Virus record (IMG/VR): IMGVR_UViG_3300044821_000131
Span: 62,001-126,000 of that record
DNA length: 64,000 nucleotides
Reading direction: 5' to 3' (one strand)
Source of the DNA: a virus
The translations under genes were made by a program, and so were the position numbers. Positions within the stretch are counted from its first letter, which is position 1; each line of letters starts with the position of its first letter. Positions 1-64,000 of this stretch are shown here, piece after piece. The notes beneath the pieces were generated by a model. The model was not told the origin of the DNA and searched no databases. It was given only the letters and a program-made list of their open reading frames with translations.

Positions 1-2
1 AT

Positions 3-92
3 GCTGACGGCGTGAGCCTCATTCTTGTGGATGCCGTCAAAAACGCTGACGAAGTGCTGAACATATCCGCACCGCAATCCGTGAAGCAATGA
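3..92 (+). CDS. 3' end of a gene truncated by the window edge
   Basis: An open frame enters from the left edge and ends at a TGA at 90-92, giving 29 codons of ordinary protein-like sequence (ends SVKQ). The start lies outside the window. It is 10 bases upstream of the next gene on the same strand. Too short to assign. Confidence 0.5.
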   Translation, partial: ADGVSLILVDAVKNADEVLNISAPQSVKQ

Positions 93-102
93 AAAGCAAA
101 CA

Positions 103-501
103 ATGAACACTGACACACCAGAGACTGATTTATGCGTAAAATCAGCCGATAGATATGGCGACCGAGATGTGGTTCCGGCGACCATCGCCCGCCAACTCAA
201 ACGCGAACTAGACCAAGCCAAAGAACTAATGAAAACCGCCGCAATCTGGATTGAGGCGTGTCCATTTGAAAATTCAATTCCGCTCGGACTAAAACTGCGC
301 AACGCCGCGATGCCCGAAGTGGAGGGCGTAGAGGCCTTGGCAACTGGTTCGGCGACTCCGATCACGATAGCAGATGCCATCGCTGAATACAAAGCCACGC
401 GAGGAACGTCGGCTGTCAATCTACTGCATAAAGTACTCGACCAAATAATCGGTCTCCGCTGCCCGCAATGCGGAGAAGACATAAAGGTCACGCTGGAATG
501 A
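103..501 (+). CDS. hypothetical protein with C-terminal zinc knuckle
   Basis: Not recognised. 132 aa, mostly helical and charged, with a CPQCG motif about ten residues from the C-terminus that could bind zinc only if paired with another site or a partner. The start ATG follows an A-rich stretch without Shine-Dalgarno. First complete gene of a run of small accessory genes. Confidence 0.7.
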   Translation: MNTDTPETDLCVKSADRYGDRDVVPATIARQLKRELDQAKELMKTAAIWIEACPFENSIPLGLKLRNAAMPEVEGVEALATGSATPITIADAIAEYKATRGTSAVNLLHKVLDQIIGLRCPQCGEDIKVTLE

Positions 502-528
502 AACCTGACTGTCAACTTGTGAAATAAC

Positions 529-879
529 ATGTACTCACATCAAATTAGTGAAATGGCTGAATTGTTGGCCAAAACCGTCAAGCTACCTATGGAGCCGGCT
601 GCGAGAACCGCCATGATTTTGGATTTTGTTCATGCTCTCAGTAATTACTGGAGTGACAAAATAGCTATCACTTGGTCTCTCGACGACGTTCGGCATGTGG
701 CAGAGATGCATGCTGAGGACTATACCTGTTCTGAGGCTCAGTTGCGCGAATGCCTGCACAACATACTGCATGGAAGCTCCGCGGACATAGGTGTAACGTG
801 GGCGACGATTGACGATGAATTACAGCACCTGACCAGCGATGAAAAAACAACCTGCTTATCCTGTCACGCCAGAGCTTGA
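529..879 (+). CDS. hypothetical protein
   Basis: Not recognised. 116 aa, acidic, predicted mainly helical. Its last 41 bases overlap the start of the next gene in another frame, which is usual spacing in this region. No signal peptide or membrane segment. Confidence 0.65.
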   Translation: MYSHQISEMAELLAKTVKLPMEPAARTAMILDFVHALSNYWSDKIAITWSLDDVRHVAEMHAEDYTCSEAQLRECLHNILHGSSADIGVTWATIDDELQHLTSDEKTTCLSCHARA

Positions 880-1168
880 TAAGGTGAAGGCCGTGCACGA
901 GAAGGCTCAAGCCATCGGAGAGTTTTTAGATATCTTCCTTTCTGAAAAGGGAGGTTACTCGATCGGCCGACCGCACAAGCATGGCCCACAATGTGGCGTA
1001 ATTTTTGAAGACGATAGCCCAAGCTGTGGTTATCGAACTGGCGAATTCGAGGCATTGAATGGCGCTATTGAACAGCGCCTTGCTGAGTTCTTCGGTATTG
1101 ATCTCAAGAAGGTTGAACGCGAACGCCGGCAGGTTTTAGACTACATACAAACTCTCAATGACAGATAA
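839..1168 (+). CDS. hypothetical protein
   Basis: Not recognised. 109 aa with a His/Cys-containing middle (HKHGPQCG, then a Cys at the SCGY motif) and an amphipathic C-terminal helix. The long overlap (41 bases) with the upstream gene makes the start uncertain; a start just downstream would shorten the overlap. Confidence 0.6.
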   Translation: MKKQPAYPVTPELDKVKAVHEKAQAIGEFLDIFLSEKGGYSIGRPHKHGPQCGVIFEDDSPSCGYRTGEFEALNGAIEQRLAEFFGIDLKKVERERRQVLDYIQTLNDR

Positions 1169-1406
1169 AACTGAATCCCCTACACTCTCGGATAGCATAC
1201 TCCCGATTTGTCCGCTTTGTGGTCGGGTTTTAACCACTGATGATAAGCTAATTTTGCATTACAACATTACCAGGAAATATTGGGTGACGTCACACTTGGT
1301 GAAGCGGGACAACGGTGAGCTCGCTCTTCGGGATTTCTCCGGACAACTCTGTCAATGGACGAGTAGATGTGCCTGTGCAGATATACAAACAGTGATAGAT
1401 AGATGA
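1158..1406 (+). CDS. small zinc-binding protein
   Basis: 82 aa. CPLCG at residues 18-22 and a C-terminal group of cysteines (CQWTSRCAC) give enough ligands for a zinc ribbon. It overlaps the upstream gene by 11 bases. A 24-codon frame beginning at 1410 (MTESES) lies between it and the next gene and may be a short leader. Function unknown. Confidence 0.6.
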   Translation: MTDKTESPTLSDSILPICPLCGRVLTTDDKLILHYNITRKYWVTSHLVKRDNGELALRDFSGQLCQWTSRCACADIQTVIDR

Positions 1407-1455
1407 ATTATGACTGAATCCGAATCGAACCGGCGCCGCCTGCGAGCAAAACTTT

Positions 1456-1977
1456 ATGAGACACCAACTAAAGCTATGGCCTGAATATTTCAAGGCCGTA
1501 GCTACTGGAACGAGAACTTTCGAGGTGCGTGAAAATGACCGCAACTTCAAGGTGGGTGATGTGCTGGAACTCCGCGAATGGATACCGCAGCAAAATGATC
1601 CCGAATGTGAAATCCATTACTACCTCATGGGTGATGGTAACTGCACCTGTGGCACAAAAGGCAAATACACAGGGCGGCGCCTCGAATTTCGAGTGACCTA
1701 CATGACAGACTTTGGTCAACCGGACAATCAGGTAGTCATGGCTATTATCCCTAACATGCACAAAAATCAATGGCAATTAATCGAAACCGCTCCGCTTGAT
1801 AGCACAGTCATAGATATATGGTCTGCCAGCGAGGGCAGGCTGACAAACTATCGGCGCGTGAAACTGTCAAAAGACAACATCTTTTACGACCCTGACGAAT
1901 CTGGTGCCTGCTGCATCCGTGATGCAACTCATTGGATGTCGATACCGAATCCGCCGAACGCAAAGGAACGAATATGA
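1456..1977 (+). CDS. DUF3850 (ASCH-like) and DUF551-like fusion protein
   Basis: 173 aa with two recognisable parts. Residues 1-97 match the DUF3850/ASCH-like pattern: an N-terminal [10 protein letters not shown], then [20 protein letters not shown] and YTGR, a beta-barrel fold thought to bind RNA or nucleotides. Residues 101-173 match the DUF551 pattern, with W at the start and the terminal [10 protein letters not shown]. Both are common as separate small phage or prophage proteins. Their joining in one chain is the unusual point; molecular function is not established for either family. Confidence 0.75.
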
Positions 1978-2015
1978 AATGCCCTAAATGCAACCATGAA
2001 ATCCACGTGGCCTAA
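1974..2015 (+). CDS. micro-ORF encoding a CPKC peptide
   Basis: A 13-codon frame starts in the ATGA overlap with the stop of the DUF3850 gene and encodes [13 protein letters not shown]. It has the look of the start of a zinc-ribbon protein cut short. It may be a remnant, or simply a reinitiation product; no function can be claimed. Confidence 0.25.
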
Positions 2016-2049
2016 CAGTTAAATCTACCAAATTGGCGGGCATAGTCCT

Positions 2050-2247
2050 ATGGCATACATCTTGAATTATCGGGAGCCAGGCAAGCGTCCCGGAACGGAA
2101 CGCTGGGCCAAACGAAAAGTGGACTCGGTGCAAGAAGCAATTGAATGGATGAATAACAATAAAGAAATAGCCTTCCTGCCGGCATCAGTCGTGACGAACG
2201 CCTGGCGGCCATCCACGGTCGCCATATTGGGAGGAGTAAAATTCTAA
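2050..2247 (+). CDS. hypothetical protein
   Basis: Not recognised. 65 aa, basic, with one amphipathic helix in the middle and a short hydrophobic tail. Start ATG is preceded by A/T- and G-rich bases but no convincing ribosome binding site. Confidence 0.55.
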   Translation: MAYILNYREPGKRPGTERWAKRKVDSVQEAIEWMNNNKEIAFLPASVVTNAWRPSTVAILGGVKF

Positions 2248-2263
2248 ATAAAAACAACAAACT

Positions 2264-2485
2264 ATGGCTACTGGACGTGAATTAATCGGAGAAACGGTCA
2301 CGCTTAACGTAGGTGCCTATAAGGACCAACAGGGTGTCGTGAAAGCCTATGACCCCGGGCTGGACCAATACTGCATCGTCTGTGACGGATACCCCGACAT
2401 GTACGAACGTGGGGGTTTTCGCACGGACGCGGATCTTAACGGACGTCAAGGCGTGATGGACCGCGACTCGGACTTCTATGCTTGA
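2264..2485 (+). CDS. hypothetical protein, possible SH3/KOW-like barrel
   Basis: 73 aa. The pattern GETVTLNVGAY..QQGVVKAYDP resembles small KOW/SH3-like beta-barrels, but this is only a visual impression. It is preceded by an A-rich leader and overlaps the next gene by 8 bases. Confidence 0.55.
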   Translation: MATGRELIGETVTLNVGAYKDQQGVVKAYDPGLDQYCIVCDGYPDMYERGGFRTDADLNGRQGVMDRDSDFYA

Positions 2486-2780
2486 TCAACGTGATAAACC
2501 CGTGCCGATAGATCTCACCCTCTTGTTCTTTGCACCCAAGGAACTCAGCAAGCGTGAGATTGAATTGATTGATGCCTTGGACTGGTATCAGCCGGACCGT
2601 GAAGCACATCCCGGGCGTCAGACTATAATTCTGGTCAGTGAGCAGAAACTGCGCTCATGCCTGCGAGAGGATTTCGAGCCGTACGCTCTGGAGGACATTG
2701 GTCTCAAGCATCTTCGCGCAGTTGATTATATCGACCCAGTCTTACATCGTTGGGATCGGGATATGTTCTACCACGCATAA
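2478..2780 (+). CDS. hypothetical protein whose 3' end seeds a tandem repeat
   Basis: Not recognised. 100 aa. The last codons (RDMFYHA and stop) form the first copy of a 27-base tandem repeat that continues for about 2.7 more copies past the stop codon, so the end of this gene has been duplicated repeatedly. Confidence 0.6.
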   Translation: MLDQRDKPVPIDLTLLFFAPKELSKREIELIDALDWYQPDREAHPGRQTIILVSEQKLRSCLREDFEPYALEDIGLKHLRAVDYIDPVLHRWDRDMFYHA

Positions 2781-2859
2781 GTGCGCGATATGTTCTACCA
2801 CGCATAAGTGCGTGATATGTTCTACCACGCATAAGTGCGTGATATGTTCTACCACACCC
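2760..2859 (+). repeat. 27-bp tandem direct repeat, 3.7 copies
   Basis: Copies begin at 2760, 2787, 2814 and 2841 (last one partial). Each starts GATATGTTCTACCAC and each full copy carries the stop codon of the upstream gene. Copies are nearly identical (one C/T difference), so the duplication is recent. There are no spacers, so it is not CRISPR. Confidence 0.9.
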
Positions 2860-2864
2860 AAATT

Positions 2865-3128
2865 ATGAATGACACACACACGGAGACTCCGCTTCCGCTG
2901 GAACAGGAGTTTCCTCGACTGGCTGAGCACCTGCGCTTAATAGCCAACGATCAGCACCCGGTTGTACTTGGATTCTCAGTTGAGCCGAAGCACTTGCGGC
3001 TCGTTATGCGCGGTACTGAAAAGCATCCTCAGCCCTTTGTGCGGGTGATAGCTCACCAAATGCCCGGTCGAAACGACCCTTGTCCTTGTGGAAGTGGTGA
3101 GAAATTCAAAAGGTGCCATGGCCAATAA
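2865..3128 (+). CDS. SEC-C zinc-motif protein
   Basis: 87 aa from the ATG at 2865; a GTG at 2835 and an ATG at 2844, both inside the tandem repeat, would extend it in frame. The C-terminus [17 protein letters not shown] is a textbook SEC-C zinc motif, as at the end of SecA and in many stand-alone proteins. In SecA this element contacts SecB and ribosomes; here no partner can be named. Overlaps the next gene by 11 bases. Confidence 0.75.
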
Positions 3129-3312
3129 ATCACAGTCAGCACCCATATCCGCGCTGGGTGCTGACTGGCCTGACACCGGACGCACCTTTCCACCAGATGC
3201 GGCGCTGCATACCACTGTGGTGCATCCTAATTGGGTGGACTTATGTTGGTACGATTCGCTTCGGTCTGTGTGGATATATCTGTCAACATTACCAGTGGAA
3301 AAATTCAAATGA
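3118..3312 (+). CDS. hypothetical protein
   Basis: Not recognised. 64 aa, Trp-rich, starting inside the end of the SEC-C gene. The chosen start (MANKSQ) gives the usual short overlap; an upstream ATG at 3088 would overlap by 41 bases. Confidence 0.5.
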
Positions 3313-3321
3313 AAGGAAACG

Positions 3322-3558
3322 ATGGCAACAGTATGGTGTCCGAATTGTGCAGCCTTATCTATTAACGGTATCCCTTGTCATGAAACCGGCTGTCCGAATA
3401 GCGACCAGGCTTGGAAGTTTCGAAGCAAAGGCTTGATCGGAAAGTACTGCATCCCTAAAGGTGAAGATCCGGCTGCGTGGATGCATAAGGATTATAGGCG
3501 TCCAGCGAATCTTGAACAAGCTGCTAAGGCGTATGCCCGGCCTTCAAAAATATTATGA
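3322..3558 (+). CDS. small zinc-binding protein
   Basis: 78 aa. Residues 6-24 have the arrangement CPNC, then CHETGCPNS, a four-cysteine plus histidine knuckle that I recognise from many small phage proteins of unknown function. Overlaps the next gene by 4 bases (ATGA), suggesting coupled translation. Confidence 0.7.
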   Translation: MATVWCPNCAALSINGIPCHETGCPNSDQAWKFRSKGLIGKYCIPKGEDPAAWMHKDYRRPANLEQAAKAYARPSKIL

Positions 3559-3905
3559 AAAAACTAAAATGCTCGGTGTTCGTTACGTTACTCGCGCTAG
3601 CCGTCTGCGGCTGCGTTCAGTTCGGTCCGGTGCCTGTGTACGACGGTTATGCCGTACAAGGCACCCAAACACGACAAGTGCTCGTGGTCAACGCCCCATT
3701 GCACGTGGTGCTGTCGGAAACCCATGTGCTGCCTCTTGTTCCTGTGCCAGGACTTACTTGGATACCTGGTAACTGGGTTTGGCATTCGTATCGTGGGGTG
3801 CCCGAAAATCCATATTGCGGTCGCTACGGCTTCACCTACCCGTGGGGATGTGGCTACTACAACTATGCTCCGTCGTATTATGTACATGGTCAGCCGAGGT
3901 GGTGA
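3555..3905 (+). CDS. putative lipoprotein, Tyr/Trp-rich
   Basis: 116 aa. Basic n-region, hydrophobic stretch and a VCGC at residues 18-21 that can serve as a lipobox, so the mature protein would be lipid-anchored at the envelope. The mature part contains WIPGNWVW, resembling the YXWGXW repeat of bacterial lipoproteins, and ends in an aromatic Tyr/Pro-rich tail. Function unknown; it could alter the surface of the infected cell. Confidence 0.65.
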   Translation: MKKLKCSVFVTLLALAVCGCVQFGPVPVYDGYAVQGTQTRQVLVVNAPLHVVLSETHVLPLVPVPGLTWIPGNWVWHSYRGVPENPYCGRYGFTYPWGCGYYNYAPSYYVHGQPRW

Positions 3906-3952
3906 TTGAATCAGGTTGAGTTTTGGCGGGCTACGGGTTAATCTTCGGGCAA

Positions 3953-6868
3953 ATGTTCAAGGTTTCGAGAGTCGTCGATTCTGCCAGCCTAAAGGAAGCG
4001 CGTGCTATCATGCGCCGAATTTATGATGAACATCCTGACCATTGGCCCCATGGCCTTTCTGCCGATCACTTCGACGACGGGTGCTACCTGATCCGTGAGA
4101 AACGATCCTCCACTCCAGTTGGATTTGCCGGCTTCCAGCGGCGTTGGGAATTCGATGGAGACTCCCCGAAACGCGTTGGCTTCTATTCCATAGGCATCCT
4201 TCCGGAGTACCGCCAGAACGGGTTCGCGAAGGAAGCGATCGGCAAATTGATCTCGATGAAGTCTGCCGGTGTAGATCGAGTCAAAGCCCTAATCGTTAAA
4301 GGTAACACACCGTCCTTGAGACTGGCATCATCCTTGGGCGTGCCCGCTATCGTCAAGTCGGCTACGACGACTCAAACGGCCCAGCGTCATCCGTTCGGCC
4401 TCAAGGATGTAGGGGCGATCGGGGGCGCAGCACTTCTAGGTGACACTTGGAATCAAAGTCGTAAGGCGGTCGGATATGCAAACAAGATGACCGCGCTGCA
4501 TGAGGCTCTAGCCAAACGGAAGTTCGCCGACATGCAGGATCCGGACGCGTTCTACGGTCTGATGCATGATTACGGAACCATGGCGCAGGGGGCATTGAAG
4601 ACCCGGGTGTTTGGTGTCCCGTTTCATACCATCGGCAGCGCTTTCCCGTTATCGCGTATTTCCACCGGTGACCAGACTAAAAAGTTGTCAATCGCTCAGT
4701 TGTTGAATCATTACAGCGGCAATAGGCCACTGGATCCAGAAACGACCAAGAGTTTGGAGGATGCCTACGGCCATTACGCCGGGTATTCCCGAAATCCTTC
4801 CGAGATTCAATTCCGGGAGTTCACCACCGGTAATTCCATAGGTAGCGCCCATCAGATTACCGGAGGCATGAGAACGTCCGGTATTACCCCGGAAAAGTGG
4901 GGTGAGATGCTCAAGTCATCGGATCCAATGAAAGCGCTCATGTCCCATATCAAATTGTCTCCATACCGGAAGGTCGCGTTGCGGGACATGTACGAGAACT
5001 TCGGAAAGGGACTTTTGACTGATAATCAGCCCGCAGCCGAATTCTTTGCCGGCAAGATGCCCGTCAATCCTTTCGGTGGTGGCCCCGCAGCCTACGGACG
5101 TGGTATCATAGGCGCCGCGCGTCAGCTTCGACCCCTAGCCGGTGCTGGCGCACTAGGCCTTGCCGGCTATGAGGCTTATAGGCGCACGAAGAAAGCCAGC
5201 GCCCAGTTACAGCGCAAAGATCGTGAAACGGCAGCGGCGGGCCTGTTGGGAGGGGCGGGTCTGGCTTCCAGTGCTCGTCGTTATCGTCCCTCCAATCTCA
5301 TTTTATCAACTGGCGGGCATCTTAAGGAGCCGGTCGCTTGGCTGGATACTGGCGCCGGTCACATCACTCCGGCGCGAGCGATGGCCGAATTACTTCGTCA
5401 GCACCCGGCAGTACAGTCGGGAGATTTCAGCGTAGGCGAGGCATACCGTACAATGAATGAACCTTACCTGAAGGAGTGGCATCAGGGTAAAGGCATGTTG
5501 GGTCCAGAGAATTCGAAGACGCTGTCCCCAATCTCCAACTTGGTACACGGGTTCTCCGATAAGTTCATAAATCCATTCACTGTAAAAGGAATGGAAAAGT
5601 CCAAACCTCACGCTCTAATGATGCTGGAACACGGCATGGGCGGAAATCAGTTTACATTTGGCGGTGCGATTCGTAATCCGCAATTCACTTGGCACCCGAA
5701 AGGTGGCGTGGGCTTCGTCTCGGACTTTGTCCATGACCCGTCTGATATTGCCCAAAAAGACACACTTTTGAATGTGGGCGGCTATCTGAATAAGATGCCT
5801 GCCATTACTTTCGGCAAGCCGCAGTCTCCGAACAAGTATGGACCTCTTTTAAAGCCTCTGATCAATACTTCGGTGCATCCGTTGTTGCAGCAGAAGGTCA
5901 TCGATAACGCGCGCGAGTGGCTGGTAGGTAAACGCAATCCGGCAGATGTATGGCACAATTTAGCGTCCGGAATGAAGGCCACAGATCCTGAAGGCTCGGC
6001 GCGACTTACGGCGGCGGTCCAGACTGGTAAAAAGATTGTTACGGTTTCGGGATCGTCCCGTGGTGATCTGGTAGCCCACCGTGCGGCCGATCTACAGCGT
6101 GAGTTAAGAGCCAATGGCTTGGACGGTCATTTTCAGGTCGTGGCGGCGTTGGGTAACGCCCATAATCATCCACAAGATCTATCTCATCGGCTACTGGATC
6201 ATTATCCCGAAGTGGTGCGGATTGGACACACTGCGAATTATCCTGGTGCCGACATGACGGATCTTGTGCATGCCTCGGATTTCCATTGGGGTTCAACCGG
6301 GGCTTCGGCTCACGCTGAAGCGATGTTGTCGGCTACCCCGACCGCGTTCGTAACCCGGTTCAATGATTCGCCAGAAGGACCTGGTGGTCTTGATAATCAG
6401 CTACGGGAAATGCAAGCCCGTGGATTGGACACATCACATTTCGAGCATATGCGTTCGAAGGGCTACAATCTCGATAGTTGGAATCGTGGCCTGATCAATC
6501 ACATAAAGACTAACATGGCGGGCAAAGAGTTGGGGGTAGAGTCGGCCAATAATGCCAAAGAACTGCTGCCGTTCTTACGGCGCATGTCTGGTGGCGAAAT
6601 CATGCGGTATGCGGATCGGGCGTCGCATCAACTTAACGCCACAGAATTTGAGCGTCGACGCTTATCGGACGCTCTGATCGAACATGCTGCCGTGCTTCGG
6701 TCGGGTGCTGCGAATGCCCGGCTGATGCGTTTGGGTGCAGGTGGTGCGTTAGCGGGTGCGGGTTTATATGCGTTGGGCAAGTCACAGATGGACCGGCCTC
6801 CGGTTCAAGGTCGATTTGCCGACGCGATTCAGAGATTCTCAAACTTATTTCATCAATATCAAAGATAA
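3953..6868 (+). CDS. GNAT acetyltransferase-like and GT-B glycosyltransferase-like fusion
   Basis: About 972 aa from the ATG at 3953 (a TTG at 3923 gives 981). Residues 1-130 look like a GNAT N-acetyltransferase: a beta strand SIGILPEYR followed by QNGFAKEAIG, the acetyl-CoA pyrophosphate loop, then NTPSLRLASSLG. The middle (about 130-430) is helical with no known domain, followed by a Gly/Ala-rich segment. Residues about 435-830 resemble a GT-B enzyme of the MurG/MGDG-synthase type (GT28): an early GAGHITPARAMAE and a late ASDFHWGSTGASAHAEAM that matches the sugar-nucleotide binding loop. Ends in another Gly/Ala-rich helix. Ends on the ATG of the next gene. Size and Gly-rich helices also fit a virion protein. 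Confidence 0.6.
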   Translation: MFKVSRVVDSASLKEARAIMRRIYDEHPDHWPHGLSADHFDDGCYLIREKRSSTPVGFAGFQRRWEFDGDSPKRVGFYSIGILPEYRQNGFAKEAIGKLISMKSAGVDRVKALIVKGNTPSLRLASSLGVPAIVKSATTTQTAQRHPFGLKDVGAIGGAALLGDTWNQSRKAVGYANKMTALHEALAKRKFADMQDPDAFYGLMHDYGTMAQGALKTRVFGVPFHTIGSAFPLSRISTGDQTKKLSIAQLLNHYSGNRPLDPETTKSLEDAYGHYAGYSRNPSEIQFREFTTGNSIGSAHQITGGMRTSGITPEKWGEMLKSSDPMKALMSHIKLSPYRKVALRDMYENFGKGLLTDNQPAAEFFAGKMPVNPFGGGPAAYGRGIIGAARQLRPLAGAGALGLAGYEAYRRTKKASAQLQRKDRETAAAGLLGGAGLASSARRYRPSNLILSTGGHLKEPVAWLDTGAGHITPARAMAELLRQHPAVQSGDFSVGEAYRTMNEPYLKEWHQGKGMLGPENSKTLSPISNLVHGFSDKFINPFTVKGMEKSKPHALMMLEHGMGGNQFTFGGAIRNPQFTWHPKGGVGFVSDFVHDPSDIAQKDTLLNVGGYLNKMPAITFGKPQSPNKYGPLLKPLINTSVHPLLQQKVIDNAREWLVGKRNPADVWHNLASGMKATDPEGSARLTAAVQTGKKIVTVSGSSRGDLVAHRAADLQRELRANGLDGHFQVVAALGNAHNHPQDLSHRLLDHYPEVVRIGHTANYPGADMTDLVHASDFHWGSTGASAHAEAMLSATPTAFVTRFNDSPEGPGGLDNQLREMQARGLDTSHFEHMRSKGYNLDSWNRGLINHIKTNMAGKELGVESANNAKELLPFLRRMSGGEIMRYADRASHQLNATEFERRRLSDALIEHAAVLRSGAANARLMRLGAGGALAGAGLYALGKSQMDRPPVQGRFADAIQRFSNLFHQYQR

Positions 6869-7527
6869 TGTCCGAAACAATCTACGTTGGTCTGTTTCAA
6901 GGTAATAATAAAAAGTCCCCATTGGTAAAATATAATGTTCAAGGCGATATACAAACCATCGCGGCGCTGGCACACAGGACGTTGCGAGGTATATTATTGC
7001 TTGAAGCTGATGGGTGCTTTGATGATTTGACAATAGGGGTTCATCCAATGTCACAGGATACGCTCGACATCATTGAACCTTTGCATCAATTAATGCACTG
7101 TCTTTGGACTGTGCGGGCGGATTACGACACATTCGGAAGTAAAATCGCTAATGTCGAGTTTATAGTCGCACTGGTAGAATTTAACGTTATGCTGTTAGGC
7201 TCCAAGATTGGTCGTACGGGTAACGCTTCCACGGACAGGTGGACGCGTCATGAGATTTGGCAGCGCTTGTGTTGTTTCAATATGTCGAATGCCAACAGAC
7301 CGTCGGAGTCGGAGTTAACGGCGGACTCATATCAAAATATCGTCGAGTTGTTGCGTGACCTCTATGTTCTGTACGCTGAAGCTCCGATTGATGAGTACAT
7401 TAGCAATAAGTTCATATACGATCCCATCAAACCAGACATGGAAATCTTTGTCTCCAATAAGAAAGAACTGGCTTGGACAGCCAAGGCCTTTAAATCGAAC
7501 AAAGCTTTAAATCGAACAAAGCTTTAA
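6868..7527 (+). CDS. hypothetical protein
   Basis: Not recognised. 219 aa, mixed alpha/beta look, no signal peptide. Its last 13 codons lie inside a 17-bp tandem repeat, so the C-terminus (KSNKALNRTKL) is a product of repeat expansion and probably not functional. The start shares a base with the stop of the upstream gene (TAATG). Confidence 0.65.
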   Translation: MSETIYVGLFQGNNKKSPLVKYNVQGDIQTIAALAHRTLRGILLLEADGCFDDLTIGVHPMSQDTLDIIEPLHQLMHCLWTVRADYDTFGSKIANVEFIVALVEFNVMLLGSKIGRTGNASTDRWTRHEIWQRLCCFNMSNANRPSESELTADSYQNIVELLRDLYVLYAEAPIDEYISNKFIYDPIKPDMEIFVSNKKELAWTAKAFKSNKALNRTKL

Positions 7528-7562
7528 ATCGAACAAAGCTTTAAATCGAACAAAGCTTTAAC
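7489..7562 (+). repeat. 17-bp tandem direct repeat, 4.4 copies
   Basis: Units TTTAAATCGAACAAAGC begin at 7489, 7506, 7523 and 7540, with six bases of a fifth copy at 7557. The unit length is not a multiple of three, so each copy shifts the frame and one supplies the stop of the upstream gene. Copies are identical, so expansion is recent. A weak hairpin (ACCGT...ACGGT) follows near 7575-7593. Confidence 0.9.
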
Positions 7563-7618
7563 CGAATAAATCATTACCGTCTTTAAATACGGTACTTCTG
7601 TCAGTTAAATCAAAATTT

Positions 7619-7981
7619 ATGAAAACCCAGGCTAGTTATTCGTATGTGATACCGGTGGAAAGATTTACCAAACTGTTCGACACGGCCTCGGCCAAACGCA
7701 AGTTCGAGAAGCTTTTGGACGACGGTTGGGAATCCAAGGACGAAATTTACGAAGTATTGAAGGAACTATTTCGACGGCTGAAGTTTCCGCCGATGGACGG
7801 TGACATTTTAATTTCGGATGAGGAACAGGCACCCGAGTTGCAGGATGAGTCTACTTGCGGCATGTTTGCGTGTTTTGCCACTGAGACCTTGTTCTTAATG
7901 TTCGATCGTCCGGCTTACACTGAAATGGTGAATCGTGGGGTCAAACCAGAACTTCGTCTGTGGACCACGTTCGCTTATTAA
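7619..7981 (+). CDS. hypothetical protein
   Basis: Not recognised. 120 aa, acidic middle, starting after an AAAATTT leader with no Shine-Dalgarno. No known motif. Confidence 0.6.
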   Translation: MKTQASYSYVIPVERFTKLFDTASAKRKFEKLLDDGWESKDEIYEVLKELFRRLKFPPMDGDILISDEEQAPELQDESTCGMFACFATETLFLMFDRPAYTEMVNRGVKPELRLWTTFAY

Positions 7982-7998
7982 CAACAAAATATAACACT

Positions 7999-8268
7999 AT
8001 GGCTGATAGAGATGTTCGAGATGTAAAGAAAGAGTGGGCGGCTAAGTTTCAGCCGCTGGTTGGACGTAAAATCAAAACCGTGCGTTGGATGTATAACGAC
8101 GAGCTCGTGGCCACTGGTTGGTCCAAAGCCCCAATCGTACTCGTGCTTGATGATGATACTCTGTTGTATCCCAGCATGGACGACGAAGGTAACGACGCTG
8201 GCGCACTCTTCACTCAAGAGGGGCGTAAAACTAAAGGGCTGGAGCCAGTTGCCCCGGTTATCAGATGA
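7999..8268 (+). CDS. hypothetical protein
   Basis: Not recognised. 89 aa from the ATG after an A-rich leader (aacaacaaaatataacact). Contains a DDDTLLYPSMDDEG acidic strand-turn segment. Its stop overlaps the next start (ATGA). Confidence 0.6.
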   Translation: MADRDVRDVKKEWAAKFQPLVGRKIKTVRWMYNDELVATGWSKAPIVLVLDDDTLLYPSMDDEGNDAGALFTQEGRKTKGLEPVAPVIR

Positions 8269-8486
8269 GTCGAAAAAAGTCTGCTCTTGCCGGCACAGAT
8301 TTCCGTCTTGTTCGTAAGACAAAGAACTTTGTATGGCTTCGTTGGTGCGGTACTGGACGGTGGCACGGAAAAACCATCAGAGTTACTCGTTTGTTGTTCA
8401 ACACGATCTTTCGCATTATATCAGATAAAAATATTGAAGTTAAATCACCATGGCAAATTACTATACAGAGTTCAGTTTCACAGTAG
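8265..8486 (+). CDS. small basic hypothetical protein
   Basis: 73 aa, basic, coupled by an ATGA overlap to the gene before. It overlaps the following gene by 37 bases, so its real end or reality is less certain. No recognisable motif. Confidence 0.4.
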   Translation: MSRKKSALAGTDFRLVRKTKNFVWLRWCGTGRWHGKTIRVTRLLFNTIFRIISDKNIEVKSPWQITIQSSVSQ

Positions 8487-8899
8487 CACTGCCCAACAAG
8501 GAAGCACTGGTGGAAGCCTTGGATCTATATCGCCGATGTGGCGAGGACGAGTCTACCATTCCTGAAGAGCTCGAATCCGTTCGAGAACAGGGTGTGGGTT
8601 TTCATTTGGAGGAGGAGTCCAACGAGCAGTCCAACGAGCAGTATCCGCCTACGCTTTGGTTCCACTCCGAAGATGGTGGGAATATCGATTCTGTCTGCAT
8701 GTTCATTCAGTATCTGTTGAAGAAAAACGACATGAAGAACGCGGTCGGCTTTGAATACGCGCTCACTTGCAGCAAGCCCCGTATAGATGCTTTTGGTGGT
8801 GGCGCATGTATGATCACCGCGGACAAAATTGATGGTTTCAATTCTGGCGTTTGGTTGCTGGAGAGTCTGGGGCATCTGGGGCCTTGTCGAAACACATGA
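8450..8899 (+). CDS. conserved hypothetical protein
   Basis: 149 aa. The order of motifs (MANYYTEFS at the start, LWFHSEDGG near residue 70, a terminal CSKPRIDAFGGGA) resembles a small family I know only as hypothetical proteins in phage and environmental genomes. Residues 57-66 carry a direct SNEQ repeat. Stop overlaps the next start (ATGA). Confidence 0.65.
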   Translation: MANYYTEFSFTVALPNKEALVEALDLYRRCGEDESTIPEELESVREQGVGFHLEEESNEQSNEQYPPTLWFHSEDGGNIDSVCMFIQYLLKKNDMKNAVGFEYALTCSKPRIDAFGGGACMITADKIDGFNSGVWLLESLGHLGPCRNT

Positions 8900-9378
8900 G
8901 CTGTAAATCGTATTTTCTTCATGGTGGCAAAGTGGTGAAGTTCTTGGAAGACAACGATGACCTTGGTTGTCTTTGTACTTTTCCGCACGACGATGTAAGC
9001 ACATTGGACGCCGAACGCGTGCGTTCCTTAGCCTACCTCGGAGCTGCTGTCGTGTTACTGCAACGCGGACTCATTGAACATGGGTATCTACCAGATTGTC
9101 TGTCAGATTGGATACGTCGGGAGATCGATGCCAAGTTGGCCGGGCAGCCTTTACCCAACGTTATTACGCACGAAACCCCGTGCTACGTCGCGCTCAAGAA
9201 ACCCGGAGATTGCTTCTACACGTGGTATGATCGTAGCGCAATACTCGATAATCCTACGGATATTCCTACGAAGGAGGAAAGTAAATACGTCACTCGATTG
9301 CAATACAAGGCTAGTGGTGAATTAATCTCTCGTGAGGACGGGGCCAGAGCCGAAGTCTGGAAACCAATGGCGCCTTAA
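8896..9378 (+). CDS. hypothetical protein
   Basis: Not recognised. 160 aa from the ATG coupled to the preceding stop; this start is preferred over in-frame codons upstream because of the ATGA overlap. Cys-containing but with no regular zinc spacing. Confidence 0.6.
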   Translation: MSCKSYFLHGGKVVKFLEDNDDLGCLCTFPHDDVSTLDAERVRSLAYLGAAVVLLQRGLIEHGYLPDCLSDWIRREIDAKLAGQPLPNVITHETPCYVALKKPGDCFYTWYDRSAILDNPTDIPTKEESKYVTRLQYKASGELISREDGARAEVWKPMAP

Positions 9379-9385
9379 AATCCCA

Positions 9386-9706
9386 ATGCGCTTTAAATTA
9401 ATCTGCATGTCGTTCGACGGAGAATACAAGGTGGAACACGGCGATGATCGGAAAGGTTTTTACGATATAGCCGAGGCTTGGACTTGTAGTAATAATATCG
9501 GGTCCAAATGGTATTTCTATCCGTTTCACTTCGTCGTGAGCTTCAGCACGAAGACAATAGTGGCGGCGCCTTGCGGAATGGAATCGCTGGCGGGCAGGCG
9601 TACCGCATCAGTAGCTAGAATCTTTAATAAGTTCGCCGTCGAACCTGCTGCTCAATCTTTGACTGTGTACAAGTTCTTTCAATACGTGACTGGCAGGCTC
9701 ATATAA
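9386..9706 (+). CDS. hypothetical protein
   Basis: Not recognised. 106 aa from ATG 9386. An upstream in-frame ATG at 9332 lies inside the previous gene. The pattern of aromatic residues (KWYFYPFHFVVS) suggests a beta-sheet core. Confidence 0.6.
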   Translation: MRFKLICMSFDGEYKVEHGDDRKGFYDIAEAWTCSNNIGSKWYFYPFHFVVSFSTKTIVAAPCGMESLAGRRTASVARIFNKFAVEPAAQSLTVYKFFQYVTGRLI

Positions 9707-9725
9707 ATTATCGGTTTAAAACAAC

Positions 9726-10445
9726 ATGAAATTCATATTTACACTACTCCTCATCCTGGCACTCAATCTCAGCCTTAACGCCCAAACACCTCCGTTCCCA
9801 GGGGGCACGAACAACCCTCCGATTACCAATTACGATGGCGGCGGCGTAACCGGCAGCACCTATGTGGTCGACACGAATCACCTCTACATCAAGTTCGTCA
9901 GCTACAGTACACACACTACTGGTAGTCACCACAATCCGATCGTCTGGGCCGACAAAGTGTTCTTCATCAGTGGGTATCTGGACACTAATTTGGTGTATGG
10001 GTTGGCTCAGTCCTCATCTATTAACGGCACGTACAAGACGATGGCTACATTCGTTGGAAATGCGAATGGTGTACTGGTGACCAATTCAGTTATTCTGTCT
10101 TCGACCATAACCTCTCCTGCCTGGTTCTTCCGTGCCGTGCAACAAGCTGGGTTCTTAGTGTGGTCCGATTACGAAGGTGGATCTTATGTGGCCTACACTA
10201 AGACCATTGCAGACGGTTGGGGCTGGTCACCGGATCGCAGTGAGTTGACGATCCAAGATCCTCAGAATAGTGACAACACCGTCTTGGCGTTCGGGTCCTA
10301 CGGCGACTCTTGGTCGGGGCAAGGCTTAGCCATCGTTCCGTTTCCCACCTACAGCCCGGTGTACGAATTCTCTATCACATTTGACGATCCTTTGAACCAA
10401 CCCTTTGGCATGTATCCGATCTGGTTAACCGGGTTTGCTCCCTAA
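9726..10445 (+). CDS. exported protein of unknown function
   Basis: 239 aa with a clear Sec signal peptide (MKF, hydrophobic core, likely cut LNA|QTPP, so Gln at +1). The mature part is rich in Asn, Thr, Tyr and beta-strand patterns, resembling a beta-sandwich. No catalytic motif seen. One of several phage-coded exported proteins in this window. Confidence 0.7.
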   Translation: MKFIFTLLLILALNLSLNAQTPPFPGGTNNPPITNYDGGGVTGSTYVVDTNHLYIKFVSYSTHTTGSHHNPIVWADKVFFISGYLDTNLVYGLAQSSSINGTYKTMATFVGNANGVLVTNSVILSSTITSPAWFFRAVQQAGFLVWSDYEGGSYVAYTKTIADGWGWSPDRSELTIQDPQNSDNTVLAFGSYGDSWSGQGLAIVPFPTYSPVYEFSITFDDPLNQPFGMYPIWLTGFAP

Positions 10446-10446
10446 T

Positions 10447-10956
10447 ATGAGTTCTCTTCAATTACATCCGTCATTAGGCATCAATGCGCACCTCACGTTC
10501 TGTCCTCGTTGCGGCGGCGACGGACCCGACCTGATGCTTATCGGCAGTCGTACGAGTATCCTGCAATGTAACTCGTGCGGCATAACCATCTACGGCCATA
10601 AACCGTCTAAGCCTTGTCCAAAGTGTAAAAACGGTGGCCCATACTCCACTGGCAACTTCACTCACGTCGGCACCATCGGCGAGCGCGACAAACTGCCTGG
10701 TAGTTTGTGCGATAAGTGCAAAGCCGAGATCGAGTCATTTAAAAAGATCGTCGCTGATGGAGGCATATACTTTAAGTGCAAGACTTGTAAGAATACCGGT
10801 GTGATCAAGTCGAAGTCGGATATTTGTCGACTCGTTCGTGAAAAATTAAAAGTTGAAAAACCAGATCCCTGCGGTATCGAGTTCGAGAACTGCGAACAGC
10901 ATGCGGTGGAGGAATCTGAAACGAAGAAGAAATCCGATGCTAAAGCGCCTGATTGA
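10447..10956 (+). CDS. multi-zinc-ribbon protein
   Basis: 169 aa with four CxxC pairs in order: CPRC (residues 19-22), CNSC, CPKC, then CDKC and CKTC, enough for at least two zinc ribbons. The layout is familiar from uncharacterised phage proteins. Acidic/basic tail EETKKK type. Could bind nucleic acid, but this is not shown. Confidence 0.7.
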   Translation: MSSLQLHPSLGINAHLTFCPRCGGDGPDLMLIGSRTSILQCNSCGITIYGHKPSKPCPKCKNGGPYSTGNFTHVGTIGERDKLPGSLCDKCKAEIESFKKIVADGGIYFKCKTCKNTGVIKSKSDICRLVREKLKVEKPDPCGIEFENCEQHAVEESETKKKSDAKAPD

Positions 10957-11206
10957 TTGGTTGTTCGGTGTTCGACGTTACGGCTCTTCAGGGCTTACTC
11001 GTAAACGTCGAAACTATATCACAATGCTGGGGAACAAGAAGTACTGTATTGGGTACTACGACTACTGGTGCAAGTGTGGCACGAAGCTAACGCATGATGA
11101 ACCAAAGTCCTTTCAGTCCGTCCATGGCCGATACGGCATAGCCACAGCCAAGTGTGAAAAGTGTGGTATTCATTACGGCGTATTACCGGGATTTAGTGAT
11201 TTATGA
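10937..11206 (+). CDS. small zinc-ribbon protein
   Basis: 89 aa. The start MLKRLIDWLFG overlaps the upstream gene by 20 bases; an earlier in-frame ATG would overlap by 104. CKCG and CEKCG motifs about 33 residues apart form one probable zinc ribbon. Stop overlaps the next start (ATGA). Confidence 0.65.
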   Translation: MLKRLIDWLFGVRRYGSSGLTRKRRNYITMLGNKKYCIGYYDYWCKCGTKLTHDEPKSFQSVHGRYGIATAKCEKCGIHYGVLPGFSDL

Positions 11207-11442
11207 ACGCATGTACAAAGAGTCTTAAAACCGGTTACGCAACTTACTATTTTCCGCCACAGTGGTCGTTTGTCGACACGGCAGAATGGATAGTTGCACA
11301 TCTGGGTGTGTTTATGGACGTTTGGGAGTTCGAGGTTGCTAAGATGGTAGATCAGACTTACTTGGAGTCAAAACAACTGAAACAATTCAATGAAAAAAAC
11401 TTGGCTAGTACACCGGTTAAACGCACCGACGAACGGAGCTAA
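11203..11442 (+). CDS. hypothetical protein
   Basis: Not recognised. 79 aa, one predicted helix pair. Coupled to its upstream neighbour by ATGA and overlaps the next gene by 53 bases, so its 3' end may have been extended by mutation. Confidence 0.5.
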   Translation: MNACTKSLKTGYATYYFPPQWSFVDTAEWIVAHLGVFMDVWEFEVAKMVDQTYLESKQLKQFNEKNLASTPVKRTDERS

Positions 11443-11878
11443 CCCGTTCGCGTTCGGTGGCGGGTTTCGTAATGGTGGCATTTCTGACGGCTTGATGAAA
11501 AAGCTCATGCCGATCTTCTCTTTTGATTACATGGGCGCTGCCGAGTACGAGTTCGGCGATACGGCTGAAGCTTTGGAACTGATGTTGAGCGGCCAAAAAT
11601 TGGTGTCTGGTCAGATTCAGTTTCTTAAAACCCGACCGGAGGTCGTTGCATATTATATTTGTAACGCGTCGGATGAGTATGAAGTTCGAGACCGAATTAT
11701 CGCCTTGTACAAAGGCAAGCTGAATACCCGGGAGTATGTGTATTTGAAGCGGGTTTTCGATAAGGAGTACGAAGGAATGACTCGTGGCTGGCTGGAGTTG
11801 GATAACGGATTCGCGTTCTTTGTTGATCGGGAAATGTGGATCAAGTTTGGACGTTTGTTCGAATTAAACTTGGAGTGA
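11390..11878 (+). CDS. conserved hypothetical protein
   Basis: 162 aa. The segment FSFDYMGAAEYEFG around residues 43-56 is a strong signature of a family I know from phages only as hypothetical. The rest is alternating helix and strand. No catalytic residues are evident. Confidence 0.65.
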   Translation: MKKTWLVHRLNAPTNGANPFAFGGGFRNGGISDGLMKKLMPIFSFDYMGAAEYEFGDTAEALELMLSGQKLVSGQIQFLKTRPEVVAYYICNASDEYEVRDRIIALYKGKLNTREYVYLKRVFDKEYEGMTRGWLELDNGFAFFVDREMWIKFGRLFELNLE

Positions 11879-11879
11879 T

Positions 11880-12059
11880 ATGCCGACGGCTAAAATCGAG
11901 CGTCCTAACAAGCGGCGTGATCTGGACCGGTGGCGGTACAACCGACGGCGCCGCTTGGCCTGTATCCCGGTGCGGAACCGAACTGTGATGCAACAGGAAC
12001 GCATCACTCAACTTGAGTCTCTTATAGACTGGTCAGCCTTTAGACTGGGCAGTCCTTGA
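11880..12059 (+). CDS. small basic hypothetical protein
   Basis: 59 aa. Starts two bases after the upstream stop (TGATATG). The N-terminal half is Arg-rich (RRDLDRWRYNRRRRLA), the C-terminal half is a short amphipathic helix with a Trp. It fills the space between its neighbours in the same strand and spacing style. May bind nucleic acid by charge. Confidence 0.55.
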   Translation: MPTAKIERPNKRRDLDRWRYNRRRRLACIPVRNRTVMQQERITQLESLIDWSAFRLGSP

Positions 12060-12065
12060 TAAATT

Positions 12066-12344
12066 ATGAAACGTAAAACTATAGCTGATCCGGATGGTGA
12101 GCCCTTGCCAGTGAAGGAGGCGCTTGAGGCGTGGAATAAACTTACACGCCCTATGGAGAAGCTGGGTTTCGCAGTCAACGCAATCGATCCCCGGCGTGCA
12201 GTTCTTATGTCCCCATGGCGGCCCGGTGTTTTCTCTGCTGGTGAGTGCCATTCGTCGGATAAACGCGGCTTTGACTGGCGACTATCCTCCCGAGATAAAA
12301 CTTGTGCCGCGTTCTTCGACAACTCCATGTTACGCGTCGGGTGA
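12066..12344 (+). CDS. hypothetical protein, possibly frameshifted N-terminal part
   Basis: 92 aa. The first 55 residues are well protein-like; the rest is less so, while from about 12210 the +1 frame becomes protein-like (see 12124-12567). Either two overlapping genes or one gene broken by an indel near 12225. Not recognised. Confidence 0.45.
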   Translation: MKRKTIADPDGEPLPVKEALEAWNKLTRPMEKLGFAVNAIDPRRAVLMSPWRPGVFSAGECHSSDKRGFDWRLSSRDKTCAAFFDNSMLRVG

Positions 12345-12567
12345 GATTCCATTGAAAGGTGATTTCATAATTCATCAGCGGGTGAACGAGGTTACCGATC
12401 GGTCGACGTTGTCAACTGAGGAGATCCAAATATGGATTGTCGTCGGCATCTGCGGCGATATGGTTCGATCTAAATGCAGTGGTGCCGATCGATGGCGTCA
12501 GGCTCATTACATAGACCGCATGTGCTTGTTGCAGCGAAAAACGGCACGGAAGCCGTTTGAGGACTGA
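12124..12567 (+). CDS. hypothetical protein, possibly C-terminal part of a frameshifted gene
   Basis: 147 aa in the +1 frame relative to the overlapping gene. From residue about 35 on (VSAIRRINAALTGD and onward) it reads like a real protein, but the first 30 residues do not. GTG codons near 12196 and 12226 are alternative starts. Not recognised. Confidence 0.45.
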   Translation: MRRGINLHALWRSWVSQSTQSIPGVQFLCPHGGPVFSLLVSAIRRINAALTGDYPPEIKLVPRSSTTPCYASGEIPLKGDFIIHQRVNEVTDRSTLSTEEIQIWIVVGICGDMVRSKCSGADRWRQAHYIDRMCLLQRKTARKPFED

Positions 12568-12602
12568 GGCTATATGGCCAAATCAAAGAAAGTGCGAGAA
12601 TT

Positions 12603-12908
12603 ATGAACTACACATCGAAAGTAACCGAATGCCTGGGCTGTCCGCCGGGTGATCCTGATGTCTTTGCCAGATACGTCGCCAGTCTTCATCCGGAGGGTAA
12701 AGCTGCATCGAATGAATGTGCTGTGTCCGAGTGTGCTTTACCCGAAGTGACTACAGGCATTTTGGAGGCATACGTGTCGGACATCTATAAAGCAGCAGCA
12801 ATCAATCCCGGTGGTTGGGACGAGCAAAGAATCAAGAACTTCATTCGAGCCGTGCTGCAGTCATACGCTGAGTCGACTTGGAAAACTCGACAAGAACGTT
12901 CTTCATGA
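12603..12908 (+). CDS. short paralogue of the 13019 protein
   Basis: 101 aa. Its opening (TECLGCPPGDPDVFARYVASLHPEG) aligns with that of the gene at 13019 (TECMG..PADPDVFAKYIGSLHPSG), and both continue with a similar helix (IKNFIRAV versus VKGFIKAA). The C-terminal half of the longer protein is absent. Probably a partial duplication. An in-frame-coupled 10-codon frame (12574-12606) precedes it. Confidence 0.6.
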   Translation: MNYTSKVTECLGCPPGDPDVFARYVASLHPEGKAASNECAVSECALPEVTTGILEAYVSDIYKAAAINPGGWDEQRIKNFIRAVLQSYAESTWKTRQERSS

Positions 12909-13018
12909 CTGACGGGCTTGGCTTAGTCATCTTCTGGACGCGAAACAGGACCGCGTTCAGATACAGTAAAGTCCTGAAACTAAATAACTAAACATTAACA
13001 AAATAACAAAACAAACAT

Positions 13019-13687
13019 ATGATACTCAAAATCCACAGTGTTCTCGTAACCGAATGCATGGGCACCAAACCGGCTGACCCTGATGTCTTTGCCAAATACA
13101 TTGGCAGTCTTCATCCGTCCGGCACCGTTCAGCGTGACGAACTGGATAACGCCAAGGCCCGTGAAGCCACGGGCACCACGATCTTTCATCGTGACGTCTC
13201 CGACGACGCCCCCATCATCTATGACTATCAGGTCAAAGGCTTCATCAAGGCGGCCTGCACCGCCACTAACCGCTTCGACAAGGAATACCGTAACGGCCTG
13301 GGCAAGCTGACGGCCTGTCGCGCCAAGATCACGGAGGCATTGTTCATCAAGCCCCGGATCATTCGAATGGAAATGCCCAAGGGTCTGGAACGCGGCGTTT
13401 GTGAACGCCCGTTGATCGCCGAGACCGCCCAGGGCAAACGCGTGACAGTGGTGCGTTCCGAAACGGTTCCGGCCGGCACGGTGCTCGACTTCGAGATCCA
13501 CCTCTTCGCCAAGGAGCTTCTGCCCCATCTCAAAGTGTGGTTGAACTACGGCCTGATGATCGGTCTCGGCCAATGGCGTAACAGCGGCAAGGGCCAGTTC
13601 AAATGGGAACTGATGAACCCGGAAGTGCTGCCTACGCCTGACGCCATGGACAAAGTGCCCAAGTCGGAAGACGCGGGCGAAGAATAA
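13019..13687 (+). CDS. conserved phage protein with GLGxWRNSGxGxF motif
   Basis: 222 aa. Codons end mostly in C or G, unlike the neighbours, which points to high expression. The C-terminal GLGQWRNSGKGQF resembles a G-x-G-x-WR-x3-G-x-F signature that I recall from a family of uncharacterised phage proteins. It follows a long A-rich leader without Shine-Dalgarno and is closed by a terminator, so it is likely a separate transcript end. Possibly DNA- or RNA-related, but no function is known to me. Confidence 0.65.
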   Translation: MILKIHSVLVTECMGTKPADPDVFAKYIGSLHPSGTVQRDELDNAKAREATGTTIFHRDVSDDAPIIYDYQVKGFIKAACTATNRFDKEYRNGLGKLTACRAKITEALFIKPRIIRMEMPKGLERGVCERPLIAETAQGKRVTVVRSETVPAGTVLDFEIHLFAKELLPHLKVWLNYGLMIGLGQWRNSGKGQFKWELMNPEVLPTPDAMDKVPKSEDAGEE

Positions 13688-13711
13688 ATTCAGTTCGCGA
13701 ATATCTGTCAT

Positions 13712-13740
13712 TGCCCGGGCCTTGATACAGGGCTCGGGCA
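13712..13740 (+). terminator. rho-independent-type hairpin
   Basis: Stem TGCCCGGGCC with GGGCTCGGGCA (10 pairs, one G-T) around an 8-base loop, followed by TTGAACTTTTC. It lies 25 bases after the stop of the 13019 gene and before the long non-coding array. Confidence 0.7.
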
Positions 13741-13799
13741 TTGAACTTTTCAAATAACTGCTTCGCCGCTAATCCCGGTGAGGTCGATTATCCTTTAAA

Positions 13800-14985
13800 G
13801 CAAAGTGCAGGCAGAGTTTAGTTGGGTAATGGTTTGGTAAGGTCACGTGTGGTCGTGTGAGGGTATAGTCAGGTTAGGTACTGGTCAAGTTAAGCGTGGT
13901 GCTGGCGAAGTGCGGTATTGTGTAGCGTCGGCAAGGTAATGTTACGCGTGGTGACGGCAAAGTAATGTTACGCGTCGTGACGGCAACGTATCGTTTAGTT
14001 AAGGTAAAGTAAGGTGGAGCGCAGTGCAGGTAATGTTACGCGGTGTGAGGGCAACGTATCGTCTAGTTAAGGTAAAGTACAGTGGTGTGATGGTCAGGTT
14101 TGGCCTTGTGCGGGTACGGCAAAGTATAGTTCGGTATTGGCAAAGTTTCGTATTGTGAGGGTAAGGTAAAGTCTGGTCACGTAACGGTAAGGCGTGGTCG
14201 TGTGAGGGCATCGTAAAGTTCTGTCTTGTCTTGGCACTGTAAAGTTCAGTGCTGGCGTGGTGCAGTCGTGTGGAGGCACTGTTTGGTAGCGCGCAGGTAA
14301 AGTAGAGTGCCGTGCCGTGCTGGTAAGGTCTCGATATGCGAAGTGATGGCAAAGTTCTGTTGCGTGTCGGCAAAGTTGAGTCGTGTAACGGCAAAGTCCG
14401 GTCGTGTAACGGCAAAGTCCAGTCCTGTGTCGGCGTAGTGCAGTCCAGTCGTGTCACGGTTTGGTATAGTACAGTGAAGTGCTGGCGTGGTACAGTCCCG
14501 TTAAGGCCCTGTTTGGTAAAGTGAAGTGGGGGCAAAGTTCTGTGTTGTGTCGGCAATGCAAAGTATCGCGCAGTGCAGGCAATGTACAGTTCCGTTCGGG
14601 TCATGTTAGGTGCAGTATAGGCAAGGTCAAGCGCAGTGCAGGCAACGTCAAGTGCAGTAAAGGCGAAGTCATGTTAGGTGCCGTGAAGGCAACGTATGGT
14701 GGCGTTCGGTTTGGGTATGGTATCGTGCAGTGAGGTGAAGGCTAAGTATGGCGCCGTAGAGGCAAGGTTGGGTCCCGCAGAGTGATGGTATGGTCAAGTA
14801 TAGTGCGGTGAAGTGACGGCAAAGTTCAGTAACGTAACGTGAAGGCAAAGTGTGGTAACGTGGTGTGATGGCCGAGTACCGTATCGTCACGTGCGGGCAT
14901 AGTGCCGTGAGGTGAAGGCAACGTGCCGCATCGTCACGTGAGGGCAGAGTAGCGTATCGTCACGTGCGGGCAAAGTATGGGTTAT
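13800..14985. repeat. degenerate NNNGT pentamer array, non-coding
   Basis: About 1.2 kb with GT (or GG, GC) recurring every five bases, for example GTAAA GTTCA GTGCT GGCGT. Blocks of one to four pentamers are punctuated by GTGNNGGCAAAGT-like strings. The plus strand is rich in G and T and poor in C. No plausible plus-strand gene is present; open frames on either strand are by-products of the 5-base period (15 bases = 5 codons). Related but diverged units suggest an old or diversifying array. Role unknown. Confidence 0.85.
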
Positions 14986-15008
14986 GTTGGCACACACCGG
15001 GTGATTGA

Positions 15009-15085
15009 GGCTTGCACGGCACGGATTTTAAAGATCAGCAGTGCCCCATAGTTTCTAACACTGATCCCGTCCGCCCGTGCAAGCT
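15009..15085 (+). ncRNA. structured element, multi-stem hairpin
   Basis: Nested pairing: GCTTGCACGG (15010-15019) with CCGTGCAAGC (15075-15084), ACGG (15021-15024) with CCGT (15067-15070), GATCA (15033-15037) with TGATC (15062-15066) and GTG with CAC at the tip. A T-rich run (TTCTTTT) follows. It could be a terminator, an attenuator for the 15119 gene, or a small RNA. Minus-strand transcription would fold equally. Confidence 0.55.
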
Positions 15086-15118
15086 TCTTTTCTGAATTTT
15101 AATTTCCAGTAAATTTAT

Positions 15119-15586
15119 ATGCACAAAATCATTTTTGATAAACTTCGTCAGCTTGCTCCTTCCTTGAGTGTACAAGTGATATGGACGCATGATGACTATT
15201 CCCGTTTTGCCGAGGTCAGACATTGTTGTAAGGGTGGGCCTTCCAAGTGGCAAGCTTGGAACAGCGAAGTTCGTGCTACCATCATCGACGACGGGCACAT
15301 CATTTCTGGCAAATCATATTTAGGTGGCACTTGGGAACGAGCTAATCGGCATCCCAGTAAGAGCAATCCTAACATCTCGGGTTATCTACCGCAGATGGTC
15401 GAAGAGGCTTTGCAAGAACTACGGCTTCACTCAACCGCTCCAGAAATTAAAACACTTTTGGAGTCTGCAATCGCTACAGTGCGTCAGATCATACACGAAG
15501 ATTATGAGCAGAAAATCGAACTGGCTCCGCCGCGGTCTACAGAAGCCTCAAACAGAGTCCGACAGATTAAAAATAAAACAGGCTAA
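15119..15586 (+). CDS. conserved hypothetical protein
   Basis: 155 aa starting behind an AAATTTAT leader. Pattern WQAWNSEVRATI, YLGGTWE, NPNISGYLPQMVEEAL reads as a conserved alpha/beta protein that I have seen only as hypothetical. First gene after the non-coding array. Confidence 0.65.
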   Translation: MHKIIFDKLRQLAPSLSVQVIWTHDDYSRFAEVRHCCKGGPSKWQAWNSEVRATIIDDGHIISGKSYLGGTWERANRHPSKSNPNISGYLPQMVEEALQELRLHSTAPEIKTLLESAIATVRQIIHEDYEQKIELAPPRSTEASNRVRQIKNKTG

Positions 15587-15671
15587 ATGGCTGGACCGGC
15601 AACTCGCTAAATTACCAAACGATCCAGCATTGCGTGAGTACGCGCGAAAGAATCCCCAATTTTTGACATGA
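15504..15671 (+). CDS. small basic protein overlapping the upstream gene
   Basis: 55 aa, Lys/Arg-rich, helical (IKQAKWLDRQLAKLPNDPALREYARK). It overlaps the 15119 gene by 83 bases, which is more than usual here, but the part past 15586 is protein-like and no other gene fills it. Its stop overlaps a 22-codon frame at 15668-15736. Confidence 0.4.
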   Translation: MSRKSNWLRRGLQKPQTESDRLKIKQAKWLDRQLAKLPNDPALREYARKNPQFLT

Positions 15672-15791
15672 AACATTTTCGAAAAGAACACTACTGCAGG
15701 CATTTCGGCTGTTGGATTGGTTGTTCAGGACATTGATATGATTGTAAACTTGGTGTCATTACTCGCTATTGCGGCGGCATGACTCGTGATA

Positions 15792-15887
15792 ATGATAATA
15801 GTCATTGCAATGTTTATGGCCTCAACGTGTTCGTTCTTTGGTGGCAGGTCGGATTCGGAATTTACATTTAATGAAAGGTTTGAATGA
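15792..15887 (+). CDS. 31-aa hydrophobic peptide
   Basis: A short frame encoding a hydrophobic start (MIIVIAMFMAS) with a cysteine and a polar tail, ending in an ATGA overlap with the next gene. Competing micro-frames exist at 15738-15782 (hydrophobic, 14 aa) and 15779-15871. The whole 15672-15883 stretch holds only such tiny frames, so which is translated is unclear. Confidence 0.35.
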   Translation: MIIVIAMFMASTCSFFGGRSDSEFTFNERFE

Positions 15888-16348
15888 TCGAAGAAACTAA
15901 TACGCGAGTCAAAGATGTGCCGGTCGCTTTTTGTGACGACACAGATCCTGCCTATGTTCCACTCGAAGTGTTTGAACAGGCCTATCAAGGCTATCTGCTC
16001 ATAGTCAAGCAAACCGGATTGCCCCTTCATGCTGTAAAGGACAGGATTATTGAACGAGGTGGCTTTACTGCAATTGAGCTAGATACATTCTGTCCAGACT
16101 GGCGAAAGCAGTGTGAGCGGATAAACCGGCAACGACTAGCTAAGTCCGCCTCCGATACACATCAGAAAATGTTGTTCGCCATGGCGAAACTTTCGGTGGA
16201 GTTCCGGGAATATGTGGCCGCCATAGCTTACGAACAAGGACATTCGGCCGGATCTGAGGAAGTGGACGCTATCGCATGTGGTATGGCGACGGACTTGTTG
16301 CCATATATTTCGAGGTATAATACAAGAAAAAATATTCCCAATGACTAG
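15884..16348 (+). CDS. hypothetical protein
   Basis: Not recognised. 154 aa, helical, with no membrane segment. Starts in an ATGA overlap and ends overlapping the next gene by 8 bases. Confidence 0.6.
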   Translation: MIEETNTRVKDVPVAFCDDTDPAYVPLEVFEQAYQGYLLIVKQTGLPLHAVKDRIIERGGFTAIELDTFCPDWRKQCERINRQRLAKSASDTHQKMLFAMAKLSVEFREYVAAIAYEQGHSAGSEEVDAIACGMATDLLPYISRYNTRKNIPND

Positions 16349-16544
16349 CAACTTCAAAGAGTGGTGTCTGATGTCCGTGGTTATTACCGTCGTATGCGAA
16401 TCTTTAATCTGGTTTCTGTACGACGTCCACGATGCTTCAGTGTATTCAATGATGTGGATGGTGCTGCCGTACATGCCATTCATATCAGCAGTGATGTTGA
16501 TTCTGATCTGGTTGCTCGATAAACAAAAACAGCATGAAAAGTAA
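16341..16544 (+). CDS. small membrane protein
   Basis: 67 aa with two hydrophobic segments (about residues 10-25 and 38-58) joined by a short acidic loop and followed by a basic tail KQKQHEK. The size and topology fit a holin or other small phage membrane protein, but no lysozyme gene is next to it, so the role is open. Confidence 0.55.
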   Translation: MTSNFKEWCLMSVVITVVCESLIWFLYDVHDASVYSMMWMVLPYMPFISAVMLILIWLLDKQKQHEK

Positions 16545-16905
16545 AAAGGCAAAAGGTAAGAGAACCAAAATCTCGTCCTCGTCCTGCGGGGCTTCGAGGT
16601 TCAGGCTTCATATAAGTTATAGACCAGAGACACCTATCGAAATGTTTGGCGCCAAGCACAATCTCACGCTACACGTGGAGGAGCGCGAAGCAGATCGGCC
16701 TAATTACCGAGCAGATAATCGATATCATGCCAGCTTTCCAAATGTGGAGGTTAAGGACGGAATCTTTCTTAGATCTGTTTTCGGCGACGGCGATACGGTT
16801 GCAGCAGCACTTAAGGACTATTGTGGTCAACTGTCCTCGAAATGTATAGTGATTGACGCTATGCTGGAAACTCGTCGAGAGCTTGATGTGCCGAAACTCT
16901 TATGA
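16534..16905 (+). CDS. hypothetical protein
   Basis: 123 aa with a basic N-terminus. The C-terminal half (SVFGDGDTVAAALKDYCGQLSSKCIV) resembles small phage proteins of unknown function. It overlaps the next gene by 4 bases (ATGA). Confidence 0.6.
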   Translation: MKSKKAKGKRTKISSSSCGASRFRLHISYRPETPIEMFGAKHNLTLHVEEREADRPNYRADNRYHASFPNVEVKDGIFLRSVFGDGDTVAAALKDYCGQLSSKCIVIDAMLETRRELDVPKLL

Positions 16906-17693
16906 ACCTATATCTAAAAGATTCAGACGGTAATTGGAAATCACACAGCTACGAAACGTTATCCGATTTGGCCAATGAGTTTGCCAAACGTAACATAAAA
17001 ATCGGCAATGACGTGACGATCGGCGATTACGTGGCGCTCGGCAATGACGTGACGATCGGCGATGACGTGATGATCGGCAATTACGTGAGGATCGGCAATC
17101 GCGTGACGATCGGCAATTTCGTGAAGATCGGCGATTACGTGACGATCGGCAATCGCGTGGCGATCGGCAATCGCGTGACGATCGGCAATGGCGTGACGAT
17201 CGACAATTACGTGACGATCGGCGATGACGTGACGATCGGCAATCGCGTGACGATCGGCGATTACGTGGCGCTCGGCAATGGCGTGACGATCGGCGATGAC
17301 GTGGCGATCGGCAATGACGTGAAGATCGGCAATGACGTGGAGATCGGCAATGACGTGAGGATCGGCAATCGCGTGATGATCGGCAACGACGTGGAGATCG
17401 GCGATGACGTGATGATCGGCGATTACGTGGTTATTCCCAAAGCTGCGAACGTCCAACTCCAATACGACTTAGTAGTTATCAACAACTTGGGATCCCGGAA
17501 CGCGGCCTTATCTGCTGTTAAAATCAAGGATATCATCCATGTCGCGACTGGGTGCTTCAGTGGCACGATTGATGAGTTTGAGAAGAGGGTAAAGGAAGTG
17601 CATGGGGAGAGTGAGCATGGGCAACAGTACGCTATGGCTTTAACTTACATTCATTCGAGGTTGGGTCGTAAAACAAGAGCTCGGAAGAAATAG
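16902..17693 (+). CDS. hexapeptide-repeat left-handed beta-helix protein
   Basis: 263 aa. After a 33-residue N-terminal segment, residues 34-177 consist of 24 consecutive hexapeptides of the form (I/L)-G-x-x-V-x, which at three per turn gives eight turns of a left-handed beta-helix. Such helices occur in acyltransferases, but here the repeats are uninterrupted with no catalytic loop, so a structural or binding role is more likely. A C-terminal domain of about 85 residues (FSGTIDEFEKRVKEVHGE) may cap or trimerise it. Encoded by 18-base DNA repeats (17001-17432). Confidence 0.8.
   Translation: MNLYLKDSDGNWKSHSYETLSDLANEFAKRNIKIGNDVTIGDYVALGNDVTIGDDVMIGNYVRIGNRVTIGNFVKIGDYVTIGNRVAIGNRVTIGNGVTIDNYVTIGDDVTIGNRVTIGDYVALGNGVTIGDDVAIGNDVKIGNDVEIGNDVRIGNRVMIGNDVEIGDDVMIGDYVVIPKAANVQLQYDLVVINNLGSRNAALSAVKIKDIIHVATGCFSGTIDEFEKRVKEVHGESEHGQQYAMALTYIHSRLGRKTRARKK
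17001..17432 (+). repeat. 18-bp coding repeat, 24 units
   Basis: Units close to ATCGGCAATGACGTGACG, one per hexapeptide. Variation is concentrated at the second half of each unit (the x residues), while ATCGGC is nearly fixed. The similarity makes unequal recombination likely. Confidence 0.9.
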
Positions 17694-17743
17694 CTTGGCT
17701 CGCGGACTACGATTGATTACAACGAATCTGAATCGTAAAAGTG

Positions 17744-17780
17744 TCCCGCCTGGACTTCGGTTCAGGCGGGATATTCTTTT
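17744..17780 (+). terminator. rho-independent terminator with UUCG tetraloop
   Basis: Twelve-pair stem TCCCGCCTGGAC/GTTCAGGCGGGA closed by a C(TTCG)G tetraloop, followed by TATTCTTTTT. Lies 50 bases after the beta-helix gene. Confidence 0.9.
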
Positions 17781-17793
17781 TGTTAGCTATCAG

Positions 17794-17822
17794 TTGACAA
17801 AGTGTTTCAGGTAACCGATAGT
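17794..17822 (+). promoter_or_regulatory. sigma70-type promoter
   Basis: TTGACA (17794-17799), 17-base spacer, GATAGT (17817-17822). It lies between a terminator and the next gene, a position expected of a real promoter. Transcription would start near 17829, just before an ATG at 17831. Confidence 0.65.
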
Positions 17823-17905
17823 CTGATCGCATGTCGGAAAATAAACATCACCTGATACGACATCACTCGTGGCAGGGAACAATAAATGAAAGGTTAAAAT
17901 ACATT

Positions 17906-18178
17906 ATGAGCGCACTCGATGATCTGAAAATAGCCACTCAAGGCTTGGTTGCTGAAGCCTCTGCCGTCGCCGCCGCGGTCCTTGCTCTGAATAACACGAT
18001 TGCCTCGTTGCAGGCCCAACTCGCCGCTCCGCAGATCGACCCCGCAGCTGTCGAAGCCGAAGTCGCCCAAATCCAAAGCGTCACCGCCTCGTTGCAAGCC
18101 GCAATTACCCCGGCTGCCACTCCGGCACCCGCCGCAGTCACAACGCCCACTACTCCAGATCCAGCCGCCAGTAACTAA
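17906..18178 (+). CDS. Ala-rich coiled-coil protein
   Basis: 90 aa from ATG 17906; an in-frame ATG at 17831, just eight bases past the -10 box, would add 25 residues (His/Arg-rich) from a leaderless message. Residues about 5-70 show heptad spacing with Ala, Leu and Ile, then an Ala/Pro/Thr-rich tail. It has its own promoter and terminator, so it is a single-gene unit. Possibly a phasin-like or structural helical protein; function unknown. Confidence 0.65.
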   Translation: MSALDDLKIATQGLVAEASAVAAAVLALNNTIASLQAQLAAPQIDPAAVEAEVAQIQSVTASLQAAITPAATPAPAAVTTPTTPDPAASN

Positions 18179-18196
18179 TTTGTGGGGATCGAAATC

Positions 18197-18231
18197 AACA
18201 GCGTTCAGAATCATATCTGAACGCTGTTTTT
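18197..18231 (+). terminator. rho-independent terminator
   Basis: Perfect 13-pair stem AACAGCGTTCAGA/TCTGAACGCTGTT with a 6-base loop, then TTTT. It lies 18 bases after the coiled-coil gene. Confidence 0.92.
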
Positions 18232-18275
18232 GCTTGTGAGACTCGAATATCGCCGATACTATGCCCGTGACATTT

Positions 18276-18938
18276 ATGAAAAAACATCTCGTACCGTGCC
18301 TGATCACTTTCGTTCTGTTTCTCTCGTTGTCCGCGAAAGCCGTATACCAACCACCCGAATACAGTGTGCTGCCTCTCGGCCTTTATACGGATGTGCTCGG
18401 AGTGGTGCATAACGGATTCAATGGCGGCACGAACAATTTCGCCGCTTCGACGGCAACTACCTTTACCCAAACGGTGCTGATCACCAATAACCTACCGTAT
18501 CAGTACACCACCAATTATCCGGATACGAACAAATATGACAATCTGATTGGCCAGTTTACCTATCCGCCCACACAGGTTACGGTGACCAATCCCGTAGTTT
18601 ATACCTACTTTCCTTTACTACAGGATGTGCGCAACTACTCATCCTTCGGCGTGGTATGGTCTTATAGTCTCATGGGATCCGGTACGTCAGCTTGTACACT
18701 CAATTACGATACGTCGGGTGATACTGTCAACTGGCAGACAAATGCTGGATCGATCACATTGTTGGCGAACGGTACGAGCAAGGTGACCACCAATGCCACA
18801 ATCAACATCGGCCTATTCGGGTGGGTCCGATTCACCGGTATTTCTAACACCCTTAACTCCGCAGCGGGTACGAATAACATCATCCAGATCATACTGAAAC
18901 CGAATCAAAGTGGTCCGCCCCCAATGTCCAACAATTAA
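18276..18938 (+). CDS. exported protein of unknown function
   Basis: 220 aa. Sec signal peptide MKKHLVPCLITFVLFLSLSAKA, probably cut before VYQPP. An ATG at 18261 would add five residues. The mature part is Asn/Thr/Tyr-rich with strand patterns like the other exported proteins here. The stop abuts the next ATG. Confidence 0.65.
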   Translation: MKKHLVPCLITFVLFLSLSAKAVYQPPEYSVLPLGLYTDVLGVVHNGFNGGTNNFAASTATTFTQTVLITNNLPYQYTTNYPDTNKYDNLIGQFTYPPTQVTVTNPVVYTYFPLLQDVRNYSSFGVVWSYSLMGSGTSACTLNYDTSGDTVNWQTNAGSITLLANGTSKVTTNATINIGLFGWVRFTGISNTLNSAAGTNNIIQIILKPNQSGPPPMSNN

Positions 18939-20609
18939 ATGCCAATCGCTGACAAAATACCGCTCTCGCGACTGCTCGCCTACGGCGCTGGCGGCGTAGG
19001 CCTCGCGGCACTCGAGAACCGCTACATCGGCAACAATCTACCGCCCGAACTCAAAACCGTTAACGGCGTGATCGGCGCCACCACCGGTGCCATGCTGGCC
19101 TCCCATAACCCGGCCATGCAAACCGCCGCCCTCGGCTCCATCCCGTTGAAAGAAATGGCCCTGTTCGGTATCGGTGGTATGGATCGCTTCCGCCGAGCCC
19201 AGCAAGGCTTGGTCGATACCAACCTGCAGACAGCCCGCCTCAATCAAGATACGGCTCGGACTACAGCCAATGACGCAAGCAGCCGTAAAGCCATGGCCCT
19301 GGCCTTTCTGTTGCCAGCCCTAGCCGTCGGTGGCGGCGTGGCAGCCAATTCCTATATGAATTGGAAGAAGCAGCACCACAAGACGAATCCACGATTTCAG
19401 ACCCTAGCGTCCTCCGGTAAACCTCGGTCCAGTCAACGCATTCGATTGGACATTCCGCCGTCGGCATTACCCCGATCATTCTTTCAATCGCTGGGCCGCG
19501 CCACCAACGACCCCCGGGATTATACTCGATTGCAAGGTAAGGACAATGAGATGACCGTGCAGGCCAGTGAGAAGGCCCCCTCGGTAACCATGCCCGAGGT
19601 TGTGAAACAGCTTAAAGACGAACAGAAACATCTACCACTGGTGAAAGGTAAACGCGCGGAGATCCTGAAACAGGCCTACGATAGCGGCCAACGCCCCAGC
19701 CTCGCCCGAACACTCGGCGGACTCGCTTGGGGCGCCACCGGTATCCCAATGGCCCAGAATGCCTGGCGTGAGGCCGGATATGGCCTCAATACCCTCCAGC
19801 AGGGCGATTATCACGACGCCAAGCGCTACGGCATGTCTAGCGCTGCCAACGCCGCATTGGCCCTGATTGCTCTGCGTTTCAACATGCCGTTGGCAGCCAA
19901 GCTGTTTGGTAAGGCACGTATCGGTGGCGTGCTCCGTAACGATATGGCGCGTCAGGGGCTGGCACGATTTAACCCTCTGGGTAAGGGCCAGTGGAGTGAA
20001 TTTCCGACGGCTGCACGCTTCGCCAACAAGTGGGGTCTTGGTCATCAGCTCGGACCGACGCATCTCAGTCCCGACGCGCCGATGCAAGGATTCACTTCGG
20101 CTCCGGGTGGATACATCACGGGCGCTGATCGTATGGCTCGTCGCAGCGCGTTGGGCCTTAATACCCGATCACCAATCAATCGCGCCTTGGATATCCATGG
20201 TGCCTACGATCCACAGCGTTATGCGTGGTCGAACCCGACAACTTCTAATCCTTTATTCCGCAAGCTGTTGTCCACCGGTGATCCGAAGACGTTGCCAGGT
20301 CACGCGATCAATCTGTTGCGCTATGGCGCTAATCGCGGTGTGAATGCCATGTATGCCGGTAAACAGTTTATGAAACGATGGCCAAATCTTACGGGGTCAT
20401 TGGCATTACCGGCCGTAGGCGCCGTGGGTGTTGAGGCGGATCGGTATCAACAGGAGCAAGAACGCGGCAATCAGCCTGGGTTCTTGGATTCGTCACGCAA
20501 TGCACCTTCGGGGAACTACATGCCGGCGAGCACGATGTTCGGTAACATGATCGGAGCTTTTGGTGGTGGTGGTCCAATGCAGCCCCTACGCGCGCAGCTG
20601 GGAGGTTAA
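18939..20609 (+). CDS. large Gly/Ala-rich protein, putative virion protein
   Basis: 556 aa. Several Gly/Ala-rich hydrophobic helices (for example residues 12-25 and 118-138) alternate with basic, Arg-rich stretches. The style resembles the C-terminal parts of the 3953 protein and the small Gly-rich proteins at 46-59 kb, and would fit a virion or ejected protein. No enzyme motif is visible. It is directly followed by the poly-Thr fibre gene. Confidence 0.55.
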   Translation: MPIADKIPLSRLLAYGAGGVGLAALENRYIGNNLPPELKTVNGVIGATTGAMLASHNPAMQTAALGSIPLKEMALFGIGGMDRFRRAQQGLVDTNLQTARLNQDTARTTANDASSRKAMALAFLLPALAVGGGVAANSYMNWKKQHHKTNPRFQTLASSGKPRSSQRIRLDIPPSALPRSFFQSLGRATNDPRDYTRLQGKDNEMTVQASEKAPSVTMPEVVKQLKDEQKHLPLVKGKRAEILKQAYDSGQRPSLARTLGGLAWGATGIPMAQNAWREAGYGLNTLQQGDYHDAKRYGMSSAANAALALIALRFNMPLAAKLFGKARIGGVLRNDMARQGLARFNPLGKGQWSEFPTAARFANKWGLGHQLGPTHLSPDAPMQGFTSAPGGYITGADRMARRSALGLNTRSPINRALDIHGAYDPQRYAWSNPTTSNPLFRKLLSTGDPKTLPGHAINLLRYGANRGVNAMYAGKQFMKRWPNLTGSLALPAVGAVGVEADRYQQEQERGNQPGFLDSSRNAPSGNYMPASTMFGNMIGAFGGGGPMQPLRAQLGG

Positions 20610-20615
20610 ACTCTC

Positions 20616-21902
20616 ATGCCAAGCTATGCATTCAAGTGGGATCCTTCGACCGGCACCTTCAGCCTTCCTACCGGTGACCAAGTTGCTGTGCCCGTTGCGC
20701 CGTCGAATCTTGTAGCCTTGGCGGTGTCCACTACAGCTATCGTTCTCACATGGAATCCTTCTCCGACGGCGAACGTAACCTATCTGGTCTATAGGAGTCC
20801 GAATGCCTCGTTCACACCCGGCACGGATACTTTGGTAGCATCTGGATTAAGAACTACGACTTTTACCGATACTGGCCTCGCACCAAGTACAATCTATTAT
20901 TACTACGTGGCGGCAATAGTGGTGGATTACGGCTCGGTTCTATCATTGTTGAGTAATGAGGGTTGGTCGCAAACGGTGTACACAACTACCACCACTACGA
21001 CAACCACTACAACGACAACCACGACAACCACTACTACGACGACCACGCCTACGACGACCACGACGACTACTACGGCTGGTACAACCACTACAACCACCAC
21101 CACTACCACCACCACTACCACCACCACCACTACAACCACCACCACCACCACTACCACGACCACCACGACCACCACGACCACCACCACCACCACCACTACA
21201 ACGACCACCACCACGACCACCACGGCACCGCCAGATCCTATTTTATGGATGAAGGGCGATGTTGGTTTATATAAGGATCTGGGTGTGACTCTGGCTACTG
21301 TGGGTGGGGATGCAATCGAACAATGGAACGACCAAAGCGGCAGCAACAACAACTTGACACAACTCACTCTTGCACACAGACCTTATTATAATATAGCTTC
21401 TGGTAGTCCTTATAATGGAAAGCAGTTCCCAGGTTTCAGTCTGGTACTCGGAAATAATGGCAACTTAACCAAATCCCCATTTATTTTGAATCAGCCGTTC
21501 ACCGTGATGTTTAACGTAGATCTTCCATCGCTCGGCTCGCATTGGTATCCGTTTGGCTCGATTGATAATACAAAGTACATAGCTGTAAGCGGTGCTTACC
21601 AAACTATCACAGTTAATTTCGGAACGCCGTTGATCGCAGCGTCGGTTAATCCGATTGGTGTAATATCGGTTGTAGTAAATGGTGCAAGTTCTAAAATAAG
21701 ACTTAATGGAGTGGATGTCGCTACTGGTAACGTTGGAAGTTTAGGACTTACTGATTTATTGGTGGGAACTACAGACTTCCCGCAAACTTTGGGCACGAAT
21801 CCCTATTTGTTGGAAATGATAGTGCATTCCGTGCGGTCTTCTGACTCCGACATCTCGGCGTTTGAGGCTTACGTGAAATCCAAATGGAACTGGCCGCACT
21901 GA
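20616..21902 (+). CDS. fibronectin III, poly-Thr, LamG-like surface/fibre protein
   Basis: 428 aa. Residues about 30-120 form a fibronectin type III domain (PSNLVAL..., VLTWNPSP, TYLVYRS, TFTDTGLAPSTIYYYYVAA). Residues 123-203 are almost only Thr (two short breaks: one Pro, one Ala-Gly). Residues about 207-428 resemble a LamG/concanavalin-like domain (ILWMKGDVG, WNDQSGSNNNLTQ). This is the shape of an extended fibre with a carbohydrate-binding head on a mucin-like stalk. No signal peptide is present, so it is more likely a virion component than a secreted protein. The poly-Thr stalk would be an ideal O-glycan acceptor for the next gene product (inference). Confidence 0.75.
   Translation: MPSYAFKWDPSTGTFSLPTGDQVAVPVAPSNLVALAVSTTAIVLTWNPSPTANVTYLVYRSPNASFTPGTDTLVASGLRTTTFTDTGLAPSTIYYYYVAAIVVDYGSVLSLLSNEGWSQTVYTTTTTTTTTTTTTTTTTTTTTTPTTTTTTTTAGTTTTTTTTTTTTTTTTTTTTTTTTTTTTTTTTTTTTTTTTTTTTTTTTAPPDPILWMKGDVGLYKDLGVTLATVGGDAIEQWNDQSGSNNNLTQLTLAHRPYYNIASGSPYNGKQFPGFSLVLGNNGNLTKSPFILNQPFTVMFNVDLPSLGSHWYPFGSIDNTKYIAVSGAYQTITVNFGTPLIAASVNPIGVISVVVNGASSKIRLNGVDVATGNVGSLGLTDLLVGTTDFPQTLGTNPYLLEMIVHSVRSSDSDISAFEAYVKSKWNWPH
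20982..21224 (+). repeat. ACN codon run, poly-Thr tract
   Basis: 81 codons, nearly all ACC, ACA, ACT or ACG in mixed order. The mixed codons argue for selection on Thr itself and against simple recent slippage. Other frames give His/Tyr/Asn or poly-Val antisense products that are shadows. Confidence 0.95.
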
Positions 21903-21904
21903 CT

Positions 21905-21933
21905 TTGAAAATTAACCATTGCGCGTTCATAAT
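21905..21933 (+). promoter_or_regulatory. possible sigma70-type promoter
   Basis: TTGAAA (21905-21910), 17-base spacer, CATAAT (21928-21933), in the 51-base gap before the first glycosyltransferase gene. No terminator is visible just upstream, so support is moderate. Confidence 0.4.
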
Positions 21934-21953
21934 TCCCGTGCGAGTCTTTCCTC

Positions 21954-23180
21954 ATGTGTGATCACTCACGATTCGAAATTCATGCCACCGTTGATCGTCA
22001 AGTACACGATCAAAAACTCAAATCCCTAAATCTTAAACTCGCCGTCAAATGCGTCGACTGCGGTCAAGAATTCTATGTGGCCGGCACCGCACCGGACCTG
22101 ATACTTAAAGAAAGAGAACCAGATGGCACAGTCCACACCTACGCCGCCACCCGTACCTTGCCCGTACTCGACGTGGCATCCTCCATCACGCCACTGCCTC
22201 CGCTGAGCATCATCATACCCGTGCTCAACGATAAGGATGAGGCCAATGCAACAATTCGATCAATCCGCGCAACCTCGCCGCCGGATGTGGAAATTATCGT
22301 GGTCGACGATGCCTCAGACAACGTCCTGGTGATCGAGGATAAGTCCGCACGCCTGATTCGATACAAACAACGTATAGGTGCTGGAGCTGCACGCCACGCG
22401 GGGGCATTCGAAGCCAAAGCGCCCTACTTGCTGTTGCTCGACGCGCATATGCGCTTTGATCCCGGGTGGTATGAGCCGGCCATGGCACGTCTTCGTAATA
22501 CTAAACTGAACGTCGTGTGGTGTGCTGCTTGTATGGGCCTTAGCGAGGAAAATATGGAGCTGACGCCACATACGCCGATGTACACTGGTGCTGATCTGAT
22601 CTTCTGGGACCCGATTACCAAGCGGGTGTTCGAAGGCGTGTGGCGTCCGGAGGTTCAACACGCGGACGACTATGAGATTCAGTGTTTGATGGGTGCTTGT
22701 TACTTTATGCGTCGCGATTGGTTCTTTCACATTCATGGTCTTGAGTGGAACAGGAAATGGGGCAGCGAAGAACCTTTTCTCTCGTTGAAGACTTGGCTGG
22801 CCGGCGGAACAGTGCGTCTGATGAAGAGCGTCAAGATCGGCCACAAGTTCCGCAATTCCACCCCGTACTCGACCGAGCTGTCCAGCATACTGTACAATAA
22901 GATCCGGGCGATGAAGGAACTGCTGCCCGACGAGCTGTACCAGTTTCTGCTCGCCAAGATCCCGGATGACAAAAACAAGTTTAGTGCTTTACAGCAAGTG
23001 AAATTCAGCGACGCGGACATCACTGAGGAGCAGGCATACTATAAAAAGATTTTCACACATGATGTGTACTGGTTCTTCGAGAAGTTCGGGATTAAGAATC
23101 CGCTTGACGAAACTAAGCTCGATGGTAATGTAACTTTGAGTGGCGGGTTGGCGCAGCCTGGCAGCGCGCAAGTCTCATAA
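21954..23180 (+). CDS. GT-A glycosyltransferase related to polypeptide GalNAc-transferases
   Basis: 408 aa. Residues 1-45 form a zinc-ribbon-like module (C2, H4, C33, C36) seen in small phage proteins. Residues 84-330 are a GT2/GT27-type domain: SIIIPVLND, IIVVDDAS, then LLLDAHMRF with the metal-binding D163-x-H165, WGSEEPF (269-275) and GHKFRNSTPY (296-305). The last three correspond to DxH, WGGEN and the metal-ligand GHxFR...TPY of ppGalNAc-transferases, which attach GalNAc to Ser/Thr. No ricin-type lectin domain is present. It follows the poly-Thr fibre gene and starts a sugar-transfer cassette. The last codons come from an overlapping tRNA, and its stop lies in the anticodon loop. The donor sugar is not predictable. 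Confidence 0.75.
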   Translation: MCDHSRFEIHATVDRQVHDQKLKSLNLKLAVKCVDCGQEFYVAGTAPDLILKEREPDGTVHTYAATRTLPVLDVASSITPLPPLSIIIPVLNDKDEANATIRSIRATSPPDVEIIVVDDASDNVLVIEDKSARLIRYKQRIGAGAARHAGAFEAKAPYLLLLDAHMRFDPGWYEPAMARLRNTKLNVVWCAACMGLSEENMELTPHTPMYTGADLIFWDPITKRVFEGVWRPEVQHADDYEIQCLMGACYFMRRDWFFHIHGLEWNRKWGSEEPFLSLKTWLAGGTVRLMKSVKIGHKFRNSTPYSTELSSILYNKIRAMKELLPDELYQFLLAKIPDDKNKFSALQQVKFSDADITEEQAYYKKIFTHDVYWFFEKFGIKNPLDETKLDGNVTLSGGLAQPGSAQVS

Positions 23181-23218
23181 ACTTGAGGTCGTTGGTTCAA
23201 ATCCAACATCCGCTCCCA
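23142..23218 (+). tRNA. tRNA with CAT anticodon (Met, or Ile2)
   Basis: A 77-base cloverleaf: acceptor GGCGGGT/ATCCGCT (G-T at 1-72), D arm GCGC-AGCCTGGCA-GCGC, anticodon arm CAAGT-CTCATAA-ACTTG, T arm GTTGG-TTCAAAT-CCAAC, discriminator C and an encoded CCA. The anticodon stem lacks the three G-C pairs of initiators, so elongator Met or lysidine-modified Ile is more likely. It overlaps the end of the glycosyltransferase gene. Confidence 0.93.
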
Positions 23219-23596
23219 ATTTGCTGAGTGCTGGACTAGTGGGGTGGCTGCGACGGACATGCCCCTGCGCCGTTTCCATTACGGTGAATTTTACGGCCCG
23301 TCGACGGTAGCTTGGTACAAGCAAGTTATCGCCAGCACCAGCAAACCCTCTGCCATATGCCCCCTCCGTAAAGTCCTATCTGATATCAAGTTATTCCCAA
23401 ATGCCTAGAGCTTATTGTCAGAAATACCTATATGTTCTTCTGACAGCTCATGTTGAAAACACGTATCTGTTTATACAACATACTTGTAGGTTTGTGCGTT
23501 TGCGGATTGGAGTGAAGGACGATACGATCCGCAATTTAATTTGACAGTACTTCTAGGCTGTGCGAGGTTGCCGCGTCACTGGTTCCTATTAAAACT
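23219..23596. other. intergenic stretch with two hairpins
   Basis: No gene seen. Two inverted repeats: TGTCAGAA/TTCTGACA (23416-23445) and TGCGGAT/ATCCGCA (23501-23533, followed by ATTTAATTT). A TTGACA at about 23551 has no good -10 partner. They may be processing or termination signals for the tRNA transcript. Confidence 0.5.
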
Positions 23597-23818
23597 ATGA
23601 GCAACGCATTCAGAACGGAATTGGCCGCGGCTATCAACAGGCACAGCAAAGAGAATGGCTCCGATACTCCGGACTACATTCTGGCGGAATACCTCGAACA
23701 CTGCCTGTACGTATTCGACCACGCCGTACATGCCCGGGAGATGTGGCGCCGCCCGACCGGCAACGTCTTGGATAACCTAAGTGTTCTTGGTAATCAAAGC
23801 ACATATTCAAATCGATGA
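23597..23818 (+). CDS. conserved small phage protein
   Basis: 73 aa. The pattern F-R-x-E-L-A..INRHSKENGSDTPDYILAEYLEHCL is familiar from many phages as a small protein of unknown role (helical, probably a dimer). It overlaps the next gene by 4 bases (ATGA). Confidence 0.7.
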   Translation: MSNAFRTELAAAINRHSKENGSDTPDYILAEYLEHCLYVFDHAVHAREMWRRPTGNVLDNLSVLGNQSTYSNR

Positions 23819-25143
23819 AACTACTTTCAATCTGTATAACCTCTTGGAATACCCGGCGCATGGTCGCCCGGAAACTGACTGCGATCGAGAGCGAGTTAAA
23901 AGACGTCGATTACGAAATCTTTGTTTACGAGCAAGGATCGGAAGATGATAGCGCCGAAATGTTACGCAATAGCCGGCGGCTTAACCAAAAGATACACGTG
24001 TTCTACGAGACCGAGAACAAAGGTCAGTGTATCTCTCGTAACTCAATGGCGTCAGCAGCCACCGGTGAGTTCATCCTGTTCTTGGATGGTGATATTGACC
24101 TCATCCCCGGCAGCATCAAAGCGATGCTTGATTTTTTACAGCACACCGATCGATCAATCGGAGCTGTGTGCTACGATGTAAAATCCGATACTCCGAATGA
24201 AGCTGACGCCACTAAAGCTGAGAATACAATTCTACTGGAAGATGTGGTGTTGACTCAGAGATTCATGTTCTTTCATTATGCCATGTGGCGCGCGGATACT
24301 GCTCTAAAGCATCCGTTACCTGAATTCGCGCCGTTCAATGGTCCAGGTTGGGGTTGTGAGGAAGATGCGGCACTGCTGTACACGCCGGGCACAACGACGG
24401 CCATTATAAAATATCGAAAGTTCTATCATGCCCGGGACCAGCGTTCCTTCAATTTTCTCGGTCAAGACGCCTTGGCCCGTAGTCGTGCCAAGCGCTGGGC
24501 CTCTCTTGCCTGTTTGAAGCAGTTGGACCCGCAGCAGATTAAAGAGTGCTTCGCCAGTCGTACCAGCCCCAATCTTGGCGGATTGCCAGCACACGTCGAA
24601 TTACCCGTTTCGAGTTTGACCTGCTCCGCAGCAATGTATGCCTTGGCGGAATACATGCCGTTTGATCATTCGGGTATGCCAAGTAAATTGGGACCGATTT
24701 GTATCGAGCATGAACTGGAGGTATTGAAAGTTGACAAATCTTTCGGGGTCAACAAGTCAACCAACAGGTGGATACCGAAGTCATGCAGCCCGATCTGGGT
24801 GTTGGCCAATGAGCCGGTGATCGCTACGAATCCGTCGAAACCGACATGCACCATACTTCGTGATCGATCGGTATGGTCATCATACGATCAGCTGCTCAAC
24901 GACGCGATCCACTGGTCGTTCTTTTATACAGACAATGTGCACATGCTGTTGCTGCTGTCACTGTCTGGAATACCGTGCGGTCTCATCGAGGACGTCAATG
25001 CTCCCGGCCGCAGGTTCGCGGTCCTCGACTACGGACTACTGCCCGACATGAACATCGATCAAGTCTTGGCCTTTAGATCGGTGGTGCAGCAACGTTGCTG
25101 TAGCCAAGTAATCATTCCTTTAACTAAAATGTTATCGATATAA
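23815..25143 (+). CDS. GT2 family glycosyltransferase
   Basis: 442 aa. N-terminal GT-A fold: LLSICITSWN, YEIFVYEQGSEDDS, ENKGQCISRNSMASAATGEFILFLDGDIDL, where DGD serves as the DxD metal and nucleotide-sugar site (residues about 92-94). A middle WGCEEDAAL gives a candidate catalytic acid region. The C-terminal 190 residues are not recognised and may bind the acceptor. Second transferase of the cassette; substrates unknown. Confidence 0.75.
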   Translation: MKLLSICITSWNTRRMVARKLTAIESELKDVDYEIFVYEQGSEDDSAEMLRNSRRLNQKIHVFYETENKGQCISRNSMASAATGEFILFLDGDIDLIPGSIKAMLDFLQHTDRSIGAVCYDVKSDTPNEADATKAENTILLEDVVLTQRFMFFHYAMWRADTALKHPLPEFAPFNGPGWGCEEDAALLYTPGTTTAIIKYRKFYHARDQRSFNFLGQDALARSRAKRWASLACLKQLDPQQIKECFASRTSPNLGGLPAHVELPVSSLTCSAAMYALAEYMPFDHSGMPSKLGPICIEHELEVLKVDKSFGVNKSTNRWIPKSCSPIWVLANEPVIATNPSKPTCTILRDRSVWSSYDQLLNDAIHWSFFYTDNVHMLLLLSLSGIPCGLIEDVNAPGRRFAVLDYGLLPDMNIDQVLAFRSVVQQRCCSQVIIPLTKMLSI

Positions 25144-25150
25144 AATTAAT

Positions 25151-25333
25151 ATGCCTGATAATAATTTCATCACGCCGCCGCCTTGCCAACGCCACAGTTG
25201 GGAGGTAGTGCGTACTGTGGCGCTGCGGTTCCCTTTACCCGGGGGATACTCGAGCAAAGTTTATCGTCCATTTGAGTACCTTCGTTGTCGACTGTGCGGC
25301 GAGGTATCGAGCCGGTGGAAGAAGATCGGATAA
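25151..25333 (+). CDS. small zinc-type protein
   Basis: 60 aa. C12, H14 and the CRLC pair near residues 47-50 could bind one zinc. It sits between glycosyltransferase genes with normal spacing. Function unknown. Confidence 0.5.
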   Translation: MPDNNFITPPPCQRHSWEVVRTVALRFPLPGGYSSKVYRPFEYLRCRLCGEVSSRWKKIG

Positions 25334-25336
25334 TCT

Positions 25337-25417
25337 ATGCCAGACTATTGGCCTATTGTCGTTGTGTTTCTCATCGGCCTATTCTGCGGCCTGTTTAAAA
25401 CTCGACAGAAATTATGA
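25337..25417 (+). CDS. 26-aa single-pass membrane peptide
   Basis: MPDYW followed by a hydrophobic segment VVVFLIGLFCGLF and a basic end KTRQKL, the make-up of a small inner-membrane peptide. It ends in an ATGA overlap with the next transferase gene, so it is probably translated. It might anchor or assist the sugar enzymes. Confidence 0.5.
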   Translation: MPDYWPIVVVFLIGLFCGLFKTRQKL

Positions 25418-26313
25418 GCACCAAATACTTGTACATCCTATGCAATGCCGGCCTCACCAATCGTATGCACGCCATCGCTGGCGCCCAGCGCCTGGCCGAA
25501 AAGACTGGCCGTGAACTTCGGGTGTGGTGGCCCCTTAATCGGCACCTCAATGCCCCATTCAAGCGATTGTTCACAAATCCATTGAATCTCCTGAAGCAGT
25601 TCGAGTTGGAGCATCTGTTGGAGACCGAAACCCGAGTGAAGTTCTACGATTGCGGTCCGAAGGAGGATGCCAGTTCCGGCGGCTATAATGTGGAGCGCGA
25701 TGATCCGCACGACATCATCGCCATCAAGACGTGGTATGTACCGAAGTTTCGAGGCGAAGGATTTCAGGACGTACTGCCGGAAGTCTTGCCCACCGTACGT
25801 GGTTTTAAACCTGTGCCGGAAGTAGTGGACATGGTGAAAGAAGCTATTAAACGGATCGACGGTTGGTGCAACGATGGCATGCTGTTTGGCGTGCACATTC
25901 GATACGGCGATGTGCGTCAGTATAACCCCAACGAGTGGGACGAAGCGATCATCAAGCGTTATGCCGCTTCGAGCGTCTTTGCATTTAACGTCGCGATCGA
26001 ACGCGTGCTGACACGTTTCCCGGAGGCCAAGTTTTTCTTGGTATCTCCCAATGTGGAAATTGAAAACAGATTTCGTGCTACCTATCTGGATCGGGTGTAT
26101 TCACCACTCAAGAGCACGGAAGGTCGTCTCGGCGTTCGCGGTATGCGCGAGGCCTTGGTCGATCTCCTTCTTCTTGCGCAGACCGATCTGATACTTGGTT
26201 CGGACTTCAGTCAATTCTCGAAGGCCGCGTCCGAGCTTGGTAACGTGCCGCTGGTTCAAGTTGGGAATTGGTGCTGGGAACATAAACTGGATCATTTGCT
26301 GGATAAACTGTAA
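25414..26313 (+). CDS. fucosyltransferase-like GT-B protein
   Basis: 299 aa. N-terminal LCNAGLTNRMHAIAGAQ resembles the GGLGNRM donor-site loop, and VHIRYGD at about residues 160-166 matches the HxRxGD motif of the fucosyltransferase superfamily (GT11, GT23, GT65-type). The later LLLLAQTDLILGSDFSQFSKAA matches the third conserved region. A GDP-sugar donor is therefore likely. Part of the sugar cassette. Confidence 0.7.
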   Translation: MSTKYLYILCNAGLTNRMHAIAGAQRLAEKTGRELRVWWPLNRHLNAPFKRLFTNPLNLLKQFELEHLLETETRVKFYDCGPKEDASSGGYNVERDDPHDIIAIKTWYVPKFRGEGFQDVLPEVLPTVRGFKPVPEVVDMVKEAIKRIDGWCNDGMLFGVHIRYGDVRQYNPNEWDEAIIKRYAASSVFAFNVAIERVLTRFPEAKFFLVSPNVEIENRFRATYLDRVYSPLKSTEGRLGVRGMREALVDLLLLAQTDLILGSDFSQFSKAASELGNVPLVQVGNWCWEHKLDHLLDKL

Positions 26314-26318
26314 ATATT

Positions 26319-27173
26319 ATGAAAACAGGTTTAATTTGGGTTTCCTACGCCAAAGATGTTTTATGGTTCGCTCTCTCTGCCGCGTCATATAGGAAGTTCG
26401 CGCGTGGTTGGGACATGGCGAAGTGCATCGTCCCCAAACAGGATGAAGAACAATTCAAGCCCCTCTGCGCCAATAACGGTATCGAGTTGGAAGCACTGGA
26501 GGAATGGACGGACAAGCCCTTCAATTGGCACCAGTTCATCAAATCGACCGCGGACCAACACCTGCCTAATGCCGATGTGATCTATCATATCGATTCAGAC
26601 GCCGTGTTCGCCCAGCCATGCACGCCAAAGGACTGGATGGTGGATACCCGCATTCTGATGCCGTACACACCGTATGACGCCTTCCTCAAACGCCCGGAAG
26701 ATGAGGATGAAATGCTTACCTTTATGGGCTATACCGGCAAGAAGGTTGATTTCGATCGGGGTCAGTACAATTGGCGTTTCGCTGTGGAATACGCATTGGG
26801 GCACCGCGTGGAGCGTGAGTGTATGGCTTGGAATCCAATTGTTCACTGGCGCCAGACGTACACGAAGATGCGCGATGTGATGAATACGCGCTGGCCTGGC
26901 CGAGGGTTTGACGGGTATGTGAGATCTTGTCGCGATCAACATCCGCAAACTTTTTGTGAGTTCAACACGTTGGGAGCGATTGCTCACAAATATTTTGACA
27001 GCAGTTATTTCTGGTATGACCTTCATTTCAATGGAAAATATCCTTTCCTTGGGAAGGTAATTCAGTCATGGTCTCACGGCGGCTTGGACCGACCACATGA
27101 CTATGGAGAACAGGTCCAAGACAAATCGATAAACACGCCGCGTAAACTTTTCGAGAGCATCGGCCTATTATGA
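26319..27173 (+). CDS. GT-A type glycosyltransferase with DSD motif
   Basis: 284 aa. VIYHIDSDAVF at about residues 88-98 has the DxD needed for metal and nucleotide-sugar binding after an N-terminal alpha/beta core. The pattern resembles the DUF6492 type, but this is only a visual match. It overlaps the next gene by 4 bases. Confidence 0.6.
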   Translation: MKTGLIWVSYAKDVLWFALSAASYRKFARGWDMAKCIVPKQDEEQFKPLCANNGIELEALEEWTDKPFNWHQFIKSTADQHLPNADVIYHIDSDAVFAQPCTPKDWMVDTRILMPYTPYDAFLKRPEDEDEMLTFMGYTGKKVDFDRGQYNWRFAVEYALGHRVERECMAWNPIVHWRQTYTKMRDVMNTRWPGRGFDGYVRSCRDQHPQTFCEFNTLGAIAHKYFDSSYFWYDLHFNGKYPFLGKVIQSWSHGGLDRPHDYGEQVQDKSINTPRKLFESIGLL

Positions 27174-27925
27174 GAGTATGGGTGATGACAGTCTGTCACA
27201 ACGAGGCGAAAATACTTCCGTATTTTCTGGCCCACTACAGTCAATTCGCTGAACGCATTCTGGTGTGGGACGATCAATCCACCGATGACACCCGGAAGAT
27301 ATTGGCCGCCAACCCTTGGACTACTGTGCGGGACTGGCCCTTCGATACTGGAATCGACGACGAGGCGTTCGTCAATTTCGCCCATGCGGCTTATCGCATC
27401 GCGCGCGGACGGGCAGATTGGCTGATCTACGTCGATACCGACGAGTTCATCTATCACCCGAATATCTTGCACTTTCTGACGCACAACACGGAGGGGTTGG
27501 AAGTGATTCAGACCTGCGGATTCAACATGATTGGTACTGGCACCGGCGATGGACTGCCCCCATTCAACGGTCAGCAGATATACGATCGATTTCCGATGGG
27601 CGTCCGTGCGCCGGTGTATTCGAAGCCGGTGGTTATTCGACCTGGTGTCGAGCTGCATTGGTCCCGGGGTAAACATAAGCTTGAACGCTGTGCTGTAAGG
27701 CTGAGCGCCACTCCGTTGTTGAAGCTGTTGCATTATCGGTATATGGGTCACGATTGTACCAAGACTCGAAATGCGAAGAATTACGAGCGTTGCGGACTGG
27801 TCAATGGGGACAAGGCCGCGGCTTGGACGTGTGCACCTGGGCACAGAGGAGAACATTCGGCCGTGTGGGCGGATCGCGTTGTCGGAGAAGCATTCAATGT
27901 ACTAAATTCACCATTATATGTCTAA
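27170..27925 (+). CDS. GT2/GT92-like glycosyltransferase
   Basis: 251 aa. MRVWVMTVCHNEAKILPYFLAHYSQFAERILVWDDQSTDDT then WLIYVDTDEF are typical of the Glyco_tranf_2_4 group, with DTD as the metal site (about residues 89-91). HYRYMGHD is near the C-terminal acceptor region. Overlaps both neighbours by a few bases. Confidence 0.75.
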   Translation: MRVWVMTVCHNEAKILPYFLAHYSQFAERILVWDDQSTDDTRKILAANPWTTVRDWPFDTGIDDEAFVNFAHAAYRIARGRADWLIYVDTDEFIYHPNILHFLTHNTEGLEVIQTCGFNMIGTGTGDGLPPFNGQQIYDRFPMGVRAPVYSKPVVIRPGVELHWSRGKHKLERCAVRLSATPLLKLLHYRYMGHDCTKTRNAKNYERCGLVNGDKAAAWTCAPGHRGEHSAVWADRVVGEAFNVLNSPLYV

Positions 27926-28688
27926 ATCATTTAACGAACTTATTAAGAAGATCCATCTCGGTACTAACCCTTTCGAAGGTTATCCAAAGGATCAATGGCC
28001 CGTCCAACACTGGGGCGGCTGGGGCTCCGATCATCCGTTCTTCGCGGAAATGGTGGCCAAAATTAAACCGCACCTGATCATCGAAGTCGGCAGCTTTCTC
28101 GGCGGTTCCGCCATCCAGCAAGGACAATTGCTGAAGAAGAACGGATTGAACGACTCCGCTGTGCTGTGCGTCGATACGTGGCTTGCTGAACAGATCCTGT
28201 GGTCGTTGCCGGATCAACGTGAGAAGCTCAAACTCCGCTTCGGCCGACCGTGCTTCTATTACACCTTCCTTAGTAACATCATCGATGTCGGCCTGCAGAA
28301 CATGGTGGTGCCGCTGTCTATGCCTAGTTTGAGTGCCGCGCGTTATCTTAAGCAATTGGGAGTCACGGCGCCGATGATCTACATTGACGGATGCCATGAA
28401 GAATTCGATTGTCGTCGGGATCTCGATATGTACTGGGATCTATTGGAGCCAGGTGGTGGAATGATCATTGACGATTACGTCTGCGGCTCTGACATGTTTG
28501 CCGGGCTGGTGCGTGATGTGAATCGATTCGTATACGATACGCATAACGATGCTTTGAACTACGATTGGTTTATACCTCAACACGAGGGCGTGCAGCCGCA
28601 GAGTATAACGGAGGTGCAATTAGCCTTCGGGTTGCGTAGCGACAAGGTGTGGCGGGAAACCAACAAGGTTGTCGTATGGAAAGTTTAA
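27918..28688 (+). CDS. class I SAM-dependent methyltransferase
   Basis: 256 aa. LIIEVGSFLGGSAIQ (about 55-69) is the SAM-binding glycine loop; VLCVDTW follows as motif II; MIYIDGCHEEFDCRRDLDMYWDLLEPGGGMIIDDY is the late Methyltransf_24-type region with its IDG-H and DDY acids. In a glycosyltransferase cassette it probably methylates a sugar, thereby capping a glycan (inference). Confidence 0.75.
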   Translation: MSKSFNELIKKIHLGTNPFEGYPKDQWPVQHWGGWGSDHPFFAEMVAKIKPHLIIEVGSFLGGSAIQQGQLLKKNGLNDSAVLCVDTWLAEQILWSLPDQREKLKLRFGRPCFYYTFLSNIIDVGLQNMVVPLSMPSLSAARYLKQLGVTAPMIYIDGCHEEFDCRRDLDMYWDLLEPGGGMIIDDYVCGSDMFAGLVRDVNRFVYDTHNDALNYDWFIPQHEGVQPQSITEVQLAFGLRSDKVWRETNKVVVWKV

Positions 28689-29005
28689 GTCCCAGTCTTG
28701 TATTCTGTGTCGTGGCGGGAGTCGCCTTGTTTACAGGATTGGGCGACTATCTCTCCAAGAAGTTCTCATTGAACCCAAATTGGCACTTGGCATTTTATGC
28801 TGCTTCGGCGTACTTGGTTGGAGTGCTATTTTGGTTTCGGATGATCTATCATTTTCAAAGTCTGGCCCGCGCTGGTGAGTTGTGGATACTTACGTCGGGC
28901 GTATTGTTACTGGTGATCAGCCAATGTATATTTCACGAGCCCTTGTCGCCGAGGCAATGGGCTGGTGTGGCATTGGGTCTGATCGCGATCGTGTTATTGT
29001 TGTGA
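28676..29005 (+). CDS. EamA/SMR-like small membrane transporter
   Basis: 109 aa with four hydrophobic helices and the spacing of EamA/small multidrug resistance half-proteins, including a GDYLSKKFS after helix one and EPLSPRQWAGVALGLIAIVLLL at the end. Similar proteins flip lipid-linked sugars (ArnE/F type). It overlaps the methyltransferase by 13 bases and closes the sugar cassette, so flipping a lipid-linked sugar is a reasonable inference. Confidence 0.65.
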   Translation: MESLSPSLVFCVVAGVALFTGLGDYLSKKFSLNPNWHLAFYAASAYLVGVLFWFRMIYHFQSLARAGELWILTSGVLLLVISQCIFHEPLSPRQWAGVALGLIAIVLLL

Positions 29006-29103
29006 CGGAGAAATTGGCTTGCGAGTTTAATTTTCATTATTCATAATCGGCGGCGTGAATTTTTTACTGGCACAACTTTAATGTCGTATGTTATCTTCAA
29101 TTT

Positions 29104-29691
29104 ATGCAACATTACAACGTCGAGTGGGTCTACTACTTCTTGGGTATTATATTGTCGTTATGTGGTGTGTGGCAATTCTTGTGGAAGCCGCTAAACAAGT
29201 TCGTACGCAACGCTAGCCATATTGGACACAGCCTTAACAGCGCCCTTCCCGTCCTCATAAAAATCGCCGAAGAGTTCAAACCAAACGGCGGCAACTCCCT
29301 CCGCGACGTCGTCAACCGCATCGAAATCAACCAGGCCGTCAGCGATCAGCGCCATCGTGCCATCTACGCCTACTTGGACCTGCCAGTATTCGAAGCTGAT
29401 GCCAAAGGCGCCTACACGTTTGTATCGAAAGATTGGTGTAACGCCGTCAATCTATTTCCAGAACAAGCGTTTGCCGATGGCTGGATCAACTCGGTTCATC
29501 CGGAGGATCGCCAGAAGGTGATGTCCGAATGGAGAAACGCTGTGACCGAGAAGCGTGAATTTGCCTTGGACTACCGCCTTGCCGTTCCTCCCGATCGTGA
29601 AGCTGGTCGCGTCTATGCTCGGGCCTTTCCTGCGAGAGTAACTGCGGAGCGTCCTGTTGTTGGTTATGTCGGTACTCTGAGAAAGTTATGA
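29104..29691 (+). CDS. membrane-anchored PAS domain protein
   Basis: 195 aa. Residues 7-25 are a membrane helix, followed by a helical linker to about 90. Residues about 93-195 are a PAS_3-type domain: AYLDLPVFEADAKGAYTFVSKDW, GWINSVHPEDRQKVMSEWRNAV and the closing PVVGYVGTLRKL. No kinase, GGDEF or HTH output follows, so it may sense a ligand or bind a host sensor. Rare cargo for a phage. It overlaps the next gene by 4 bases. Confidence 0.75.
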   Translation: MQHYNVEWVYYFLGIILSLCGVWQFLWKPLNKFVRNASHIGHSLNSALPVLIKIAEEFKPNGGNSLRDVVNRIEINQAVSDQRHRAIYAYLDLPVFEADAKGAYTFVSKDWCNAVNLFPEQAFADGWINSVHPEDRQKVMSEWRNAVTEKREFALDYRLAVPPDREAGRVYARAFPARVTAERPVVGYVGTLRKL

Positions 29692-30146
29692 TCGAAGAGA
29701 CGCCCGTCGCCACCTGCATCCCTACAGGCAATCCCAAGAAGACGCGTGCCGGTCTTGGTATGCCTGCCTCGTTGTATCTCCACCAGTTTGGCGAACTTCT
29801 TTTCCATGCTTTCGGTGACTATGCCTATCATGTCGGATCTTCGTTGACCGGCGCAACATGGCGCGATGTGGATATCCGGATTATGCTGGAGGCCGAACAA
29901 TACAAAGCCATGGGTTTCGGTGATCCGCAGCGTCCGCACGAGAATAAACGTTGGTGTGCTTACACGATGGCCTTCTCGGAATTGGGACGTCGCATGACCG
30001 GGCTGCCGATCGATTTTCAAATACAGGAGACTGAGACGGCCAGTACGCAGTACGATTTAGACGAAGGCCACTCGCGTAGTGCTCTGATTTTGTGGGCTCT
30101 TCGAACTGCTCATTCAGAAGTTGCAGCGGACGAGGCAAAACCTTAA
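29688..30146 (+). CDS. nucleotidyltransferase-like protein
   Basis: 152 aa. YHVGSSLTGATWRDVDIRIML (about 44-64) has the G-S, then D-x-D arrangement of the Pol-beta nucleotidyltransferase superfamily, and LPIDFQIQ supplies a possible third acid. Substrate unknown. The nearest partners are the PAS protein and the RNAP beta gene. Confidence 0.6.
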   Translation: MIEETPVATCIPTGNPKKTRAGLGMPASLYLHQFGELLFHAFGDYAYHVGSSLTGATWRDVDIRIMLEAEQYKAMGFGDPQRPHENKRWCAYTMAFSELGRRMTGLPIDFQIQETETASTQYDLDEGHSRSALILWALRTAHSEVAADEAKP

Positions 30147-30155
30147 TATGCCGGC

Positions 30156-30608
30156 ATGCCTGATCTCATAATCGGTATCTCAGTCCTGCAACCTACTTGG
30201 ATCGATAAGGTCTATCGACTCTGGTTTCAAGCCCAGAAAGCCGACGGCGCAAAAAATCAAGGCTGGATCTTCGCCGTCGATAGCACGTCGGCCAGTACCT
30301 TGACCAAGATGCCCGAATACCCGGATGGCTGTAACTCGATCTGGCACTTCACCAGGCAGGGCGACACACTCAACTGCTCACCTTCGGTGAATTGGATATC
30401 TTGGGGTTTCCACAATGCTGGTAGCTGGACGACGCGCTATGTCGAGATGACCATCGCGGAACAGTCCATGTCGAAAGCGGGCGATGATACCGGCGAAGTC
30501 CCTACACGTTTGCGTATTGGACACACGGTTCATTACGATCTGAATAATGGTGCGGCCGATCCTCAGCAGGTGATCGCCGAGTACCGTCAGAAAGGGGTCC
30601 TGAAGTGA
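30156..30608 (+). CDS. hypothetical protein
   Basis: Not recognised with confidence. 150 aa; the segment SIWHFTRQGDTLNCSPSVNWISWGFHN looks conserved in style (metal- or ligand-binding beta-rich protein), but I cannot name a family. Its stop overlaps the GTG start of the RNAP gene. Confidence 0.55.
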   Translation: MPDLIIGISVLQPTWIDKVYRLWFQAQKADGAKNQGWIFAVDSTSASTLTKMPEYPDGCNSIWHFTRQGDTLNCSPSVNWISWGFHNAGSWTTRYVEMTIAEQSMSKAGDDTGEVPTRLRIGHTVHYDLNNGAADPQQVIAEYRQKGVLK

Positions 30609-32524
30609 ATCGGGCAGCACTCAGAGATGGACAATTCGCTGAGGTGCCCGATAAGGACATCGACTTTGAATTCACCTCTCCCAATCAATTTCTCGGCACC
30701 CATGCCAACTTGATCCCATTGCAGTCCGCAGTACAAGGTGGACGCCTGTTCTACGGCGCTCGATTCGCCAATCAGGCGTTGCCGATCAATAACTCGGAGG
30801 CCCCACTCGTACAGCTAAAGTCAGACGATGATCCGCAAGGCCGATCCTTCGACGAAATCCTCGGCGCCTCGGCTGGCGCCGTACACGCCAAACATGCCGG
30901 TACTGTACATGCTGTTACGCCAGACCATGTTATCGTTAAAACCAAGGATGGAGAAAAAGTGACACACGGATTGTACAACGAATTTCCGTATAACAGAAAG
31001 ACGAAGATCCACAACACTCCGGCGATTAAACCCGGGGATACTGTGGTCCCCGGACAGCTCCTCGCTCATTCCAATTTTACGGACAAGCACGGCACTCTGG
31101 CGCTAGGACTCAATGCTCGCGTCGGACTCGTGCCGTATCTTGGTCGCTCCATGGACGACGCGATTGTGATCAGTGAATCCTTTGCTAAACGTCTGGCCAG
31201 CAACCATGCCTACGGCTACGATCTCGACTACAAGCGTGGTGTGAAGGGCGGCAAAGCGCATCATGTCGGGCTGTTTCCCAACAAGTTCATTAATGACCAG
31301 TTAGATAAGCTGGACGATGAGGGGATCGTGAAGCCGGGACAGATTGTTAATCCTGGTGATCCGATCATCTTGGCCACGCGGCCACGCGTTGTGTCCTCAG
31401 CTTCGGCGCAGTTGGGTCTTCTGTCCAAACATATGAAGAACGCGCGCACGGATGCTTCCGTTCTATGGGAGCACGAAACTCCCGGGCGTGTGGTGGATGT
31501 CCACCGCGGTCGTGGTGGGGTGAAATTGAATATCCATACGGATGTGCCTACGCAGGTGGGCGATAAGCTCGCATTCAGAAGCGGAGGCAAGGCGGTTATA
31601 TCCACCATCCTACCAGACGAACACGTACCGCGCACGGCAGATGGCCAGCCATTGGAGGTTCTGCTAAATCCTCAGAGCATACCATCCCGGGTCAATCCGT
31701 CCTTGGTCTATGAGCTCCTGCTCGGCAAGGTCGCAAAGAAAACCGGACGCCCCTACAAACTGCCAGCCTTTACCAAGAACGGCGAAGCCTGGCACAATGT
31801 CGTCAAAAAAGAACTGGATGATAACGGCCTCACCGATACCGAAGACGTCTTTGACCCCCTCCTGAATAAAAAACTCGAGAACCCCATCACCGTCGGTAAT
31901 GGCTATGTCCTGAAATTACACCACACATCCGCCAGCAAGATAAGTGCTAGAGGTCAAGGTAGTTACAGCTCAGATCAGGAGCCGCTTCATGGTGGTGGTG
32001 AGGGTGGGCAGGGCAAGCGGTTATCGGGACTCGAGTCGGGTGCGTTATTGTCATCTGGGGCGTACGGGGTATTACGGGATGGTGCTACGGTACGTGGGAC
32101 ACGCAACGATCAATTTTGGCGGCAGTTACGTGCGGGGCAGGATCCGGCTGAGCCTGGCAGTTCGTTTGCGTGGGAGAAGTTCCGTGCTTTGTTACAGGGG
32201 TCTGGTTATCAGGCGCGCAAGCTCGGGGCTGGTCGGGAGCGTTTAGGTTTTTGGACGGACAAGGATTTAGCGGAGCGCAAGCCGATCAAGGTGAAGACCG
32301 GGGATATTGTGGATTTGAATTCCCTAGACCCAGTTCGAGGTGGGCTATTTGATCCGGCCCTGACGGGCAATCAGAGCTGGGGTTCGATCGATCTACCCAC
32401 CGCGTTACCAAACCCGGCGGCCGAGGATGTGATTTGCAAGATGTTGGGGCTTACGAATGCGCAGTATCGAAGGATACTGGCTGGAGAAGAGTCTTTACCC
32501 GAGCATTTGCTTCATCCACAATAG
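30605..32524 (+). CDS. RNA polymerase beta subunit, C-terminal half (phage multisubunit RNAP)
   Basis: 639 aa, GTG start in a GTGA overlap. It begins at the equivalent of about residue 650 of E. coli beta. Recognisable: GRSMDDAIVISES (180-192, the GYNFEDSILVSE region), GDKLAFRSGGKAVIS (319-333, equal to GDKMAGRHGNKGVIS with both catalytic-centre lysines kept), LNPQSIPSRVN (354-364), and KLHHTSASKISARGQGSYS (equal to KLNHLVDDKMHARSTGSYS). The N-terminal half is not in this window, so beta is split as in phiKZ-like phages. Together with 43724 and 55096 it would form the catalytic core. Confidence 0.9.
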   Translation: MNRAALRDGQFAEVPDKDIDFEFTSPNQFLGTHANLIPLQSAVQGGRLFYGARFANQALPINNSEAPLVQLKSDDDPQGRSFDEILGASAGAVHAKHAGTVHAVTPDHVIVKTKDGEKVTHGLYNEFPYNRKTKIHNTPAIKPGDTVVPGQLLAHSNFTDKHGTLALGLNARVGLVPYLGRSMDDAIVISESFAKRLASNHAYGYDLDYKRGVKGGKAHHVGLFPNKFINDQLDKLDDEGIVKPGQIVNPGDPIILATRPRVVSSASAQLGLLSKHMKNARTDASVLWEHETPGRVVDVHRGRGGVKLNIHTDVPTQVGDKLAFRSGGKAVISTILPDEHVPRTADGQPLEVLLNPQSIPSRVNPSLVYELLLGKVAKKTGRPYKLPAFTKNGEAWHNVVKKELDDNGLTDTEDVFDPLLNKKLENPITVGNGYVLKLHHTSASKISARGQGSYSSDQEPLHGGGEGGQGKRLSGLESGALLSSGAYGVLRDGATVRGTRNDQFWRQLRAGQDPAEPGSSFAWEKFRALLQGSGYQARKLGAGRERLGFWTDKDLAERKPIKVKTGDIVDLNSLDPVRGGLFDPALTGNQSWGSIDLPTALPNPAAEDVICKMLGLTNAQYRRILAGEESLPEHLLHPQ

Positions 32525-32528
32525 CGTT

Positions 32529-32909
32529 ATGCGACACATTGCTACATTCATCTTGGCTGATGCCCTCACTAAGATCGCGGCGCCCACCTCGTCCAATGCT
32601 GGTAGTTCCATGGCCGGCGGCCTGTTTCGTGGTGGACTGAAGGCGACACAGTCACAAGGTGGGTTGAAGGGTATGAGTGATTTACCGACTGGGATTCAAC
32701 GGCTCTCCATGTTTGGAAAAGCTTTTGGCTCCAAGGCATTTCGTCCGGCCAAGAATCCATTTTCGGCTATTAATCCTTCCGAGTTAGTTCGAACGGCCAG
32801 GCTACGGCAGATGAGCAAGTCAGCGCCATCAATGGGCAACACGGTGATGAGCAACATTCGAAACAGTTTGGGTGGCGGCGCGGCGATGGCGGCACCGGTG
32901 GCTAAGTGA
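32529..32909 (+). CDS. small Gly-rich protein with N-terminal KxA tag
   Basis: 126 aa. Hydrophobic N-terminal helix followed by ALTKIA (K15, A17), then Gly/Ser-rich basic sequence without a known domain. It follows the RNAP beta gene by 4 bases. The tag is shared with proteins at 43-60 kb, hinting at a common virion or processing fate. Confidence 0.6.
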   Translation: MRHIATFILADALTKIAAPTSSNAGSSMAGGLFRGGLKATQSQGGLKGMSDLPTGIQRLSMFGKAFGSKAFRPAKNPFSAINPSELVRTARLRQMSKSAPSMGNTVMSNIRNSLGGGAAMAAPVAK

Positions 32910-32924
32910 TTGGGCAAACCCGTC

Positions 32925-32953
32925 TTGACATGTTGGCGAATGGTGCAGATACT
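32925..32953 (+). promoter_or_regulatory. sigma70-type promoter
   Basis: TTGACA (32925-32930), 17-base spacer, GATACT (32948-32953), in the gap before a fibre-type gene, giving a leader of about 28 bases. Confidence 0.55.
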
Positions 32954-32987
32954 TTGTCAACGATAAATTTTTAAATCTGAAACTACT

Positions 32988-33356
32988 ATGAGCACAGCCA
33001 CACAAGTAAAACGCCGCCGCGGTACGACTGCCCAACACTCCACTTTCACCGGTGCCCTCGGGGAAATCACCGTTGATACCGACATCAAAACCATACGTGT
33101 CCACGATGGCATCCAAGCCGGTGGCTACGTGCTTCTACGTCTCAATGCTGATGGCAGCATCCCTCTTGGTCAGTTCACTGTATCGGCGGATGGCACGACG
33201 ATTACCAGCAGTAGTGGTCAGTCGAACGTGCGGTGGAAAAATGGTCAGTTTCAGATTTTCGATGAGGGCGACGCCACGGCGACACCATCGACGCCATGGC
33301 GTATTCTTGGATCGAACAACGGCTCGATTGTGCTGGCCGGACCGGTGGCCACTTAA
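32988..33356 (+). CDS. fibre-type protein with Mtd_N-like N-terminal domain
   Basis: 122 aa. Residues 5-50 (QVKRRRGTTAQHSTFTGALGE, VDTDIKTIRVHDG, AGGYVLL) match the N-terminal domain of major tropism determinants and many tail fibres, which anchors fibres to the particle. The short C-terminal part is beta-rich. No reverse transcriptase is near, so a diversity-generating system is not indicated. Confidence 0.75.
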   Translation: MSTATQVKRRRGTTAQHSTFTGALGEITVDTDIKTIRVHDGIQAGGYVLLRLNADGSIPLGQFTVSADGTTITSSSGQSNVRWKNGQFQIFDEGDATATPSTPWRILGSNNGSIVLAGPVAT

Positions 33357-33371
33357 TCTTCATCGCGCGCT

Positions 33372-35519
33372 ATGAAAAAAACATTTGTTGTCTCACTCCT
33401 TCTTTGTATCAGTGCGCTGCTGGGTTTTGGTCAGACCCCAACCAACCTGCCAACACCCGGGATTATTGGATTAGGTGCTAATTCGAACAACGTTATTAGT
33501 GTGCCTCCTAATCCGACCAAGCCTTGGAACTTCAATAATGTGGGTCTGTCGAATGTGACGAGCATTTTTGATGGATCGGGCGTGCCCTATATAAAATCGG
33601 GAGATGTGTTCAACGGCGTCAATGCCACGAATCTCCCACCGGTCGGCACTGCCGCCACGGCGACGACGGCGAGCAATCTAGTGCTCGGTGTTACTGGTGA
33701 CGACCAATCGCTTGGGTCAGCTACTTTAACTGGTCAGCGTTGGGTATTATCTACTCCGTCGCCGAGTATTTATATTGGAATGCCAGGAACTAATCTTTTC
33801 AGTGAGACAAATATCTTGTTTATTTTGAACGATCTTCAAACAAACACAACCACCCCAATTGCTAATTTTACAAACACTCCCTATGGGATTCAACCCATGT
33901 GGATTACGATTGATGCGGGGTGTTTTGGTACACGCAAAACCGATTGGCCTTGGATAACGAACAACCTTGGCTCATTAACGTCAGAATCAAACCGTTTCCC
34001 TCACGGCATCCAATGGATTACTGCGGCTGCTCATACTAATAAAAACCTAGTTTGGGTATCTGGATTATATGCCACTAATTTAACCCCTCCCGGCGCGACT
34101 GAATGGATTGCAGATTCAGCCGGTAATAATCTCCAGCCTTGGACAAACGGAACAGGAACTTTTCCAACGAATATCTATGGACCTTATCAACCAGTGTTTA
34201 CTCCTGATTTTGCTCGTCCGATTCAGGGTCAGTTTAATGGTGGTGACATTCAGGAGTTAATTGCTTGGGGTGTGGATGGATTGCGACTAGCTGAATGTGT
34301 CCCTTCGTCTGGTGCCTCTTATTCGCCGATGGACAAGAAGCAACTAACATTCTGCTTTAGTCGTGCAGCACAAGAAGTCGCTATGCCAATGGTTAATAAC
34401 CCCGGATACTATTCTAATGCAGTTCCTACTAGGGTGATTTTCACCACAAATAGTCCGCTGGCTCTTATGGTCTATACTGACCCACAGTTAAGCTCTTATG
34501 GCCAGTCTTTTGCGATGGGGCAAGAAGTGCGACAGAATGTTACCGCATTTGAGTATGGAAATACACAGCAAGGAACATTAGCGGTTGGCGCAAGGGCTTT
34601 ATATCGCGATTTTGCTGGGCTGGATAAGGCTAATCATGGTGGTTATGTTGATTTTCAATTTGTGAGTGACCCAATCAACGAGGCTATGTTCAGTGCCATC
34701 CCGGAAATGGGTTATCGCAATGACGCCATATTTGGAGCAGGGTGGAACAACTGGTTATTCATTACTAACTCTTGGTTCAAGCTAATCAACCAAGACCCAG
34801 ATCAGATGTGGCCAACTCAAATACCACAGTTTACAACTACCAATTCAAGCAGTGCTTACAAACGAAGACTTGCTAATGGTAGCTGGAGGGTTTCCGTATA
34901 TAATGAGGGTTCGGTAACTATTAATCCTGCATTGACTTGGGATATGATGGGGTGGGATACGAATTTGAACGTTAGAATTACCGCTGTGACTCCTGCCGCC
35001 GGCATTCAGTCAACCAATACCAGAAGCTACACAATGACCACAACAGTTGCTTCGTACCAGCTTTATCAGTTCGATTTGATGCCCGACAACATTGGGGCTG
35101 GACAAATTAAGTTTGTTCCTGGAAATGCTGGGACTGTGGCTAATTCTTTTGGCTCAATGCAAATACTTGGTGCAGACAAGAATAGCCAGTTTGGAGGTTA
35201 CTATGGAAGTAAAAATCCGTCATATCCTGTTACAGTTGGAATGGCTGTAGGTCAAATGGTAGGTGGTGTCCCTTACGATGGATTTACAATGAACAATTCT
35301 GCGGGATTGAATGATGTAACATTTTCAAATGCTATTATTGTACGACGAACCATAGTTTTTTCCAATGCATGGAACTTGAATTTCGCCACCAACAATGCTC
35401 CAAACTTCTCAACAATCAAGAACGTCTCCAGCAACGGACCAATGGTGGACATCTACATGAGCAACGGAACGCCATTCATCTATTACCAGACACCTTCGAC
35501 TGGTGGAATTTTGCCGTAA
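33372..35519 (+). CDS. exported protein with shared fibre-like N-terminus and GH27-like module
   Basis: 715 aa. Signal peptide with likely cut FG|QTPT. Residues 21-95 are almost the same as in the 37054 protein. Residues about 170-480 resemble GH27 alpha-galactosidases: FPHGIQWITAAAHTNKNLVWVSGLY, AWGVDGLRLAEC, and LINQDP followed by a beta-sandwich (SWRVSVYNEGS). In GH27 the nucleophile Asp is in (K)YDNC; here the matching site is A307 in LRLAEC, so hydrolysis may be lost and the module may only bind sugar. The C-terminal half has A/T-rich third positions unlike the N-terminus, consistent with acquisition. Confidence 0.6.
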   Translation: MKKTFVVSLLLCISALLGFGQTPTNLPTPGIIGLGANSNNVISVPPNPTKPWNFNNVGLSNVTSIFDGSGVPYIKSGDVFNGVNATNLPPVGTAATATTASNLVLGVTGDDQSLGSATLTGQRWVLSTPSPSIYIGMPGTNLFSETNILFILNDLQTNTTTPIANFTNTPYGIQPMWITIDAGCFGTRKTDWPWITNNLGSLTSESNRFPHGIQWITAAAHTNKNLVWVSGLYATNLTPPGATEWIADSAGNNLQPWTNGTGTFPTNIYGPYQPVFTPDFARPIQGQFNGGDIQELIAWGVDGLRLAECVPSSGASYSPMDKKQLTFCFSRAAQEVAMPMVNNPGYYSNAVPTRVIFTTNSPLALMVYTDPQLSSYGQSFAMGQEVRQNVTAFEYGNTQQGTLAVGARALYRDFAGLDKANHGGYVDFQFVSDPINEAMFSAIPEMGYRNDAIFGAGWNNWLFITNSWFKLINQDPDQMWPTQIPQFTTTNSSSAYKRRLANGSWRVSVYNEGSVTINPALTWDMMGWDTNLNVRITAVTPAAGIQSTNTRSYTMTTTVASYQLYQFDLMPDNIGAGQIKFVPGNAGTVANSFGSMQILGADKNSQFGGYYGSKNPSYPVTVGMAVGQMVGGVPYDGFTMNNSAGLNDVTFSNAIIVRRTIVFSNAWNLNFATNNAPNFSTIKNVSSNGPMVDIYMSNGTPFIYYQTPSTGGILP
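33510..33653 (+). repeat. 144-bp direct repeat, copy 1
   Basis: Nearly identical (a few mismatches) to 37189-37332. Encodes the NPTKPWNFNN to NLPPVGTA module of two exported fibre-like proteins. The two genes differ entirely after it, so it can serve as a recombination platform for exchanging C-terminal domains. Confidence 0.9.
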
Positions 35520-35815
35520 TGAAAACCTATCACATTTGGGCGCTTTCGGGCGACCCTCCCGGCGACAATTCCGGCAAGAACATCGGCAACCCGGCTGAGT
35601 CTCTGTCGCAATGCTCCGGCTACGTTCCGGGCGACGGCGTGGCATTAGGGTCGTATTCTTCGGTGCTTCATAATTTCGCGAACGAACTTGTTCAGAGTAA
35701 TTTGGTAGCCTCGGGACCGATCATCATGGGGAGCTACACTATTCTAAACGGAGCTACCAATATCAACTTTATTGGAAATCTGTTTGTAAATGGAGTTCAG
35801 GTAGTCGTGCCTTAA
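35519..35815 (+). CDS. hypothetical fibre-associated protein
   Basis: 98 aa, TAATG overlap with the previous gene. Short beta-rich sequence ending FIGNLFVNGVQVVV, a style seen at the ends of fibre repeats. No signal peptide. Possibly a small accessory to the neighbouring fibre-like proteins. Confidence 0.5.
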   Translation: MKTYHIWALSGDPPGDNSGKNIGNPAESLSQCSGYVPGDGVALGSYSSVLHNFANELVQSNLVASGPIIMGSYTILNGATNINFIGNLFVNGVQVVVP

Positions 35816-35820
35816 CGCGT

Positions 35821-37047
35821 ATGCTACTGGCATTTTTGACATCATTCATGGTTGGCACAGCGCCGTCTCCTACTCTACCAACAATCATCGGCAATAAGCC
35901 GTACGTTTATGTTGTGGGTACCACTACTGCTCCGGTCGCATTTAGCTATTCGGATTACTCGTATCAATCCAACGTAATGACGGGTACGATCACGCTTCCT
36001 TCATTAAACGTTTCTTTGTCAAATTATTTTTTAACTCTGGACATACCCTCCAACAATGTGGTTTTGGCAAACAACGATGGTAACGTAGTTGTCACCAATC
36101 CGGGTTCAGTTACCGCCCATTTTATTTTTACTCCGTATGGTCCGGGTACGCCCCTTGGTTGCAGTTACGTGTTCTCGGGATCAGCATCAACGACGACAAT
36201 TACAAATTTGACCTTCACCGGCTTTAGTAATTCAACCCTTGGAAATGTGCTGTGGACAAACTTTACTTCCAACACGAACGTTGTTGGAGTCGATAATACA
36301 ATCTGGGCCACGTACGTTCTTCCTTCGGGCTGGCCGGCTACCGGAACGCCCCAGCTGGCGTGGGACACGAACTGTCTGCTTTATAAATTCAACGATTTCA
36401 CTGCGGTCAGTCAATGCAATACGTCTCAGGGTTATCGTGGTGAAGTTCCATTCACTTTGCTCACTCCACGTCATGCTTATGCACGTGGGCATTCAATGGG
36501 GTGGGAAGGACGCACAGGAGTAGTCACAAACTCTCTTCAAGGAACTCGGGTGTTCTTTTGTACATCTAACAATGTCGTGGTGGAAGCGGATATTTGGTTG
36601 GATATTGGTGAAATTACTAATAGCGCGGGTGACGACTACACCCTTGTTATATTCAGCAATGATGTGCCGGCATCAATCACGCCGATGTGGATACAAGCAC
36701 AGACGAACATATTTTCCTATTATCCGATGCGTCTAGGTGGCGGCATGTTTAATTATGTTCCGTGGGTTTCTTACATAACCGAACAGACAGGTCACGTATG
36801 TCCCTATCTATGGTCAACTGTTACAACACCATTTTACTATAATTTTAATAAAGGCGGAGACAGCGGTTCTCCCTTCATGCTGCCAATGCCGGGGACATTG
36901 GTATTCTTTGCAGGCACTACCACGTCAGGTCTTAATGGTACGTTCACCAATGACCTGAATGCCCTGACCGTAGCCGCCGGTCTTTCGACGAGCACTTATA
37001 AATTGCGTATATACGATTTTTCGGCATTTCCTCTCGTGTCGCCCTAG
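35821..37047 (+). CDS. trypsin-like serine protease domain protein
   Basis: 408 aa. A hydrophobic start without a basic n-region makes export uncertain. Residues about 1-150 are beta-rich. The rest carries the chymotrypsin-fold triad signature: His in LLTPRHAY (H218), Asp in GDDYTLVIF (D271 or D272) and the Ser motif GGDSGSP (S348). Triad order and spacing fit the family. It lies between two exported fibre-like genes and might process them or act on host surface proteins. Confidence 0.65.
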   Translation: MLLAFLTSFMVGTAPSPTLPTIIGNKPYVYVVGTTTAPVAFSYSDYSYQSNVMTGTITLPSLNVSLSNYFLTLDIPSNNVVLANNDGNVVVTNPGSVTAHFIFTPYGPGTPLGCSYVFSGSASTTTITNLTFTGFSNSTLGNVLWTNFTSNTNVVGVDNTIWATYVLPSGWPATGTPQLAWDTNCLLYKFNDFTAVSQCNTSQGYRGEVPFTLLTPRHAYARGHSMGWEGRTGVVTNSLQGTRVFFCTSNNVVVEADIWLDIGEITNSAGDDYTLVIFSNDVPASITPMWIQAQTNIFSYYPMRLGGGMFNYVPWVSYITEQTGHVCPYLWSTVTTPFYYNFNKGGDSGSPFMLPMPGTLVFFAGTTTSGLNGTFTNDLNALTVAAGLSTSTYKLRIYDFSAFPLVSP

Positions 37048-37053
37048 CCCATT

Positions 37054-39150
37054 ATGAAAACTAAAATACTCATCTCCTCGCTTCTCTTCATTTCTGTCGC
37101 CTTGCTCGGGCAAACACCGACCAACCTGCCAACACCCGGGCGCGTAAGTCTGGTGGCCAATTCGAACAACGTCATAAATGTTCCTCCCAATCCGACCAAG
37201 CCTTGGAACTTCAATAATGTGGGCCTGTCGAATGTGGTGAGTATTTTTGATGGATCGGGCGTGCCCTATATAAAATCGGGAGATGTGTTCAACGGCGTCA
37301 ATGCCACGAATCTCCCACCGGTCGGCACTGCCACCAACGCGCGCACTGCAATCGTAGCCGGAATCGATACCGTAACCAACGTCGCCAACGTATTCCATGT
37401 CTGCCCTTACACCAATCTTTCGTCGTCGATAACCAATAGCACGCACTGGTTCGGGCCATGGCTGGGTTCCAATTACGTTCAACTGGCGATCAATGCGGCA
37501 AACTATTACAACACGGTAACCGCAGTAGGGGGCGCCGCGGTGGAGATCATCGGCATCAACTACATGACGAACACGTTGTGTTTAACCAACTACTCTGTAG
37601 GGGTTCAGTCATTCAACTTGTACGCTCCAGCCTACACCTACGGGGCGCTCGTCTGCACCACGAACCCGTGCATACAGATGGTCGATAACGACTCGGGCTT
37701 CCACAATACGCTGACGCTAAAGGGGCTGATCATCTCGACAACCTGTAACCAAACGAATTATCTATTGAACCTCGTTGGAGCAAATAAATTTGATATTGAG
37801 GACAACTGGTTCGGTTATTGGAACTACATGACCAACAATCAGGTTAACTCCACGTTCGTTGGTTTGGTGTCGGCAACAACCGGACCACAAGTGTTAACAA
37901 ACAACCTCGTGTTATATCTGACCAGCTCGGCTGATGAATGCATATTCTCCCGTAATTCGATGCTGGGCCTCGCCGCAGTCTATTTGGGCGTGGATCATCT
38001 AATTTGCGAATATAATCAAGGTTCCTATTGCGGCAACAATTACGACGGCAACGGGTACAACAGTATCGTTACCGACTGGAGTACATCATCTTACTTCGGT
38101 ATCGGAGCATTGTTCATTATGCCGTCTGGTGCAAATTACACTGGTGAGGGTCACATCAATTTCAGCCACAATTTCTTCTACCAGTGCTTCGCAGCATACT
38201 TCACAGGTATCGGAAATCTCATGCCGTTCTACTCGTATGACGACGAGTTTGAGACTACGGCGTATGAGTGTCTGTCACAAGCCGCGGATGAATTCGTTTT
38301 TATAAACGCCGACGTACATCAAGCTTTTCCCGGTTATCCTGTATGGGGTCTATACTCGGGATCACCGTATGTCATTACGCCGCAAGGCGCCGCGGACTAT
38401 ATCAAGCTGCATAAAACACCGACGGTGTTCAATGTCCCAGTGCAGATGAATACCAATCTGGTGGTGCTGGGCACGAACAGCGCTTATGCCTCTGTAGCTA
38501 CCAGTTACGTGGGCGACGGCAGCGCAGTGTCAAACATCGTCGCCGCCCACGTGTCTGGAACATTTCCGCCGATCACGCTAGGCACAAATACGGCGAATCC
38601 GACCTATACGCTAGGCACCAACAATCTTGGCACTGTCGTATCCACCAATTTTATAGGTAACGGATCTGGGTTGACCAATCTGCCGCCCACTTCCGTACCG
38701 CTTCTACGACAAGAACTACAGGTGCCGATCGTAGGCTACACCAATGCACAAGTCCTTCCAGGGTCGATCTTGAACGTGGGTTACTATCTGACCAATACGG
38801 CGTGGTTGATCTGGTCCATCGATATGTCGCCGTTTGCTGCGGTCGGATATACCAATATCTATGTGGATTTACGGTGTCTCGTTACGAATGCCTCAGCCCG
38901 ATTAAATCTGAGCGCAACATTGTCGTTGCTTACCAACAATCCATCTGGACCTGGTGGAGTGTATTCGATTGTCTCGAACAACTTTGTGTTCTCGGCGGTC
39001 AATTCGACCAATGTGATTCCGACACCATTTCGTTTCCGCGTGCCAATTGGTATCCTCACAAATATACAGGCCGCGTCTTTGATGATCACTAACAATATCG
39101 CCACCACGAATGGCTGGGCTACGACTTTGGCCGTTACCAATGGGCCTTAA
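37054..39150 (+). CDS. exported beta-helix fibre-like protein
   Basis: 698 aa. Signal peptide with cut LG|QTPT, then the module shared with 33372. Residues about 110-450 have the short-turn Asn/Ser/Gly pattern of right-handed parallel beta-helices (pectate-lyase-like or tailspike-like). Residues about 485-545 carry the GDGSAVSN and GNGSGLTNLPP repeats common in fibre proteins, and a C-terminal beta domain follows. A signal peptide on such a protein is unusual for a phage. Confidence 0.65.
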   Translation: MKTKILISSLLFISVALLGQTPTNLPTPGRVSLVANSNNVINVPPNPTKPWNFNNVGLSNVVSIFDGSGVPYIKSGDVFNGVNATNLPPVGTATNARTAIVAGIDTVTNVANVFHVCPYTNLSSSITNSTHWFGPWLGSNYVQLAINAANYYNTVTAVGGAAVEIIGINYMTNTLCLTNYSVGVQSFNLYAPAYTYGALVCTTNPCIQMVDNDSGFHNTLTLKGLIISTTCNQTNYLLNLVGANKFDIEDNWFGYWNYMTNNQVNSTFVGLVSATTGPQVLTNNLVLYLTSSADECIFSRNSMLGLAAVYLGVDHLICEYNQGSYCGNNYDGNGYNSIVTDWSTSSYFGIGALFIMPSGANYTGEGHINFSHNFFYQCFAAYFTGIGNLMPFYSYDDEFETTAYECLSQAADEFVFINADVHQAFPGYPVWGLYSGSPYVITPQGAADYIKLHKTPTVFNVPVQMNTNLVVLGTNSAYASVATSYVGDGSAVSNIVAAHVSGTFPPITLGTNTANPTYTLGTNNLGTVVSTNFIGNGSGLTNLPPTSVPLLRQELQVPIVGYTNAQVLPGSILNVGYYLTNTAWLIWSIDMSPFAAVGYTNIYVDLRCLVTNASARLNLSATLSLLTNNPSGPGGVYSIVSNNFVFSAVNSTNVIPTPFRFRVPIGILTNIQAASLMITNNIATTNGWATTLAVTNGP
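37189..37332 (+). repeat. 144-bp direct repeat, copy 2
   Basis: Partner of 33510-33653; differs at only a few positions, including GTGACGAGC versus GTGGTGAGT. Confidence 0.9.
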
Positions 39151-39193
39151 AATTGTCACTTGCATTCCCGAAACTCTGAGTTAAGTTCCGGGT

Positions 39194-39352
39194 ATGACTG
39201 AACAAACTTTTGATTTCAAGTGGTTCGCCTGTCGAAATTATCAACCTGGTAACGGCGCAGGTGATGGGGCTAACAACGGCACATCCCCGGCTAATGCTTG
39301 GATCGATCCAAGTTACTGGACCGTGCCTGAAGGCCTTATCGCTTTCGTATGA
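39194..39352 (+). CDS. 52-aa hypothetical protein
   Basis: MTEQTFDFKWFACRNYQPG and onward, with a NNGTSPANAW turn. It ends in an ATGA overlap with the next gene and fills the gap after the beta-helix gene. Not recognised. Confidence 0.5.
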   Translation: MTEQTFDFKWFACRNYQPGNGAGDGANNGTSPANAWIDPSYWTVPEGLIAFV

Positions 39353-39648
39353 TAAATCCCATAACCGGAATCCCTGACGTCATCGCGGCCTGCTGTTCCG
39401 CCATCGACGACGCCGTGATCAAACAGCGGGACATTATTGATTACGAAATCATCGAACGTAATTTCGACACGGCCGAAAAACATATCGAGGCACATAACGT
39501 GCTGGTGATGCTGCGCCAGAATTTAACGCCAACCCCAGCCAACAATTTGTCGGCATTGCTTTATCTGCAGGATATCGTGAAGCAGGAGTATCCTCCGCAA
39601 TTGAAGCGTGTAGCGATTCAGGATGGAAAGGCTGTGGAGTTTGAATGA
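39349..39648 (+). CDS. hypothetical protein
   Basis: Not recognised. 99 aa, helical, acidic, with two adjacent cysteines near the N-terminus. Coupled to the small gene upstream. Confidence 0.55.
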   Translation: MINPITGIPDVIAACCSAIDDAVIKQRDIIDYEIIERNFDTAEKHIEAHNVLVMLRQNLTPTPANNLSALLYLQDIVKQEYPPQLKRVAIQDGKAVEFE

Positions 39649-39673
39649 GCGCCAGGAAAGTTCTACCCATCAA

Positions 39674-40282
39674 ATGAATAAACACAACATTTACACCATC
39701 CCATTGTTAATCCTGATCTGCGGTTGCGCGCAGCCCGCTCCTAAACAGGTTCAAACCGCACCGGGCGTGCAGTCCGTTACATCGGCTTCCGATCTTACAC
39801 CCAAGGTCATACATCCGTCTGTACTTGTGAAGCATCCGCCGCGTCCGCGAACGCTGACCCTGACTTGGAATCCCGGCAGCTTTGGCGTGTCCGGTTATGA
39901 GCTCCAACAAGGCACCGTCGTTGGTAGCGTCACCAATTGGACCAATTCTTTGCTGGTGACCTTGCCCACTGCCACGTTTACAAATCTTCCGCCCACGAAC
40001 GAATTGCACTTTCGAGTCGATTGTTTCAACGCGCTCGGCATGGACAGTGCTTGGACTTCGGATTATCTCTTTCTTACCTTCGCTACCGCCTCGTATATCG
40101 AAGGGTCGGGTCAATTGAGATTCAGTCCGGATTTGGCAAACTGGATACTTTGGCCCACTAATGGGCTGCATGTGCAGTGGACGAATACTCCACCGGCTTG
40201 GATGTTGACGGGCAATGGTTTTTGGCAAGGTGTGAATGGCGGTACGATTATTGAGTCGAATCAAATCGTGGTGATTCCTTAA
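39674..40282 (+). CDS. putative lipoprotein with fibronectin III-like domain
   Basis: 202 aa. Signal segment MNKHNIYTIPLLILICGC provides a lipobox-like end at Cys18. Residues about 57-140 (TLTLTWNPGSFGVSGYELQQG, TFTNLPPTNELHFRVDCFNALG) read as a fibronectin III-type domain. A second small beta domain follows. Likely displayed at the envelope of the infected cell. Confidence 0.65.
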   Translation: MNKHNIYTIPLLILICGCAQPAPKQVQTAPGVQSVTSASDLTPKVIHPSVLVKHPPRPRTLTLTWNPGSFGVSGYELQQGTVVGSVTNWTNSLLVTLPTATFTNLPPTNELHFRVDCFNALGMDSAWTSDYLFLTFATASYIEGSGQLRFSPDLANWILWPTNGLHVQWTNTPPAWMLTGNGFWQGVNGGTIIESNQIVVIP

Positions 40283-40289
40283 TAAGCAC

Positions 40290-40318
40290 TTGACGAGGGC
40301 AGCGTCTTGACTTACGTT
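40290..40318 (+). promoter_or_regulatory. possible promoter
   Basis: TTGACG (40290-40295), 17-base spacer, TACGTT (40313-40318); a second TTGACT overlaps the spacer. The -10 is weak. Leader of about 45 bases ends in AAAAATAAACAT before ATG. Confidence 0.35.
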
Positions 40319-40368
40319 GCGAGCACACCGGAAATGTATTAACCTCCGGACGATCGAAAAATAAACAT

Positions 40369-41061
40369 ATGAAAAACAAGTTCCTCATCCTCATGGCCGC
40401 CTTGCTCTGTCTCGTCGGCTACCAGTTGAACGCTCAAACAATCATCGTGACCAATCCCGCGCCGGGCATGCCGGCACTTCCGTCGACCAATGACAGTGTC
40501 GTCATCGGAGCCATCACCAATCTCGGCGGTTCTATTCGCGTTGTCCTCAATTACCTGGCGCCGAACACTAACGCGCTGCAGGCCACACGCTGGACATTTT
40601 TCGGGTCTTACACTAAGGCCGCAGGCTTGGTGAAGAATACGGGCTATTCATTCGGCGCGGTATATTATGTCAATTCCGTGGTCGGAACCCAGATTCGTAT
40701 GCAGTATTTGGATACAGGTCACGGTACTGGTGTCAATGGCATTTTGTTACCTAACGGTGCGATTACGCTGTCCAGCGCCTACCAGCCTTTTGGCAGCTCT
40801 ATTCCCGTAACTCTTCGACCGATCGCGGAAATGGGTGCCGCTGGAGATTTAAAGGGTAATCTGTACGCGATTGTTGGCGCCGGCACTGAACTGGATGTTT
40901 ATCACACCACGAACTCCGCCGCGGTCTTTCAGCGCGCGTCCTTTTTCTACGGCAAGGAGCAGTGGCAGGGCGGTAATAAATTTACCACTACCCAATACGG
41001 GGCAGCCCTGAATTTCAATCTCGAGAAACTGATGGCCAAGATCACGACTTGGCTGCCGTAG
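40369..41061 (+). CDS. exported protein, possible outer-membrane type
   Basis: 230 aa. Signal peptide with cut LNA|QTII. The mature protein has alternating polar/hydrophobic strands and ends in LEKLMAKITTWLP. Function unknown. Leader is A-rich and lacks Shine-Dalgarno. Confidence 0.65.
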   Translation: MKNKFLILMAALLCLVGYQLNAQTIIVTNPAPGMPALPSTNDSVVIGAITNLGGSIRVVLNYLAPNTNALQATRWTFFGSYTKAAGLVKNTGYSFGAVYYVNSVVGTQIRMQYLDTGHGTGVNGILLPNGAITLSSAYQPFGSSIPVTLRPIAEMGAAGDLKGNLYAIVGAGTELDVYHTTNSAAVFQRASFFYGKEQWQGGNKFTTTQYGAALNFNLEKLMAKITTWLP

Positions 41062-41086
41062 CTCATATTTTTAACTATCAGCCGCT

Positions 41087-41464
41087 ATGAAATTCAAAAC
41101 TCGTTTACTCGTTGGTGTCGGCCTTCTAGCCTGGATCGAGTGCGTTCGCGCTCAAGTCACCAATACGGTGCCGGTGATCCCATTGCCAATGCCCGAATCT
41201 TGGTACGGTACGTTGGCATCGACAATTGTGGCGCACAGTACGGCGATTGTGTCGTCTGGTTGGCTTATGCGAGAAATTCCCACCTTTTTCACTTGGTTCA
41301 AACAAGTGCAAGATGCGGGCGGCGCATGGCCCAACCTTCTTCGATTCTGGCTCGGCCGGACTACGTTTAAAGTGAATCCGCCGATTACCACGGTCAGCAC
41401 CGGTGGTAAGGCCTTGGTAATCCCTAACCCTCCGGTGGTGCTCACCCAGTCTCCGAAAGTGTAA
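41087..41464 (+). CDS. small exported protein
   Basis: 125 aa. Signal peptide with cut VRA|QVTN. Pro-rich and beta-like mature part with a hydrophobic amphipathic stretch around residues 48-75. Not recognised. Followed after 3 bases by the patatin gene. Confidence 0.6.
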   Translation: MKFKTRLLVGVGLLAWIECVRAQVTNTVPVIPLPMPESWYGTLASTIVAHSTAIVSSGWLMREIPTFFTWFKQVQDAGGAWPNLLRFWLGRTTFKVNPPITTVSTGGKALVIPNPPVVLTQSPKV

Positions 41465-41467
41465 TCT

Positions 41468-42331
41468 GTGGCCTATTGCGATCTATTGGCTCTGGAAGGC
41501 GGCGGCGTGCGTGGTATCATGCATTGCATCGTCTTAGCCGAACTGGAGCGGCGTACCGGCAAGTCCTGTTACCAACTGTTCAAGCGTATTGCTGGGACGA
41601 GCGTGGGTAGCATTGTAGGGGCGGCATTGGCTATGGGAGTGCCGGCGTCAGAGATTATCAAGTTCTTTACCAAAGATGCCTCCGTAATATTCAGCAAGCC
41701 GTGGTGGGACATCTCGGGAGCTTGGGGTCCGAAGTTCTCCTTGGCGCCGCTCGTAGCTTCCCTACAAACACTCTTAGGTAACGCGAAATTGTCTGGTTGT
41801 AAAACGGATTTCATGGCGATAGCCTTCGACTGCCACGCGGGCGATCCGGTCAAGTTCAAATCGTGGGACATTCAGACCGACTATATGCTCTGGCAGATCT
41901 GCGCGGGATCTGCTGCGGCACAGACTTACTTCCCGGCATTTCCACTGGATGACATGATGCTCATTGACGGCGGCAACACGTCGTCGAACGCCCCGGATGT
42001 CAGTCTGTTTATGAATTCCCACCGTAAGTTTGGGGCTGAGAACATTCGTATGTTGTCATTGGGCACCGGCGATTCTCCTTGGGACATGGATTGGAAGGCG
42101 ATGCAGTCTCCCAGTCCTCTACGCGCGCTGGCGGCCACGGTGAAGATCGAATTCGAGGCATCCTCTGATGACGTGGTGGAAGATGCACAAGCGGGCATGG
42201 GTCCGGCCTACTACAGGATTCAGCCGCCACTATCCACGAATCCTGGGCTGAGTGATGCCAGTCCGGCCACGTTGGCGATGCTTACGGAGGCCGCGCAGAA
42301 GGTAACAGCCGGACCGATCTTCGTTTATTAG
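41468..42331 (+). CDS. patatin-like phospholipase
   Basis: 287 aa, GTG start. All three patatin motifs are present: oxyanion loop GGGVRG (11-16), nucleophile elbow GTSVG (Ser45), and catalytic Asp in DGG (D167). Patatins hydrolyse acyl ester bonds of phospholipids. No signal peptide is seen, so the enzyme would act from the cytoplasm, for example in lysis or membrane remodelling. It is followed by a new promoter. Confidence 0.88.
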   Translation: MAYCDLLALEGGGVRGIMHCIVLAELERRTGKSCYQLFKRIAGTSVGSIVGAALAMGVPASEIIKFFTKDASVIFSKPWWDISGAWGPKFSLAPLVASLQTLLGNAKLSGCKTDFMAIAFDCHAGDPVKFKSWDIQTDYMLWQICAGSAAAQTYFPAFPLDDMMLIDGGNTSSNAPDVSLFMNSHRKFGAENIRMLSLGTGDSPWDMDWKAMQSPSPLRALAATVKIEFEASSDDVVEDAQAGMGPAYYRIQPPLSTNPGLSDASPATLAMLTEAAQKVTAGPIFVY

Positions 42332-42359
42332 TTGCAAACATTGCATATTGGGGTATATT
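42332..42359 (+). promoter_or_regulatory. sigma70-type promoter
   Basis: TTGCAA (42332-42337), 16-base spacer, TATATT (42354-42359), immediately after the patatin gene. The leader to the ATG at 42419 is about 53 bases and ends in AAATAAACATT. Confidence 0.5.
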
Positions 42360-42418
42360 AAGGTTATGTCAAAGTTCGGTGCTACACTGGGTAAACACAT
42401 GGTCAACAAATAAACATT

Positions 42419-43249
42419 ATGTCGAAGTCAACCTCCAAGTCTTATAAAAAAGTTCACAACATCGTGGTCATATCGGACACGCATATAGGATCGTCTCTGG
42501 CGATCATGCCGGTTGGCGTCACCGTCAACGGCGAATATGTCACGATGTCGGTAATTCAAAAACAACTACACCGGTTCTGGAACGAGTTCTGGGACTGGAC
42601 TTACGCACGCTTGAACGGTGAACCGTTCGTGTTGGTCCATAACGGTGACGTCATCGATGGTGAACATCACCAATCGAAAGAGAATATCACCAATCAGTTT
42701 TCGGTGCAGGTCGGCATGGCCGAAGAACTATTGAAGCCTCACGTGGACAAATCTGTTGGCTTCTACTGCATTCGCGGCACGGAGGCACACAGCGGCAAGT
42801 CAGCCGAGTACGAGGAAATCATTGCCAAGCATCTGGGCGCCATCAAATGCGAAGAGACTGGTGCCTACACCAGGTATCAAATGTTTGCGGAGCTGGGCAA
42901 CCAGTTGATCGACTTTTCACATCACATTGGTACGTCTTCGGCGCATGCCTACAAGTCGTCACCTGCGATGCGCGTCATGGCCGCGTCATTTGCTACGGCT
43001 GGTGAGTGGGGTCTGCGTGTTCCGAATATCTTGATTCGTGGGCACTCTCATGATTACGTCGAAGTGAAACGGCCCAACTGTCGCGTGGTGGTCTGTCCGT
43101 CATGGCAGGCTAAGACTGCCTTCGTGTGGCGTGTGGATACTGCCGTGACGCCAGTTATTGGCGGTCTGATTATTCGTGAGGGCTCGGAGGGTGTGCACAT
43201 CCGAGAGAAAATATTTACGGTCAAACGTCCTGACGCGGTAACCATCTGA
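42419..43249 (+). CDS. calcineurin-like metallophosphoesterase
   Basis: 276 aa. Metal motifs in order: SDTHIG (19-24), NGDVIDG (around 75-81), RGTEAH (a variant of GN-H/D) and GHSHD near residue 207. This family hydrolyses phosphomonoesters or diesters, including nucleic acids (Mre11/SbcD-type). The substrate here is unknown. Probably first gene of its own transcript. Confidence 0.85.
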   Translation: MSKSTSKSYKKVHNIVVISDTHIGSSLAIMPVGVTVNGEYVTMSVIQKQLHRFWNEFWDWTYARLNGEPFVLVHNGDVIDGEHHQSKENITNQFSVQVGMAEELLKPHVDKSVGFYCIRGTEAHSGKSAEYEEIIAKHLGAIKCEETGAYTRYQMFAELGNQLIDFSHHIGTSSAHAYKSSPAMRVMAASFATAGEWGLRVPNILIRGHSHDYVEVKRPNCRVVVCPSWQAKTAFVWRVDTAVTPVIGGLIIREGSEGVHIREKIFTVKRPDAVTI

Positions 43250-43253
43250 TTTT

Positions 43254-43583
43254 ATGGGTCTCAAAATTAAGACCGGCATCAAGTCGGTGACGACAGGTCG
43301 GGTGGTATCGGTACAAGAATGGCATCAGTTGTTAGCGACGGCGCGTCAGTCACCGGTGGAGACGCCGGGTCCGGAGTGGAAGTCGGTACCACAGCTTCTG
43401 GAAGAGTCTTTAGCCGCGGGTCTGAAGTGTGAGAAGTCGACGCTAAAGCATAGAATGGTCGGGTTGGTACGCAGGCCGAATAGTCCAGTCGAGCGCAAGA
43501 AGTTTCGAGTCGAGCTGCCTTCGGGTAAGTTACAGTCGGTCTGGCATTATCGGATTATCGAACCGGCGAAAAATAAATCTTGA
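43254..43583 (+). CDS. possible winged-helix protein
   Basis: 109 aa, basic. Middle residues (WKSVPQLLEESLAAGLKCEKSTLKHRMVGLVR) fit a helix-turn-helix, followed by a strand pair ending HYRI. It could bind DNA. It ends its transcription unit before a strong terminator. Confidence 0.5.
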   Translation: MGLKIKTGIKSVTTGRVVSVQEWHQLLATARQSPVETPGPEWKSVPQLLEESLAAGLKCEKSTLKHRMVGLVRRPNSPVERKKFRVELPSGKLQSVWHYRIIEPAKNKS

Positions 43584-43642
43584 TTTTAGTTTGTTGGGTG
43601 ATAGTGTGTGTTTTGTTGTTTGTATCGTGTTTGTCTGGTTGG

Positions 43643-43683
43643 GTCCGCCGCAGTTTTTGTTGATTTTCTGCGGCGGACTTTTT
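43643..43683 (+). terminator. rho-independent terminator
   Basis: Perfect 11-pair stem GTCCGCCGCAG/CTGCGGCGGAC with a 14-base loop, followed by TTTTTCTTT. It separates the phosphoesterase unit from the RNAP fusion gene. Confidence 0.92.
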
Positions 43684-43723
43684 CTTTCCATCCGTTGCAT
43701 TCATTAGTACATTTGCCTTGTAT

Positions 43724-45766
43724 ATGACCGATCCAACCACGTCTTGGGAAAACGCTGCATTCATTAAATTGGCGCGTCAGGGATCTATCGTGTTTCTGCC
43801 AACGTCCGACGGAAACTACTTGCTGCAGCGCGAGACCAACGGCAACCTGCGCCCACCTGGTGGTGGCAAAGACCGCAGCGACAAAGGGCTGTTCGACTGC
43901 ATTGTGCGCGAGATCCACGAAGAGTTCGGCCTTGATCCGTTGGAAATCAAAAAGAAACTCAAATTCCTCGGGTTTGAATACAGGAAACCTTTCTGGGGAA
44001 ACGCCGTATTCGAGCTGCGACAGCACGGTCTCAAACCCGGCGTCTATCAAGCCAGTAATGATCCCAGTGAGAAAATTCACCTGGTACGTGCCTCCGTTGA
44101 CCATGACGACTACGTAGGTCCCTATCCCCATAAACTGCTCTCGGATGCGGCCAAGGAGAAGGGTGATGACCTTTTCAAATCGGCGGAAGATAAATCCAAA
44201 GAAGATCGGGAAATCATTGCGGTCGACTTCGATGGCGTTTTGGCGAAGCACATGGAAAATCAGACCTCGCTTGGTGAACCGGTGCCCGCCATGATCGACA
44301 AAGTGCAATCTTGGATCGCTGAGGGTAAGCATGTCGTAATCTTCACTGCCCGGGCGCATGATCCGAAGAATGTACCGGCCATCAAGGCTTGGATCAAGGA
44401 GCACGGTTTGGGGGATCTCGATGTTACCAACCGAAAGATTCCGGAGATGTCGGTGTTCTATGACGACAAGGCGGTGCAGATTCGGAAGAATACAGGCAAA
44501 GTGGCACGGTCGATAATCGTCTGCCCCGTGGACGATTTGGACAAATCCGCGGCAGTCACCCCGCAAGTCACCCCGCAAGTCACCCCGCAAGTCACCCCGC
44601 AAGTCACCCCGCAAGTCACCCCGCAAGTCGCGAGTCCCACCACCGGTCCCGAAGCCATCGGACTTGCTTTGAGCAATCTCGATCTTAATCAAGAGGAGGT
44701 GCGGGCCAATGCAGAGATCAAACGCGGGCTGAAGACGAAACGCGGCTCGGCCGTGAAGCGTCTCGGATTCATTCAAGGATTCCGTCGGACCGGTGTACAC
44801 CCGAAAGATCTGATGCTGAAACAGGTGCCCGTCATTCCGCCACAATTCCGGCCATTCTCTGTCGCAGGCGACGTATTCATTCCCGGTGATGCCAACGAAC
44901 TCTATCGCGATCTGATCAACATGGTCGGCGTGCACAAAGAGCTTCAACGTAATTTGGGTGAAGGTGGTGCAGCCTCAAATAAATTGAGGATATATGATGC
45001 GATGCGCGCCGTGTATGGTTACGGGGAACCAACGGCGCCGAAGACTAAGGAGCGTGGAGTATCAGGCTTTCTCAAGAAGCTGACGGGTAGCAATCCTAAA
45101 TTCAGCTATTCGAACCGGCATCTATTGAGTCGTGATATGGATTTTGTGGGACGTGGTGTCGTCGGTGTCGATCCTGATATGAATTTGGACGAGATTGGAG
45201 TTCCGGAGGAAATGGCGTGGAAGATTTATGCCCCGTATATTCAGCGCCGTTTAGTGCGCAGTGGCATGGGCCTTGAGGCTGCAGTGCGATCTGTTCGTGA
45301 TAAGAACGAACAAGCACACAGGATGTTGCTGGAGGAATCTAAAGAACGTCCCGTCATGTATTCTCGTAGCCCGGCTTGGCATAAATTTTCGGTGCTGGGA
45401 GGCTATCCGAAAATTATTCCTGGTAACACTGTTATGGTTAATCCGTTGGTTACAAGCGGCTTAGGTATGGATTTTGATGGCGACACCTGTAATATTCATG
45501 TTCCGGCACTTGCTGACGCGGTGGATGACGTCAAGAATAAATTGATGCCATCGAGGATGTTATTTTCGACCAAAGGTCGGGATCAGGTGATGCCTACGCC
45601 CAAGCAGGAAATGATTCTCGGTATGGCCTCGGCGCAGCAACGTCCTTCAAAGCGTCCGCCGGTATCTTTTCCTGACGAGGCCTCGGCACTAGCGGCCATC
45701 CATAACGGTTCGGTGCGTTTAAGTGATGAGGTTCAGATTGGTAAGGCAAAGCCGATCATAGCATGA
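43724..45766 (+). CDS. Nudix - HAD - RNA polymerase beta-prime N-terminal fusion
   Basis: 680 aa. Residues 20-140: Nudix hydrolase, box G48-x5-K54-x7-R62-E-x-x-E-E-x-G-L70; the first Glu is Lys, but the REx2EE metal ligands are intact. Residues 160-270: HAD phosphatase, nucleophile D168 in VDFDGV, motif II IFTAR, acids in YDD. Residues 277-300: VTPQ repeated six times. Residues about 315-680: RNAP beta-prime catalytic part, with VIPPQFRPF, a DFVGRGVVGVDP segment, MYSRSPAWHK and the invariant Mg site DFDGD (583-587, all three Asp kept). Phi-x-K-x-A motifs occur at 13-17, 150-154 and 272-276, exactly at domain borders. TTG 43718 could add two residues. Overlaps the next gene (ATGA). Confidence 0.9.
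   Translation: MTDPTTSWENAAFIKLARQGSIVFLPTSDGNYLLQRETNGNLRPPGGGKDRSDKGLFDCIVREIHEEFGLDPLEIKKKLKFLGFEYRKPFWGNAVFELRQHGLKPGVYQASNDPSEKIHLVRASVDHDDYVGPYPHKLLSDAAKEKGDDLFKSAEDKSKEDREIIAVDFDGVLAKHMENQTSLGEPVPAMIDKVQSWIAEGKHVVIFTARAHDPKNVPAIKAWIKEHGLGDLDVTNRKIPEMSVFYDDKAVQIRKNTGKVARSIIVCPVDDLDKSAAVTPQVTPQVTPQVTPQVTPQVTPQVASPTTGPEAIGLALSNLDLNQEEVRANAEIKRGLKTKRGSAVKRLGFIQGFRRTGVHPKDLMLKQVPVIPPQFRPFSVAGDVFIPGDANELYRDLINMVGVHKELQRNLGEGGAASNKLRIYDAMRAVYGYGEPTAPKTKERGVSGFLKKLTGSNPKFSYSNRHLLSRDMDFVGRGVVGVDPDMNLDEIGVPEEMAWKIYAPYIQRRLVRSGMGLEAAVRSVRDKNEQAHRMLLEESKERPVMYSRSPAWHKFSVLGGYPKIIPGNTVMVNPLVTSGLGMDFDGDTCNIHVPALADAVDDVKNKLMPSRMLFSTKGRDQVMPTPKQEMILGMASAQQRPSKRPPVSFPDEASALAAIHNGSVRLSDEVQIGKAKPIIA
44555..44626 (+). 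repeat. 12-bp coding repeat x6 (VTPQ linker)
   Basis: Six identical units GTCACCCCGCAA encode the VTPQ linker between the HAD and RNAP domains. Perfect identity indicates recent expansion and tolerance of linker length. Confidence 0.97.
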
Positions 45767-46365
45767 AAGAAGTTGAAAAATTACAGTTGGCCAAGGTCGC
45801 GGTAAACTTCCGCGGTGTGCCGGTCTATTCCAATCCTTTTCGATTTCTGGGGCGCATAGCCGATCAGCTTCAAGTTAATCCTTTTCTTCGTACTGCCGAC
45901 AAGGTGTTGCCTGGCACAACCGCGCAAGTTGTACACGAGTTGAGAAATGATTTGTTTAATCCGAATGTGCGTGGCATGTCGGCTGGAGGTGCGATATACA
46001 AACAACCCGGTTCACCGAACGGCAGGAGTACGATTGCTCACGAGTGGTTTCACAATGCGGTGCCGCTGGTGGGTCGCAGCGAGACACTGGCGCGCTTCTA
46101 TGGTGGTTATGCTCAGCCTCGTAATGTTGGGTTGTTACCGAGATTGCAGAGTGGTTTGAATTCGGTGAAGTCCTATTATAGACGTGACATCGATCAATAC
46201 AGTCCGATCATGGCTTGGTGGAAACAGCGACAAGCTATTTCTGGTCGGTCGATGCCCCTCGATAATCTCAACCGCTCGCTCTCTAACCCGGTTACCTTCA
46301 GGCCGCGTAACCCTGCTGCGGTATCGAATAATCTTGCTGCACAGCGAAATGACATGTTAGGCTGA
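45763..46365 (+). CDS. HExxH metallopeptidase-like protein with KxA tag
   Basis: 200 aa. Tag QLAKVA at K11/A13. Residues 91-107 hold HEWFH (93-97) and a later Glu (E107) in a helix context that fits a zinc metalloprotease. The rest is basic and Pro/Asn-rich, unlike a known family. It overlaps the RNAP fusion gene by 4 bases, so it is made with it. It could process the tagged proteins, but this is only a possibility. Confidence 0.55.
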   Translation: MKEVEKLQLAKVAVNFRGVPVYSNPFRFLGRIADQLQVNPFLRTADKVLPGTTAQVVHELRNDLFNPNVRGMSAGGAIYKQPGSPNGRSTIAHEWFHNAVPLVGRSETLARFYGGYAQPRNVGLLPRLQSGLNSVKSYYRRDIDQYSPIMAWWKQRQAISGRSMPLDNLNRSLSNPVTFRPRNPAAVSNNLAAQRNDMLG

Positions 46366-46366
46366 A

Positions 46367-46807
46367 TTGATGATGAAAGTGGCCCAGATACTCCGTCTCA
46401 GCAAGTGTGCCCATGAACTCACACCAATCAACGTGGTGCGAAAATTTCCGATGCGCGCCGTGGCACTTTTGGGTGGTACTGCTTTGGCCGCTCCCTTACT
46501 GCCTTGGAATACCGCAGGTGCCATAAAAGATCGAATGCAAGGTACAGAACATGAAGATCAGCTATCCCAGTCCATTGCCACTGATACTGGTCGCGGCATT
46601 GGTACGGCATTAGGTGCAGGAGCTGTTCGTGGACTTGGTGACACGTGGCATTTGCCGAAGACGAGTCCGTTATTCAACTTGGCTCTGGTGTTAGGAGGTG
46701 CTGGGGTTGGTGGTTTTCTGGGGCACCGGCAGGGTAAAATGATCGGACAAGACTTGTTTCCGGGATCGTTGTCCGATAGAATTCATCGCGCAGCCAATCG
46801 TTTTTAA
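46367..46807 (+). CDS. glycine-zipper membrane-type protein with KxA tag
   Basis: 146 aa. Tag RLSKCA (K13/A15). Two Gly/Ala-rich hydrophobic stretches (about 28-45 and 95-117, the second LVLGGAGVGGFLGHRQGKMIG) resemble glycine-zipper membrane segments. Might be an ejected or membrane-inserting virion protein. Confidence 0.55.
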   Translation: MMMKVAQILRLSKCAHELTPINVVRKFPMRAVALLGGTALAAPLLPWNTAGAIKDRMQGTEHEDQLSQSIATDTGRGIGTALGAGAVRGLGDTWHLPKTSPLFNLALVLGGAGVGGFLGHRQGKMIGQDLFPGSLSDRIHRAANRF

Positions 46808-46811
46808 ATTT

Positions 46812-47456
46812 ATGCCATTCGACACTCAAGTCTTCAAAGAACTGATGACCTCGTTATCAGAACTCCGCGCCGATCTGAAAAAACAAGCGTTCGTCCCGAT
46901 GCCTGGGGATATGCCGCCGGGTGGTGGTCAAGGCGGCCCTCCGCAGGGCGGACCTGGCGGACCTCCTCCGGGAATGGATCCTTCACAGATGCAGGGTGGT
47001 GGCGGGCCTCCTCCGGGAATGGACCCGTCGCAGATGCAGGGTGGTGGTGATCCTTCTCAAGGTGGTGGCGGACCTCCGGGAATGCCGCCTGGCGCCGCGC
47101 CTGGTGGTTCTGGTGACCCGGCTGGAGGTTCTGATCCCTATGGTCCTGTATTCGAATCCATTCTGCAGGGCATGCAGCAGTTGATGGAAACTGTGCAACA
47201 GATGGGTCAGGAGTTTGATCAGCGCCTGGCAAAATCTGAGCAGGAGTTGCAACAGATGACGCAGGTACAGCAGCAGACTGATGATCAGATGAAGCAGATT
47301 CAGCCATTGGTGCAGCAGATGCTGCAGCCGGCACCGATGGACGGTTCAATTCAGGGTCAAGCTCCGCAAGGGGCCGGCGCGGATCAAGGTATGCTGCCGG
47401 ATCAGAGCGGTGGACCTCCGATGTCGGCGCCGGGTGAAATGGGAATGATGCAATGA
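46812..47456 (+). CDS. Gly/Pro-rich disordered plus coiled-coil protein with KxA tag
   Basis: 214 aa. Tag DLKKQA (K24/A26). Residues about 35-100 are GGPPQG/GMDPSQMQGG repeats and must be disordered. Residues about 115-175 are a Gln-rich coiled coil. A second Gly/Pro-rich tail follows. Scaffold- or tail-like virion role is possible; no family recognised. Overlaps the next gene by 4 bases. Confidence 0.6.
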   Translation: MPFDTQVFKELMTSLSELRADLKKQAFVPMPGDMPPGGGQGGPPQGGPGGPPPGMDPSQMQGGGGPPPGMDPSQMQGGGDPSQGGGGPPGMPPGAAPGGSGDPAGGSDPYGPVFESILQGMQQLMETVQQMGQEFDQRLAKSEQELQQMTQVQQQTDDQMKQIQPLVQQMLQPAPMDGSIQGQAPQGAGADQGMLPDQSGGPPMSAPGEMGMMQ

Positions 47457-47740
47457 ACAACGCCGATAAACTTTTCGTCGCCGCGGCCATCTTGATCAAA
47501 GACGCGGCAACGGCGCCGTCCAACATGGGCGGCACGGGAACGATGCCGATGGCTTCGATGATGCAACAGATGTCGTCCTCCGTGGCCAAGAGCCCGCTGG
47601 AGGCTACGTCCATGAACCCGATGGGTGCGTCAGGCGGCATGCTGGCGCAATGGGGCAGCAAGATGAATATGCCACTGGCATCGCTGTTGAATAATTGGAA
47701 GATGCAGATGGCTTCGAACAAGGGTCGAGCTCTGTTCTAA
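47453..47740 (+). CDS. small Met-rich protein with KxA tag
   Basis: 95 aa. Tag ILIKDA (K16/A18) after DKLFVAAA. Remainder is Met/Gly/Ser-rich. Stop and next start share a base (TAATG). Confidence 0.6.
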   Translation: MNNADKLFVAAAILIKDAATAPSNMGGTGTMPMASMMQQMSSSVAKSPLEATSMNPMGASGGMLAQWGSKMNMPLASLLNNWKMQMASNKGRALF

Positions 47741-47961
47741 TGATTCAATTGCGCAAAACGGACGGTTCGGTGATGCCGGTACCTAAAGAGGGCGTGTTTG
47801 TGGAACTGGTGTCAGACGATGGTACGATCGGTATGGTGTTCTTTCAGACGCCGGGAATGATAGTACAGATCAACCCGGGGTCGATAGATGCTGCACGGTA
47901 CGAGGATATGTTTCGTCCGTGTGGAGTGAAGTTCAATAAAATACTGGTGCAGAGAAAATGA
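47740..47961 (+). CDS. hypothetical protein
   Basis: Not recognised. 73 aa, beta-rich (VFVELVSDDGTIGMVFFQT). Tightly coupled on both sides. Possibly a small head-tail or decoration protein by position only. Confidence 0.55.
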   Translation: MIQLRKTDGSVMPVPKEGVFVELVSDDGTIGMVFFQTPGMIVQINPGSIDAARYEDMFRPCGVKFNKILVQRK

Positions 47962-48470
47962 GCTCGATACAACGTAAATATTCGAAAGCCAAAGCCGCTG
48001 GTGGACACGTAGTCTGGACTGGCGATCAGGTCATACCTGTGCCCTACACCATGACGGGTAGCGTAGTGAACGACGCTTTCGGTTTCTTGCGTATTCAAGG
48101 TAACCCGGTAATCTGCACCGGAATACACGCTCATTTTCAAGTGCCGTCGGGCGACGCCAATTTACAAATGTCCGTACAACTGGCCGATGCTAATAATGAT
48201 TTGGTGCCTGGCACGCAATTGTTTCTCAACGGCGTGGTGCTGGGCGGAGATCTGAAATTCAGTCCGGCCGTGAAGATGCCATCGGGATCTCTTTGGAAAT
48301 TGAATGTTAACATCATCGAAGGTGATTCCAACTTTTATCCCGAGGGCTTGACCGTCACGTACCATTTGCGATACTCGAACGGTCCAGTTCGTACTAATTT
48401 CTGGGCCTCCGGTGAACCAGCGATTGGTATTGGCTTTTATGATGTCAACGGAACGTTTGTGGTACAGTAA
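47958..48470 (+). CDS. putative structural beta-sandwich protein
   Basis: 170 aa, nearly all predicted strand, ending GIGFYDVNGTFVVQ. Leads the run of tail-fibre genes and may be a baseplate or fibre connector; no family recognised. Confidence 0.5.
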   Translation: MSSIQRKYSKAKAAGGHVVWTGDQVIPVPYTMTGSVVNDAFGFLRIQGNPVICTGIHAHFQVPSGDANLQMSVQLADANNDLVPGTQLFLNGVVLGGDLKFSPAVKMPSGSLWKLNVNIIEGDSNFYPEGLTVTYHLRYSNGPVRTNFWASGEPAIGIGFYDVNGTFVVQ

Positions 48471-48472
48471 TT

Positions 48473-49606
48473 ATGAGCGTCACAACTATATCGGATATCA
48501 AGAATCGTTTCGCCTCGATGGACATGCCGTCGGCGAAAGACTTTTCGGACATGATCGATACGGTCTTGGCTAACGCTATTTCTTTTGCCAAGACCGAAGT
48601 TGTGACGCCCGCCTATGTCACCGGCTGGACTTCGGTGCCGACCGCCTTCACTGTGGTTGTGACTACAATCAGCCCAATGGTCATAGCCAACTCGGTAGCC
48701 GCAATTCCCAATTCTTACACGGTGTCATTGCGTAATGTGAGCGCGGATGGTTCCTATAACGTAAATGACGAGGTTCCGATCAGTGAGTTCACCACGTCCT
48801 CATTCGAGCCGGCGTTTACGGTTAAGGTGTCCACTGCAAATTTCACGATTACGGCTAATGCGGCTTCGAACGCAATACAGGTTGGAAGTTATGTGATCAC
48901 GCTGTCCAAGTGGCAGGCTGTGGTACGTTCGATCATTCCCACCACTTCGGGTATCCCGGTGCTGGCTCAACCGGTGGCGCCCAATGCAACCTATGCCGGA
49001 AGCATCTGGATCAAGACTGATGCAACATCCGGCGCTCCGCTGCGCGCATATAACTATTATTCTGGTGATGGATACTGGCATGCGCGTCATCCTATTCCGC
49101 CGGGCACGACTGTGGCTGTGCTGGACACGTCTTGGACTGTGCCGAGTTTGGCCACATACGATGGTGGCGGATCGCCGGGCATGGGTGCCATGTGGCAGCT
49201 GGCTTCGTCGCTGACCAACCGCTTTATATTCGGTGCCGACCCGTCGACTTACATTATTGGATCTTCAGGTGGTGAGATCACGCATCTGTTGACATCGGCA
49301 GAGGCTGGTGTTGATCCGCTGCACCGGCATGGCCTCGGCCAAGGCTCGTCGAATTTCCACCAGATGGCTTTTGAACTCGGTGGCACATTGTCACCCGGTA
49401 TGCCAGGTGAAGCTGTTGGGGGATCCGGTGATGTTGGCCCGGCCGCCTTGTCCAGTGTCAGCACATTCGGGCCTTACACGTTCCAGACCGACGTTCCTGG
49501 AAGTCCTCAAACTGTTGCACCACACAATAACATGCCGCCTTATGTGGCCGCATATTTTATTCAACGCACGTCTCGATTGGATTATGTGGAAGCACCTGGT
49601 CCTTAA
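48473..49606 (+). CDS. tail fibre / tail-collar-like protein
   Basis: 377 aa. N-terminal DIKNRFASMDMPSAKDFSDMIDT is a short attachment motif shared with the next gene. Residues about 45-165 match a beta domain in that gene. The C-terminal part has the phage tail-collar pattern: MWQLASS..NRFIFGA, GGEITHLLTSAE, a HRHG loop and the end PHNNMPPYVAAYFIQRT. Likely a receptor-binding fibre. Confidence 0.75.
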   Translation: MSVTTISDIKNRFASMDMPSAKDFSDMIDTVLANAISFAKTEVVTPAYVTGWTSVPTAFTVVVTTISPMVIANSVAAIPNSYTVSLRNVSADGSYNVNDEVPISEFTTSSFEPAFTVKVSTANFTITANAASNAIQVGSYVITLSKWQAVVRSIIPTTSGIPVLAQPVAPNATYAGSIWIKTDATSGAPLRAYNYYSGDGYWHARHPIPPGTTVAVLDTSWTVPSLATYDGGGSPGMGAMWQLASSLTNRFIFGADPSTYIIGSSGGEITHLLTSAEAGVDPLHRHGLGQGSSNFHQMAFELGGTLSPGMPGEAVGGSGDVGPAALSSVSTFGPYTFQTDVPGSPQTVAPHNNMPPYVAAYFIQRTSRLDYVEAPGP

Positions 49607-49611
49607 ATTTT

Positions 49612-52110
49612 ATGGCAATCGTACCTGTCAATGATTTGAAGCAGCGGTTTCTCACAGGAGATTATCCGTCGGCTAAGGACTTCGCGGATCTGATCGACAC
49701 CATTGTGGCGATCAAAAATACTGCCATTGTGAATGGATCTTTGGGTTTATCCGCGTTCGCGCCGCAAGCTCACAATGAAGTGTTGCAAACTGACAGTTCT
49801 GGAAATGTGATCGTGTCAGCCATGAATTATCCAGTGGTGACCGGTGATGGAAGTCTGACCGGAACTTATCCGAGTATATCGGTTGTCAGTGATGGATCAG
49901 GAATCACGTCTGGCATTCAGTCTCAACATATACGGAATCAGGCGGTGAGTCTTCGACATTACAATCAGGCCGAAGCTGCCGGAGCTCCGATTGGAGCCAG
50001 CCTCACTTGGACCGGCGCCGGCTTCAACTGGCTCAGCGCGGTGTCATCGTCTGCATTGCAACGCGTCGCGGCATCGGGTGGCGTGCGTAAATTCAAATCT
50101 GCATTAATACCATTGCCCACGGTGCCGGCTACTTATACTTCTGGAGGATTTTCACAAGTCGTGGCCCATGGTTTAGGTTTCTCTCCGGACACTTGGCGCG
50201 CGGCGTTGATCTGCATCAATCCCGGAGGTTCGGCGGGATACGCTCAAAACAAAGAGCTGCCACTGAACTTGTTCGTAGGCACCGCCAACGCACCGGTCTT
50301 CTTCACGGATGTCGACAGTACGAATATCACTTGCGTGGCGAATTTCGTTTCGGTCGGTGCCGGTGCCGACTACAACATGTCCGTGTATGATGGCACCGTG
50401 CCGGGACAACTGGATACATTGTCGATGACCGGTGGTGATTTCGCCAGATGGTATCTGGTTCTCTACGCGGAGACCTATATCAATGGCGATGGCTTTGGTG
50501 CTGTGACTGGTTGGACATCGGCGTTGACGGCCTTCGATCATGTTATTACTCCCCTGAGTATCACCAATGTCCAAGGTGTGGTTCCAAACGTTTACAGTGT
50601 GGTGCTGCGCAATGTGACAACGGACGGTACTTATAGCCCAGGGGACGAGGTTCCGATCTCCGAGTTTACCACGGCAGCGTATGAGCCAGCCTTCACCGTT
50701 AAGGCTACGTCCGCGGCCTTTACGGTCACGGCCAACACGGCGTATACCACAATTCAGGTGGGGAGCTATGTAATAACGTTGGATAATTGGCAAGCGGTGG
50801 TGCGTGCCATGTACGCAACGGGCAATGCCACGTCGATTCAATCGCCTACCGCCATTCAATTGCATGGAGTCCGTAATGCGGTACCTTATAACGGAAGCAT
50901 CTATGCTTCGCATGTTCTGGGTACGAATCAGGCTGATGCCAGTCTGGGCAATTATGGGGACTCCCCGACGGTAGTGTCGTCGGTGCTTTCCAGCATTAAT
51001 GTTCAGAACGGCAACATGATCATTGGCGCCGGCATCGTGAGTGGAAATCCTTTTCCATCTTCTGATCTTGCAGTCGGCGCCGGGAAAGGCTGTTACAACA
51101 CATTCGGCCGCGCGCAGATGAACGCGGTACGCTGGCCTACATTGGGTGTTAATGCGATCATGTGGATGCGCGGAAACGATACATTCTTCACCGACGACGC
51201 CAGTCTGACTTCCGCGGGTCCCGTCGAGACGGTTGGCATACCTTATGGCGCAGACATTGTGACAGCATACTTTCCCGACACGGCACCTCCGTCTTTTCAG
51301 ACGTATGGCGCGGTACAAGTCAGTGCTAACAATCCGGTGGTGTACAATGTTTGGGGCTACAATGTTTCTAAGACCAGTCCGCTCACATTCTATCCGTATC
51401 CACAACATTCGGCCATCGTGCAGGTTGATGACAGCGGATCCGCACCAGGTGGAACATCTCATCCGGATCTGTATGTGGTTGGATCCCAGTTTTATCCGCT
51501 TCCGATCATCGGCCTATGTGCCAAGATGGATAACTGTCGTTTCGGTAAGTATTCGTACATATCGAGTGTCTACACGTTTGTCGGTCCGGCCGCGGGATCT
51601 GGATCCGGAGGCTCCCCTACCAGCAGCGTGAACAGTCCGGTTGGAGCGATCAATTGGTTCAATGCCAACATCGTCAACATCACGGCGCGCAACGCCGATA
51701 TCTTTGCGTCCAACCTGGCCTATAACCCGATTTATTATGTGATGGTCCGCTACAATCCGGTGAAGAATCTGTTCTATGTGATCGATGCGTTGACCGGTCT
51801 GCTCCACATTTACAGCTTGGTCATCGCCGGGCATACTGGTGCCGCGACATTGCCCTACTGGCTGGGTAGTGGATCGACGGCGCTGGATTACACCAAATTG
51901 ACGTACACCGGATCCTACGTGCTTCCGATCGGTCCGTCGCGCTATGATACCCTGTTGTTTGAGGACAAGGGAACGCTCAACTGGGAGCCTTCAATGCGGG
52001 ATTCGTGGACGGTGGAATTTGATCTGGTGTCAGGCGCGGAGATATCGATCTGTGTGGCACGCGGCGGCAGTAATGAGATCACCCGGATTCCGTGGATATA
52101 TCCAATCTAA
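49612..52110 (+). CDS. large tail fibre protein, paralogue of 48473
   Basis: 832 aa. Starts with the same DLKQRFLTGDYPSAKDFADLIDT motif and, at about residues 300-400, contains the same beta domain (VTGWTS, EVPISEFTTAAYEPAFTVKAT, VGSYVITLDNWQAVVR). The rest is long, Thr/Ser/Gly-rich beta sequence. Preceded by an AAATTTT leader. Confidence 0.7.
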   Translation: MAIVPVNDLKQRFLTGDYPSAKDFADLIDTIVAIKNTAIVNGSLGLSAFAPQAHNEVLQTDSSGNVIVSAMNYPVVTGDGSLTGTYPSISVVSDGSGITSGIQSQHIRNQAVSLRHYNQAEAAGAPIGASLTWTGAGFNWLSAVSSSALQRVAASGGVRKFKSALIPLPTVPATYTSGGFSQVVAHGLGFSPDTWRAALICINPGGSAGYAQNKELPLNLFVGTANAPVFFTDVDSTNITCVANFVSVGAGADYNMSVYDGTVPGQLDTLSMTGGDFARWYLVLYAETYINGDGFGAVTGWTSALTAFDHVITPLSITNVQGVVPNVYSVVLRNVTTDGTYSPGDEVPISEFTTAAYEPAFTVKATSAAFTVTANTAYTTIQVGSYVITLDNWQAVVRAMYATGNATSIQSPTAIQLHGVRNAVPYNGSIYASHVLGTNQADASLGNYGDSPTVVSSVLSSINVQNGNMIIGAGIVSGNPFPSSDLAVGAGKGCYNTFGRAQMNAVRWPTLGVNAIMWMRGNDTFFTDDASLTSAGPVETVGIPYGADIVTAYFPDTAPPSFQTYGAVQVSANNPVVYNVWGYNVSKTSPLTFYPYPQHSAIVQVDDSGSAPGGTSHPDLYVVGSQFYPLPIIGLCAKMDNCRFGKYSYISSVYTFVGPAAGSGSGGSPTSSVNSPVGAINWFNANIVNITARNADIFASNLAYNPIYYVMVRYNPVKNLFYVIDALTGLLHIYSLVIAGHTGAATLPYWLGSGSTALDYTKLTYTGSYVLPIGPSRYDTLLFEDKGTLNWEPSMRDSWTVEFDLVSGAEISICVARGGSNEITRIPWIYPI

Positions 52111-52113
52111 TTT

Positions 52114-52848
52114 ATGGCCAAGCAAACGTTCAAGCTCGACTACAATGATCTGATCGAAGAAGATCTGTTCACACAGTCCAATAGCGACAATCTGATCAAT
52201 GGTGTAACCGACACTGGCACAGCACAGTTCGGTGTCAGCGTTGGCGGCACTGGCAATGCCAATTTCGTACCTGGTCAAACCATCGTATATGACGGCCTAC
52301 ATCTCGTGTCGTCAGGATCGCCGCCTATACCAGCAAATCCCGGGGCCTTGATCAACGATGACCGGTACTATACCAAAACGGAGATCGACACTTTCTTTGC
52401 CAGTCTCGGCACGGTCGGAGGTTATGCCGTGGCGTACGCCAATATCACTGGGGCACCGGTGCCGGGCGTGCGGATGCAGTTTTTGTCGGCGCCGGTTCAA
52501 ATTGTATCGGTAAGTGCGGTAATGGGTTCTCCAGTAGCCTTCTCGATGGCCTCTTATGCGCCGGCCGGCACGAAGATCGTGGCGGCGATTATTACAGTCA
52601 CCTGTAAACTAGGTGGCCCGGACGGAACGCTCAATCCCGCGAAGTTCATGGTACAGCAGAATTTGACGTCTCCGCAGATCGACGCGGGTTGGTTCGCGGC
52701 ATCTGGTGGTGGCGATGGTGTGGCGGGCTGCACTGGTAGTTTGGTGCCAGTAGATCCGACAGCACAGTCTTTCTTTTATCAATTGATCTCCAATTTCGTG
52801 ACACCTGGTCCAGTGGTAGCCAATCTGATCGGCTATTTCTTCCAATAG
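52114..52848 (+). CDS. tail fibre protein
   Basis: 244 aa. GVSVGGTGNANF and YYTKTEIDTFFASL are standard elements of phage fibres (trimerisation and coiled-coil). The C-terminal domain is beta-rich and unassigned. Last gene of the fibre block; a promoter follows at once. Confidence 0.7.
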   Translation: MAKQTFKLDYNDLIEEDLFTQSNSDNLINGVTDTGTAQFGVSVGGTGNANFVPGQTIVYDGLHLVSSGSPPIPANPGALINDDRYYTKTEIDTFFASLGTVGGYAVAYANITGAPVPGVRMQFLSAPVQIVSVSAVMGSPVAFSMASYAPAGTKIVAAIITVTCKLGGPDGTLNPAKFMVQQNLTSPQIDAGWFAASGGGDGVAGCTGSLVPVDPTAQSFFYQLISNFVTPGPVVANLIGYFFQ

Positions 52849-52851
52849 CAT

Positions 52852-52879
52852 TTGACAGATTCCTCCGCACGCGTATAGT
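52852..52879 (+). promoter_or_regulatory. strong sigma70-type promoter
   Basis: TTGACA (52852-52857), 16-base spacer, TATAGT (52874-52879). It lies just after the fibre block and directs transcription of the 52939 gene. Confidence 0.75.
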
Positions 52880-52885
52880 AGCAAC

Positions 52886-52909
52886 AGCATCAGCAATCAC
52901 GCTGATGCT
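52886..52909 (+). promoter_or_regulatory. perfect hairpin at transcript start
   Basis: AGCATCAGC/GCTGATGCT, 9 pairs with a 6-base loop, seven bases past the -10, so at the very 5' end of the expected RNA. It could stabilise the message, or be an operator. Confidence 0.6.
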
Positions 52910-52938
52910 AACAAAGTCCGTATAACGGCAAGCCTACT

Positions 52939-53799
52939 ATGAAAATATTAAATGATTCGTTCGAGCTACGCATTCTCGTGAATGGAAACAAACTCCGTGA
53001 ATATGGTGTTGACAATAAAACTTACGTGGAAGGTCGTCCCGCCATCACTTATACGATTGAATTCAAAAACAATGGTCCCAGGCGTGTACTCTTCGTGCCG
53101 GCGGTGGACGGGTTGAGTGTTCTGGATGGCAACCCTGCAACCCACGAATCCAACGGTTACATCTGCGACGGTTACGCCGCCATCCAGATTCCCGGGTGGC
53201 GCACCAGTCACACGCACTGTCAGGACTTCAAGTTCACTGAGCCTCAAGCCAGCTACGCCGGCAAGACTCAATCCGTTGCTAATTGCGGCGTGATCGGTGG
53301 GCTTGTTTTTAACGAAAAGATCAAACCGGCTCAGAATGCCTCAGTGTTCAGCCACACGACACCTGTTGTGGTGATACAGCCGGCATATCCGAATTATCAG
53401 CCTTGGCATCCTTGGTGGTGGAATCAACCTATGTGTGTTGGAGCAAGTCCAGCTTGGCCCTATCAAATGTCCTCCAGTTGTAGTGCTTCAGTGTCCTCTA
53501 CTCCGGACGCTGCTGTTTGCCAATTTCAGGCTTCCGATCCTTGTGGACCAGTTACTTCGGCCTGCAACAACTTTACTGAAGTAACGGAGTACAATCTAGG
53601 TACTGGTGCTGGGCACGCCCGTGAGAGTCACGTAGATTTAGTTCAATTCGAAAAGGGCGATCTGTGTGCCACGTTTGATATATTCTACACGGATCGGGCA
53701 GGTCTCGAAAAGGCCGGCGTTAAGTTAGACAAGGCTCCGTTAGCGGTAGGCGTGCGTCATCCTCAGTCTTTCAGTGGATTTTGTCAGATTCCGAAGTAA
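52939..53799 (+). CDS. conserved protein of unknown function
   Basis: 286 aa. The order SFELRILVNGN, YVEGRPAITYTIEFKNN, RVLFVPAVDGLSVLDG, IQIPGWR, GVIGGLVF matches a widespread family I know only as hypothetical (also seen in plasmids and large viruses). Tyr/Pro/Trp-rich middle. It has its own promoter, 5' hairpin and 3' hairpin. Confidence 0.7.
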   Translation: MKILNDSFELRILVNGNKLREYGVDNKTYVEGRPAITYTIEFKNNGPRRVLFVPAVDGLSVLDGNPATHESNGYICDGYAAIQIPGWRTSHTHCQDFKFTEPQASYAGKTQSVANCGVIGGLVFNEKIKPAQNASVFSHTTPVVVIQPAYPNYQPWHPWWWNQPMCVGASPAWPYQMSSSCSASVSSTPDAAVCQFQASDPCGPVTSACNNFTEVTEYNLGTGAGHARESHVDLVQFEKGDLCATFDIFYTDRAGLEKAGVKLDKAPLAVGVRHPQSFSGFCQIPK

Positions 53800-53804
53800 A
53801 TGAG

Positions 53805-53834
53805 AACCGGCGCAGATTCTTGTCTGCGCCGGTT
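53805..53834 (+). terminator. perfect hairpin joined to a promoter
   Basis: AACCGGCGCAGA/TCTGCGCCGGTT, 12 pairs with a 6-base loop. Its last two bases are the first two of the next -35 box (TTGACA). There is no T run, so termination may be inefficient; binding of a repressor is an alternative. Confidence 0.6.
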
Positions 53835-53860
53835 GACAAACCACTGGTTCGTATTATATT
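53833..53860 (+). promoter_or_regulatory. strong sigma70-type promoter
   Basis: TTGACA (53833-53838), 16-base spacer, TATATT (53855-53860). The ATG at 53868 is only 7 bases further, so the message would be leaderless or nearly so. Confidence 0.75.
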
Positions 53861-53867
53861 CAAACAC

Positions 53868-54581
53868 ATGAAAAATCACAAACTGTATGCCTTCACCGGG
53901 CTCATGTTCAGCGGAAAAGATTATGTCGCAGAACAGGCCAAGTTAAAACCCCTAAGTGTAGCCAAGCCGATCTACGAGCTTGTTGAATACTTTACGGGCT
54001 ACACGCGTAAGAACCCCGAAGTACCAGGCATTCGCCGGTTGTGGCAGCAGATTGGTCAATGGGGCTGGGGTGACATCAGCGACAAAACACCGCTTACGAT
54101 TGAACGGGTGCTCATGACCAGCCAGATTCGGATGATGGGCGGGCATATGACCAAGAGTTTCAAGTGGGTGGACTGGGAACGTTATGGTCAGCGTAAGGAT
54201 TTTTGGATCAACATTTGTCTGTCCGCACTACGTCAGGAGTTATTGGATATCGATAATAATCAGTCCGTGTTCGACACCAACTCTCCGGGTGGACGCTACG
54301 CAATCACCAACGCCAGGTTCCATCATGAAGTCACGCCTCTCAAAGAGTTCGGGTTCCAGACGTATCACGTCCTCTGTAGTGAGGCAACCCGGCAGGAGCG
54401 TATGGCGTTGAAAGGTTACAAACAATCGGCGTTGGAAGCTAACGACATATCAGAACAGATGGCAAAGGATCTGATGTCAACGGTTAATGATGATCATGTG
54501 ATATGGTCTGATCATCGGGACATGCCAGAAGGTCATCTTTATTGGACGGTTGCTGAATTTTGCAACATGACGAACAAATAA
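53868..54581 (+). CDS. deoxynucleoside monophosphate kinase-like protein
   Basis: 237 aa from ATG 53868, chosen because the promoter -10 ends 7 bases before it; an upstream in-frame ATG would lie within the hairpin and promoter. P-loop GLMFSGKD (11-18), then ARFHHEVTPLKEFGFQTYHVL (walker-B-like region) and CSEATRQERM (lid arginines) fit the phage dNMP kinase family (T4 gp1-type), which phosphorylates dNMPs for DNA synthesis. Single-gene unit with promoter and terminator. Confidence 0.75.
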   Translation: MKNHKLYAFTGLMFSGKDYVAEQAKLKPLSVAKPIYELVEYFTGYTRKNPEVPGIRRLWQQIGQWGWGDISDKTPLTIERVLMTSQIRMMGGHMTKSFKWVDWERYGQRKDFWINICLSALRQELLDIDNNQSVFDTNSPGGRYAITNARFHHEVTPLKEFGFQTYHVLCSEATRQERMALKGYKQSALEANDISEQMAKDLMSTVNDDHVIWSDHRDMPEGHLYWTVAEFCNMTNK

Positions 54582-54596
54582 ATCCGACGGAAGAGT

Positions 54597-54634
54597 AACG
54601 CCTGCAAGTCAATCTTTACTTGCAGGCGTTTTTT
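54597..54634 (+). terminator. rho-independent terminator
   Basis: Perfect 13-pair stem AACGCCTGCAAGT/ACTTGCAGGCGTT with an 8-base loop, followed by TTTT, right after the kinase gene. Confidence 0.94.
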
Positions 54635-54653
54635 ATATACCGTTCGTCTCGGA

Positions 54654-55094
54654 ATGCTAAACCGATCTCCAGCAGCAATATTGGCCAGATCAAAAACCCA
54701 CGCCAACCCAGGACTGTACTCCCGGGCTCGTGCGCGGGTCATCCGATACGTCGGGGATTCCAACGAAGATAAAGATGAGTATTCACGTATTGGCACTCCA
54801 GAGAAAATCACCCCGAGGCCCATCCCGTATACACCGGCACCATTGCCGGTTACAGGTGTCGATTATGGACTTATCACACAACCCGTAGGCATCACAATCG
54901 ATTACGATTTCAATCCCGATGCCTTCGCTGCGATTCACACACTCAACGATGATTATCTTACCATTGATGTGACACCCGAAGAGTATGATGACTATGGCTA
55001 CGTCGCGTCGCCGGTAGGCATATCTGAGGACTTCGGTCTGATAAGTGAACCGCTGGTGCCGATCGTAGATTTTGGCCCCTTGGTAGTATCCTGA
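54654..55094 (+). CDS. acidic repeat-containing hypothetical protein
   Basis: 146 aa. Basic N-terminal 30 residues, then a Pro-rich linker and a series of degenerate D-Y-G/F-x-x-x-x-P-V/L-G/V-I units (for example VDYGLITQPVGI, DDYGYVASPVGI, EDFGLISEPLVPI). It lies one base before the RNAP gene. Could be an RNAP-associated or virion protein; no family recognised. Confidence 0.55.
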   Translation: MLNRSPAAILARSKTHANPGLYSRARARVIRYVGDSNEDKDEYSRIGTPEKITPRPIPYTPAPLPVTGVDYGLITQPVGITIDYDFNPDAFAAIHTLNDDYLTIDVTPEEYDDYGYVASPVGISEDFGLISEPLVPIVDFGPLVVS

Positions 55095-55095
55095 T

Positions 55096-56940
55096 ATGCG
55101 TGCGATTGATCTATACGTCAACTCAGTGTTGCCACCCGATCTTCGGTCTAACAATCGTGTGCTCAACAAGAAGAATATCGAGTCGGTACTGGCCGACGTA
55201 GCTCGACGTTATCCTGAGCAGTACGCTGACATATCAAAGTCGCTTTCGGACATCGGGCGCAAAGCGGCTTACCTACAAGGAGAAACTCTTAATTTATCGG
55301 ACTTTCAACCGGTACTGGATCGAGACGGTTTGCTGAAGCAAATGGATCATGAGGTGCGAGCGTCGGATGCCGAGACTAAAAATCCTGACGAGCGTGAAAA
55401 GAAGCGACTCATTATCTGGGCCAAGTATTCTACAGCCATTGAGAAATCCACTTCCGAAAACGCGCGACATACTAATCTCGGACGTTCGGTGACTTCTGGG
55501 GCGCGCGGTAACGCCCTGCAATTGAAAGCAATTTTGTCCACGCCGGCGCTCTATACTGATTACAAAGACAGAGTTATTCCGATGTTTATCAGACATGGTT
55601 TCGGGGAAGGTCTGCGTCCCGCTGAATACTTGGCCTCGTCTTTCGGTACACGTCGCTCTGTGATCTCAACCAAGAGCAGCACGGCCCGCGGCGGAGACTT
55701 CATGAAGCAGATTATAGCGGCTACCACACCGATAATCGTCACCGAAGATGATTGTGGTACGAGTAACGGTCTCGACTTCGATGTTACCGATCATGAGATT
55801 CAAGGTCGAGTGCTGGCCAAGGAAGCGGGTGGAGTGGCGGTTGGTACGACAATCGACAAACATGTAATACAAGCTTTACATAAAGCGGGTGTGAAGCGAA
55901 TCATTGCGCGAAGTCCGATGACGTGTACTTCGAAGAGTGGAATCTGTTCTCATTGTTTGGGCACTCTGCCGTCCGGACATTTTGCACCCCGAGGATACAC
56001 CGCCGGGACCACGGCCGCTCAGGCAGTCGGAGAACCAGTTGTGTCGGGAGCTCTGGCGGCCAAGCACACCGGCGGATCTTTTAAAGGTTCACAAAAACAA
56101 TTTGCTGGATTCGACACGATCACGCAGCTCGTGCAATCGCCGGAAACATTTCCGAATAAGGCTCCGTTGGCCGAGACCTCCGGTAAGGTCGATAGTATCG
56201 AAGATGCACCGCAAGGTGGCAAGTACGTCACGATAGGTGAAAATAAACATTATCTGTTGCCCGATTTCGCCCCGTTGGTCAAAGTGGGTGATACTGTCGA
56301 AGCCGGCACGCCTCTTAGCGAGGGCGTGGCTGATGTGGCCGATGTGGTACGCCTGCGCGGTCTGGGCGAGGGCCGCCGATATTATGTGGATCGCCTGAAA
56401 CAAGCTATGGAAGAATCAGGGGCGGGTCACCCGAGCAAATTAAATCTGGAACTGATCGCCCGCGGGACCTTAGACCACGTCAAAATCGACGATCCTGACG
56501 GCTTGGGCGGGTACCTTCCCGATGACGTCGTGTCCTACGGAACAATGTCCAATTCGTACGTGCAACCCAAATCGGCCACCATGATGAGTCCCGACCAAGC
56601 CGTAGATAAATACTTGCACGCCCCGGTATTGCACTTCACTATCGGTACCAAAATGACACCGAAGATGATAGATCGGTTGAAAAGTGCTGGTATTAAAGGA
56701 GTTGTAGCATCCGGAGAAGAACAGCCGAAATTCCATCCGGAGATGGTGCGGCTGCGCGCGGCGGCGCACAACAATCCTGACTGGTTGGCTCGGATGCACT
56801 CGAGTTATTTGATGAGCAATCTGGATGAATCGGCATCCCGGGGCAGGGACACGGACACTATGGAGAACACGCATTTTGCGCCCAGGCTTGCAATCGGCAA
56901 GAACTTTGGCAAAAATATTGACACGACTGGAAAGTTCTAA
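55096..56940 (+). CDS. RNA polymerase beta-prime subunit, C-terminal part
   Basis: 614 aa. NKKNIESVLADVARRYP (24-40), SGARGNALQLKAI (134-146) and VTEDDCGTSNG (215-225) match the beta-prime secondary channel and bridge regions. C220, C277, C284 and C287 are the four zinc ligands equal to E. coli C814, C888, C895 and C898. TAAQAVGEP...KHTGG (306-327) is the bridge-helix/trigger-loop start ([21 protein letters not shown]). It lacks the N-terminal catalytic Asp triad, which is in the 43724 gene. Ends in a shared base with the next gene (TAATG). Confidence 0.9.
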   Translation: MRAIDLYVNSVLPPDLRSNNRVLNKKNIESVLADVARRYPEQYADISKSLSDIGRKAAYLQGETLNLSDFQPVLDRDGLLKQMDHEVRASDAETKNPDEREKKRLIIWAKYSTAIEKSTSENARHTNLGRSVTSGARGNALQLKAILSTPALYTDYKDRVIPMFIRHGFGEGLRPAEYLASSFGTRRSVISTKSSTARGGDFMKQIIAATTPIIVTEDDCGTSNGLDFDVTDHEIQGRVLAKEAGGVAVGTTIDKHVIQALHKAGVKRIIARSPMTCTSKSGICSHCLGTLPSGHFAPRGYTAGTTAAQAVGEPVVSGALAAKHTGGSFKGSQKQFAGFDTITQLVQSPETFPNKAPLAETSGKVDSIEDAPQGGKYVTIGENKHYLLPDFAPLVKVGDTVEAGTPLSEGVADVADVVRLRGLGEGRRYYVDRLKQAMEESGAGHPSKLNLELIARGTLDHVKIDDPDGLGGYLPDDVVSYGTMSNSYVQPKSATMMSPDQAVDKYLHAPVLHFTIGTKMTPKMIDRLKSAGIKGVVASGEEQPKFHPEMVRLRAAAHNNPDWLARMHSSYLMSNLDESASRGRDTDTMENTHFAPRLAIGKNFGKNIDTTGKF

Positions 56941-57602
56941 TGACCAACCAAGATAAAATCTTTGTCAGCTCCTATTTAATCAAACGAGCTTTCGAGCCTG
57001 CGTCCCTGCTCGGTGGCGATACAGGTTTCGAACACGCCATGGGCGCTTTGTCCTTTGTGCCTGGTGTGGGATTCCTCGGCAATCTGGGGCAAGGTGCCAG
57101 TCAACTTATTCGAGGTCATCCTTGGCAGGCTCTAGGTAGTGCAGCCCTTGGCGCTGGCTCTCTTTTCACAGGCGGTCTAGCGAATGATGCGGTAAAAGGT
57201 ATCGGAGCAGCCAGCCGAATCGGCAAGGCTTTGCCTACCTTTTCTAAAGGTGTGGGCATGTTGAACAAGGTACCGAAGGCTGTGATGGGAATGGGTGCGC
57301 TCAAGTCCCCGAGCTTCCAGTCGTTCGCTCGTAAGTACCCGTCGAATTGGGTTAGTGGCGGCCAGTCTCTTCAAGGGCCGAAGAATTTTGCCAAGAACTT
57401 CGTCGGCAGCAACGTCGTGACCGGAGCGGCGAATCATCTTGATTCCGCCGGCAGTACTGCCCGGGACAATGTGTTCAATTCGACGATGAATTTTGCTGAT
57501 AAGACTCCAAGTTTCATGGGTGGAGGAATGTCGGGCGATCCTCGTTATTTGGCTCCCCAGCCGATCCCGGCCCCGTTCGAGCCGATGTTTGGTCACAGTT
57601 AA
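56940..57602 (+). CDS. Gly-rich virion-type protein with KxA tag
   Basis: 220 aa. DKIFVSSYLIKRAFEP gives the tag (K15/A17), similar to the start of the 47453 protein. Gly/Ala-rich helices and a basic middle follow. No family recognised. Confidence 0.6.
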   Translation: MTNQDKIFVSSYLIKRAFEPASLLGGDTGFEHAMGALSFVPGVGFLGNLGQGASQLIRGHPWQALGSAALGAGSLFTGGLANDAVKGIGAASRIGKALPTFSKGVGMLNKVPKAVMGMGALKSPSFQSFARKYPSNWVSGGQSLQGPKNFAKNFVGSNVVTGAANHLDSAGSTARDNVFNSTMNFADKTPSFMGGGMSGDPRYLAPQPIPAPFEPMFGHS

Positions 57603-57652
57603 GTTTGCGGTTGCAATACCATCCTTGCGACGTTAGACTGCAGACAATATTT

Positions 57653-58327
57653 ATGCGGGATGAATTTTCACATAGTGTGGCCTTCGCACAAGGTATCCAG
57701 AAACAACTCGTCCACCGCGCGAAAGAAGCCATGTGTAAACGTGCGCTCAACCCGCGCGTGATCGAAAAAGTTATCTACGACGCGCGGCGCACTCCAGAAC
57801 TCGCAGCATTAGGCCAAAGTATATTTGCTCGGTCATATCGGCAATCCAATCCCTTGAAAGGTATGCTCATGACCGGTTTGGCAGGTTACGGGCAACTTCG
57901 AAATTTGCACGCCGACCGCATGGGCTTCATTAGAGAGATCGCCGGGTTGCGTGGCGAGATGAACCGGTTGCCTGAAGGTAATGCAAATCGGGAATTTCTA
58001 GCCAATCGCATCGCCGACAAGATGAATGCATTCAAATCAGAAAAGCGTACACGCTTGGCTGAAGTGGGTGCCACCGCCGAACCACGATTGAAATTTCTAC
58101 GAACGACAGTACCCGCCACCGTAGCCGGCGGTGCCGCATTGGGAGCCGGATCAGTACTGGGTAATCTTTCGGGTCAAGCGGCATCGCAGAAGGATGTTTC
58201 CGGTGCTCCATTTGGATCCCGGCTGCAGTATCTTCTCAATCCGTCGAAAGTCCCGTCCTCGGTGATGCCTCAACCTCAAGATCCTGGCTCTCAGACATCG
58301 TCAGCAACCGACTCAGGTGGCGTATAA
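57653..58327 (+). CDS. basic helical protein, putative virion protein
   Basis: 224 aa from ATG 57653 (an in-frame TTG at 57605 follows the previous stop directly). Lys/Arg-rich helices up to about 150, then one Gly/Ala hydrophobic segment (VPATVAGGAALGAGSVLG) and a Pro/Ser tail. Not recognised. Confidence 0.55.
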   Translation: MRDEFSHSVAFAQGIQKQLVHRAKEAMCKRALNPRVIEKVIYDARRTPELAALGQSIFARSYRQSNPLKGMLMTGLAGYGQLRNLHADRMGFIREIAGLRGEMNRLPEGNANREFLANRIADKMNAFKSEKRTRLAEVGATAEPRLKFLRTTVPATVAGGAALGAGSVLGNLSGQAASQKDVSGAPFGSRLQYLLNPSKVPSSVMPQPQDPGSQTSSATDSGGV

Positions 58328-58328
58328 A

Positions 58329-59048
58329 ATGAAACATACTGAAATTTTGAAGTTCGCGTCCATCCTTAGCGACGGACTGGAGAAAGAAGCCGGACTGGCA
58401 GGACTGGCCGGTGGCATTGGTCGCTTCGCGGGACGGGGTTTTGGTGACGCCGGGCGCTTGGGCGTTCAAGGTGCTATGGGCACAGCACGCGGTTTGGGTC
58501 GGGCCGCGGGCAACGTAGGTCAATTTCTGACCAAAGAAAGGCAGAACCCGTTTCCAGTGCTCGGACGTGAATTCGCCCAGTCCGCGCGACAAAGCTACGC
58601 CGGTATTCATCCGCAATCCACCGGTCAGTTCCATGGTCCAACACCGTATGTGCCGCAGAGCATGCCCACCGCGTACATGAATCCGGCGTTCTCACCGAAA
58701 ACTTTTCATCCCGCTGCCGCACCCAACATGCCTTATTATAGCAGTAACCCATTGCTGTCGACGCAATTTCACGGATCGTCCCCCGCGCCCACAGCCGGTC
58801 CTTCAAGTGGTTCGAACAACTACTACGACCGGTTCAAGACGTATTGGACTTCACGTACCCCAGTGCAAAAGGGAGCCTTGGGTTACGGCGCCTTGACGGC
58901 GGCATCATTACCGAGTAATTACATCAACAATCAGCATGTGGCTTGGCAGCAGCAGCATCCGATCATGTCTTGGGCTGGCCAAACGTTCGGCGGTATGCCA
59001 AATTACACGCGGCGCAATTATTTGATGCCGTCCGTGCTTCAACGATAA
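58329..59048 (+). CDS. Gly/Pro-rich virion-type protein with KxA tag
   Basis: 239 aa. Tag GLEKEA (K19/A21). The C-terminal 60 residues (LGYGALTAA..P..Y.NNQ..A.QQ.HPI.SW) align with those of the next gene, so the two are paralogues. The middle is Pro/Ser-rich. A GTG at 58317 would add four residues. Confidence 0.6.
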   Translation: MKHTEILKFASILSDGLEKEAGLAGLAGGIGRFAGRGFGDAGRLGVQGAMGTARGLGRAAGNVGQFLTKERQNPFPVLGREFAQSARQSYAGIHPQSTGQFHGPTPYVPQSMPTAYMNPAFSPKTFHPAAAPNMPYYSSNPLLSTQFHGSSPAPTAGPSSGSNNYYDRFKTYWTSRTPVQKGALGYGALTAASLPSNYINNQHVAWQQQHPIMSWAGQTFGGMPNYTRRNYLMPSVLQR

Positions 59049-59052
59049 AAAT

Positions 59053-59556
59053 ATGAATAACACAGCTAAACTATTTCTGGTGACATCCATCCACGAAGAA
59101 ATGCGCAAGGAAGCCGCAGCCAACTTGCTCGAACGCGGTCTCGGTTACCTTGGACGTGGCGCCGAACAGATCGAGTCGCGTATGCCGAACAACTCTTTTT
59201 CTCAGGGTGTTGGCCGATTGGCGAGTCGTGCTGTTCCGCAACTCGGAGCCTCCAGCCCCAGCTGGTTGTCAAAGCTGCTCGTCGGATCACGTGAACTGGC
59301 CCCTGCGACTCAGGACATGGGCCTGTCCGGTTTGGAAAATCACTTTCAAGGTGAATTGGGCAAACGTCTATTAAGCCGCGGCACCGTTGGTGGTGCTTTG
59401 GGTTATGGCGGTCTGACCGCGGCGGAAGCCCCGGGCAAATACGAGAACAATCAACGGTTCGCGCAGCAACAGGCACATCCGATTCGTTCGTGGCTGTCCC
59501 AACATCTGCAGGGCAAGCCGAAATTACAGCATGAATCGTATCTGAGTCCTTTTTGA
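59053..59556 (+). CDS. paralogue of the 58329 protein, KxA tag
   Basis: 167 aa. Tag EMRKEA (K19/A21) after NNTAKLFL. C-terminus shares the LGYGGLTAA...NNQ...QQAHPIRSW pattern with the previous protein. Preceded by an A-rich leader. Confidence 0.6.
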   Translation: MNNTAKLFLVTSIHEEMRKEAAANLLERGLGYLGRGAEQIESRMPNNSFSQGVGRLASRAVPQLGASSPSWLSKLLVGSRELAPATQDMGLSGLENHFQGELGKRLLSRGTVGGALGYGGLTAAEAPGKYENNQRFAQQQAHPIRSWLSQHLQGKPKLQHESYLSPF

Positions 59557-59560
59557 ATCT

Positions 59561-61735
59561 ATGATCAACATCGAGTGGAAAAAGAAAGCGTCGGCGCAAG
59601 CCCAGACGCTCGCCGACATTGAGCAGGCGTTTATGGATCAGGCGTACATGGCCATTCAGACCAAGGCTGCGCCGATCATGAAGCCGCCCTACCGCATCGG
59701 TTTTGAAATCGTTCATCACAATGACGACAACACCCGGCTGGTGGGCATTTTCGTCTTCCGCGTGAACAAGGACCTTTACTATGCCCCGGTCTTTTTCATC
59801 AACGGCAACATCAAGGGCACCGATCTGTTCTACCGTCACACCACCAAGAGTTTCGTGCCCCTTACGGAACGCTGGATCGAGTATTTGATTTCGTTGTCGG
59901 AAACCTCGGAAGGCCATGGCGTTCCGATTTCCGAGCGCACCAACACCCGGCGCCAGTTGAATTTGCAGGCCTTGGTCAGTCCACCGGATACGATGATGAC
60001 CCGCAAGTATGCCTCCGCCGTCTGGGCTGAAATGAAGTCGGCGGCGATCCCGGAACTGTCCAAAGACAGCCTGCTGCGCAAGTTCATGGTTCAGGATGGT
60101 GGTTTTGGCGCGATGAAAAAGCTGGCCCATGCGGCGCGTGAGGATTTCGATTTTGCCCAGGCCCTTTTGAAGGCCAGTTCGCCGGAAAACTACATGCCGG
60201 ACCTCGAACCGCAAAAAGTGGCGGCGTCCCCGGTGCCGCTGCTGACGCTGCATCGGGATCTGATGAAGAATGCCGCGGTGAAGCAGGCGGCGGAGGCGGA
60301 TTTGCGCAAGGGTTATGTTTTTGAGGACAACCGGCCCAAAGCGGCGGTAAACGAACTGGTCTATGAGGCGAACGAGCGCCAGCTGCAATCGGTGACGGTG
60401 CCGGGCATCTACCGCGTGCTGGTGGCGGATGGAAGCACCCGGGAAATGATCTGCGCGTATCATCGGGATCTGCTCAACAAGGACCGTCAACTCGGCTCGC
60501 CCAATGATGCGTCGGCCAGTCCGACCAGCGGTTTCGATCCGGTGCTGCCGTTCATCCTGGTGGACACGGGTGATCGCAAGTCGATCAAGATTGATTTGAT
60601 GCCGGCCGCCAAAACCTGGCGGGTGCTGGGCGAGTTCGACAAGGAACTTTCCGATTCGGTTGGGGAGAAGATTCCCGAATCAGGAAAGATGTATCGGGTG
60701 CTCAATCTGAAAACGAAATCATTCTCGGAACCCCTGTACGTGACCGAGGTTTCCAAGCAGGATCTCGGCTTGACGGAAGTCAAGTTGCAGACTCATGGCT
60801 ACTGCCCAGAAACGATTACGATCAACCCGGATTACACCGGGATCGATCCTTTCGAGAAGGTTCTGGGCCGCCATTGCGTCTGGGTGCCGGTCAAGTTTGC
60901 GACGAGCGGTACGGGCGATGAATCCAAGTATCACCAGGCTGATGAATCCATCGAGCTGGGTGATTTGACGGCCATCAATGAATTTATTTTCCGGCAGGGT
61001 TATTTGAAGGCGGCGGTGCAGAAATCCGCGGGTGAATACATTGTGCGGCTCAAGGCCAACGAGAAGAACACGCCGGGTGCGTTCATGAGCAAGCTGGCGG
61101 CGACGGCGGCACTGATGACGCACTGCGCCCTTCGGGAGGAGGATGCCGACGCGGTCCTCAAGGCGGCGGATGAAAAGGGGCGGTTCATTTTTTATTATGA
61201 GCCGGCCGAGAAGAAGGCGCACAATCTGCGGTTTCCGCAGTTCCCGGAATTCTATGACAACATGAATTCGGATTACAATGTCATGGAGCAACCGCAACCC
61301 AGCAGCATGCTGATCGAGGCGGAACGGGATCTGCCGTACATCGAGAAACACCGCATTGGTGACCAACAAAGGTTCCAAACTTCGGATAACGGCATTGATA
61401 CCGCAACGCCGCTCGGGCTTTACCAGCTGTCGCAGGAGCGCGGGGTTGGCAGTTTATTTGAGCATGGTGTGGTGGGATCGCTGACGAACACTTTTGATTC
61501 GGCGGCGATGATCGACACGTACATGCCGGAGCTGCAAACCGCGCTGGATCGAATTGGTCGCATCTTGTTTCTGTTCTACTGGAAGCCTGAAGATTTTGCT
61601 CAATCGTTCGGGTCGGATGATCAGACGCAACTGGAGAACAAGCTCGTGTCGAATTTCAAATCGTACGGGGAGTTGGTGATGGATCTCCTGCAAAAGAACA
61701 AGCAGAACCAACAGGGTTCGGTCAGCATGGTGTAA
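59561..61735 (+). CDS. large putative structural (virion) protein
   Basis: 724 aa. Starts MINIEWKKKASAQAQ (tag-like W6-K8-A10). Residues about 45-100 (YRIGFEIVHHNDDNTRLVGIFVFRVNKDLYYAPVFFINGNIKGTDL) form a conserved block I recall from large phage proteins annotated as structural. Third-position G/C preference is much stronger than in neighbours, in line with high expression. Several further K-S-A and K-x-A sites occur inside. Role in the particle not known. Confidence 0.6.
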   Translation: MINIEWKKKASAQAQTLADIEQAFMDQAYMAIQTKAAPIMKPPYRIGFEIVHHNDDNTRLVGIFVFRVNKDLYYAPVFFINGNIKGTDLFYRHTTKSFVPLTERWIEYLISLSETSEGHGVPISERTNTRRQLNLQALVSPPDTMMTRKYASAVWAEMKSAAIPELSKDSLLRKFMVQDGGFGAMKKLAHAAREDFDFAQALLKASSPENYMPDLEPQKVAASPVPLLTLHRDLMKNAAVKQAAEADLRKGYVFEDNRPKAAVNELVYEANERQLQSVTVPGIYRVLVADGSTREMICAYHRDLLNKDRQLGSPNDASASPTSGFDPVLPFILVDTGDRKSIKIDLMPAAKTWRVLGEFDKELSDSVGEKIPESGKMYRVLNLKTKSFSEPLYVTEVSKQDLGLTEVKLQTHGYCPETITINPDYTGIDPFEKVLGRHCVWVPVKFATSGTGDESKYHQADESIELGDLTAINEFIFRQGYLKAAVQKSAGEYIVRLKANEKNTPGAFMSKLAATAALMTHCALREEDADAVLKAADEKGRFIFYYEPAEKKAHNLRFPQFPEFYDNMNSDYNVMEQPQPSSMLIEAERDLPYIEKHRIGDQQRFQTSDNGIDTATPLGLYQLSQERGVGSLFEHGVVGSLTNTFDSAAMIDTYMPELQTALDRIGRILFLFYWKPEDFAQSFGSDDQTQLENKLVSNFKSYGELVMDLLQKNKQNQQGSVSMV

Positions 61736-61740
61736 CCAAC

Positions 61741-62703
61741 ATGAACGTATCCCGAATAGAAGATCTGGTACTTTCAGTACCTGGCGACGTTCCGCTGTAC
61801 ACCAGGGTAACTCCCGGGACAAGTGCCAGGCCGACTCAGGAGCAAATTGTTGAGCGGACGAATCTGGCGGTTTGGGATCCCCATTTTCCCTGGCTGTATG
61901 CTGCCGCCTTTGCTAATGCGAAGCGGCGTTTGCCGTGTGAGGCCAATGAGGATTATTTGCGCACGGCACATGAGTTTTCGGCAAATGGCCGCATGTGTCG
62001 GGAAGTGAAGTGGGCGCTCATGCTACAGAATCCTGCGTCGTCTATGACTCGATATATGCTGGAGGCGTTGTTGTTAATACCCAGTCAATCGATCGAGGCG
62101 GTATCCAGAATATCGGGTATTGATGTCGAGATCATCAACACTTACGAGCAGTTGTTCTTCAACGTTCGGGATCGTCTGAATGATCTGATATACATCAACA
62201 AGATTGTGTACCCTGAGACCCGGCATCCGGAGGCCAAGCCGAGTTATTATCTCAATGCTCACCCGGGTCGTCTTATGTTAATCTCGGCCATGCAGCCTGA
62301 CGGAGAGAACGTCGAGGCCATTCTCAACATCTACGGCACGCGTACGAATACAGACAAGCTGGCATACGAACTTTTGTCGAAGGCGGTTGAAAATCGTACC
62401 CTCTCTGATGCTTATCGGTTGGTATCGTCCGGCGGTGCGAATCAGAGTCACAGTCCGGTATTGAATAGAGCCATGCAACTCTTGGTGGCGGCCAGGTCCA
62501 ACCCGATGCTCACGAATGATACGAGCGATGCCATCGCGGGGCTGACGGCATTGGCCTTGAATCCAGGGCAGTCGGCGTTGGCCACGATCAAAGGCATTAC
62601 GAACAATGATGCGTATGACGCGGCGTTGGCCCGTCAGACTGTGTCACGACAGGATTGGCTGAAGGTGCAGGAGGTGCAGAAACCCAATCCGTCCCGGAAT
62701 TGA
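61741..62703 (+). CDS. helical protein with possible HTH
   Basis: 320 aa. Around residues 115-145, SIEAVSRISGIDVEIINTYEQLFFNVRDRL resembles a helix-turn-helix block found in uncharacterised proteins. The rest is helical repeats. It follows the large structural protein by 5 bases and might act in regulation or in the virion. Confidence 0.5.
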   Translation: MNVSRIEDLVLSVPGDVPLYTRVTPGTSARPTQEQIVERTNLAVWDPHFPWLYAAAFANAKRRLPCEANEDYLRTAHEFSANGRMCREVKWALMLQNPASSMTRYMLEALLLIPSQSIEAVSRISGIDVEIINTYEQLFFNVRDRLNDLIYINKIVYPETRHPEAKPSYYLNAHPGRLMLISAMQPDGENVEAILNIYGTRTNTDKLAYELLSKAVENRTLSDAYRLVSSGGANQSHSPVLNRAMQLLVAARSNPMLTNDTSDAIAGLTALALNPGQSALATIKGITNNDAYDAALARQTVSRQDWLKVQEVQKPNPSRN

Positions 62704-62728
62704 CTTGTGACGAGTGGCGGATGATTAT
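62700..62728 (+). promoter_or_regulatory. possible sigma70-type promoter
   Basis: TTGACT (62700-62705, overlapping the stop codon of the gene before), 17-base spacer, GATTAT (62723-62728). Confidence 0.4.
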
Positions 62729-62740
62729 AAACTCACTTTT

Positions 62741-64000
62741 ATGAGACAGCAATTGATTACCTGGTTGATCGACGAAATCGCACCGGAGATTCGTAAAAAT
62801 CGGGATCCCGAAGGCACAATCCTCAAGTTCGCCAACGAAAAGAATTTAGCCCCGGCCTTGGTGCAAAGCCTTGGGCAACTGTTCAACACAGCCAAGACCT
62901 TGGCCTTCATGGAGAAGTCCGCCAATCGTGGGGCTTCATTTCCATTACTGGACGTGGACAAGATGGTGGAAAAATATACCGCCGTGCCTCATACGAAGTC
63001 GGCCTCCAAGAATCTGATGGCAGCAACCGAATCAGCGTACGATCACTTCGGCTTCGACACTCCGTCCAAATCCTTGGCTGCCTGTTTCAAGGATGTACCT
63101 GGGTTGAAAATCGAGGATGAGCAGGTGTACAGCGAGGAACCGGTTAAATCGGCCTCGTCTGATACTCGTCAGGCGTTGCGTTCTGAATCTGAGACGCGGC
63201 ATCTGATTGATACTCTAACTCAGGCCAAGGCAGATTTTGAACAGGACGCGCGCGAGTTGCTGATGAAGTCGGCGCAGCAGATCAAACAGGCCGGGCTGAG
63301 TTTCGAAAAGATTGAGCAAGACGCGCTCTGGGTACACGGCGATATAATCAAACCGGCTACGGCGTTGTTGGCGTCTTATTGCTCGGCGGAACACATCAAA
63401 GTGGCCCGGGCACGTGATGCCGGGGAAAATCGTTTGGTTCGGGACAACCTCGATCTCATTAAGAATTTGGAACTGGTGAGTGATTGTTTGTTTAAGATCG
63501 CGGCAACCGATGAGATGATGGCAGCAACCCGCAAGTTGCCAGACAGCGCGAACCCGGTAGACCCCGCTAAAGGCTACAAGTACGAGCGTTCGCCGGATCC
63601 GGAGGAAAGGGTGCGTCCGCTTGATTTACACCAGCCGCCTGACAAACCTCATAAATCCCCAAAAGCTGACCGACCAGAGTCGCGCTCGACTGGTCGATCT
63701 GGAGGACAAAAGAGCGCACCGGCGGCCGAAGACAAGGGCTATTTCGCTCATGTCGGAGGTGCCTTAAATGCTGCGGCCGCACCTTTGACCAACATCCCTA
63801 CTTTCCAGAAGAAGTTCAAAGAGATGCTCGGGCATGGTCGCAATTCGGATCAGCAGCATGTAGATACATCGTTCGAGGATGCAAAGCATCTGGCTGTTTT
63901 ACAGAACTTGTTGACGACAGATGACGTTCTGTCCGAAGCTGATCCGGAAGCTGTCGTAAACATGTACAACACTGTGCGTCGTGCGGCTCCATCTTTGGCT
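62741..64000 (+). CDS. large helical protein, 3' end outside the window
   Basis: At least 420 aa, open to the edge. Helical and charged with a Pro/Ser/Lys-rich linker at about 285-325. Five hydrophobic-x-K-x-A type sites (for example MEKSA near residue 60, VKSA, LMKSA, LFKIA) are spread along it, which may mark several processing sites. Not recognised; a virion or scaffold protein would fit. Confidence 0.55.
   Translation, partial: MRQQLITWLIDEIAPEIRKNRDPEGTILKFANEKNLAPALVQSLGQLFNTAKTLAFMEKSANRGASFPLLDVDKMVEKYTAVPHTKSASKNLMAATESAYDHFGFDTPSKSLAACFKDVPGLKIEDEQVYSEEPVKSASSDTRQALRSESETRHLIDTLTQAKADFEQDARELLMKSAQQIKQAGLSFEKIEQDALWVHGDIIKPATALLASYCSAEHIKVARARDAGENRLVRDNLDLIKNLELVSDCLFKIAATDEMMAATRKLPDSANPVDPAKGYKYERSPDPEERVRPLDLHQPPDKPHKSPKADRPESRSTGRSGGQKSAPAAEDKGYFAHVGGALNAAAAPLTNIPTFQKKFKEMLGHGRNSDQQHVDTSFEDAKHLAVLQNLLTTDDVLSEADPEAVVNMYNTVRRAAPSLA

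What the first reader, a model, noticed from the sequence alone, without database searches (positions are those of the whole stretch)
20616..29005. Mucin-like fibre next to a ppGalNAc-transferase-like enzyme: a possible phage O-glycosylation system
A fibre with about 78 Thr residues in a row is followed at once by a glycosyltransferase that keeps the DxH, WGxE and GHxFR...TPY motifs of polypeptide GalNAc-transferases, enzymes that glycosylate Thr-rich stalks in animals. Then come a GT2, a fucosyltransferase-like GT-B, two more GT-A enzymes, a methyltransferase and an EamA-like membrane protein. Motifs are seen directly; the acceptor link is inference from adjacency and chemistry.
Basis: partly seen in the sequence, partly recalled or inferred. 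Interest (0 to 1): 0.88.

Follow-up and report, generated by a model that had tools for sequence, protein, structure and literature searches.

The report
Phage threonine stalk with sugar-adding enzyme
A giant phage makes a fibre with a mucin-like stalk of 78 threonines and, in the very next gene, an enzyme that looks like the animal enzymes that hang sugars on such stalks; the same gene pair turns up in many unrelated uncultured phages, so phages probably build their own sugar-coated, mucin-like fibres.

Summary
ORF 20616-21902 is an FN3 domain, a stretch with 78 Thr in 83 residues (longest pure run 48), and a C-terminal domain of unknown fold. It is the only Thr-rich ORF of 308 in this 204-kb phage record. 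51 bp downstream lies a 408-aa GT-A enzyme. Its best PDB sequence hits are all polypeptide GalNAc-transferases (best 1.8e-21), and so are the top 50 fold hits. DxH, the third metal His, WGxE and GHxFR..PY are all kept; the lectin domain and the Golgi anchor are absent.
The new evidence is comparative. Genes of the GT2 fold occur in 27/49 viral records with poly-Thr tracts against 8/50 poly-Gly controls. Within 3 kb of the tract they are DxH-type (13 DxH, 0 DxD); farther away mostly DxD. DxH...GxEE genes sit beside 12/119 poly-Thr loci, 0/120 poly-Gly and 0/120 poly-Ser loci, usually as the next gene. A second, divergent DxH family also fits ppGalNAc-Ts best; one of its clades has no Thr partner.
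Best explanation: O-glycosylation of the stalk in the cytoplasm by the neighbour enzyme, then elongation and methylation by the cluster. Sugar and acceptor are unproven. Mycobacteriophage virion glycosylation is the known precedent; the poly-Thr pairing appears undescribed.

The parts
20616..21902 (+). Poly-Thr fibre protein (428 aa): FN3 domain (residues 28-104), 83-residue Thr tract, C-terminal domain of about 220 aa with no detected family
   Evidence: ORF list; FN3 PF00041 1.2e-7 and FN3 PDB hits 2.4e-8; weak phage tail fibre/virion PHROG hits
20979..21227 (+). Poly-Thr tract: 78 Thr with P and AG interruptions; proposed O-glycan acceptor
   Evidence: direct count and codon usage; unique in genome
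21954..23180 (+). GT27-like (ppGalNAc-transferase-like) GT-A glycosyltransferase, 408 aa; residues 1-80 are an N-terminal extension of low model confidence, GT-A core from about residue 81
   Evidence: PF00535 8.6e-22; PDB phmmer top 16 all ppGalNAc-Ts; AlphaFold model with top-50 Foldseek hits all ppGalNAc-Ts
23142..23218 (+). tRNA-Met(CAT) gene overlapping the 3' end of the GT ORF
   Evidence: ARAGORN
23597..23818 (+). small ORF (73 aa) between the first GT and the rest of the cluster
   Evidence: sequence read directly
23815..25143 (+). GT2 glycosyltransferase (442 aa), DGD motif; candidate elongating enzyme
   Evidence: PF00535 5.6e-18; second of only two PF00535 matches over cut-off in the genome
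25414..26313 (+). weakly NodZ/fucosyltransferase-like protein (299 aa, HIRYGD motif)
   Evidence: PF05830 3.5e-4, below the curated cut-off
26319..27173 (+). protein of unknown family (284 aa); GT-A identity not supported
   Evidence: no Pfam, NCBIfam or PDB match
27170..27925 (+). GT-A glycosyltransferase (Glyco_tranf_2_4)
   Evidence: PF13704 1.3e-16
27918..28688 (+). methyltransferase, sugar O-methyltransferase-like (Methyltransf_24 / RMNT_CmcI)
   Evidence: PF13578 7.3e-13, PF04989 27.5 bits
28649..29005 (+). small EamA-like membrane protein; likely start at 28679
   Evidence: PF00892 2.8e-8; weak ArnE-like hit 9.5e-4

Best explanation
The phage makes a mucin-like fibre. The neighbouring GT-A enzyme (21954-23180) transfers a sugar from a UDP-sugar of the host cytoplasm onto hydroxyls of the poly-Thr tract of the fibre (20616-21902) before or during virion assembly. 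The downstream GT2, fucosyltransferase-like and Glyco_tranf_2_4 enzymes then lengthen or branch the glycan, and the methyltransferase caps it. The result would be an extended, protease-resistant, hydrophilic bottle-brush stalk between the FN3 domain and the outer C-terminal domain. Shown: the gene pair, the homology and fold, the conserved metal and catalytic motifs, the mostly synonymous variation of the tract, and the recurrence of the pair in unrelated phages. Inferred: that the tract is the acceptor, that the ORF is a virion fibre, the identity of the sugar (GalNAc, GlcNAc or another), the order of the later steps, and the role (stalk stiffening, shielding or adhesion).
For: The only Thr-rich ORF of 308 ORFs in the phage is directly followed by one of only two genes over the PF00535 cut-off, both in this cluster. 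GT27 fold and motifs. PF00535 occurs in 27/49 poly-Thr viral records against 8/50 poly-Gly controls, Fisher 5.6e-5; within 5 kb of the tract 15/49 against 3/50; within-contig permutation p = 0.001 at 5 kb. Genes within 3 kb of the tract are 13 DxH, 0 DxD, 6 unclear; those beyond 5 kb plus controls are 5 DxH, 17 DxD, 23 unclear; Fisher 9.7e-6, and 8.7e-5 for DxH against DxD after dropping near-duplicates. DxH...GxEE ORFs in 12/119 poly-Thr, 0/120 poly-Gly, 0/120 poly-Ser loci. In the reverse search the Thr-rich ORF lies at position -1 in 10 of 63 loci but in about 1 of roughly 600 ORFs at other positions. Metal ligands D, H, H and the GxEE glutamates are invariant between the window enzyme and 12 tract-adjacent ones. 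The second family (A4) also matches ppGalNAc-Ts best by sequence (6.7e-10) and by fold (4e-15). The Thr proteins mostly share no similarity outside the tract. Several tract-adjacent enzymes are fused to methyltransferase domains, echoing the methyltransferase gene here. GT60-like (PF11397) enzymes lie beside Thr/Pro mucin-like proteins in other phages (L002) and beside (PTEP)n proteins in Cyanobium-type cyanobacteria.
Against: No biochemical evidence. The acceptor is inferred from adjacency and homology. GT27 enzymes are the main solved DxH GT-A structures, so best-hit searches favour them whatever the acceptor. One large clade of the related DxH-GGEE family lies between a nuclease gene and a capsid-protease-like gene with no Thr-rich neighbour. 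The GalNAc-contact loop AGG of GT27 is MGA here, and the lectin domain is missing, so the donor may not be UDP-GalNAc. No close relatives exist in which to test strict co-inheritance. An EamA-like gene in the cluster leaves room for a membrane-glycan role.
Confidence: 0.66

Rival explanations
1. The cluster modifies host surface glycans (as in serotype conversion, GtrAB-like): the enzymes act on lipid-linked or surface polysaccharide, the EamA-like protein flips the carrier, and the fibre is an unmodified neighbour.
For: Weak GtrB-like PHROG hits (2.3e-5 and 4e-7); EamA/ArnE-like membrane protein in the cluster; NCBIfam hits of both PF00535 enzymes to polysaccharide glycosyltransferases, all far below cut-off.
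Against: The first enzyme fits ppGalNAc-Ts far better than any polysaccharide enzyme (1.8e-21 against 1.4e-3 for chondroitin synthase). The recurrent pairing of DxH enzymes with Thr tracts, and not with poly-Gly or poly-Ser tracts, is not expected under this view.
Confidence: 0.13
2. The enzyme glycosylates another virion protein (capsid or tail tube), as in mycobacteriophages, and poly-Thr is only a flexible linker.
For: Mycobacteriophage capsid and tail-tube O-glycans made by phage enzymes (reported second-hand in PMC12619734 and PMC12363180). A related DxH clade lies next to a capsid-protease-like gene without Thr-rich neighbours.
Against: Would not explain why near-tract enzymes are DxH (13 to 0 over DxD) while distant ones are mostly DxD, nor the position -1 bias.
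Confidence: 0.13
3. Adjacency is a by-product of a hot spot for accessory genes next to variable fibres; the poly-Thr tract and the glycosyltransferase have no functional link.
For: Fibre-proximal accessory gene clusters are common in phages (general knowledge); many poly-Thr loci have no recognised DxH neighbour in the DNA held.
Against: Enrichment is specific to the DxH class and to Thr tracts; the Thr protein is usually the immediately preceding gene, often with gaps of 16-60 bp.
Confidence: 0.06
4. The glycosyltransferases decorate phage DNA bases.
For: Phage glycosyltransferases that modify DNA are known (cited in PMC12619734).
Against: No Tet_JBP match (where the controls also gave nothing, so weak) and no thymidylate-synthase-type enzyme in the 204-kb record; GT27-like fold; genes sit beside a fibre gene.
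Confidence: 0.02

Closest known systems
Animal and Toxoplasma polypeptide GalNAc-transferases (CAZy GT27)
   Same: GT-A fold, DxH plus third His metal site, WGxE, GHxFR..PY; top sequence and fold matches; proposed Thr-rich acceptor
   Different: No Golgi membrane anchor, no C-terminal ricin-type lectin domain, AGG loop replaced by MGA, WGGEN/Q replaced by WGSEE, different N-terminal extension, phage-encoded
GT60-type peptide GlcNAc-transferases (Pfam PF11397, GlcNAc)
   Same: LDAHMRFDPGW motif of the window enzyme recurs in PF11397 proteins L002 and L409, which lie beside Thr/Pro-rich proteins
   Different: Window enzyme matches PF11397 only at E 0.043, below cut-off
Mycobacteriophage virion glycosylation (Che8 gp110, Corndog gp38, Myrna)
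   Same: Phage-encoded glycosyltransferases that O-glycosylate virion proteins (PMC12363180, PMC12619734; original paper Freeman et al. 2023 not held)
   Different: There the glycans are at C-termini of capsid and tail tube proteins; here the proposed acceptor is a poly-Thr fibre stalk; tblastn of this enzyme against 50,697 phage records gives no match
Chondroitin/heparosan synthases and TarP (GT2 polysaccharide enzymes)
   Same: GT-A fold, weak sequence matches
   Different: About 18 orders of magnitude weaker E-value than GT27 for the window enzyme

Membership tests
GT27 polypeptide GalNAc-transferase | GT-A fold closest to ppGalNAc-T catalytic domain | tested here: met
   Foldseek top 50 all ppGalNAc-Ts, E 4e-20; phmmer top 16
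GT27 polypeptide GalNAc-transferase | DxH metal motif plus third metal His | tested here: met
   D163, H165, H297 aligned to ppGalNAc-T10 and invariant among phage relatives
GT27 polypeptide GalNAc-transferase | WGxE and GHxFR..PY catalytic/peptide motifs | tested here: met
   WGSEE and GHKFRNSTPY aligned with WGGEQ and GHIYRKYVPY of T10
GT27 polypeptide GalNAc-transferase | GalNAc-contacting AGG loop | tested here: not met
   MAGG of T10 aligns with LMGA; role of the loop from general knowledge of GalNAc-T2
GT27 polypeptide GalNAc-transferase | C-terminal ricin-type lectin domain and type II membrane anchor | tested here: not met
   408 aa, no lectin Pfam match; alignment ends at the catalytic domain
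GT27 polypeptide GalNAc-transferase | Transfer of GalNAc from UDP-GalNAc to Ser/Thr | not testable with these tools
   needs biochemistry
GT60 / PF11397 | Pfam profile match over cut-off | tested here: not met
   E 0.043, 13.7 bits against 21
Phage virion glycosylation system | Glycan on a virion protein that depends on a phage glycosyltransferase | not testable with these tools
   precedent from papers only
Gtr-type serotype conversion | GtrA flippase, membrane-anchored GtrB and a polytopic acceptor-specific transferase | tested here: inconclusive
   Only a small EamA-like protein and partial GtrB-like PHROG hits to N-terminal regions; no GtrA or Gtr transferase hit among the cluster proteins
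Phage DNA glycosylation | Tet/JBP or hydroxymethylase to make the base acceptor | tested here: inconclusive
   No PF12851 or PF00303 match in the record, but PF12851 controls were also silent and the record may be incomplete

The most novel reading that the evidence does not exclude
Phages of many lineages carry a two-gene 'phage mucin' module: a stalk protein whose poly-Thr tract is the only shared feature, and a dedicated DxH GT-A polypeptide O-glycosyltransferase (GT27/GT60-like) encoded next to it. This would be mucin-type O-glycosylation in the prokaryotic virosphere, possibly with further enzymes that lengthen and methylate the glycan.
Probability: 0.58. Interest if true: 0.88.

Novelty: new variant of a known kind. 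Interest (0 to 1): 0.78.

Why it matters
Mucin-type O-glycosylation is regarded as essentially a eukaryotic system. If phages run their own version on fibre stalks, it changes how fibres are thought to reach hosts, resist proteases and evade binding. It gives a function to the poly-Thr linkers that are common in uncultured phages, raises the question of the origin of GT27, and offers compact lectin-free peptide glycosyltransferases with natural poly-Thr substrates that can be tested in E. coli.

Tried and rejected
Searches for close relatives of the enzyme in viral contigs (only L002, at 31%), in GenBank phages (none) and in bacterial genomes (only a Cyanobium GT60-like gene). Two DxH-GGEE enzymes also have no match in GenBank phages. 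A scan with the second GT found no relatives. A scan with the RNA polymerase subunit to find sister phages found none, so strict synteny could not be tested. DNA modification was considered and set aside. A first motif-classification script had strand errors and was redone. Foldseek against viral structures gave many phage and giant-virus GT2-like proteins, with nothing decisive. A wider PF11397 survey in the order of Cyanobium showed that most members (IDSHMRA type) have no Thr-rich neighbour; only the IDSHMRFDP subtype and one PT-repeat locus do. Literature searches for poly-Thr or Thr-rich phage glycosylation found nothing on point. HMM-based counts partly use seeds from the poly-Thr set, so the motif and PF00535 tests are taken as the main evidence.
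Full report
What was checked. The window is bases 62001-126000 of a 204,257-base viral record. ORF 20616-21902 encodes 428 aa with 112 Thr; residues 122-204 hold 78 Thr in 83 positions, in runs of 22, 8 and 48. The codons are ACC 39, ACG 17, ACT 13, ACA 9. Third positions are free while first and second positions are almost invariant, which points to selection for Thr, although repeat expansion can copy existing variants. The tract is preceded in frame by an FN3 domain (PF00041 1.2e-7) and followed by a domain of about 220 aa with no detected family. Among 308 ORFs of at least 100 aa in the record no other comes near this Thr density (40/40 against 12/40).

The neighbour enzyme. ORF 21954-23180 starts 51 bp after the fibre. 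By sequence its 16 best PDB matches are all polypeptide GalNAc-transferases (T10 1.8e-21; entry 8uhv, listed only as 'Glycosyl transferase', is T. gondii GalNAc-T3); chondroitin synthase follows at 1.4e-3. The AlphaFold2 model is confident in the GT-A core (blocks of about 86-95 pLDDT from residue 81 to 190) and poor in the N-terminal 80 and C-terminal 20 residues. All 50 best Foldseek hits in the PDB are ppGalNAc-Ts, E down to 4e-20, TM about 0.6 over the query. DxH, the third metal His, WGxE and GHxFR..PY are kept; the AGG loop that contacts GalNAc is MGA, and there is no lectin domain. So it works like a GT27 catalytic domain, but the donor sugar cannot be read off.

The rest of the cluster. 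A tRNA-Met gene overlaps the 3' end of the enzyme gene and a small ORF intervenes. In the whole record PF00535 is matched over cut-off only by the two genes at 21954 and 23815.

Comparative test 1, poly-Thr contigs. A scan of IMG/VR for (ACN)25 stopped at its limit with 119 loci; most are poly-Thr linkers in large structural-looking proteins. Poly-Thr as such is therefore common. PF00535 occurs in 27 of 49 such records against 8 of 50 records with poly-Gly tracts, of similar total length (3.06 and 2.73 Mb; Fisher 5.6e-5). Within 5 kb of the tract the counts are 15 and 3 (p 0.0017), and shuffling the tract position inside the same contigs gives p 0.001 at 5 kb, 0.005 at 3 kb and 0.12 at 10 kb, so the association is close-range. 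A few records are near-duplicates.

Comparative test 2, enzyme class. Of PF00535 genes within 3 kb of a tract, 13 have DxH, none DxD and 6 are unclear; of those beyond 5 kb and in controls, 5 have DxH, 17 DxD and 23 are unclear (Fisher 9.7e-6; DxH against DxD after removing near-duplicates 8.7e-5). DxH followed by GxEE is found in 12 of 119 poly-Thr loci, usually in the next gene, and in 0 of 120 poly-Gly and 0 of 120 poly-Ser loci. Many loci end near the tract, so 12 is a lower bound; on the other hand only 33 of the poly-Ser and 70 of the poly-Gly loci have the tract in a clear reading frame.

Comparative test 3, residues and folds. An alignment of the window enzyme with 12 tract-adjacent enzymes, at 19-27% identity, keeps D163, H165, G270, E272, E273, H297 and F299 invariant. 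Further divergent relatives beside poly-Thr genes (L099, L105, L118, L121) keep DxH and the third His. The DxH-GGEE family, modelled at pLDDT 95, also has only ppGalNAc-Ts among its top 50 PDB folds, and its profile finds ppGalNAc-Ts first (6.7e-10). The Thr proteins themselves mostly share no similarity once the tract is masked, which argues for repeated pairing by function.

Comparative test 4, reverse direction. Searching viral contigs with the DxH-GGEE alignment gave 422 relatives, the best 80 of them fetched. A Thr-rich ORF is at position -1 in 10 of 63 and at other positions in about 1 of 600; some of these loci overlap the discovery set. A clade of 12 non-redundant enzymes instead sits between a nuclease gene and a capsid-protease-like gene without Thr-rich neighbours. 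The tree places Thr-paired enzymes throughout the rest of the family, but its long branches make deep placements unsure. The class is thus linked to Thr tracts but not tied to them.

Comparative test 5, bacteria. The closest genome hit is a PF11397 (GT60-like) enzyme in Cyanobium beside a (PTEP)n protein and type I secretion-like genes. Two related genomes show the same arrangement, and another locus has a PT-repeat protein nearby. Most PF11397 genes of that order have no such neighbour. The phage L002 has the same kind of enzyme directly before a Thr/Pro-rich protein.

Reading. The simplest account of all this is that DxH GT-A enzymes of the GT27/GT60 kind serve Thr-rich tracts encoded next to them, here the stalk of a fibre. 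Donor sugar, sites, glycan length and function are not shown. Mycobacteriophages are the precedent for phage-encoded virion glycosylation (reported in PMC12363180 and PMC12619734; the original paper is not held). No paper on poly-Thr phage stalks was found, within a library that lacks most subscription journals.

Noticed in passing
window 23142-23218: A tRNA-Met(CAT) gene overlaps the 3' end of the glycosyltransferase ORF, so the last residues of the enzyme are encoded within the tRNA gene; possibly a recombination or insertion scar.
   Followed up: no
window 16902-17693: Hexapeptide-repeat protein made of almost perfect GN/GD-V-TIG repeats (PF00132 2e-37), with a long antisense ORF; looks like a recently expanded left-handed beta-helix.
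   Followed up: no
window 30605-32524, 43718-45766, 55096-56940: Split multi-subunit RNA polymerase genes; the 43718 ORF also carries a match to a phosphoheptose isomerase family N-terminal to its RNA polymerase part, perhaps a fusion.
   Followed up: no
window 29104-29691: Phage-encoded protein with a hydrophobic N-terminus and a PAS domain (PF08447 1.1e-8) right after the glycosylation cluster.
   Followed up: no
L302-L368: A clade of DxH-GGEE glycosyltransferases lies between a PD-(D/E)XK-like nuclease gene and a capsid-protease-like gene in many viral contigs; it may modify a head protein.
   Followed up: partly
L059, L087, L106, L057: Tract-adjacent DxH enzymes are fused to methyltransferase domains (L059, L106; weak in L087) or to a GNAT acetyltransferase (L057), suggesting built-in modification of the added sugar.
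   Followed up: no
L409, L458, L459: Cyanobium-type genomes carry a GT60-like enzyme beside a (PTEP)n-repeat protein and, in L409, type I secretion-like genes: a possible bacterial counterpart.
   Followed up: partly

What the first reader, a model, noticed from the sequence alone, without database searches (positions are those of the whole stretch)
43724..45766. Nudix and HAD hydrolase domains fused to the catalytic part of RNAP beta-prime
One frame reads through a Nudix box, an HAD DxD nucleophile site, a VTPQ x6 linker and the DFDGD Mg site of RNAP. I know of no such fusion. Possible roles: clearing modified nucleotides or capped RNA ends near the polymerase, or simply co-packaging with virion RNAP. 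First Glu of the Nudix box is Lys.
Basis: partly seen in the sequence, partly recalled or inferred. Interest (0 to 1): 0.87.

Follow-up and report, generated by a model that had tools for sequence, protein, structure and literature searches.

The report
Phosphohydrolases riding on phage RNA polymerase
A large phage carries a Nudix enzyme and a phosphatase fused to a piece of its own bacterial-type RNA polymerase, and related phages hang the same module or other small enzymes on other ends of that polymerase, which suggests the polymerase doubles as a carrier for helper enzymes early in infection.

Summary
The fusion is real: one open frame of 682 codons (43718/43724-45766) reads Nudix, a PNKP-like HAD phosphatase, VTPQ x6, then the part of RNAP beta-prime that holds DFDGD. 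The RNAP is complete but in five pieces; bridge helix and trigger loop lie at 55096-56940. A second hydrolase (2H phosphoesterase) is fused to another piece, betaN1, outside the window. The Nudix-HAD unit is not a one-off: two other metagenome contigs carry it (41% identity over 263 aa) at the C-end of betaN1, and two more carry the Nudix half there. Sister phages have inorganic pyrophosphatase or nothing in that slot; other relatives have a SET-HAD-2H insert or a pyrophosphatase-LysM-lysozyme extension. The nearest beta-prime relatives lack Nudix-HAD, so its place on beta-prime is specific to this genome. The related RNAP of phage Arash gives the most spectra in virion mass spectrometry. Best reading: a virion-type RNAP used as a polyvalent carrier whose ends hold exchangeable phosphohydrolases. 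Substrates are unknown. The closest precedent is the HD domain fused to AR9 virion RNAP: a new variant of a known kind. The HAD-to-beta-prime joint is seen in one contig only, at a tandem repeat.

The parts
43718..45766 (+). Fusion gene, 682 aa: Nudix - HAD - VTPQ linker - RNAP beta-prime middle piece. Start is TTG 43718 or, more likely, ATG 43724
43760..44167 (+). Nudix domain (residues 15-150); Nudix box 43859-43930 with REIHEE intact and Lys for the first Glu
   Evidence: PF00293 above cut-off; 41-48% identical relatives with R or A at the same site; Nudix fold match, Z about 7
44201..44512 (+). Short HAD phosphatase (residues 162-265), PNKP 3'-phosphatase-like; DFDG, T, YDD motifs
   Evidence: phrog_1238 3.7e-15, phrog_415 1e-5; local HMM 2.8e-50 (the window is in that model); T4 Pnkp 3' phosphatase Z 7.7, rmsd 2.8 over 91
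44555..44626 (+). Six exact 12-bp repeats (GTCACCCCGCAA) coding VTPQ x6, predicted disordered linker
   Evidence: (found only here in the 204-kb record)
44642..45763 (+). RNAP beta-prime middle piece (bacterial RpoC about 179-548) with DFDGD at 45470-45484
   Evidence: structure match to E. coli beta-prime about 171-574, Z 22
30605..32524 (+). RNAP beta C-terminal piece plus the start of beta-prime, 639 aa; GDKLAFRSGGK at residue 319 holds the two lysines expected there (lysine positions recalled)
   Evidence: PF00562 4.2e-52; L001 chain 462-1080
55096..56940 (+). RNAP beta-prime C-terminal piece, 614 aa (bridge helix and trigger loop region)
   Evidence: phrog_25354 positions 613-1098; PF04998; L001 chain 1438-1904
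43641..43680 (+). Hairpin followed by a T run, terminator-like, about 44 bases before the ATG of the fusion gene
   Evidence: dG -24.3 kcal/mol, z -5.8 against shuffles; not listed by the consensus scan, whose loop limit is 8

Best explanation
The phage makes one complete bacterial-type RNAP from five polypeptides. The RNAP is most likely packaged in the virion and injected with the DNA, as the virion proteome of the relative Arash suggests. Free ends and one loop of this RNAP family serve as attachment slots for exchangeable small enzymes. In this genome the slot at the beta-prime clamp end holds a Nudix-HAD unit on a flexible linker, and the slot at the end of betaN1 holds a 2H phosphoesterase. 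The enzymes would enter the cell with the polymerase and act at once on nucleotides or RNA ends: Nudix on a diphosphate bond, 2H on a 2',3'-cyclic phosphate or similar linkage, HAD on a terminal phosphate. Shown here: the open frame, domain identities, kept catalytic motifs (except the first Nudix Glu), complete RNAP, the same unit on another RNAP end in relatives, and exchange of enzymes between slots. Inferred: packaging in this phage, enzyme activity, substrates, and benefit to infection.
For: Five pieces tile a 2006-aa single-chain relative (L001) with nothing missing at the beta-prime joints. The Nudix-HAD unit is 41% identical over 263 aa, same order and same start, at the C-end of betaN1 in L209; all 4 of 4 loci confirmed by a scan with the unit carry it or its Nudix half on betaN1; 0 of 181 pattern matches were confirmed in genome contigs. 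The betaN1 slot holds 2H in this genome (PF13563 1.8e-9), InPase in the sister G004 (4.8e-51), and nothing in G002; the five phages form a 100/100 clade. Other relatives: SET-HAD-2H insert in L077, InPase-LysM-lysozyme on L115. Arash gp206, the homologous RNAP chain, gives the most spectra of all virion proteins (PMC10585845, passages).
Against: No proteomics or enzyme data for this phage. The beta-prime pieces of L022, L023/L046, L024 and L102 have no Nudix-HAD. The HAD-to-beta-prime joint is known from one contig and lies at a tandem repeat. The first Nudix-box Glu is replaced, also in the relatives, so activity could be altered; the L209 Nudix scores below the Pfam cut-off (18.8 against 21.1). 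Fold matches of Nudix and HAD are modest (Z under 8). No RNA ligase was found in this record, which weakens a full RNA-repair role, although the same searches also found none in Arash, whose paper names two. The survey scans use short conserved patterns and can miss divergent stand-alone copies.
Confidence: 0.55

Rival explanations
1. The tethered hydrolases serve transcription itself: they remove pyrophosphate, damaged NTPs or 5'-di/triphosphate or capped RNA ends next to the polymerase.
For: InPase occupies the betaN1 slot in the sister G004 and clearing of pyrophosphate was proposed for phage InPase domains (PMC5512222, passages). The Nudix-HAD unit was found only with RNAP in the viral scan. 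Foldseek rows for the Nudix part include RNA-decapping enzymes RppH and NUDT16, but any Nudix fold would bring such rows.
Against: Lysozyme, LysM and SET domains sit on RNAPs of the same family and have no obvious transcription role. The unit is attached at different RNAP ends in different phages. A long flexible linker gives no fixed position.
Confidence: 0.22
2. Chance product of gene breakage: inteins and insertions broke an ancestral longer RNAP gene, and neighbouring genes became fused at the new ends without selection for the combination.
For: Inteins and split genes abound in this RNAP family. The nearest relatives have other or no sequence at the beta-prime end.
Against: The same two-domain unit is attached at a second end in relatives, with its main catalytic residues kept, and four kinds of phosphohydrolase (Nudix, HAD, 2H, InPase) recur, which chance does not predict.
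Confidence: 0.15
3. Assembly artefact: two genes of different molecules or genes out of frame were joined at the 12-bp repeat array.
For: The junction is at six exact 12-bp repeats; only one contig shows it (sequence).
Against: The repeat occurs nowhere else in the 204-kb record; in-frame codon scores are similar in all segments; genes downstream are syntenic with L102.
Confidence: 0.06

Closest known systems
HD phosphohydrolase domain fused to the virion RNAP beta C-terminal piece of Bacillus phages AR9, PBS1, vB_BpuM_BpSp (PMC7598289, PMC7824862, passages read)
   Same: A phosphohydrolase fused in frame to a split subunit of a phage multisubunit RNAP; beta-prime split after the DPBB domain
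   Different: Different enzyme (HD, not Nudix-HAD or 2H), different subunit; here the enzymes differ between close relatives and occupy several ends
Salmonella phage Arash gp206/gp216 and Vibrio phage D69 _0261/_0264
   Same: Homologous RNAP (28-32% identity), same beta-prime split after DFDGD; Arash proteins are abundant in the virion (PMC10585845, passages)
   Different: Beta and beta-prime middle piece form one chain; no Nudix, HAD or 2H on it
Polyvalent proteins (PMC5512222, passages read)
   Same: Multidomain phage chains, predicted to be injected, with InPase, 2H, lysozyme and even an N4-like RNAP
   Different: The passages read name only the N4-like polymerase as an RNAP part; here the carrier is a double-psi-barrel multisubunit RNAP
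Tunturiibacter phage Tunturi_5 gp273
   Same: HAD and Nudix in one phage chain
   Different: HAD first, then Nudix, with ART and GNAT domains and no RNAP match

Membership tests
Nudix hydrolases | Nudix box Gx5Ex7REUxEExGU (consensus recalled) | tested here: inconclusive
   REIHEEFGL kept, first Glu is Lys; R or A there in relatives. Pfam NUDIX above cut-off; fold match Z about 7. Fold and core motif fit, full consensus does not
HAD phosphatases | DxD, Ser/Thr and acidic motif IV (recalled) | tested here: met
   DFDG, IFTARA, YDD; the Asp, Thr and Asp-Asp columns are invariant among 22 rows; best structural match T4 Pnkp 3' phosphatase Z 7.7
HAD phosphatases | 3'-phosphatase activity | not testable with these tools
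   needs purified protein
Double-psi-barrel RNAP, beta-prime | DxDGD metal site and homology to cellular beta-prime | tested here: met
   DFDGD; 245-bit match of the family profile to bacterial RpoC 179-548; Z 22 to E. coli beta-prime
Double-psi-barrel RNAP, beta-prime | complete partner set (beta, bridge helix, trigger loop) | tested here: met
   all pieces found in the same record; trigger-loop His kept, Arg and Met changed
phiKZ/AR9-type jumbo-phage RNAP | two RNAP sets, virion and non-virion | tested here: inconclusive
   only one set found in the 204-kb record with phrog_25354 and phrog_24349; the record may be incomplete
phiKZ/AR9-type jumbo-phage RNAP | beta-prime split after the DPBB domain | tested here: met
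   the piece ends shortly after DFDGD, as in Arash and D69
Virion RNAP | present in the particle | not testable with these tools
   reported only for the relative Arash
Polyvalent proteins | two or more effector-type domains in one injected chain | tested here: inconclusive
   Nudix, HAD and an RNAP piece in one chain; injection not testable

The most novel reading that the evidence does not exclude
A lineage of large phages uses its virion RNAP as a general docking platform: ends and one loop of the polymerase carry swappable phosphohydrolases (Nudix, HAD, 2H, InPase) and other effectors (SET, lysozyme), so that transcription and counter-defence or clean-up of nucleotides and RNA ends are delivered as one machine.
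Probability: 0.5. Interest if true: 0.9.

Novelty: new variant of a known kind. Interest (0 to 1): 0.8.

Why it matters
It would turn a single curiosity (the HD domain on AR9 virion RNAP, role unknown) into a pattern: phages repeatedly tether phosphate-cutting enzymes to the polymerase that first reads their genome. That gives concrete, testable substrates for early infection (pyrophosphate, RNA ends, nucleotide signals) and a new view of a virion RNAP as an injected cargo carrier. The five-piece RNAP with exchangeable ends also shows which breaks and additions a multisubunit RNAP tolerates.

Tried and rejected
Assembly or frame error: not supported but not excluded without reads. Host contamination: several 'phage' hits, such as Acinetobacter phage MD-2021a (annotated rpoC among ribosomal genes) and the unannotated Listeria, Staphylococcus and Enterococcus records, look like bacterial rpoC and were not used as phage relatives; the unannotated ones were judged by their match alone. 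Split inteins at the window's own breaks: only betaN2 showed an intein; no Hint domain was reported for the other four pieces. Stand-alone Nudix-HAD in phages: all listed hits of the N-terminal part in 18 phage records lie in the HAD half, none in the Nudix half. The single-sequence viral scan with the N-terminal part gave none (11 stretches, 0 confirmed), nor did the scan with the whole betaN1-2H protein (1 stretch, 0 confirmed). RNA ligase in this record: none, with an insensitive control. Rows were misaligned in alignments A6 and A7 and apparently A8; these were not used for models. The full-length model has low confidence in the Nudix-HAD part because its alignment held no relatives there. 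PDB sequence search of Nudix-HAD gave weak rows only, the top ones being ETV6 constructs judged chance. Papers: no report of a Nudix, HAD, 2H or InPase fusion to a multisubunit RNAP was seen in searches; these cover only the held open-licence library, and of the papers I read passages, not whole texts.

Full report
What is there. The frame at 43718/43724-45766 is open for 682 codons. It holds a Nudix domain (PF00293, 24.1 bits over 21.1), a short HAD phosphatase (phrog_1238 3.7e-15, phrog_415 polynucleotide kinase 1e-5), six VTPQ units, and RNAP beta-prime residues with DFDGD (Rpb1_2 9.2e-20; phrog_25354 5.2e-47). In-frame codon scores are positive in all five segments, with both shifted + frames negative; the reverse strand comes close in the Nudix segment, +0.075 against +0.107. 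The ATG at 43724 has no Shine-Dalgarno-like sequence, but this is usual for the other genes listed.

The polymerase is complete but in five pieces. Searches of the 204-kb record found one RNAP set: beta-prime pieces at the fusion and at 55096-56940, beta pieces at 30605-32524 and, outside the window, at record positions 43441-44985 and 45712-47163. Against the 2006-aa single-chain RNAP of L001 they cover 49-252, 247-398, 462-1080, 1084-1439 and 1438-1904; the stretch after 398 is covered by the part of the betaN2 piece beyond its intein. The profile of the middle piece matches bacterial RpoC 179-548; the piece before it reaches only RpoC 64, so the clamp-head and zinc region appears to be absent or too divergent to see. 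The AlphaFold model of the middle piece is confident (most blocks 76-97, a few lower), matches E. coli beta-prime at about 171-574 with Z 22, and shows the linker as disordered; the large rmsd in those rows reflects flexible parts. DFDGD and the two lysines expected in beta (positions recalled) are kept; the trigger-loop His is kept but its Met and Arg are changed.

A second fused hydrolase. The betaN1 piece ends in a 2H phosphoesterase (PF13563 1.8e-9, two HxT motifs at 385 and 466; Acb1 family 7.7e-4, below its cut-off). The betaN2 piece holds an intein by sequence (LAGLIDADG 0.0016, below cut-off; Hint 0.078).

Relatives. Two viral-contig scans gave 80 loci each, overlapping in part. With the window they hold 262 RNAP frames in 159 loci, 228 distinct; of 136 distinct beta-prime middle pieces with an N-end, 130 are fused to beta and 6 are not. 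One of the 6, L076, starts at a contig end. The other five are the window, L022, L023, L024 and L102, with N-terminal extensions of 308, 8, 95, 17 and 164 residues; only the window's holds Nudix-HAD. HAD profile hits among the 262 frames: the window and L077/L078. So on beta-prime the fusion is unique in this sample, and that counts against a fixed role at that spot.

The unit recurs on another end. A scan with four HAD domains gave 80 loci with 81 HAD frames; 68 were under 200 aa, and one longer frame, L209:3054-5387, is betaN1 followed by Nudix and HAD. Its unit is 41% identical to the window's over 263 aa, 185 bits; Pfam scores its Nudix below cut-off (18.8 against 21.1). A scan with the two-row unit matched 117 stretches, 5 confirmed, in 4 loci: two contigs with the L209 protein and two with a 1125-1126-aa chain of betaN1 plus the Nudix half. 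All four are RNAP fusions, representing two lineages. In genome contigs 0 of 181 pattern matches were confirmed. These scans rest on two short patterns each and could miss divergent stand-alone copies. In all four aligned rows the first Nudix-box Glu is K, R or A, so this is a family trait.

Exchange at the slots. In the sister record G004 the betaN1 C-end holds an inorganic pyrophosphatase (4.8e-51); in G002 it holds none. Window, G004, G002, L209 and L282 form a clade with 100/100 support in a betaN1 tree of 41 rows that I chose from 151. More distant relatives carry SET-HAD-2H (L077; SET and 2H above Pfam cut-off, HAD by phrog_1238 7.6e-27) or a Cys-rich stretch with 2H below cut-off (L083) between betaN1 and betaN2, InPase-LysM-tail lysozyme before betaN1 (L115), and a P-loop kinase-like region after beta-prime C (L036). 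Of the ten extensions scanned, four had no match (L099, L030, L065, L025) and four only sub-threshold ones (L083, L026, L068, L042).

Packaging. In Arash, gp206 (beta plus beta-prime middle) gave 3516 spectra, the most of all virion proteins, and gp216 gave 1210; the authors note that carry-over from strong expression is possible (PMC10585845, passages). For the present phage packaging is an inference. A tail lysozyme on an RNAP chain (L115) supports it.

How it may work. The HAD model matches the T4 Pnkp 3' phosphatase best (Z 7.7, rmsd 2.8 over 91) and the Nudix part matches MutT-type enzymes (Z about 7); both are modest. A 2H enzyme followed by a 3'-phosphatase would heal RNA ends with a 2',3'-cyclic phosphate, an order described for jumbo-phage RNA repair (PMC7824862, passages). 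No RNA ligase was found in the record, but the same models also missed the two ligases named for Arash. Counter-signalling is equally open, as 2H domains were proposed to act on defence nucleotides (PMC5512222, passages). I commit to the co-delivered carrier function at 0.55 and leave the substrate open.

Novelty. Published precedents read here: the HD domain on AR9-type virion RNAP, and polyvalent proteins with N4-like RNAP, 2H and InPase. No report of these enzymes on a multisubunit RNAP was seen in searches. I rate it a new variant of a known kind.

Noticed in passing
L115 (IMGVR_UViG_3300028797_000120) 1737-9005: One 2423-aa frame joins inorganic pyrophosphatase, LysM, phage tail lysozyme and RNAP beta-beta-prime.
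   Followed up: partly
L077 4901-6343 (and L078): SET, HAD and 2H domains inserted together in the RNAP beta chain.
   Followed up: partly
L282 and L283 8429-11806: betaN1-Nudix chain of about 1125 aa with a Cys-rich stretch and a hydrophobic segment in its long C-terminal tail.
   Followed up: no
L036 17154-19454, L041, L025, L065, L042: Beta-prime C pieces with several hundred extra residues at the C-end; L036 has P-loop kinase-like and acylphosphatase matches.
   Followed up: partly
L022-L179: Very many intein-like inserts in RNAP genes, several in one frame, some seemingly split between two genes (for example L042, L063, L161).
   Followed up: no
43641-43680 and 43696, 43756: Strong terminator-like hairpin just before the fusion gene, and an 11-base repeat TGCATTCATTA on both sides of the start.
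   Followed up: partly
window, starts of genes listed: Gene starts mostly lack Shine-Dalgarno-like sequence; many are A/T-rich just upstream.
   Followed up: no
32988-33356: Major tropism determinant N-terminal domain match (PF18454, 7.3e-14) close to the RNAP beta piece.
   Followed up: no
41468-42331: Patatin-like phospholipase gene (PF01734, 2.8e-22) near the fusion gene.
   Followed up: no
L200 6222-6899 (record about 47.2 kb) and window 46812-47456: Protein made of IGN/YVTIG-type hexapeptide repeats next to betaN2, and a Gly/Pro-rich repeat protein downstream of the fusion.
   Followed up: no
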